Source: a virus. From it: 29,458 nucleotides of DNA. Of the stretch, positions 1 through 29,458 are shown in pieces (position 1 is the stretch's first letter; the number at the start of each line of letters is the position of its first letter). Below the pieces are notes generated by a model, which was not told the DNA's origin, ran no database searches, and saw only the letters and a list, made by a program, of their open reading frames with translations. The translations under genes and the position numbers were made by a program. The DNA lies in IMG/VR virus record IMGVR_UViG_3300030118_006141, positions 1 to 29,458 of that record; one strand, given 5' to 3'.

Positions 1-28
1 ATCGTTTGATTCTAATTATACTAGCCAT
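1..28 (-). CDS. Start of a phage structural gene (partial, runs off the window)
   Basis: Only nine codons are in the window, reading MASIIRIKR from an ATG at 28. The start is supported by a GGAGG ribosome-binding site at 40-44 (minus strand), 11 nt upstream and inside the end of the previous gene. Only one base separates it from the previous stop codon, as expected in this operon. From memory, MASIIRIKR-type N-termini belong to virion or tail-fibre-like proteins that follow the MADIKVRVGQQ-type gene in marine T4-like phages. The function is inferred from that resemblance and from context only. The rest of the gene is outside the window. Confidence 0.7.
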
Positions 29-29
29 T

Positions 30-260
30 TCAGAAATTTCCTCCGTTGATGTCTAAATTCTGTGCTGCACCTGGCGTTAATTCTAAAGTCGCATCAAATT
101 TATTGGTCGTGCCATTAAAAACAAGAACCATACCGTTTTGAAGGGTTCCTGGTATATTCACATCACTTAATTCTGCTAATGATAGGGTTTGAGCACCCGC
201 CAGTGATGAAATCACTTTTGTGGCACCTTGCTGTCCTACTCTGACTTTTATATCTGCCAT
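30..260 (-). CDS. Small virion/tail-fibre-type conserved protein, 76 aa
   Basis: A 76-residue protein starting MADIKVRVGQQ. It holds the segment LSDVNIPGTLQNGMVLVFNG (about residues 31-50) and ends in a short AQNLDINGG motif. This combination recurs, as I recall, at the N-terminus of fibre-like or small structural proteins of marine T4-like phages, where the 'LSDVN...NGMVLVYN' segment precedes variable fibre sequence. Here the protein stops right after it, so this is either the short stand-alone form or a detached head of a longer fibre. A perfect late promoter box lies 27 nt upstream. No strong Shine-Dalgarno sequence is visible. A structural role is an inference; I cannot name a T4 counterpart. 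Confidence 0.75.
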   Translation of the reverse strand: MADIKVRVGQQGATKVISSLAGAQTLSLAELSDVNIPGTLQNGMVLVFNGTTNKFDATLELTPGAAQNLDINGGNF

Positions 261-287
261 CTAGAAAATATATTCAGATCTAAAAAG

Positions 288-295
288 TATTTATA
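288..295 (-). promoter_or_regulatory. Late promoter box TATAAATA upstream of the 76-aa gene
   Basis: The minus strand reads TATAAATA exactly, 27 nt before the ATG at 260 and immediately after the stop of the 71-aa gene. This is the T4-type late promoter element recognised by the gp55/gp33-modified host polymerase. No -35 element is expected for this class. Confidence 0.75.
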
Positions 296-296
296 T

Positions 297-512
297 TTAC
301 TCTGACGTTATCTTTGAGGCAAGATCATTTAGTAAAGATTTTAGTTCTTTTAACTCTTTTTTCATCGCATCAATCTCTTCTTGTTTGATATCATTTCTCC
401 TTTTATCTTTAAGATAATTTTGATAGCCATTATAATCATGATTGATTATCGCTCCTGAATCACTATCACGAAAAAGGTTCTTGTGACCTTCCACTGGGAT
501 CATTTTATTCAT
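297..512 (-). CDS. Conserved small phage protein with C-terminal coiled coil, 71 aa
   Basis: A 71-residue protein. The N-terminal part has the segment VEGHKNLFRDSDSGAIINHD (about residues 7-26) followed by a tyrosine-rich GYQNYL. The C-terminal half (about residues 38-67) is a charged heptad-like helix rich in E, K and L, predicting a coiled coil. The 'VEGxxNLxRDxxSGAIIN' pattern is one I recognise as widespread in the structural clusters of marine T4-like phages, without a known function. Its ATG overlaps the stop of the preceding gene by four bases (ATGA), so the two are translationally coupled. A virion or assembly role is inferred from the neighbourhood only. Confidence 0.75.
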   Translation of the reverse strand: MNKMIPVEGHKNLFRDSDSGAIINHDYNGYQNYLKDKRRNDIKQEEIDAMKKELKELKSLLNDLASKITSE

Positions 513-943
513 TTTTTATCTAGATCTCTATCAATTTTATTGTTTGCATCTCTCTTAGATTGAATACCTGACCTCTCTAGATATTTCTTAAGCAAACTCT
601 TTAATCGTGCTCTTTTTGCACCAGGCACTAAATCACCTGGTCCTTCTTTTGCTATTTTATCATCTCTCCTATCTATGATTTCTTTTTGTCCTTTAAGTTT
701 TCTATTCTTTTTTTCTTTCTTACTTAAATCAGAAGATGGGGGCAATCCAAGGTATTGACGTTTAGTTCGTGACTTTGATGCATCAAAACCTCCAGTATCT
801 GCAAATGGACCTTTAGATTTTTTTGATTGCATTATCACTCCAGCAGCACCAATACCAGTCATTAAGGCAGGAAGAGCAAATTTACTTCCTGCTTTTAATC
901 CTAAAGCAGCAACACTTTCTTGAAATTGGTTAAATGTTTTCAT
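509..943 (-). CDS. Putative internal-head or virion protein with capsid-targeting-like N-terminus, 144 aa
   Basis: A 144-residue protein. It opens MKTFNQFQES, close to the MKTYQEFIAE targeting peptide of T4 internal head proteins IPI and IPIII, which the gp21 protease removes. Residues about 11-37 are small and hydrophobic (Ala/Gly/Leu) and could be a membrane-active or amphipathic helix. The remaining C-terminal part is strongly charged with many Lys and Arg, for instance KKEKKNRKLKGQK near residues 75-87. The start overlaps the stop of the DUF4815 gene (TAATG) and its stop overlaps the next start (ATGA). T4 internal proteins are likewise small, basic and cleaved, but this gene sits among baseplate genes, so a tail or injected-protein role is also possible. 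The protein is not assigned to a named family. Confidence 0.75.
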   Translation of the reverse strand: MKTFNQFQESVAALGLKAGSKFALPALMTGIGAAGVIMQSKKSKGPFADTGGFDASKSRTKRQYLGLPPSSDLSKKEKKNRKLKGQKEIIDRRDDKIAKEGPGDLVPGAKRARLKSLLKKYLERSGIQSKRDANNKIDRDLDKK

Positions 944-3900
944 TATGCTAATGCGATTGTCCTAAAGTCTTTTAGACGAACGGGAACTGATTCGTTCGTT
1001 GAAGTCATGACAATTTTAATAACAAATCCATTAAACTCCTCTAAATCATCAACAGAGAATTGATATTCAGAAAATTCATTAAACCCATTTGGTGCAACAA
1101 ATGCATCTGGTCTACCATCATTTAATGAGGTATCAATAATTTCATTTCCAAAACCATCACCAGTTGTGTCAGTCATATTTTTAAAACCAGGAAATGGTCT
1201 ATAAGTTTGTGATACTTCACTAGAATCAAAACTGAATAAACGATAGAATACTCTGAAATCTGCTTCTGGTTCTCTGCTTGCTGCGACAAGAACTTTTAGT
1301 GAAGTAGCAGGATTCTTTAATGTCACTGGTTTTGATACAAATACAGAACCATGTGGATCATCTCTTAGAGATTTAACTCTTTCATCAGTTGCATAATTGT
1401 CTTCGCCAATAGGATTGTTTATTTTATTTCTACCTAGAATAAAGATAGAATTTTTAACATCTAATACAGGTGATAAATTAGAATCGGCAGATGACATGTC
1501 AACATTTAAAGTTAATGATTTATTTTTAGGTAAATTTTGTAATCTTTCACTTTCATTCTTAACAGATGCAACTAATCTTGGAGTTGGGAAAAATGTTGTT
1601 TCATTTAAAGTTGTTGGACTAAAACCTTGATCTATAAATGAAATTTCGTTTCCACCAGCACTAGTTCCACTAACTGTTCTTATAAATGAGTTAACATTTG
1701 TTGATTTGCCAGGTGTGATAACGTTCAATTGTGCTGAAATAGAACTGAACTGATGATTTTGCGATACGTGAACACTCTTTCCACCAATCGCTTTTTCATT
1801 TGTAAAACATAATAAAGCATCATCTGTTCTTTCAGGTGCTAAATTAGCTACATCAACTTTTAAGAAATAATTATCAATATTATTATCAAATGAAGCAGTA
1901 TCAGCAGTATCAAATGTTGTATTAATACCAACAAGAGATATTCCACTTGCTTCATAAGTTTGAATATCTGATCCAACATCATGTGATACTGGTGTTGTTC
2001 CAAATTGTCCTCTAACAATTGTTAATTTGCCAGTTCCAACTACATATGAAACGATCTCACTTCCTATTAAAGCAGAACCTCTATCTGTAGTAATACCATT
2101 AAAACTAGTAAATGGCGTTACATCAGCGTTAGCGATTTCAACAGATGTTGTATCAGGAGCTAATGCAGATGTTGTTTGCACTTTAACAGTATCAGGTTTT
2201 ACATTTTGAACCACAACTTTATTATTTCCACCATGATGAGCATGATTATATTGTGTAACTTCAAATACATCGCCCGTATTTAATTCACCATTAATTGCTG
2301 ATGATGCAACGGTTGCCTCTGAAGGATCTGTTGTATCAATAACTGATGGATTAGTATTATTTGAATCATATTTTACAAGTTTACGACCAGTTGTAAATTG
2401 TGATCCTTGAACATCAGTTAAAAATACAGTATCAAATTGAGAATTGATTGCTGATACTGAGCATTTAAATCCAGCACCACTAGTAATATCAGTATCATTA
2501 GCGTTATCAATTGTTAATACATCACCAACTTGATATCCAGTTCCAAGAGTAGTGATAGTGATTGCACTTATTGCACCATCAACTCCATCCACTGTGCCTA
2601 CTGTAATTGTAGCAACAGCACCAGATCCACTTCCTGTTAAAGATTTAAGAGGAACACCAAGTATTGTGCCACCAGAACCAGGATATCCACTACCTTTATT
2701 AATGATAGTAGTCGAAGATCCACTGTCAATAGGTGCTCCTTGTCCTTCAATAATACCTGTTATTGCAGAATCCTCTGCAACTGTCTGTCCGAGTCCATTA
2801 GCTTGGGATACTTTTTGACCGATTGCTAAATTAGCATCAGTGCATAGTGTTCCTGATACACCAACTTTAAGTTTTCTAGGTAATGTTCGTATCGGATTAT
2901 CAGGAAGTTTCTGAGTATTTAAATTACCAGGATTGATTGGTGTGTTATAGAACGTTGCAGTTCCAGAACTTACGAATGATGCCTTACGTAACTTAAAGCA
3001 CAAATCTTCATATTGACTTGGTGTCCAAATCGTACCATTCTGTGATTTAAATAGACTTCCACCAATATATTGTTTTGATACAACAACATCCTCAACATCA
3101 GGTAAGACAGTTGATTTAACGGTCTTTTCACCCATTCGAGCAACCCACATTTCATACAAATCAGATGCTGGTGATAATATTACAATTGCATATTCTCGAT
3201 TAGGTTCCAAATAAACAGGAGATGGGAAACTGATAGTAGTTGGCACTGATGCGTCATCAGATATGTTTACCTGATTTGGATTCAGTGCTACTTGTGCATA
3301 ATCCTGAACAAGGAACCTTGTAGGTGTACCTAATTCTACATGTCTAAGTTCAATATAAACTTTAGTATTAGGATCTTTTGATGCAAAGAATAAATCAAAA
3401 GATGTCAAAAATGCTCCTGTCTCATCAACTCTAAATGATTGAGCTAGTGGATCTCTATAAGGTGCCTCAAAAAATTCTGTGTCTGAGGAAGAATTAACAT
3501 TAACAGTTACATTTACTTCATTTGGTCTCTGAGGAGGTGCTGGAGGGTTTCTAACACCAACAGTATCTGTTGTTTGAGTTAATATGGTTCCTGTGCCTGT
3601 AAACACACCTGTAGCGTCACTGGCCAGTGCTGTAGCACCTGGTAATTGTATTGTGCCTTCAGAGGCTGCTGTTACTTTAAATGTTTTTGTCCCAGATCTG
3701 AATAATACAGGTGGTTGAGGAACAGCATTTGCATTTCTAAAGAAGAATGAACCAATTAAATCACCCCAGTTATCTGATATAAGATTAACATTTGTGATTC
3801 TAGCAACAGCACCACTTTTCTCCCCAATTACCAACGCACCTTTTACAAAATACCCAAAGTATTGCTCATCATTTGCTAACGCAGCAATATCAACGTTTAA

Positions 3901-6900
3901 TAATTTTGAAGTTGCAGAATAATTAGCTGACGGTGCTGGTCTTGTATTATCATATGGATCAACTGAATATTCTTCAACTAAGACTGATGGTGATCCTAAT
4001 CCTGCTCCCACATCAGGTCTTGTAGTGTCACCAAACTTATGATTCGGTCTTTGTATTCTAACATAACCTATCACTGGATCATCACCGAGACTAACAAGTT
4101 CAACTCTTGCATTTTCAAAAACAGTAAATGAACCTGATACCATTTCTATTTCACTAAGTTTTGGAACAATATCTGGTGAACCACTATCAAGATAATGAAA
4201 ATGTCTTGTTGCTGGTTTTAATCCACTTGCATTAAAGGCAACATTTCTTGATCTCATGAATGGATCGATTTGACTATCAACTTTTACACTCTCTACATAA
4301 TCAAATTCTCTACTTGGACCTTCAAGAGTATTTGTGAAACTTCTTTCAACTCTTTGTCTAGTTGTAATAGTTGTTGTTGTTACTCTTTCTCGATGATTTC
4401 CTTCAAATATATCTTGATCAGCTTGTATTGTGTTATTTGATACATTAACATCAGTGCTACTAGTTGTTGTATTTGAGACAACATTCGCACTCTCAACCCA
4501 TCTAGCACCAGTTGATTCATTTCTAAAATTATCAACATAGATTGTTCTCGTCCAATTATCTGATGGTGGATCTAAAACCACTGCTCCCGCAAACGTTATA
4601 ACATTAAATGGGTTAACGTTTTCCACTCTTGTTGCTTGTGGTTGATCGATCCAATCAATTTCACTATAATCAAGAGTAATTAAATCACCTGTTTTTTTAC
4701 AATTTCCATCAAGTAATTGTAAATTTGAATTTAAATCTGCAGAAGCAACATCAATACTAGGATTTAATGCTAATTCTGCTCTTATAGACCAAAAATCAAC
4801 TGCACTTATAAGTTCTCTGTTTATAGTATCAACATCACATCTAGAACCTCCATCAGCATTAAAGTTTATGAAACTTCTATTTTTAAAGTTATTAACTGCA
4901 AAACCAGTTTTGAAACGATTTAGACCATCTTGATCTTTAACTTCAAGTGATTTAGTATCTAATTCAAGGGCACTTAATGAGGTCATTTCCTCTAAATTTT
5001 CAATTCTCTTTTCCAAAGCACCAATATCTCTCATCGTAAAACGACGATTATCAAACATCCTTATTTCAGGTTCTTTAACAACATCATAGAGATATGGGGG
5101 AAGTGTAATTTGTGCAACCGCCATCATATTTCCAACCTCTGTTGGAGGAACGGGAGTCTCAGAGGATTGACCTTTAATTAATTTTACTTGCTCAAATTCA
5201 TTAATTACAAGTTTATCAATACGAGGAAGATAGAAACCATAACCAACGATTGAACTTTCATTTGGTGTGATAACAAAAGGATTAGTTTCTTCAAATTCAC
5301 GACTACTAAATGCAAAAGGTGATTGATTAGGATACACACTTGTTTCGCTAAATTCCTTAACTCTTGGTCTTAAATCTAAAACATCTGTTGCCCTTTCTCT
5401 TCCAATTAATGGTATGTCATTCGTATATCTATCAGAAGTATATGAATTAACACTGAATAAATCACCTTTATTTCCTATTGGAACTTGATACTGGTCAAAC
5501 ACAACTAATAAGCGTTTTGCAGGTATCCCAGATTTATCCTTTCTAATTATTCTAGAATAATCTGATATTTGTCTTGTATGACCTTTATCTAAAAGATAAT
5601 TATCAGTCCTGTCTATATAATTTCCGTTGACAATACCTTGTAAGTTAGAAGCGATTGAAGATTCTTTAAATGTTACCTTTTCACCCTTAGTAAATCGATT
5701 TGCATTTAAATAAACAAAATCAATAGAATCTGGATTCCTTGCGACAATTTGTCCAATCGCTCTACTTTCTTCACCAATTACTTTTTCTCCAATAACCGTT
5801 GCTGTATCTAAACTTAATCCTGAAACAAATTTTAATTTATCAAAAACTGGTTTAGAAGTATTTTTTGATTCATATATGGCAACTACTTTACATACATCAG
5901 GATTATCAAGAGAAATTTCTTTATCCTCTACTCTTAATCCATAAGCATTACTTTGAGTTAAATTACCATTTGTAGATATACCAGCAGTTCTTGTAATTTC
6001 AAGTTGTCTACTCCTAACATAATTTTTAGATTTGCTAGTAAGTCCAATTTTTTTGAGAGTAACATTTACCGTACATGATACGTTTTGTTGCACTAGACCT
6101 GTAAACGTAACATCATTACCATCATTTGAGACAATAACTTTGTCAGATGTTAATGGTTCAGTAGCTGAAAATGAAGAGTTGAAATTTGTGTCTGCAGTAT
6201 CATAAGTAATTGTATATTTTTCAGCATCAAATGGTTCAAAGAAAGCACTTGTAATACCAGAACTTGCATCTAAAGCATCACTTGATGAAATTGATAGGGT
6301 GCCAGAAGCAGTAGTAGATTTACCAGTTACCTGTGTTGTGATTATTAGATTAGAATTGGAAGAGTTTAAATTAGAAACATTTTTTCTAGGTAATCTAGTA
6401 AATAATCCAGCATCTCTTATATTTGATATAAGAGGAATTCTAACTCTAAATGTTCCAGTTGTTGTTCCTGCACCTAAAACTCCACCTGAATTAACATTTT
6501 CTACATTTGGAGTTTCAACTAAAGTAAGTGTTTTACCATTATTACTTATATTAGATATACGATTAAATACTGGTTCATCAAACCCGCCATGACTATAAGA
6601 TATAACTGCGTCAGTTGTAATACCAACTTTTCCAGCAAAATTTCGACCAGGAATAGATGCAGTGTCTGTATTAGCATCAACTGATACTACATTTAAATTG
6701 TCTGAAGGTGAAAATCCTGGTAATATACGATCATACAGAACTGAGTCTGCTACAAAACTAGTTACTATACCAGATAGTCCACCAGTGTTATTAGTTACGT
6801 TTATACTATCTTGATGGACAGATTTAATGTCAAATACGTTATAAGCATTAACTTTTATAACAGATGATTTAGTATCAATTGTTTTTTCATTAAAAATTAA

Positions 6901-8496
6901 TTTTTCTCCAACCATGAACGTACCAGTGGTTCCAGATACATTTAATTCATCTACACCACTTGTATTAGGAGTCTCTGCTAGATATCCAATCGCACCACTA
7001 GATAATCCTCTTACTCTAGTCCCCTTTACTAGGGTTGTATCTATGTTTGATACTTTTAAAGTGGTATATGTTTGAATATCATATAGATGCAAATCAAACT
7101 GTGTTGAGGAATCACTATAAGATGCATCTGTTACACCAAATGAATATACTCTTGCTTGACCTATCTTTATACCAGTCCCTTCTGATACTGTTGTTGAATT
7201 TCTCCTCTGATTATAAAGTTCAACAATATTTGTTCCATCAGATCCGCCCAAATTAATATATGGTGTTCCAAAAACATTGTTTACTCTTAATAAACTTCCC
7301 ATACTAAAAGGAATTGAAGCAGCATCTATGTTTTTTACATCTCTTGGTTTAGGAACATCTATTACTGTTGTGTTAGGCAAAGATACATCAAATCCTCTTA
7401 CATAAGCTTTACCAGGTGATAATTTAACACACATGGTATCTTCTGAGGGTTTATTACCTTGATCTGTTAACTGATTTTCAGTATATAATCCGTTTGACTC
7501 TATCTCATCATTTAATGAATTTTGCAAATTAACACGGAATGGTTCAACAGCGTAGTTACCTGATTCATCAAATGTTCTTTTTGCAAAATATTTTTTAATT
7601 TCCGAATAAACAGTTGTATCTTGTATCTTTTTCTCTTCACCTTCTCTTATTCTGTATAATTCTACGAAACTAGTATCATTTTTGTCAGTTAACGCTTTTT
7701 TAGTTAATTTGGCAGTAATCTTAAATCTATCAGCACCAGGTGCTGCAAAATTAGTAAAACCTTTTGCATTATCATATAATGAAGAATCATCATTTGCATT
7801 TACTATTTCTTCAATTATATCTAATCCAACTCTATATGATGGTTTAGGATTATATGGATCTAATATTATAAAAGATGATGGAACATCTATGAAATGACCA
7901 CGCACAAAATATACACCCTCACTAATACCAAATCCTGAACCTGTTGCTGATGCATTTTCTAAAGATAATGTCAATACAGTTTCACCTATGTTTATGGTAG
8001 TATTACCATAAGTTAAACTTTCCTCAAGTATTAAAATTTCTCCATCAGGAAAGGCAACACTTTCTTTATTTGTTCCTGATGTATTATATTTTACAAATAT
8101 TGTTGGTTCTTCTACTCCTTCGTTTGGTGGGAGAACATAATTTTTTATAGTTGCTACAATACCTGAATTTTGACCTCTAACTCTTGTACCTTTTCCATTA
8201 TTCTTTGAAATTAAATTATCTAAGTAAATTGAAACATCAATACCAAGATGAGATGAATTTATTTTACAAGAAAAGTAAGATTTGTCACAATCTATATTAC
8301 CAGGTATGACCATCGAACCTTCTTTGAAAATATGTTTTCCAAAATTTTCAACTTGATTTTGTAATATAGACTGCAACCCAGATAATTCTCTTGCTTGCAC
8401 TGGTTTACCAGGTTTGAAAAGAATTTTGTAAAAGTTTTTCGCCTTATCAAAGTCGTCATAATAAGGACTTATATTTAAATTTGTCTTTTGTGGCAT
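943..8496 (-). CDS. Giant DUF4815-type baseplate/tail-fibre structural protein, 2,517 aa
   Basis: A single open frame of 2,517 residues. The N-terminus (about 1-70) has the signature FYKILFKPGKPVQARELSGL and an 'HIFKEGSMVIPGN' turn, which I recognise as the DUF4815 family of phage tail or baseplate-peripheral proteins. Around residues 1150-1175 is a short coiled coil (RDIGALEKRIENLEEMTSL). Near 1680-1780 there is a beta-rich module starting DPLAQSF that includes SPVYLEPNREYAIVILSP. Around 1930-1990 are two GxGY-type repeats (NKGSGY, TLGTGY). The C-terminus ends with a typical 'VPVRLKDFRTIAL'. It follows gp8 with a one-base gap and is probably co-translated. Its place matches the T4 gp9/gp10 or fibre-attachment region, so a role in the outer baseplate or short fibres is likely. 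No T4 orthologue can be named with confidence. Confidence 0.88.
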   Translation of the reverse strand: MPQKTNLNISPYYDDFDKAKNFYKILFKPGKPVQARELSGLQSILQNQVENFGKHIFKEGSMVIPGNIDCDKSYFSCKINSSHLGIDVSIYLDNLISKNNGKGTRVRGQNSGIVATIKNYVLPPNEGVEEPTIFVKYNTSGTNKESVAFPDGEILILEESLTYGNTTINIGETVLTLSLENASATGSGFGISEGVYFVRGHFIDVPSSFIILDPYNPKPSYRVGLDIIEEIVNANDDSSLYDNAKGFTNFAAPGADRFKITAKLTKKALTDKNDTSFVELYRIREGEEKKIQDTTVYSEIKKYFAKRTFDESGNYAVEPFRVNLQNSLNDEIESNGLYTENQLTDQGNKPSEDTMCVKLSPGKAYVRGFDVSLPNTTVIDVPKPRDVKNIDAASIPFSMGSLLRVNNVFGTPYINLGGSDGTNIVELYNQRRNSTTVSEGTGIKIGQARVYSFGVTDASYSDSSTQFDLHLYDIQTYTTLKVSNIDTTLVKGTRVRGLSSGAIGYLAETPNTSGVDELNVSGTTGTFMVGEKLIFNEKTIDTKSSVIKVNAYNVFDIKSVHQDSINVTNNTGGLSGIVTSFVADSVLYDRILPGFSPSDNLNVVSVDANTDTASIPGRNFAGKVGITTDAVISYSHGGFDEPVFNRISNISNNGKTLTLVETPNVENVNSGGVLGAGTTTGTFRVRIPLISNIRDAGLFTRLPRKNVSNLNSSNSNLIITTQVTGKSTTASGTLSISSSDALDASSGITSAFFEPFDAEKYTITYDTADTNFNSSFSATEPLTSDKVIVSNDGNDVTFTGLVQQNVSCTVNVTLKKIGLTSKSKNYVRSRQLEITRTAGISTNGNLTQSNAYGLRVEDKEISLDNPDVCKVVAIYESKNTSKPVFDKLKFVSGLSLDTATVIGEKVIGEESRAIGQIVARNPDSIDFVYLNANRFTKGEKVTFKESSIASNLQGIVNGNYIDRTDNYLLDKGHTRQISDYSRIIRKDKSGIPAKRLLVVFDQYQVPIGNKGDLFSVNSYTSDRYTNDIPLIGRERATDVLDLRPRVKEFSETSVYPNQSPFAFSSREFEETNPFVITPNESSIVGYGFYLPRIDKLVINEFEQVKLIKGQSSETPVPPTEVGNMMAVAQITLPPYLYDVVKEPEIRMFDNRRFTMRDIGALEKRIENLEEMTSLSALELDTKSLEVKDQDGLNRFKTGFAVNNFKNRSFINFNADGGSRCDVDTINRELISAVDFWSIRAELALNPSIDVASADLNSNLQLLDGNCKKTGDLITLDYSEIDWIDQPQATRVENVNPFNVITFAGAVVLDPPSDNWTRTIYVDNFRNESTGARWVESANVVSNTTTSSTDVNVSNNTIQADQDIFEGNHRERVTTTTITTRQRVERSFTNTLEGPSREFDYVESVKVDSQIDPFMRSRNVAFNASGLKPATRHFHYLDSGSPDIVPKLSEIEMVSGSFTVFENARVELVSLGDDPVIGYVRIQRPNHKFGDTTRPDVGAGLGSPSVLVEEYSVDPYDNTRPAPSANYSATSKLLNVDIAALANDEQYFGYFVKGALVIGEKSGAVARITNVNLISDNWGDLIGSFFFRNANAVPQPPVLFRSGTKTFKVTAASEGTIQLPGATALASDATGVFTGTGTILTQTTDTVGVRNPPAPPQRPNEVNVTVNVNSSSDTEFFEAPYRDPLAQSFRVDETGAFLTSFDLFFASKDPNTKVYIELRHVELGTPTRFLVQDYAQVALNPNQVNISDDASVPTTISFPSPVYLEPNREYAIVILSPASDLYEMWVARMGEKTVKSTVLPDVEDVVVSKQYIGGSLFKSQNGTIWTPSQYEDLCFKLRKASFVSSGTATFYNTPINPGNLNTQKLPDNPIRTLPRKLKVGVSGTLCTDANLAIGQKVSQANGLGQTVAEDSAITGIIEGQGAPIDSGSSTTIINKGSGYPGSGGTILGVPLKSLTGSGSGAVATITVGTVDGVDGAISAITITTLGTGYQVGDVLTIDNANDTDITSGAGFKCSVSAINSQFDTVFLTDVQGSQFTTGRKLVKYDSNNTNPSVIDTTDPSEATVASSAINGELNTGDVFEVTQYNHAHHGGNNKVVVQNVKPDTVKVQTTSALAPDTTSVEIANADVTPFTSFNGITTDRGSALIGSEIVSYVVGTGKLTIVRGQFGTTPVSHDVGSDIQTYEASGISLVGINTTFDTADTASFDNNIDNYFLKVDVANLAPERTDDALLCFTNEKAIGGKSVHVSQNHQFSSISAQLNVITPGKSTNVNSFIRTVSGTSAGGNEISFIDQGFSPTTLNETTFFPTPRLVASVKNESERLQNLPKNKSLTLNVDMSSADSNLSPVLDVKNSIFILGRNKINNPIGEDNYATDERVKSLRDDPHGSVFVSKPVTLKNPATSLKVLVAASREPEADFRVFYRLFSFDSSEVSQTYRPFPGFKNMTDTTGDGFGNEIIDTSLNDGRPDAFVAPNGFNEFSEYQFSVDDLEEFNGFVIKIVMTSTNESVPVRLKDFRTIALA

Positions 8497-8497
8497 T

Positions 8498-10081
8498 TTA
8501 GAACTCTAATACGATTTTAATGTCCTCTTTTTGACGGAGACTTCTGTTGATTTCAGGTCTGTTATCCAAATAGATAATTTGTCCCGACCCTTTATTTATC
8601 TCTGAATCAGATAACCCTGCTTGAAATCTAGTTCCTAAATTGATTAATTGGGCACCAGATGGGTTAGTTGTAATACCTGAAAATGCAATTTCAACTTTTC
8701 CAGAAAATCCAGATGATGAACCATTTATATCATTAATAATAGAACCAGTTTCAAATTGATATATCCTTCCAGTTGTATTCACACCAACTTCATCAGTATG
8801 ATCAAATGTTGTATCATTAAAATATAATGATCGATCCCTAAAATATTTAAGGACTCTAGTGGTTTCATCATAAGAACTTACATATCCCTTTGCAACTTTT
8901 CCGTCATTAGGAGGGATTGTAAGTTTTTGAGTTATTTCTTCACCAATTTTAGGTGGAACACTTGTGTTACTAAATTCTTGTAATTTAATTGCTTGTAATG
9001 AAGAAAAGGTATTGTCTGTATATACAACATCACTATCAATTTTAGTGGGATTCTTAACTATACCTACTTGTGAAAATGTGGTATCTACAGGAAAATCTTT
9101 AGTAGAATCATCAAATCTTGCATAAAGAAGCACTTTATCAGTTCCCAATTCACTATAAATATCATCTCCATGACCTCTAGCTGGTGGAATAATGGGGATT
9201 AATTTTGCCTTTACATCTGCATTATTATTATAAGTTGATAAATCAACACGAGCCCATGTATATCCTTTACCTCCTGCACTTACGGTAACATTAGTTATTT
9301 TTCCATCTTCTATATCAATTCTTGCTCTTCCTCCAGTGCCATCACCTACAATATCTACTTCTGCACCCACTACATCAGGGGCATATTTATTACCAGAGTT
9401 TTCAATAAAAATGTGCTTTATTTGATTTGAATTGATATTAGAATTACCATTTTCACGCACTGCTCTTATCTGTGCATCAGTGCTTGTTGACCAATTATTT
9501 GGAACTGTTATAAATTCAGTTGAATCAAACTTAATAGTATCACTAGAAGGGACAGTAAATAAGTACTTCCATACATAACCATCACCACTGTTACCTGCTT
9601 TTGATGGTTCTGTACCTTCAAAGGTTGGTTCATCCTGTGAAACGTTACCTAGTGGATTAGAACCTGTAGAACCGTTATCAATGCAAATATAAACTTTTAG
9701 TTCAGAAGTTACAACATAATAATTTGCATCATATAATCGTGTTGCCGATGAATTTGGACTTGGACTTGATGCACTATAATCATCCCTATAAATTTCATAT
9801 CTTGTTCCCTGAACCCATTCTATTCTCCTTATCAATCTTCTAATGTTAGCAGATGATACTTTTTTACCGAACATCATCGTGTCACCTGCATGCCTTCGAT
9901 ATGAAAAACTATCAGATGGTGCTGGTGTGTTTATATTCCATTCATCAGATCTACCAAACCCATTTTCTTTAGGATTTGTTAAACCTAAAAAGACATAATA
10001 AGAATTATTTGTATCTTGTACGGAATTTACAAAATTATTTGCATTCAAAATTCTGAATTGATCAGTAATAATAGCTGACAT
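8498..10081 (-). CDS. 8: Baseplate wedge subunit gp8-like protein, 527 aa
   Basis: A 527-residue protein that I recognise as a T4 gp8-type wedge component. The N-terminus has FRILNANNFVNSVQD followed by YYVFLGLTNP, then WVQGTRYEIYRDDYS, LYDANYYVVTSELKVYICID and GDGYVWKYLFTV. These 'vYvc.. / gy.WkYLy' elements are the most conserved part of the family. T4 gp8 is 334 residues, so this copy is longer; the extra length comes partly from a GxGY beta segment (NSGNKY and AGGKGY, about residues 230-275). In T4 gp8 is a dimer on the wedge contacting gp7, gp10 and gp6. The gene has its own late promoter box 28 nt upstream and is followed one base later by the DUF4815 gene. Confidence 0.88.
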   Translation of the reverse strand: MSAIITDQFRILNANNFVNSVQDTNNSYYVFLGLTNPKENGFGRSDEWNINTPAPSDSFSYRRHAGDTMMFGKKVSSANIRRLIRRIEWVQGTRYEIYRDDYSASSPSPNSSATRLYDANYYVVTSELKVYICIDNGSTGSNPLGNVSQDEPTFEGTEPSKAGNSGDGYVWKYLFTVPSSDTIKFDSTEFITVPNNWSTSTDAQIRAVRENGNSNINSNQIKHIFIENSGNKYAPDVVGAEVDIVGDGTGGRARIDIEDGKITNVTVSAGGKGYTWARVDLSTYNNNADVKAKLIPIIPPARGHGDDIYSELGTDKVLLYARFDDSTKDFPVDTTFSQVGIVKNPTKIDSDVVYTDNTFSSLQAIKLQEFSNTSVPPKIGEEITQKLTIPPNDGKVAKGYVSSYDETTRVLKYFRDRSLYFNDTTFDHTDEVGVNTTGRIYQFETGSIINDINGSSSGFSGKVEIAFSGITTNPSGAQLINLGTRFQAGLSDSEINKGSGQIIYLDNRPEINRSLRQKEDIKIVLEF

Positions 10082-10109
10082 CTGTAACTGAGTATCTTAC
10101 TTTTCTTTC

Positions 10110-10117
10110 TATTTATA
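10110..10117 (-). promoter_or_regulatory. Late promoter box TATAAATA upstream of gp8
   Basis: An exact TATAAATA on the minus strand, in the 53-bp gap between the giant gene and gp8, 28 nt before the gp8 ATG. It restarts transcription after a 13.6-kb gene. No terminator-like hairpin was seen in the gap. Confidence 0.8.
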
Positions 10118-10134
10118 GTGATTTTGGCATCAAG

Positions 10135-13100
10135 TTATTCTGCAGTTAATTCTGCTCTAATCGAACCACTATTTCGATGACCTGTTTCACCAACTCCATC
10201 ATAATTTTTTCTTTGAATAGTTGGGAATGTTGAAAGACCAGCATCTACTGTCAATCCAGTGACACCAATTGATATGGGATTGGATGAACGTTGCAGATCG
10301 TTCCCTGAATCTGAACCGTATAATCTACCCCAACTTAGTTTACCCAGTGAAGTTGTCGATGCTTTATTCTCTTCAAAAAATCCCTCTTCATCAATACCGT
10401 TGATAGAACTAGCACTATTTGAATGGACATGACAAATAACCGTGCCTTTTGCACCACCAATACTGTAATCAACAGAATTGACAATATAAACATTATCAAG
10501 GAAAGTTGTTCCGATACCAACTACATGTGCGTCTGTAGGATTTACAGATGTTAATCCATGTCCAACTTTTGTATCTGTAATCAATATAGGGAAACCAACT
10601 TCAAGTATGCTTGCATCAGGAGCATTTTTGAATCTTCCAAAATTCGGTGAATCTGTATCTGTTTCCCTAACCACTGCAGTGAAATCAAATCTTAACGCAG
10701 GTTTACTGCCTGGTCTAGTTATTTGTGTAATACCTGTTATGATTCCAGTATATCCTTCAAAATTAGCAATACCTGTTATTTTTTCATATTTGAATGGAGG
10801 ACTCTCTATTATAACTTTTGGTGGATTATTTGAATCATATCCAAGACCCCCATCGGTAATTTGATCAAAAGCGACTGAACCATTAGAAACTGTAAGTGTT
10901 GCTGTTGCTGTATTTCCTACACCAGCACCAATACCTGAAGGTGGTGCTGCTATTCTTACATCAACTGTGCCATCATATCCAGAACCTGATTCTATAATAG
11001 TTAATGAAGAAATAGTGCCAGTCCCAGATACATTTGCTATTGCAGATGCAGGTGTATTTACTTCACCTGATGACACTAATGCGTCTACTCCACTAACAGT
11101 GAGTCCATATCTTGTTTCAAAGAAAAATGATTGGGCATCATCAACAAAAATACTATTATCACCTTGCACTCCCAATCCAGATGTAGTTGTAAAGTCACCA
11201 ATTATTTTAGATGTAGGATAAATTTGAGGTTCTAATATAGATCTTGATTTAGAAACTAATGTTCCATTAATAGTTAAATCTCTTTTTTGTTTCATCCATT
11301 TTACTGGTTTTTCATTTAAATCATCAATCCCCAATCCTGTGTAAATATCGGTGTCTAATATGTCTGTATTAAGTATTTCTTTGACAACTCTTGAACTAGT
11401 TTGTGATGTTGTTATTCCAGATGATCTATCACTCTTAAATATACGAAGTTCATCACCAATTTTAACTGTTTCTGGAACAACTTGTATCTTAACATCTTTA
11501 TTATCTTCACCTTTATAGAAATAGATATCAACTTGATCATGATCATTCAATCCTTCACCAGTTTCACCTTGAGGAGGTTCTTTAAATGTAAATGTTGTTC
11601 CACCATTAAATTGATAAGATTCGCCAGGTTTTTGTAAAACACCATTCACAAATACGAGTAATACTGCATCTAAGTCGATTAATGCAGAAAGATCATTTGA
11701 TCTATCTTTTTCAAAACTTAATAGTTCACCATTAAAGAATAATGGGAATCTAGTTCTTTGTCCGTCTTGTAAGAACTTTATATTGTCAATTGAATCAATT
11801 TCACCAAATTGCCAAGCAGAAAACTTATCATTAAATATTTCAAGAACTTCCAATTCAAATTCTTGTATTGGTGCTGATAAATGTGCAGCAGTTACAAGAC
11901 CAACAGGTTTGAATTTGTCTCCTTTTTTAAATGAATATCCTGCTCTTGCTATTTCAAATTTACTAATCGTGAATAAAGTTGAACCAATTCCAACAGATGT
12001 TGTTGCTGTTCCAACATCAACATTTAATAATAAGTTAGCACCTGTTTCTTCTGTAGGTCCAACACCCAATCTTGATATACCTACCACTTCAAGATTTTCA
12101 TAGATTGGTTCAGGTATATTAATCTGTGGATTTACATATCCAGAACCTGGATTTGTTATTGTAAATGCAAGAGTTCCTCCTACACCTACAGTTGCTTCTA
12201 CAACAGCACCAGTACCACCGCCACCACCAGGTCCAACATTAAATGTAATTGAATCTATAGATGTTGCTCCTACACTTACAAATGAACCAGCAAATGGATC
12301 TGAGTTAGGGAAACTAGTTTTAGATACTGCACGAGGATATGGATGATTACCTAAAAATCCATCTTTAGAACATTTGAATACGATTCCACCAGTATCAATA
12401 CCAACTGTTTGACCCGTAATGAATGTATGATTTGGTATGACTAATGTAAGAAGTCCACTGTGAGATTCGTAAATTGCATCAGTTGCAGTGAATGCATCTC
12501 CATTGTAAGCAGTTTTTCTTATAGAACCTATACCCGAACTTACAAATTTATGTTCATAAGCAATATCTGTAACACCTATTGCAACAGTGCCACCACGATA
12601 ACCTGATCCGAACGTTAAATCTTCAAAGAATTCAAAAGCATGACCACCACCTTGATAAGTATGTGGTATTGTGCTAGCACCTGCCTGTACCTCAAAACTT
12701 CTTTCAGATACAATACCAACAACAAATAATGGTCTTTCATGATCTTGGAAAATAGTTGTTGTAACACCCACATATCCACCACCACCAATAGTTTGAACAG
12801 CTGTATCTGTCGCTGAAACAAAGTTATGAGGATATTGATCACCAGGTGCAGATGCACCAACATTTACTCTAAATGTATTTGTTGTGACATTATCTACTGT
12901 TAAATATTGATTTGCTGCAGGGTCAGTTGCTCTTGGATAGGTTTTAGGTTGACTAGGATCTAATGTGCAAGTGAATGTGAATGAATCAGTTTCAAGAACC
13001 ACAGCATCACCATTTACTAATCCGTGATCATTAAGTGTAATAACTAGATTACCATTTGATGTATCATATACTGCATCTGTTACTGAATTAATTTGATTAC

Positions 13101-16100
13101 CATCCTCATCTTGACCAACTATATCTTTGGGGCATTTAAATTCAAGATTCTTCAATTTAACTGTAGTGGGTCTGTCTAATGCAAATCCATGAACATCATT
13201 TGTCGTTACTGTAATAATGCCTGATGTATTATCATATACAGCAGTTTGAATACCTAGATTGAATCCAGAAGATGTTCCAATTCCAACAATTCCTGTCAAT
13301 TCACCAGATGCATTTTTCTCTGCTATTACCTTTGCACCTACTAATGGTGCATATCCTAATCCTGGTGTTGAACCTAATGATACAATTAGACCACCTCTTG
13401 GTATTTGATTTTGATTAATATCATCAGGAGACACAATAAATGAACCATCTGTTGATGTAATACCAGTAAATCTTATTGATGATATTCCAGCTATGGTATC
13501 TGCTACAATTTTATAATTGTTTTTACTAGAACTTGCAGTAAACGGTCTTTGATATACTCCATTAATGAATACAACACCGTTTCCTATCTGCACACCAGCA
13601 GATGTATTTGCCCCTCCTACCTTTAAAGTATAGTTTGTTGTAAGACCAGTAAAATTATCAGATATGTCATCAAATAGCATATTTGTTTCATAATCTTGTC
13701 TTGTAAATGTTCTTCCACTAAAATCTGCTTTTACAAAAGGTAATTCGGTATCTGTTTTTCTTGAACGTGTATTACCTTTAGGTGGACTGACAAAATGAAC
13801 ACTACTATCAACAATATTAAACGAACCTCTATGTACTCTAACCAAATCACCAACATCATGAGATGTAGCACCGATACCCAACACTCCCCTTTCGACTCTG
13901 ACTGTTGGAACTGTTGATAAACCTTCTGATATGTTTTGTTGATCGTCTATTTTCCCGCTTCCATCAGATGTGCTTGAAAATCCAACTTCAATTATTTTCA
14001 TAAATTCATCATTTATCTTTAATATATCAGATGTTGCGATTGAACCAATTCCACTGAGCGAGAATTGTGAAGTTCCAGTGCCAATACTAACATCTAATGT
14101 ATGAGTTAAAGATGTGAATGTAACTGGTTGTTGTACAATACCATCTAATCCAATCATAGTTTTAGATAATTTTTTAGTCATATTCAACTTATGACGATTA
14201 CCTGAACCCACACCAGTAAAGGTTATCGCAACACCAGATGTTATATCATCTCTTGTTGGGAATAATTGGAACTTGTTAATATCACTTAAAACTTTTACAA
14301 AAACAGTTGAGGGTAAAATATCTGTTGTTAGACCAACATTATTTACAGTTGAACCAATAGAAACTGGTGTGGCAGCAACACCCACAAAAGATGAACCAGG
14401 TGTATATTCTAATTCCTCATTTGTATTGAAGAAATGATTTGGTATTGTAAATGTACCTGTTGATTTTTCTAATCCAACACCATCGGGATTAAATGTTTTA
14501 GTGTAAATTGGTGTTCCTTCATGTTTTAATTCAAACTCTGTTTTATCAGCTCTCTTACCTTCTAAACCATCATATGCAGATAATAATACACTTTGTGTTA
14601 CATTACCGTAAGATAAATTTAATGGATTATTGCTAAAATCTTGGTCAGTGTAAAATACTTGATTATATGCTTGAACTTTAACCTCATCAGTAATATCTGA
14701 ATCAGGCACAAACGATATACTAATATCATCACCAACTATTGAAGAGGTAAATGAACCTATTCCTGAAGTTGAACCTAATGAAACATATGGATATTGCACA
14801 ACTAAAATATCACTATCATCTCTAATTGCTGTAACTTGATGTATTGCAGAAGTTTGTCCAGCAGATACTTTAACTAGAGATTTAATTGAACTATCAATTG
14901 TTTTATCAATAGAAGCAAAACTAATTGGTGTTGCAGTTCCCTCGTTAAATGTAGATTCAAATCTTATACTCCTTTCAGTTTCTGAAGGTTGCCCTTGAGC
15001 TAAGAATCTATGAGTTCCAATACCAGCGGTTGTAGTTCCTAAACCAACTATACTTGATTTTGTGTTTATATTATTATTCCTATCATTTTCAATTTGCAAT
15101 TTAACTAAACCGTTTTCCAATTTAGATGTTATAATTCCAACTTTATTTGTAGAAATTCCTATTACATCATCAGAATAAATTTGTGATAAAGATGTGTTAA
15201 CACCATCAAAATCAAGTAAAATTTCATTATAATTATATTCTTTGGTTACTGTATCTTGCACAAATATATTTGCTTGCAATCCATTAAATTCATCTTTATC
15301 AAACTCAAAAATTGATGTGGTGCTGTTTGAATTAGCATCTACATTAGCACTTATTAAGTTGATGCTACCAATAACATTTGTGGTAGTTCCTAGTATATCA
15401 ATATCATAAAAGGTTTTTAATATTTTGATATCATGATCTCTTGTAAATTTTTCAACAGGTTCAAATAACAGATTTACAGTGTCAGTATCTGTCGTTTCAG
15501 TTTTAAATTCACCTAATTTTAAATTACCATCAGTATTATCTTCTCCTACTCCAGCAGTATCACTTGTTTTTTCAAGTAGTATAACATCATCCTCAGTTGT
15601 TAAAACAATTATTTCACTTAATTGTGTATCAAATGTATCAGGATCTACTACTTGAATAAGATAATTTACAAATCTACCATTTACCGTATCAATAACACTA
15701 TTATTTGCAGAAAAACCAACGCTTGAAAATCTACCACTAATATCATCATGCATTATCACTCTATTTGTTATGCATTTATTAAAGTTGGTTAATCTTCTTG
15801 TAGAGAAAAGAATAGATTTTGTTTTATTTTTTAATCTTTCATAATCTCTTACATAATCAAAATTATTAATTGCGTCTACACGATTATCATCACTTACAAG
15901 ATCTAAAATAAAATTCCTTATAACTTCATTTGTTTTTGATGAACGAACATCTACTCGACTCTGTATGAATGTATCTGCAAAATTCTTTAATCCTGAAGGA
16001 TGAACGATACTATTGACACTATTAGAAAATTGATCCCAAGTTATTGGACTTTTAACAGAATAAGATAAATTTTGATAGTAATCATTATCAGGTATAACTT

Positions 16101-19100
16101 GCACATCTTCATTTAACTTACCGATATTATTGATCCAACCATATTCCCTACGATTTGAAAAATCAATAGAAAAGAAACCTTTATCAGATTTAAGAGCAAC
16201 CACCTCAGCTGAAACACCTGTTGTTCGACCTGTAATTCTATCCCCTATACTAATTAATTGCAATCCATCTAATTTTATGTAATCATCTCGTGTTTCAATA
16301 ACTGATACATCAACTTTCTCGTCATTTAGTAATAATTTTTCATTTAATTGGAAAACACCTCTTTTCTGAACTGGCACTATATTTGGATATTTTTGTTTAT
16401 TGATTATAGATGCAAATCCAGATTGAAATGTTACTGCAATTCCTGGATTTGTACTCAATCCTGCAACACTATACTTCACGATAACTTCAGTTCCGCCAGT
16501 ATACTCTTCAACTTTAAAGAATTTAAAATTATAATCAGAAGAGTTAAATCCATCCCCTGATTCATCTACTCTCTGTATACCCTCAATAAATATTTCATCA
16601 CCGACTGCAAATGGTTCAGGATTAAATCCGCTAAATGGAACTTGCATAAAACATTCTATCAAACCCTGTTGATTAATTCTTATAGAGTTGATACCTATTC
16701 CATTTGAATTGTTAATTGCAAATATTTGATGTGATGTAGAATCTAACCCATGAATAGGTGCTATCAAATTGATATCTGAAATTGTCTGGTTAGGACTTAT
16801 AGCTAGTATTGAAGAATCATCTATAATTTGATTCGTAGATGGATTAAATAAGATTAAATCAGGTGGTGTGGTATAATCAGAACCACCATTAACAATTTCA
16901 ATTTCAGAAATAGTATCTAAATTATCAATATTTAAAATTGAAGGTATAAAAACTTCAGGTTGTAGTGTTTTATCAGATGAATATTCATACCCTATATCAA
17001 GTATTCTTGTTTTTTTAACTCTACCGATATCGTTAGATCTAATCACTAAATTAGCATTTGTGCCCTCTTCAGATAATACAGTATTAAATTCTGGTAATTT
17101 TTTGTAATTATATCCTTTTGAAATAATATTTAATTTTTTAATACCACCTTTAACGTTTTTTGAACTTGTTGAATATTCAATTTTTTCACAATCTTCTTCA
17201 TTATAAGTTAAAAATTCAGGTAATTTTGGTGAGAAGTTAAATGTCTCAGATGTAACTTCTGATATTTTATATTCACCATTATACACACTATCAAGGAAAA
17301 TAATTTGGGAATAATTTTGCACATCGTTATCTGCTGTGCTGATAAAACCACCCTTAGTAATACCATAATATAATACTGATGGTGTTGAATTTGTAGGTTG
17401 TAAAGTTAATGTTGCACCTTCAGGATTAAAAATATCAGTCCCTAAACCAATAGTACCCGCTACACCAACATTAAATATTGATGAATCTTGAGAACTTAAA
17501 AATTCATTACTGCCATTTTGGTAAAATATTTTGAAATCAAATTCAGCAAGAGTGGTTGTTGATAATCCAAACTTAATTTTTGAATTTTTATAGACCTTAA
17601 TTTGAGGGTTTATTGGTGATATAGTTTGCTCACTTCCACCTGTATTTGGAATTATTTCGATTAATCTTATTGGATTTGCAAATAAATCCTTATATGTCTC
17701 TGCTAATTGGAAATATCTACTATTAATTTTATTAATAAAATAAGATCCTGTGCCTAAACCAGCACTTCCTTCATAAAATACTTTATCACCAGTGTTAAAT
17801 CCATGATCCTCTATATCAATTCTATTTGATTCAACATCAGCATTTGTAAATTTGATTGGATTAATTAATAATTTTTCAAATTCAGAATTATAATTTACTT
17901 CAATAGGCACAGTGGTTCCTATCCCAACTGTCAAATTTGGCACGACATTTATTTTAACAATATCACCATTTTGTAAATTATGTGTTGTTGTTTCAGCAGC
18001 AGCAACTTTTGTTGTTACTGTGCTTACAATTTTATCAACAGCACCAGTTACTTGATTGAATTTTGAGGATATATTATAAAGAAAAGTGGATAATCCTACA
18101 ACAGCACTTGCATTTGAATTAAAATATAACCCATCACTTGTATTACCAACACTAACTGTAGAAAGACCAATATAATTTTCACTTTTTTTAATTACAAATA
18201 ATTCAATTTCAGTGTCTAACGATCCATATGGTATCGCAAAGTTACCGTCAGTATCATTAGGATCACCAGTCATAGACACATTAATCTGTCGATTGGGCAC
18301 AGGTGGAACTGTTAATATTACCTTTTGTCCAGTTTCAAAAGGATGATTTGGAAGATATATTTGCCTATTTGGTATTGAAACCGATTCAATAGTTTCACCA
18401 ACTAGATAATCAGTGCTAATTCCAACTCCATCAGTACCAACTCCTATAGATTGAACTGAATTGAAATATACTACATCGTTCAATTGTGAATCAAATTTTT
18501 CAGTTTTTACTGGAATAGATATTATATTATTCAATAAATCAACGTTTGAACCAAAAGTATGACCCGCCCCGTTAATACGTCTTAATGAACGAATTATTTT
18601 TAAATCTTCGTAAACATTCAATACTTCGATAATTTCATCATTTAAAGCGTTACCAGAACCAACTCTAATACTACTACCTACTGAAATATTTTCTGGCAAT
18701 TGATTAACAAAAATATCTTCAACTACACTACTTAACCCAACAATACTCATGCTTTTTGCTAAAGCAACACGAGATGTGGTAACACCTACTTTAAATGAAT
18801 CTGTTAGATTTTGTATTGATGTGCTTAGACCAGAAACAAAGACAAAATCTTGATCATTTAGTTCAATAAAAGGTTTATAATTTCCTATGACAGTATTCTG
18901 ATTTTGTCTAGTAAATACTAAATCTTCAAATCTATCTAATGTAGTTTCAATACTAGAAACTCCCAATCCAACTATTTCACCAACTTCAGCACTAAAACCT
19001 TGACCATTTGTGCCCGTTTCATTAAAAGAAGTAAGATCACCAACTTTATAATTTTGACCTGGATTTAATATCTCAATATTATCAATTTCACCCTTTAAAA

Positions 19101-22100
19101 CTGATAACACCTCTGCTGATTGTAAAGAATTTTCATATGATTCAATTAAGAAATCATTATCAGCAAATCTTTCTCCAACATTATAAGGATAAGTATTTCT
19201 TTTTAAATTTGAATTATTGAAATCAAAATCTTGATTTAAATTTAGATTATTTTCAGTTAAAGATGATCTAAATGTTCTTCCTATAAAATAAGGATAAACA
19301 CCATCAATTTCACCATTATTATCTAATTCAATAGTAGCAAAGTATGCATAAATTCCATTTGGAAAATCAGGTGTTTTACAGAATCTTCCATTATGAATAT
19401 CTAAATCACCAGAGTTATCAAAAATAAAATCGTCAATAAACATTCCATCGGCAAATCCAACTGGTCTATTTTCAACTAGGTTAATATCTTTACTATATGA
19501 AGACTCTAAAAGTTTTAATTCTGAATTGATATCATCAGGATCGCTGTAACCAGTTGGTCCATAAATTGGATTTCCATCATATGCCCATCCTATAATAGGA
19601 GAATGTTTTTGTGGTTTTTCATTTATTAATTCAAAATCACCATTTTCTAAATTGCTTAATAATGATTCATTACAACTAAGCACATTATAACTTAAATAAT
19701 CATCTCTTGTAATTAATGATGTAGATTTTTCTCTAAAATGTTTATTTAATTTTAAAATTCTTATAGACGAATCAAAATTAGCATTTATTCCCCTTGTAAC
19801 TACATCAGCAGTTGTAGTTGCTTGGTCGTATCCTATGCCACTGCTGATGACTATAGCATCTATTAACCTACCTTCTGATATTATGGGCCTTACAATCGCT
19901 CCTTCACCTGTTCCAGAGGAATTAATTATTATGTCTGGAATAGAGTTATATTCCATTCCCTGATCTAATACTGCTACATCAACTACTTTACCATTTTCAA
20001 TTATTGGTTTCACACCTCCTAATCTACCATTTAAGATATCAACTTTTGGATTAGAAAGATTATTTACAATTGTAGATCCATAATCTGAACCTTCCTCATA
20101 TAGATAAGCACCAGTAAATGAACCTGTAATTATGGGAGTTACATTAAAAGAACCAGTAACATTACCATTATAAACAACTTCAATATTAACTTTGATATCT
20201 GGATAATTAAATGTTTGATACCCTGTTCCAGTAGAATTTAAACCAACAAATTTACCTCTTTCAAAATCAACCCTTGAAGTACCACCTACTCCTGCATTTG
20301 CAAGTCTAAATGAATTATCATCTATTTTCATTACATGGTAGGATAATGTGGTATCTAATCCTTGAATCGCTTTTGGTATTGTAGAACCAATACCAACTGT
20401 TGGTGAGTAATTAACTAAATCACCATTTTTGAATCCATGATTATTAAAATTAATAGTATCATAAGAGGTTGATATACCGCTTGGTTTTACATGTAATTTA
20501 CGATGTTGATATCCACTACCAGAATTTAATACATTAATACTTGTTATAGTATTTTTTGATTCTGTTCTAAAGGAATGATTACCTGTTGCAGAAGAATCTG
20601 TTGCTAAACCTACTGTATTAATTCCAGCAATACCTGCTAATGCGTCATTTTTCTTATTAAAAATTCTGATGGTTGTTGGATTAACAACTCGCACAAAATA
20701 TGGATCTGAATTACCCAGTGAACCTGTGATCTCAAATATTGGACTATATGCACTACCAATTCCAAGAGAACTATTACCATTATTTTGATAATAAACTAAC
20801 TGACCATCCTCTAATTTATGTGGATCATTAAAGGTAATTGTTTCATTAACAATATCAACACCACCACCAAATTCTATTTTTCTACTATTAAAAAATACCT
20901 CTCTATATCTCGCACCAACATTTGCTTCTAATTCACAACCTTCACCATTTAATCCTGTTAATGATATACTTTTAACTGATTTTATATCAAAATCCTGTGG
21001 GTCAATTAATACTTCTCTAACTGAACCACTTAATATTGGTTCAGCAAAAGCACTTGAAGCAGAACCAACAGTATGAGCAATACCTGGTTCTATGAGTAAC
21101 TTGGGAGGATTAACTATATCGTAATTCTCTCCAGCATTTATTAAATTTATTGAAGTTAAATTTCCATAAATCACAGAATCTTCAGATAAAGGAGACCTTA
21201 TCTCTACACCATTAGTTAATAATCCAATATCACCTATAGTTTTATCATTTGTAGATTTATCAATTAAATTTTGTGATAATGGGAATTTTCTAAAAATCTT
21301 ATTTGCACTTATTTTCTTATTATGATGCCTTAATAAAGTGAAAGTATGTTCATCTTTTGTTGATATACCTAGACCAACCTTTACAGTGCTAGCACTTCCT
21401 ATTTGTCCTCTTGAAGCGTAAAGAGCTATTTTTGTAATATTTGTGTTAGATGGTGCTGGTTGTGGATCAACATAATAAATCTGACCGTCATTTAAACCTG
21501 TTATCAATTCACCTAGACTAGGTGTGGTAGTTGTGCTAGGATCTTTAATAGAATTGTAAACAACAGCATCTCCCTCTATAAATTTAATATCTCTAATTGG
21601 ATCAAAATGAAATTGTAATATACTATACAAACCAGTTATTGGATCTTGACTACTTGGATCAAATGGAAAGTTATCAGTGGTATTAGCCATTCCAACTATT
21701 GTTTCTTTAATAACATCATCATCTATATCAAATTTTGGAAGTGAATTGGATGCAACATATCCATCAGTATCACCGTCAACATACACGTTCAAAACATTTG
21801 AGATAATTGATTCATTACCTTCTCTTATTTCTACCTCTGAACTGGTTGCTTTATCTACAACTCTACGAATATCATACTTCTCGGTATCTACAGGAGTAAA
21901 ATTTGGATTTTCTGCAAATTCAAATTGCTTTGAGTTTAATATATTTTTAACAATTAAAGAGTCAATAACTGTTTGTTCACTTCTTCTTAAAATATTAAAT
22001 TTGTCACCCACTCTAATAGATGACTTATCAATTAAAGTGTTTAAAGTTACAATTGAATCTTTTATACTTTCAGTTTGAAATCTTGAACTGGTATTGTATA

Positions 22101-23727
22101 TCCATGAGTTAGCAAATATTTCTTTATAATTTTTTCCCTCATTACGTATTTTTACACCCAAATTCTTTACACCTATATTTTCACCCTCATCAATTAAATT
22201 AACACGATCATCTACTATTAATTGATCTAAAACTCCTGTAACTCTTAATTCAATTTTTTTAGATAAATCCCCATCTTCATATCCAAAAATAAAATCATTT
22301 GAACGAACATCATCAGTTATTTCAATTGGATGACTAATACCTGTGCACCCAAAGAATTGATTAACTGATTTAGATGTATAGTTAATTGTGTTATTACCGC
22401 TAATTATTATCCCTGTCTTTGCAAATCCTACTGTTGAGTCAACTGATATTACAGAATCACTTGTTGACACTCCTGAGATAACTTTTGTGTATGGATTAAC
22501 CTCAAATACTCCCTTTATTAAGTCTCTATCACTATAACCTACAAATAGAGATATACGATAATATGATTTTCCCCTCTCATTTAATATTTCTACCTCAGAT
22601 ACTGAAGCGTTTGTTTTTAGATCATCACTTTTGTAAATTGTCTGACCAATTAATTTTTGTGGATCTGCATCTGGGGTTATCAAATCAGCGATTATAACTT
22701 CTCTTCTTATAAATTCTGCACCAGATGGTTTGATTAAATTTCTTTCAAGATCAAGTATTGTAGAATCAACACCATACAATACCTTGAATAATATCTTTAT
22801 TGACTCTTCAATTCCTTTTGATTGGTAAAAAGAACGTGCAAACTTAACAAAATTACCGACATCCAAATCAGATGTAAATTTAGTATCTTCAAAACCTGGT
22901 AAAAACGTTTTCTTTAATTTTTTATAAAATTCTTGTATGAATAATACTGATAGATTTTGAACAGTAGAACCACTTATATGATTATCTGCCCTTGTTTCTT
23001 CAAAATTAACTTTTTCCTTATTGACATCTAATAGAGAAGATGATACTCCTACATTATATCCTGTGATACCACTGAATCCACGTATACAACCAGTAAAGAA
23101 AAATCTTTCTCTAAAAAAAGCAAATTTGCCTGTTGTAGGATTATTTTCGGTTGGATTTAAAGTTGTGGTAATGACGTTATCAACAGTTATTTTATCGTCT
23201 TCAATTTTAGCGACTCTAGTTCCTTTTGGAACATTTATAAATTCATTATCGCTTAAATGAGGTGGTGGTGTTATTAATTCTACAATATCATTGACTTTGA
23301 TATCTAGACCCTTGGTAGGTAAATTTAAGACTTTACTGGATTTAGATGTAAAATTAGCGTTCACAGAGCTAGATTTTAACTCTACTGTTTTTTCTTTACC
23401 AGTATAAGTGATAATTTCATCATTAATTTTTAATAGACCATATTCATCAGGGTATCCCTTTGAATTTTCGACTTCTATCGTTTTATCAGTTGATGCAATA
23501 CCAGTAACTGTGCTGGTTTTTCCAGTAACAACTTCTGGTACAAGATTATCACTTTTTAAATATTGATCTAAATTACTAATTAAATCAGTTGGACCTCCCT
23601 GAAATTCTTGAGAGATATAGTATTGTTTTAAAAATTCAACAGCATTAGGAAAATCACTAGTGACAAACTCTGGTAAGTGATTTTCAACTATTGTGTTGAT
23701 TTTTATTCTTTTGTCAAATTGTGACAT
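10135..23727 (-). CDS. Giant baseplate structural protein at the gp7 position, 4,530 aa, with YHYH-like domain and GxGY repeats
   Basis: An uninterrupted 4,530-codon frame between gp6 and gp8, where T4 carries gp7 (1,032 aa). The N-terminus (about 1-110) has IVENHLPEF, DFPNAVEFLKQYY and NLDQYLKSDNL, a segment I recognise from the corresponding large protein in marine T4-like phages. Around 1370-1465 lies a YHYH-like domain (GWAYDGNPIYGPTGY, then LDIHNGRF and PNGIYAYF). At least fourteen beta units of the form [N/D]xGxxYxxxPxxxI are spread from about 530 to 4290. A related His-rich module is duplicated near 3490-3830. The rest is Gly/Thr/Val/Ile-rich beta-type sequence with no transmembrane segment. 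SD AGAGGAAA precedes the ATG, three bases after the gp6 stop. It is probably a gp7-like wedge initiator with huge insertions, or an unrelated replacement of gp7. Confidence 0.88.
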   Translation of the reverse strand: MSQFDKRIKINTIVENHLPEFVTSDFPNAVEFLKQYYISQEFQGGPTDLISNLDQYLKSDNLVPEVVTGKTSTVTGIASTDKTIEVENSKGYPDEYGLLKINDEIITYTGKEKTVELKSSSVNANFTSKSSKVLNLPTKGLDIKVNDIVELITPPPHLSDNEFINVPKGTRVAKIEDDKITVDNVITTTLNPTENNPTTGKFAFFRERFFFTGCIRGFSGITGYNVGVSSSLLDVNKEKVNFEETRADNHISGSTVQNLSVLFIQEFYKKLKKTFLPGFEDTKFTSDLDVGNFVKFARSFYQSKGIEESIKILFKVLYGVDSTILDLERNLIKPSGAEFIRREVIIADLITPDADPQKLIGQTIYKSDDLKTNASVSEVEILNERGKSYYRISLFVGYSDRDLIKGVFEVNPYTKVISGVSTSDSVISVDSTVGFAKTGIIISGNNTINYTSKSVNQFFGCTGISHPIEITDDVRSNDFIFGYEDGDLSKKIELRVTGVLDQLIVDDRVNLIDEGENIGVKNLGVKIRNEGKNYKEIFANSWIYNTSSRFQTESIKDSIVTLNTLIDKSSIRVGDKFNILRRSEQTVIDSLIVKNILNSKQFEFAENPNFTPVDTEKYDIRRVVDKATSSEVEIREGNESIISNVLNVYVDGDTDGYVASNSLPKFDIDDDVIKETIVGMANTTDNFPFDPSSQDPITGLYSILQFHFDPIRDIKFIEGDAVVYNSIKDPSTTTTPSLGELITGLNDGQIYYVDPQPAPSNTNITKIALYASRGQIGSASTVKVGLGISTKDEHTFTLLRHHNKKISANKIFRKFPLSQNLIDKSTNDKTIGDIGLLTNGVEIRSPLSEDSVIYGNLTSINLINAGENYDIVNPPKLLIEPGIAHTVGSASSAFAEPILSGSVREVLIDPQDFDIKSVKSISLTGLNGEGCELEANVGARYREVFFNSRKIEFGGGVDIVNETITFNDPHKLEDGQLVYYQNNGNSSLGIGSAYSPIFEITGSLGNSDPYFVRVVNPTTIRIFNKKNDALAGIAGINTVGLATDSSATGNHSFRTESKNTITSINVLNSGSGYQHRKLHVKPSGISTSYDTINFNNHGFKNGDLVNYSPTVGIGSTIPKAIQGLDTTLSYHVMKIDDNSFRLANAGVGGTSRVDFERGKFVGLNSTGTGYQTFNYPDIKVNIEVVYNGNVTGSFNVTPIITGSFTGAYLYEEGSDYGSTIVNNLSNPKVDILNGRLGGVKPIIENGKVVDVAVLDQGMEYNSIPDIIINSSGTGEGAIVRPIISEGRLIDAIVISSGIGYDQATTTADVVTRGINANFDSSIRILKLNKHFREKSTSLITRDDYLSYNVLSCNESLLSNLENGDFELINEKPQKHSPIIGWAYDGNPIYGPTGYSDPDDINSELKLLESSYSKDINLVENRPVGFADGMFIDDFIFDNSGDLDIHNGRFCKTPDFPNGIYAYFATIELDNNGEIDGVYPYFIGRTFRSSLTENNLNLNQDFDFNNSNLKRNTYPYNVGERFADNDFLIESYENSLQSAEVLSVLKGEIDNIEILNPGQNYKVGDLTSFNETGTNGQGFSAEVGEIVGLGVSSIETTLDRFEDLVFTRQNQNTVIGNYKPFIELNDQDFVFVSGLSTSIQNLTDSFKVGVTTSRVALAKSMSIVGLSSVVEDIFVNQLPENISVGSSIRVGSGNALNDEIIEVLNVYEDLKIIRSLRRINGAGHTFGSNVDLLNNIISIPVKTEKFDSQLNDVVYFNSVQSIGVGTDGVGISTDYLVGETIESVSIPNRQIYLPNHPFETGQKVILTVPPVPNRQINVSMTGDPNDTDGNFAIPYGSLDTEIELFVIKKSENYIGLSTVSVGNTSDGLYFNSNASAVVGLSTFLYNISSKFNQVTGAVDKIVSTVTTKVAAAETTTHNLQNGDIVKINVVPNLTVGIGTTVPIEVNYNSEFEKLLINPIKFTNADVESNRIDIEDHGFNTGDKVFYEGSAGLGTGSYFINKINSRYFQLAETYKDLFANPIRLIEIIPNTGGSEQTISPINPQIKVYKNSKIKFGLSTTTLAEFDFKIFYQNGSNEFLSSQDSSIFNVGVAGTIGLGTDIFNPEGATLTLQPTNSTPSVLYYGITKGGFISTADNDVQNYSQIIFLDSVYNGEYKISEVTSETFNFSPKLPEFLTYNEEDCEKIEYSTSSKNVKGGIKKLNIISKGYNYKKLPEFNTVLSEEGTNANLVIRSNDIGRVKKTRILDIGYEYSSDKTLQPEVFIPSILNIDNLDTISEIEIVNGGSDYTTPPDLILFNPSTNQIIDDSSILAISPNQTISDINLIAPIHGLDSTSHQIFAINNSNGIGINSIRINQQGLIECFMQVPFSGFNPEPFAVGDEIFIEGIQRVDESGDGFNSSDYNFKFFKVEEYTGGTEVIVKYSVAGLSTNPGIAVTFQSGFASIINKQKYPNIVPVQKRGVFQLNEKLLLNDEKVDVSVIETRDDYIKLDGLQLISIGDRITGRTTGVSAEVVALKSDKGFFSIDFSNRREYGWINNIGKLNEDVQVIPDNDYYQNLSYSVKSPITWDQFSNSVNSIVHPSGLKNFADTFIQSRVDVRSSKTNEVIRNFILDLVSDDNRVDAINNFDYVRDYERLKNKTKSILFSTRRLTNFNKCITNRVIMHDDISGRFSSVGFSANNSVIDTVNGRFVNYLIQVVDPDTFDTQLSEIIVLTTEDDVILLEKTSDTAGVGEDNTDGNLKLGEFKTETTDTDTVNLLFEPVEKFTRDHDIKILKTFYDIDILGTTTNVIGSINLISANVDANSNSTTSIFEFDKDEFNGLQANIFVQDTVTKEYNYNEILLDFDGVNTSLSQIYSDDVIGISTNKVGIITSKLENGLVKLQIENDRNNNINTKSSIVGLGTTTAGIGTHRFLAQGQPSETERSIRFESTFNEGTATPISFASIDKTIDSSIKSLVKVSAGQTSAIHQVTAIRDDSDILVVQYPYVSLGSTSGIGSFTSSIVGDDISISFVPDSDITDEVKVQAYNQVFYTDQDFSNNPLNLSYGNVTQSVLLSAYDGLEGKRADKTEFELKHEGTPIYTKTFNPDGVGLEKSTGTFTIPNHFFNTNEELEYTPGSSFVGVAATPVSIGSTVNNVGLTTDILPSTVFVKVLSDINKFQLFPTRDDITSGVAITFTGVGSGNRHKLNMTKKLSKTMIGLDGIVQQPVTFTSLTHTLDVSIGTGTSQFSLSGIGSIATSDILKINDEFMKIIEVGFSSTSDGSGKIDDQQNISEGLSTVPTVRVERGVLGIGATSHDVGDLVRVHRGSFNIVDSSVHFVSPPKGNTRSRKTDTELPFVKADFSGRTFTRQDYETNMLFDDISDNFTGLTTNYTLKVGGANTSAGVQIGNGVVFINGVYQRPFTASSSKNNYKIVADTIAGISSIRFTGITSTDGSFIVSPDDINQNQIPRGGLIVSLGSTPGLGYAPLVGAKVIAEKNASGELTGIVGIGTSSGFNLGIQTAVYDNTSGIITVTTNDVHGFALDRPTTVKLKNLEFKCPKDIVGQDEDGNQINSVTDAVYDTSNGNLVITLNDHGLVNGDAVVLETDSFTFTCTLDPSQPKTYPRATDPAANQYLTVDNVTTNTFRVNVGASAPGDQYPHNFVSATDTAVQTIGGGGYVGVTTTIFQDHERPLFVVGIVSERSFEVQAGASTIPHTYQGGGHAFEFFEDLTFGSGYRGGTVAIGVTDIAYEHKFVSSGIGSIRKTAYNGDAFTATDAIYESHSGLLTLVIPNHTFITGQTVGIDTGGIVFKCSKDGFLGNHPYPRAVSKTSFPNSDPFAGSFVSVGATSIDSITFNVGPGGGGGTGAVVEATVGVGGTLAFTITNPGSGYVNPQINIPEPIYENLEVVGISRLGVGPTEETGANLLLNVDVGTATTSVGIGSTLFTISKFEIARAGYSFKKGDKFKPVGLVTAAHLSAPIQEFELEVLEIFNDKFSAWQFGEIDSIDNIKFLQDGQRTRFPLFFNGELLSFEKDRSNDLSALIDLDAVLLVFVNGVLQKPGESYQFNGGTTFTFKEPPQGETGEGLNDHDQVDIYFYKGEDNKDVKIQVVPETVKIGDELRIFKSDRSSGITTSQTSSRVVKEILNTDILDTDIYTGLGIDDLNEKPVKWMKQKRDLTINGTLVSKSRSILEPQIYPTSKIIGDFTTTSGLGVQGDNSIFVDDAQSFFFETRYGLTVSGVDALVSSGEVNTPASAIANVSGTGTISSLTIIESGSGYDGTVDVRIAAPPSGIGAGVGNTATATLTVSNGSVAFDQITDGGLGYDSNNPPKVIIESPPFKYEKITGIANFEGYTGIITGITQITRPGSKPALRFDFTAVVRETDTDSPNFGRFKNAPDASILEVGFPILITDTKVGHGLTSVNPTDAHVVGIGTTFLDNVYIVNSVDYSIGGAKGTVICHVHSNSASSINGIDEEGFFEENKASTTSLGKLSWGRLYGSDSGNDLQRSSNPISIGVTGLTVDAGLSTFPTIQRKNYDGVGETGHRNSGSIRAELTAE

Positions 23728-23730
23728 AAA

Positions 23731-25725
23731 TTATTTCCTCTCTAAAGCACCGTTTGAATAGCTTGAAGTAAAGTAGTCTCTTGTAAATACCACACCTGAA
23801 ACATCTTCTCCTGATGCAATTACGTCTTTCAACATATTTATCGAACTATTTGAAATGTCTAAACTTACGAATAAGTCTTTTAAACCAACGATATCATTTG
23901 ATTCAGGAAACGCTTGTATTTCGATAACATTATTATTTGCTAAAGTTGAGGTGATGTTTATTGTATTTAAAATTACCTCACCTTTTTTATAATCAACCGA
24001 ACCTGCTGCTTTGCGAAGAACGTTCACATTATTTTTTTCATCTCTAGTAACAACACTAATTGTTCCTTTCATACTACCATCAAGATTACCAGAAGCATCT
24101 TTATTTGGTATATCAGTTAAATATGCAATTGATGAACTTCCTGAAATTGTAAATCCAGTGCTTTTGATGTTAAAACCAGCGGGATTGATATGGAATTTAT
24201 TTCCAAAACATAACTCATACTGTGCAAATTGATTCAAAAGTGCTTGTAAATCTCTTCTAATAATGACTTTAGTGATATTTGATGTAATACCATCACTAAT
24301 TCTATCAATCAATTGATTTACCTTACTGTACTTAAATCTACCACCAAATTTATTCATCTCAACATTACTTGAATATTTTTGTAGTGCACCTATGATATCT
24401 GTTCTTAAATCAATTGAGGAACCAACTTTTAAAGGATCATAATACACGTTTGAATCAATTTCAACAAAAAGTATTTTAAGATCAATTATTTCAGAATCAA
24501 TACCTGCAATTGCATAACTTTTTAACTTACTTTTGATTTGAGATTTATCAAAATCTGACACAAAAGTACCATTTTTTGGTTTTATGCTTATTTGCACTTT
24601 TCCAAATTGAGGTGGGTCTAATTCTTCCCCTCCTATCACTGAAACTGAATCAGTTTGAGGATAGATTTGATTAATTATTGCCTCATAATCTCTTGGTGTA
24701 ACTGCCCTGTATTGTGCTGAGTAAAGTCTGGGTGCGAAATACTTAATAGAAGACACATCTTCAACTTCTGACCCGTTAGAAGCGTTAGAAATGGTCGTTA
24801 CTGATACAGTGTCTGATGGCACAAAGAATGTACCATCATCTTTCGCAAATGTTCCTTGGAAACTAAAATTAGTCGGACCATTCCCATCTTTTCCTTCAGT
24901 AACAATATAAGTTGCAAGAACTGTGGAACCATTTTTTAATTTTTTACCAAAAAAACCATCACCGAATAAAATTTCATATTTTTCGTCTTGAATTTCCTGT
25001 GATAAGAATATTTCTGAGTTTTTATCTAATTTTAATATATTATCAACTTTAGCATACTTTACTCCAATCGTAACTTGGTTTGGATCTGCAACATAGACAG
25101 ATAATGTCGATGCATCGATATTTGGACTATCAATAATAAATCTTTGATCTATAGCAGTGTTTACTCGATATGTGCGAGTCAAGTATGTTCCTTCATAAAT
25201 TGATATTTCATCGCCAAATTGAGCGAATGAGTGGTTAATTGGATTTCCATTCGCATCTGTCAGAATATTTCCGTCATTATCCACTCCTCTACTAACAATT
25301 CTTGTGGATGTGACATTTTCAGGAATCGAAAATCTATGAGTCGTATTTTCAACACTACCAACACAAACTAATCCAGATCTTAATATCAAACTTCTTGGAG
25401 TAGCATTAGAAGTTGGTCCAAGATCGATGTCATTTATCTTTATTTTTGCAATCGCTGCTCTTTTTGAACGTGGAACGTAACCAATATTTCTTGCAAGTGA
25501 AACAACATTTTCACGTATGACTGCAGAATCCAAAAATGATTCATTTGCAACTAAATTTGCATTAAATGAATTAATATAGGTATTATATGCTAAAGTATCA
25601 ATTAAAACAGAGAAATTGGAACCTTCAAAATCAAAATCAACAAAATTTGAATTTGATCGGAGAAAATCTTTGATCTGTGCTTTGATATCCTCAAAGTCTA
25701 AACTAGTATATTGAGTAAAAGGCAT
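23731..25725 (-). CDS. 6: Baseplate wedge protein gp6 (Baseplate_J-like), 664 aa
   Basis: A 664-residue protein, almost the length of T4 gp6 (660). The N-terminus has FEDIKAQIKDFLRSNSNF, GSNFSVLIDTLAYNTYINSF, ANESFLDSAVIRENVVSLAR and IGYVPRSKRAA, the classic pattern of gp6 and the gpJ family of baseplate proteins. Further on are the family elements 'ILFGDGFFGKKL' (about residues 252-263) and 'YRAVTPRDYEAIINQIYP' (about 335-352). In T4, gp6 dimers join adjacent wedges into the ring around the central hub and form the inner iris that opens on contraction. It starts one base after the gp25 stop and ends three bases before the giant gene. The assignment is strong. Confidence 0.94.
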   Translation of the reverse strand: MPFTQYTSLDFEDIKAQIKDFLRSNSNFVDFDFEGSNFSVLIDTLAYNTYINSFNANLVANESFLDSAVIRENVVSLARNIGYVPRSKRAAIAKIKINDIDLGPTSNATPRSLILRSGLVCVGSVENTTHRFSIPENVTSTRIVSRGVDNDGNILTDANGNPINHSFAQFGDEISIYEGTYLTRTYRVNTAIDQRFIIDSPNIDASTLSVYVADPNQVTIGVKYAKVDNILKLDKNSEIFLSQEIQDEKYEILFGDGFFGKKLKNGSTVLATYIVTEGKDGNGPTNFSFQGTFAKDDGTFFVPSDTVSVTTISNASNGSEVEDVSSIKYFAPRLYSAQYRAVTPRDYEAIINQIYPQTDSVSVIGGEELDPPQFGKVQISIKPKNGTFVSDFDKSQIKSKLKSYAIAGIDSEIIDLKILFVEIDSNVYYDPLKVGSSIDLRTDIIGALQKYSSNVEMNKFGGRFKYSKVNQLIDRISDGITSNITKVIIRRDLQALLNQFAQYELCFGNKFHINPAGFNIKSTGFTISGSSSIAYLTDIPNKDASGNLDGSMKGTISVVTRDEKNNVNVLRKAAGSVDYKKGEVILNTINITSTLANNNVIEIQAFPESNDIVGLKDLFVSLDISNSSINMLKDVIASGEDVSGVVFTRDYFTSSYSNGALERK

Positions 25726-25726
25726 A

Positions 25727-26128
25727 TTATCTCGTTGGTTCTAGTATAAAAGTAAAAGATTGAGTTGGCACTTCAAGTCCAACAATATCAAAAAGTACCT
25801 TAACCTCTAGTTCATTTAAATCTGGTCTTCCAATCACTTCAACACCAACATTTGACACCCTTGGTTCAAAATTAGTAACTGTTTCTCTAATTTGATCCTC
25901 AATAACATAAACTGTTGATCTTGAAAAGTTATCAAATAATGATTCACGTATGTCTGTACCGATTAAAGAGTTAAAAAACCTCTCAAAAGGTATTGTCTCT
26001 ACTAAATTTCTCACTGATCTGGCAATCGCACGTTCATTTAAGAGTATAGGAAGATCTCCCGTCACTGGGTGTGGTGAAAAAGACAAACTTATATCCTTAA
26101 ATGCTCTTGATTTGCGTTGAATCGCCAT
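25727..26128 (-). CDS. 25: Baseplate wedge protein gp25 (lysozyme-like/TssE family), 133 aa
   Basis: A 133-residue protein (T4 gp25 is 132) of the gp25/GPW/TssE family. It has the start motif FKDISLSFSPHPVTGDLPIL, then the helix with NERAIARSVRNLVETIPFER, and the signature EPR in NFEPRVSNV (about residues 87-95). The C-terminus is beta-structured (LEVKVLFDIVG...FTFILEP). In T4 and in type VI secretion systems this protein with gp6 and gp53 binds the baseplate core and helps start the sheath. A late promoter box lies 18 nt upstream, and the following gp6 ATG is one base past the stop. Despite the historical label of 'lysozyme', there is no lysozyme catalytic site here. Confidence 0.95.
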   Translation of the reverse strand: MAIQRKSRAFKDISLSFSPHPVTGDLPILLNERAIARSVRNLVETIPFERFFNSLIGTDIRESLFDNFSRSTVYVIEDQIRETVTNFEPRVSNVGVEVIGRPDLNELEVKVLFDIVGLEVPTQSFTFILEPTR

Positions 26129-26146
26129 TATTGATACTTTTAGATT

Positions 26147-26154
26147 TATTTATA
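26147..26154 (-). promoter_or_regulatory. Late promoter box TATAAATA upstream of gp25
   Basis: Exact TATAAATA on the minus strand, 18 nt before the gp25 ATG and just after the stop of the 38-aa ORF. It marks the head of the gp25-gp6-giant protein late operon. The resulting leader would be only about a dozen bases. Confidence 0.82.
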
Positions 26155-26159
26155 TCCCA

Positions 26160-26276
26160 TCAGGGAGTATATTCGTATCCATACTTCTGCAAATATTCAT
26201 CAAATAGCTCATCAGGGACTTTTCCCTCCCAATATTCCTTTTCAGTATACTCTTTTTTAGTCTCTGATGATTCCAT
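26160..26276 (-). CDS. Acidic microprotein, 38 aa
   Basis: A short frame of 38 residues, beginning MESSETKKEYTEKEYWEGK and ending LQKYGYEYTP. It is rich in Glu and Tyr. An AGAGGA ribosome-binding site stands 6 nt before the ATG, one of the better ones in the window. It overlaps the end of the preceding gene by 20 bases and ends just before the late promoter of gp25, so without it the region would be an unexplained gap. Tyr/Trp and acidic residues dominate; no known family is recognised. It is probably a real small gene, the last of the accessory block. Confidence is moderate because of its length. Confidence 0.62.
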   Translation of the reverse strand: MESSETKKEYTEKEYWEGKVPDELFDEYLQKYGYEYTP

Positions 26277-26712
26277 AGTCGTCCTCTAGTACTTCTTTTA
26301 AGTAATTTTCGTCCCAATAATCGTAATAATTGGTTTTTGCAAGTTTTTTTCTTGCTTCAGTGAGTTCTGAACGTGGTTGACACAAAACTAAGTTGTATTT
26401 TCCGTTACTTGTCTGTATTCCTTGTATGTATGTCTTCGTTTTTCCGTGATCTGCGATGAATTTGTAGTCAGGATAGTTGCGATTGTAGTCATCAACAGCA
26501 TCATACAAGAAATTTGCGTCAATATTGTCCTCAACTACGTATATTATAACGTCAAACTCGTCATTTGGCACAATTTGACTTAATTTTTCATCTACTATCG
26601 CAAAATTTGCCTTTGATGCATAAGGACATATGGCAAAATTACCCAATTCTGGTCGAATTTTAGATAATTGACCAATCCAATGTAAAATATACCTACTTTT
26701 CTTTTCTTTCAT
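26257..26712 (-). CDS. Unknown phage protein, 151 aa (start chosen at internal ATG)
   Basis: A soluble alpha/beta-looking protein starting MKEKKSRYILHWIGQLSK, followed by GNFAICPYASKANFAIVDEK. The middle part has a hydrophobic strand FDVIIYVVED, then an Asp/Tyr-rich segment with DDYNRNYPDYKFIADHGKTK. The C-terminal part holds the helix SELTEARKKLAK and an acidic end. The frame is open further up to a GTG at 26745, but that would overlap the previous gene by 53 bases and adds a non-family-like IVTIISGLHP, so I prefer the ATG at 26712 (20-base overlap, GGA 9 nt upstream). I do not recognise a family. A faint resemblance of 'NFAICPYA' to the 'LCPFA' motif of DUF1415 is not enough for a call. Confidence 0.75.
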   Translation of the reverse strand: MKEKKSRYILHWIGQLSKIRPELGNFAICPYASKANFAIVDEKLSQIVPNDEFDVIIYVVEDNIDANFLYDAVDDYNRNYPDYKFIADHGKTKTYIQGIQTSNGKYNLVLCQPRSELTEARKKLAKTNYYDYWDENYLKEVLEDDYGIIRD

Positions 26713-27349
26713 CGGGTGTAGTCCAGAAATAATCGTCACAATCACCTAATCTACCCCAGTTGACATCATTTTCAACTTCAAAGATACGTGTTGATACCTT
26801 AAAATCAGGTATTTTAACGTCTTGTGGAGTCATTGAGGTGTCAAAGATACGACATCTGTTGTTTGGATAGAGACAAAACTGCCCATTTCGTAATTGTATA
26901 AGGTTAAATGACTTATGTTCATCAGGAAGTTCACTTGTTGCAGTATCTACTTGGTTATTATCACCGTGATAGTTATCTAAAGTGCAAATATACTGCCCTT
27001 TTTGGTTTCCAAAGTGTCTTGTACGACATTCCCACTCCATTGGAGCGACAAATTGCTTGACAATGACAGTAACATCATAGTCCATACAGTTCCAAAACTG
27101 TAAATTCACTAAATCCATGTCAGGATCAGGGGTTTGAGGTGCCGAGAGAAAAGCGGATATGGGTAATTTATCATACATCGCCCCATATTCGGGTAAATAC
27201 GTCTCAAAATAGAAAGCACGACCTTGTATTGACTTTGCACAGACCCATAAACCCTCTACAAACTCTCCAAAACCCGATTGAAAGTCAGTCAAATACTCTT
27301 TTCGTACCCATACTTTCTTCGTTGGTAGATTTGCAATTAATTTTGACAT
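26693..27349 (-). CDS. Unknown conserved-looking phage protein, 218 aa
   Basis: A 218-residue soluble protein without signal peptide or membrane segment. It starts MSKLIANLPTKKVWVRKEYL and is rich in aromatic residues and Cys, with FVEGLWVCAKSIQGRAFYFE, then DLVNLQFWNCMDYDVTVIVK and FVAPMEWECRTRHFGNQKGQ. Near the C-terminus it has RNGQFCLYPNNRCRIFDTSM. The pattern suggests a compact beta-rich fold. The 'LRNGQFCLYPNNR' phrase, with exposed polar turns, would suit a structural or nucleic-acid-related role, but nothing indicates a catalytic site. The gene overlaps the ATE-like gene by 13 bases and the following gene by 20, so it belongs to the same transcription unit. I do not recognise a family and leave its function open. 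Confidence 0.8.
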   Translation of the reverse strand: MSKLIANLPTKKVWVRKEYLTDFQSGFGEFVEGLWVCAKSIQGRAFYFETYLPEYGAMYDKLPISAFLSAPQTPDPDMDLVNLQFWNCMDYDVTVIVKQFVAPMEWECRTRHFGNQKGQYICTLDNYHGDNNQVDTATSELPDEHKSFNLIQLRNGQFCLYPNNRCRIFDTSMTPQDVKIPDFKVSTRIFEVENDVNWGRLGDCDDYFWTTPDERKEK

Positions 27350-27777
27350 GTTTCAAAGAAGTTAGAAATTTCGTATCCATCAAGTTTCGCTTTATAATCT
27401 GCATCTTCTCCCAAATAATAGTAATCGTAACCTAATCTTTTATATAATGCAATCTCATTTCGATTCGCAACGTGACCCAGACTCAGTTTCTTATTTTTAT
27501 AGTTCCAAGCAAACTGATCCGCCCATACACTATTCACACTCTTAAATTTATACGCAAGAGTAAATGCGACTAATTCATTTTCATCATAATAACCAATAAT
27601 ATCAGTATGTGGTAACTCAAACTCTTCCCGAAAGATTGGTACGACATCAGTAAATCCCTTATAGGTTACATATTCACGATAGATTTCAAGACACCTTTCA
27701 AAAGAAGAACTACCAAGAATACGATAGTTCGAGTATTCCTGATAGTTTGTTTCTTGAAGTCGTATGCGACAATACAT
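27337..27777 (-). CDS. Arginyl-tRNA transferase C-terminal-like (GNAT-fold) protein, 146 aa
   Basis: A 146-residue protein whose second half resembles the C-terminal domain of arginyl-tRNA--protein transferases (ATE1/Bpt, GNAT-like fold). The elements are DIIGYYDENELVAFTLAYKF (about 59-78), SLG (99-101), RNEIALYKRLGYDYYYLGED (106-125) and YKAKLDGYE (128-136). ATE proteins end with the same order: SLG, an E-I helix, 'YYYLG' and 'M.YK...P.E'. The N-terminal cysteine-rich ATE domain is absent and the protein is about half of a full enzyme, so arginylation is not proven; a more general acyl- or aminoacyltransfer role is possible. Its ATG shares one base with the stop of the 47-aa gene (TAATG). 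Family membership is an inference from motif order. Confidence 0.78.
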   Translation of the reverse strand: MYCRIRLQETNYQEYSNYRILGSSSFERCLEIYREYVTYKGFTDVVPIFREEFELPHTDIIGYYDENELVAFTLAYKFKSVNSVWADQFAWNYKNKKLSLGHVANRNEIALYKRLGYDYYYLGEDADYKAKLDGYEISNFFETCQN

Positions 27778-27920
27778 TACCGACCCTGCCCTCTATATCT
27801 CTTGCGAGCCGAGTTACGAGAGGTCGCTGAATATTTCGAGTGTTTTCCAGTTCCCTGTCGAGATTTTTTTGGTCGAGCATCACGATTATAAGATGCTCCA
27901 CTTAACATTCCTTTTGCCAT
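27777..27920 (-). CDS. Very basic small protein, 47 aa, possible nucleic-acid binder
   Basis: A 47-residue frame starting MAKGMLSGASYNRDARPKKS and ending SARKRYRGQGR. It contains fourteen Lys/Arg and a single Asp, so it is extremely basic, with Gly and Ser between the charges, like unstructured RNA- or DNA-binding tails. It has the best ribosome-binding site in the window, AAGGAGG at 27929-27935, 8 nt before the ATG. It starts directly after the stop of the 53-aa gene and its stop (TAATG) overlaps the next start. A longer frame on the same strand (27710-27901) covers much of the stretch, but it lacks such an SD and runs into the neighbour, so I take it as a shadow. Function is unknown. Confidence 0.78.
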   Translation of the reverse strand: MAKGMLSGASYNRDARPKKSRQGTGKHSKYSATSRNSARKRYRGQGR

Positions 27921-28082
27921 TTAGTTTTCCTCCTTGATAGGTTCATAAGTAATTTGTTGACTAATATTTTCACCAGTGACATATTGTTCGACTGCGAAGT
28001 CTTCGAGACGATCCATTAATTCATTCTCTGATAAGTCCCAGAAAACAATTTTACCGTTTCGTAGAAGATTATATCGTGTCAT
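27921..28082 (-). CDS. Acidic small protein, 53 aa
   Basis: A 53-residue frame beginning MTRYNLLRNGKIVFWDLSEN, then ELMDRLEDFAVEQYVTGENI, and ending with PIKEEN. It looks like a small domain of one beta hairpin and one amphipathic helix: the 'YNLLRNGKIVFWDLSENEL' pattern suggests two strands with a turn, and the helix from about residue 17 carries alternating L/F and D/E. It shares one base with the stop of the glycosyltransferase gene (TAATG). The SD of the next gene lies inside its last codons. I recall similar 'YN..RNGK...' small proteins in marine T4-like phages, with no known function. It was too short for routine ORF size cut-offs. Confidence 0.75.
   Translation of the reverse strand: MTRYNLLRNGKIVFWDLSENELMDRLEDFAVEQYVTGENISQQITYEPIKEEN
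27929..27935 (-). promoter_or_regulatory. Perfect Shine-Dalgarno AAGGAGG for the 47-aa gene
   Basis: The minus strand reads AAGGAGG eight nucleotides before the ATG at 27920. Most other genes in the window have weak or no SD, so this supports the chosen frame and suggests high translation of the basic protein. Confidence 0.75.
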
Positions 28083-28984
28083 TAAATGATTCTTGTTTTT
28101 TCATGTCCAACTCGAATTCGAGGGTCACACCAGATTTCAAATCCTGCTTCTTTTGCATCAAGACAGAATGAGACATCCTCACCGCACATATCTTGAACCT
28201 CTCCTGATTCAAATACTTGCATCTTTGGAGCAAACCAAGGATATGGTAGACCTTCATTTTCAAAGACACCGTTCTTAATCAGTAACCATCCAAAACCTGT
28301 GTAATCTACAGTGAAAGGTTTCTTTCTCTTTGTGATGCTATCAATTGTTTCATGATTCATAACTCCACCATTACTTCTGAAGTCATCTTCTTCTAACCAG
28401 TGAGCTACGGATGTTGTCTTTCCATCTTCGGTGCAGTACCATCCAGCACAGATATGACGTTCTTTCGATTGATCGACAAGTAACTTATATCCTGCGAGTT
28501 TTTGTGCATCACTTCCATCCTTATTCTTAACTACCTCTCCTGTCTTCTCATCCTTCAGTGGTTCATATACTTCTTCCTTTGTTATTGCTTCTTCTGGAGT
28601 TGCCATCAATATTAACTGATAGAACTTCTCTGCGTTGAATACAATATCTGAGTCAATCCAGAGTTGATAATCATATTTGAGTTTACCATCCCAAGGTAAT
28701 TGATTTGGTCCTCGCAATACGTTTGCACCAAGACACTTACATCGGGCAAAATTTACCATCGATGAATAATCCTGTGATATCTGTATTGCTGCTCCTGCTT
28801 GAACTAAATCAAATGATAATGTTACAAATGATTTTAAAAATGTATATGAGACTCCTCGACCTGGTAAACAAAATACAATTGTTTTTCCTCTGACTAATTG
28901 TCTTGCTAAATTATAGTCAAATTCTGGTTCTTTCGGAGTCGTCTTCTTTGGGTTTTTTGCTTTGACTGTGAATCCTTTCGCCAT
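28082..28984 (-). CDS. GT-A fold glycosyltransferase (family-2-like), 300 aa
   Basis: A 300-residue protein with the order of elements of GT-A glycosyltransferases. After a basic N-terminus comes KTIVFCLPGRGVSY (34-47), then helix and strand segments, the metal-binding DxD motif in WIDSDIVF (DSD at 111-113), an acceptor-side HICAGWY (177-183), and the C-terminal GEDVSFCLDAKEAGFEIWCD (268-287) with VGHEK (292-296). This end matches the 'ED.dFc.r..e.G..i..d....vgH' of GT2-like enzymes. It probably transfers a nucleotide-sugar unit, perhaps to phage DNA, a virion protein or the host surface; the acceptor cannot be told. No membrane segment is visible. A near-consensus sigma-70 promoter lies upstream. 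SD is poor. The next gene starts within its stop codon (TAATG). Confidence 0.85.
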   Translation of the reverse strand: MAKGFTVKAKNPKKTTPKEPEFDYNLARQLVRGKTIVFCLPGRGVSYTFLKSFVTLSFDLVQAGAAIQISQDYSSMVNFARCKCLGANVLRGPNQLPWDGKLKYDYQLWIDSDIVFNAEKFYQLILMATPEEAITKEEVYEPLKDEKTGEVVKNKDGSDAQKLAGYKLLVDQSKERHICAGWYCTEDGKTTSVAHWLEEDDFRSNGGVMNHETIDSITKRKKPFTVDYTGFGWLLIKNGVFENEGLPYPWFAPKMQVFESGEVQDMCGEDVSFCLDAKEAGFEIWCDPRIRVGHEKTRII

Positions 28985-29006
28985 AATGTGTTGTAATTAC
29001 ATTCAT

Positions 29007-29035
29007 ATCATACTGTAATTTATACAACTTGTCAA
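29007..29035 (-). promoter_or_regulatory. Strong sigma-70 type promoter for the glycosyltransferase block
   Basis: On the minus strand, a perfect TTGACA (-35, 29030-29035) is separated by exactly 17 bp from TATGAT (-10, 29007-29012; one mismatch from consensus), upstream of the ATG at 28984. It reads into the glycosyltransferase and the small genes behind it. Within the spacer lies TATAAATT (29017-29024), one base short of a late box. Confidence 0.8.
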
Positions 29036-29055
29036 TCAGTTCGATTTGTCAATCA
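29029..29055 (-). repeat. Tandem 10-bp direct repeat TGATTGACAA, 17-bp period
   Basis: Two exact copies of TGATTGACAA lie at 29029-29038 and 29046-29055 on the minus strand, each carrying a TTGACA hexamer. The downstream copy supplies the promoter -35; the other overlaps the stop of the 60-aa gene. They could be paired regulator sites or a duplicated -35. Confidence 0.6.
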
Positions 29056-29231
29056 CTAATTTGCTGAATATGAATTCCATTATTATCTACATGCCATACT
29101 AATTCCGTATCCTCATACCAGTCAAATTCGTTGATGACCCACTCTGGCACCATAATCTGATAGTTATTCGTAATTGGATCAATTGTAATTGGTACTCTTG
29201 AATCTTCGTACTTCTTCATAGTGGGAATCAT
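29049..29231 (-). CDS. Small AbrB/MazE-like protein (tentative), 60 aa
   Basis: A 60-residue protein starting MIPTMKKYEDSRVPITIDPI. The body reads ITIDPITNNYQIMVPEWVIN and ends HVDNNGIHIQQI. The order 'strand, Asp-turn, I(M)VPEWV helix, acidic Asp/Glu loop, strand HVDNNGIHI' resembles a swapped-hairpin AbrB/MazE fold, but the family signatures are not clear-cut. The frame is open upstream to a GTG at 29303, but I prefer the ATG at 29231 because AAAGGTG (29237-29243) lies 5 nt before it. Two TATACT hexamers at 29246-29251 and 29253-29258 may serve as -10, without a good -35. A DNA-binding regulator is a low-confidence guess; it is the first gene of the block. Confidence 0.65.
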   Translation of the reverse strand: MIPTMKKYEDSRVPITIDPITNNYQIMVPEWVINEFDWYEDTELVWHVDNNGIHIQQISD

Positions 29232-29294
29232 TTTTTCACCTTTCCAGTATATAGTATATGCGTACTTTATGGTCTGCGACCCTATGTGGGCATT

Positions 29295-29331
29295 TTTACA
29301 CACGAAAAAATTTCTGTGCCCCCTGTGTAAA
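29295..29331. repeat. 8-bp inverted repeat in the leader
   Basis: TTTACACA at 29295-29302 and its exact complement TGTGTAAA at 29324-29331 are separated by 21 bases. This could form a hairpin in the RNA or be a dimeric operator site upstream of the 60-aa gene. Role unknown. Confidence 0.55.
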
Positions 29332-29404
29332 CAAAGTGCTTTTTATATTGAGAGGTCGCTTTGGGTCGTTTATAGCTTACTGGTACCTTGCGATTTTATA
29401 TAAG

Positions 29405-29421
29405 GGGGGCAACCCGCCCCC
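29405..29421. terminator. GC-rich hairpin, possible terminator (no clear T-run)
   Basis: GGGGGC (29405-29410) pairs with GCCCCC (29416-29421) across the 5-base loop AACCC. Read on the minus strand, the stem is followed by CTTATATAA, too weak a T-run for a convincing terminator. The stretch stands out as GC-rich in an AT-rich window. Confidence 0.45.
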
Positions 29422-29441
29422 GCACTGCTCCTCACGCACGA

Positions 29442-29458
29442 ACAGGGTTAGTCCCTGT
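29442..29458. other. Perfect 6-bp hairpin at the window edge
   Basis: ACAGGG (29442-29447) and CCCTGT (29453-29458) flank the loop TTAGT. The stem may continue beyond the window. No run of T follows on the minus strand. It might be the end of an RNA element or a regulatory hairpin in the intergenic leader. Confidence 0.45.

Follow-up and report, generated by a model that had tools for sequence, protein, structure and literature searches.

Among the abundant viruses of the sea are the T4-like phages of marine cyanobacteria and SAR11, for whose largest tail proteins annotation is mostly lacking. A viral fragment of 29,458 bases from IMG/VR (the whole stretch analysed here, termed the window) encodes a giant tail protein that, together with two neighbouring structural proteins, carries many short G..Y motifs. 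This raises the question of whether the motifs belong to a single beta building block, as the original prediction held, or are loops to be expected in glycine-rich proteins, and whether such a block is still being copied from gene to gene.

The window derives from a P-SSM2-like (T4-like) marine myovirus. Its baseplate genes lie on the minus strand throughout, in an order that matches that of Prochlorococcus phage P-SSM2, and the gp8 proteins of the two phages are 62% identical. The window gp8 matches Phage_Gp8 (PF09215) at 68.4 bits against a gathering score of 25 and is aligned by Foldseek with T4 gp8 (1n7z) at E 5e-10. The giant protein contains a Pfam YHYH domain and is called gp7-like on the basis of phrog_2885 and gene order only, because its match to the Pfam model Baseplate_wedge (PF23786) reaches 20.6 bits and falls under the gathering score of 27. 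The DUF4815 protein is, judging from its 30% identity to the VrlC of Stenotrophomonas phage IME-SM1, a phage VrlC homologue. YHYH domains occur in the structural operon of pelagimyophages and cyanomyophages, phages in which T4 gp7 is missing and has apparently been replaced by VrlC (PMC7029224). The window phage possesses both VrlC and a gp7-like giant, though VrlC is said to replace gp7 (PMC7029224).

All of the strings originally quoted as copies were recovered on the minus strand: in the giant protein NAGENYDIVNPPKLLI at residue 864, NGGSDYTTPPDLI at 2280, NPGSGY at 3859 and DGGLGYDSNNPPKVII at 4292, in gp8 AGGKGY at 269, and in the DUF4815 protein NKGSGY at 1933 and TLGTGY at 1983. The proposed number of at least fourteen copies in the giant was too high, as only 12 of its 25 G..Y motifs are backed by comparison of orthologue profiles and about half of the 25 are non-members. 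Likewise the single interval in which the three-protein family had been placed takes in the giant copies alone (10792-21225), those of gp8 being located at 9221-9478 and those of DUF4815 at 2500-2766. At the level of sequence, the profiles support 12 copies in the giant, two in gp8 and one or two in the DUF4815 protein (Table 1).

Table 1. Baseplate-region genes of the window and the repeat units assigned to them, in order of position
Feature	Positions	Strand	Evidence and remarks
DUF4815 / VrlC-type structural protein, 2517 aa	943-8496	-	Pfam DUF4815 7e-57
DUF4815-1985 (TLGTGY), variant ending GYQVGDVLTI	2500-2634	-	HMM 16.7 bits; profile 95% to gp8-271, 92% to gp7-1557
DUF4815-1935 (NKGSGY), possible, weak	2647-2766	-	best profile match 36%; position kept in orthologues
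gp8 baseplate wedge protein, 527 aa, 2 units	8498-10081	-	Pfam Phage_Gp8 (PF09215) 7e-19
gp8-271 (AGGKGY)	9221-9352	-	HMM 37.8 bits; G270, G271 and Y274 invariant
gp8-230, divergent	9347-9478	-	G230 and Y233 invariant (68 orthologues); profile 96% to gp7-1257
Giant gp7-like baseplate wedge protein, 4530 aa, 12 units	10135-23727	-	phrog_2885 E=0; P-SSM2 gp7 orthologue
gp7-4294 (DGGLGYDSNNPPKVII), tandem with gp7-4248	10792-10929	-	HMM 36.2 bits
gp7-4248 (ESGSGY)	10933-11085	-	HMM 28.3 bits; leave-one-out 11.3 bits, over all controls
gp7-3861 (NPGSGY)	12097-12228	-	HMM 35.5 bits
gp7-2282 (NGGSDYTTPPDLI)	16831-16968	-	HMM 28.5 bits; leave-one-out 11.8 bits, over all controls
gp7-2246	16945-17064	-	HMM 10.4 bits; profile 95-96% to 1257, 1297 and 2282
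gp7-2205, divergent half	17092-17151	-	4.4 bits as single sequence; profile 77-89% to several gp7 units
gp7-1557, B-strand and GxGY half	19030-19104	-	HMM 12.0 bits; profile 92% to DUF4815-1985
gp7-1297	19795-19917	-	HMM 22.3 bits; profile 97% to gp8-271
gp7-1257, tandem with gp7-1297	19906-20040	-	HMM 23.8 bits; strands A, B and C in model; profile 95-96% to both gp8 units
gp7-1213 (LYEEGSDY), divergent	20032-20142	-	profile 90% to gp7-1257, 80% to gp8-271; strands in model
gp7-1070, B-strand and GxGY half	20503-20553	-	HMM 15.4 bits; held out of seed, recovered at 16.6 bits
gp7-866 (NAGENYDIVNPPKLLI)	21085-21225	-	HMM 12.7 bits; orthologue profile 72-95% to nine other units
gp6	23731-25725	-	
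gp25-like	25727-26128	-	gene order of P-SSM2

The giant protein contains 11 instances of the motif [ND]xGxxY where shuffled sequences average 2.0 (maximum 7 in 300 shuffles), but the excess is marginal in gp8 (2 versus 0.3) and not significant in the DUF4815 protein (1 versus 0.8), and motif counts therefore do not prove sharing; the proof comes from profiles. When profiles were built from window units only and each unit was left out in turn, six of the 14 held-out units outscored every control, so that the evidence of a single genome is only suggestive and orthologues are needed. Orthologues were aligned separately at 18 candidate sites and the alignments compared all against all, with controls taken from elsewhere in these three proteins. 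A probability above 50% was reached by 74 of 153 unit-unit pairs (above 90% by 28 of them), the corresponding figures being 1 of 216 for unit-control pairs and 1 of 150 for control-control pairs. The comparison yields a single group that comprises the 12 giant sites, both gp8 sites and DUF4815-1985, with DUF4815-1935 weak. It ruled out the giant G..Y sites at residues 531 and 3456, and the GxxY at 1167 is poorly conserved (0.32). Against reversed and shuffled controls, ten gp7 units, gp8-271 and DUF4815-1985 score over the control maximum of 6.9 bits; the others are supported through the orthologue profiles only. The half-units 1070, 1557 and 2205 as well as DUF4815-1935 are incomplete or weak when scored as single sequences.

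The modest leave-one-out result in the window, like the shortness and divergence of the units (pairwise identity mostly about 20-45%), is what might be expected if the motifs were convergent, that is, glycine-rich beta-turns of beta-rich proteins with no common descent. Such an origin is extremely unlikely, however, as the profile-profile scores far exceed those of control segments from the same beta-rich proteins and the conserved pattern spans three strands and a tandem period and not the turn alone. With a profile extended over 413 loci, which are all from phages apart from a few window pieces, 2,716 segments score more than 10 bits and the reversed proteins give none, a result that rules out general Gly-rich loop statistics.

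The GxGY motifs are part of one beta repeat of ~39-41 residues in the giant, gp8 and DUF4815 proteins. Its consensus is GxGsGAxaxaxV..G.I.sVtItngGsGYtsPPxVtI (profile consensus GDGTGATATATVSNAGKITSVTITNGGSGYTSPPDVIISNP), laid out as an A-strand GAxAxAxV, a B-strand GxIxxVxI, the GxGY and a C-strand PPxVxI. Among 129 copies less than 55% identical to each other, the first G of GxGY is conserved in 100% and the Y in 94%, followed by the first A (89%), the G that precedes strand B (84%) and the second P (73%). The pattern first proposed, [N/D]xGxxY followed by a Pro-x-x-x-I strand, is real but describes only the latter part of a larger unit, in which the A- and B-strands precede the GxGY.

This layout agrees with AlphaFold2 predictions for gp8 (mean pLDDT 82) and for residues 820-1340 of gp7 (pLDDT 86), each based on an alignment of 68, its rows chosen by hand. 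In the gp8-271 model, predicted strands at 252-258 and 261-269 are followed by a loop at 271-274 and a strand at 277-279; in protein numbering, gp7-1257 has strands at 1238-1244 and 1247-1255, a loop at 1257-1260 and a strand at 1265-1270, and gp7-1297 has strands at 1278-1284 and 1287-1295, a loop at 1297-1300 and a strand at 1305-1310. The predicted order common to gp8 and the gp7 fragment is an A-B hairpin, the GxGY loop and strand C, and this strand order in the DSSP strings supports a shared fold. Together with the comparison of orthologue profiles, the strand order of the two models bears out the proposal of one beta building block in three proteins. Foldseek matched the gp7 fragment to predicted structures of cyanophage gp7-like proteins (the best from Synechococcus phage Bellamy, E 1e-40), and among the solved structures of the PDB nothing matched below E 0.001.

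The giant protein also contains a second repeat that resembles NHGFxxGDxVxY, in about eight copies at residues 970, 1097, 1795, 1916, 1975, 3290, 3568 and 3767. Its segments include HKLEDGQLVYY, NHGFKNGDLVNY, NHPFETGQKVIL, DHGFNTGDKVFY, DHGLVNGDAVVL and NHTFITGQTVGI, and the corresponding regular expression matches 11 times in the giant versus 1.7 expected. It coincides with weak Pfam matches to an endosialidase beta barrel (1088-1116) and to E1_FCCH (1907-1951).

The first repeat extends well beyond the three genes. Every one of the eight other phage genomes tried gave matches to a profile built from only nine window units, the best at E 5e-12; they lie in gp7, gp8, DUF4815, the neck protein gp14, the hub lysozyme gp5 and tail fibres, and in phage IME-SM1 also in the tail sheath. 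A 219-aa array of six units from Synechococcus phage S-RIM8 matches 18 PHROG families, with baseplate wedge, head closure, hub lysozyme and tail fibre proteins represented; among the families that contain the unit are 701, 19630, 2885, 708, 460, 438, 1922 and 5342. In the T4-type phage RB51 no unit was found at E 10 by A4, a broader profile than the A1 that had matched all eight other genomes. RB51 gp8 and the window gp8 align in their cores, but across the units and as far as residue 490 only in stray fragments. A tblastn search of phages with an artificial two-unit consensus returned 3 records only, because pairwise searching is too weak for this unit. The same kind of consensus served to choose 80 bacterial and archaeal loci with arrays, in which the repeat period is mostly 36-44 residues, although spacing played no part in their selection. 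In a contractile sheath protein of Nostoc foliaceum (L487:2873-4975), six units are located between the two sheath parts. The Nostoc sheath gene is followed by two small ORFs, possibly for tube proteins, and may belong to a prophage or an injection system. Unit arrays are also found in proteins with multicopper-oxidase or PorU-like (type IX secretion sortase) matches from a Methanoperedens MAG (L441) and a Verrucomicrobia MAG (L443).

In gp7 and gp8, the G..[YF] of every member site is retained in 95-100% of 109-328 orthologues, while retention at non-member G..Y sites ranges from 5% to 98% and is high where other constraints act. When units were compared with those of P-SSM2, ACG-2014f, S-CAM9, B23 and S-RIM8, the best match was the orthologous copy in 57 of 68 unit/genome pairs, each with 21-36 candidates. 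The HMM detects the unit in 24 of 172 DUF4815 orthologues. A patchy gain was considered for this protein and rejected, as an alignment of the 34 nearest of 169 shows the site to be kept in divergent form. Copy number is more fluid: the C-terminal region of gp7 has 5-13 copies depending on lineage, and the 6395-aa gp7 of S-RIM8 has 24 units, with adjacent copies in runs being 27-58% identical. S-RIM8 (L092 / L102) additionally carries a 1550-aa gene with YHYH and seven units between gp9 and gp8, a layout absent from the window, and in Synechococcus phage B23 (L095) gp7 is divided between two neighbouring genes, one of 2846 aa and one of about 1080 aa, with units in both.

The occurrence of one family across several adjacent genes, the differences in copy number between gp7 orthologues and the S-RIM8 tandem run with neighbours 38-58% identical could be taken to mean that the units are actively mobile, as short DNA segments now recombining between neighbouring structural genes. 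This is very unlikely in view of the orthologous best matches and of the DUF4815 position, which is conserved despite its divergent copy; moreover, the three genes of the window contain no near-identical DNA copies of units, the best pair being 79% identical over 33 nt. Spread between genes must nevertheless have happened, because the unit occurs in at least 18 PHROG families. As orthologous positions are kept and near-identical DNA is lacking, which is not how a mobile element would look, the spread appears to be old and the units are now inherited in place. Of the proposal that the block is mobile and copied within and between neighbouring genes, an old spread between genes thus stands, and reaches far past neighbours, while ongoing copying in this lineage does not. 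Among related marine T4-like phages the unit positions are fixed, old and inherited by descent, and family membership together with vertical inheritance is regarded as close to certain.

The repeat family has no name in Pfam, NCBIfam or the literature searched: neither database has a model over the unit in phage or bacterial proteins, and a text search of openly licensed literature for the unit consensus strings found no paper. The PHROG clusters that contain the unit are clusters of whole proteins, none of which names or isolates the repeat. Its closest parallel in deployment may be the Ig-like domains of phages, which are similarly small beta modules carried by conserved virion proteins, on many unrelated carriers, placed off the assembly core and spread between phages. 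The unit differs in having 39-41 residues, about half the length of an Ig domain (a two-sheet sandwich of about 80-100 residues, which a tandem pair of units might build), and is characterised by tandem arrays of fixed period and the GxGY signature; no Ig-like Pfam or NCBIfam model was found over the units at E up to 1, nor up to 5. T4 gp8 (1n7z, 9f4a; PF09215) shares its core fold with the window gp8, but T4-type gp8 lacks the unit region and the window protein is about 190 residues longer, with two units. The BACON repeats of crAss-like phages (PMC6949934) are likewise a small domain in tandem in a phage protein, but a different and separately named one, to which the unit has no match here.

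It is proposed that the units are an old beta-repeat family that acts as an insertable spacer or decoration on the outward parts of tail proteins, a reading to which we give a probability of about 0.6. Each unit would be a self-contained beta module whose B-to-C turn is held by the conserved glycine and tyrosine. Alone or in a tandem array it could be inserted while sparing the assembly core, and it would lengthen, enlarge or stiffen the outward parts of the proteins. Insertion is seen relative to T4-type gp8 (RB51) and inside the Nostoc sheath protein. The outward location is suggested by analogy with T4 and with what is known of sheaths, whose extra domains, many of them Ig-like, lie away from the tail tube and have been suggested to aid stability or adhesion (PMC9230969). 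By the same analogy an inserted module would probably stabilise the tail or provide weak surface contacts. This functional part, with a stabilising or adhesive role, is held tentatively, at somewhat less than even odds. Copies would have moved between genes long ago via recombination; since then they have been passed on at their sites, copies being gained and lost slowly.

A related possibility is a role in the weak binding of carbohydrates or surfaces, for which many units would be displayed on the tail as adsorption aids, with the GxGY loop making the contact. Weak carbohydrate binding has been proposed for phage Ig-like domains (PMC9230969), and units are found in tail fibres, in the hub lysozyme and beside the YHYH domain of gp7. 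The sole match below E 0.1 in a sequence search of the PDB is furthermore the capsule depolymerase tailspike of an Acinetobacter phage (E 0.0084); the depolymerases Dpo31 and Dpo36 (28lx, 28mg, 8ck1) have two consecutive unit-like segments, which include GAGY and GGSGY, at residues 440-507, a weak likeness (E 0.008-0.04) seen in sequence alone and on a tailspike enzyme as carrier. Surface binding is nonetheless considered unlikely, since the near-invariant G and Y across phages suit a structural turn better than a host-variable site and units are also present in the neck protein gp14, distant from the host surface.

The spacer reading might also be extended to an undescribed, very widespread superfamily that serves as a universal insertable spacer of phages, contractile injection systems, bacteria and archaea, a step judged somewhat less likely than not. 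If true, the differing lengths of giant tail proteins, among them the gp7 proteins of cyanophages with their 4,000-6,400 residues, would be due in part to one 40-residue module. A repeat that profiles can recognise in wedge, hub, neck, fibre and sheath proteins would provide a domain map for giant tail proteins, and it ties together at least 18 PHROG families that have separate entries. A Pfam-type model of the unit would annotate phage structural genes as well as bacterial and archaeal repeat proteins, and the unit itself may serve as a handle, to be cut and tested, on the purpose of the extra mass in the tails of marine T4-like phages.
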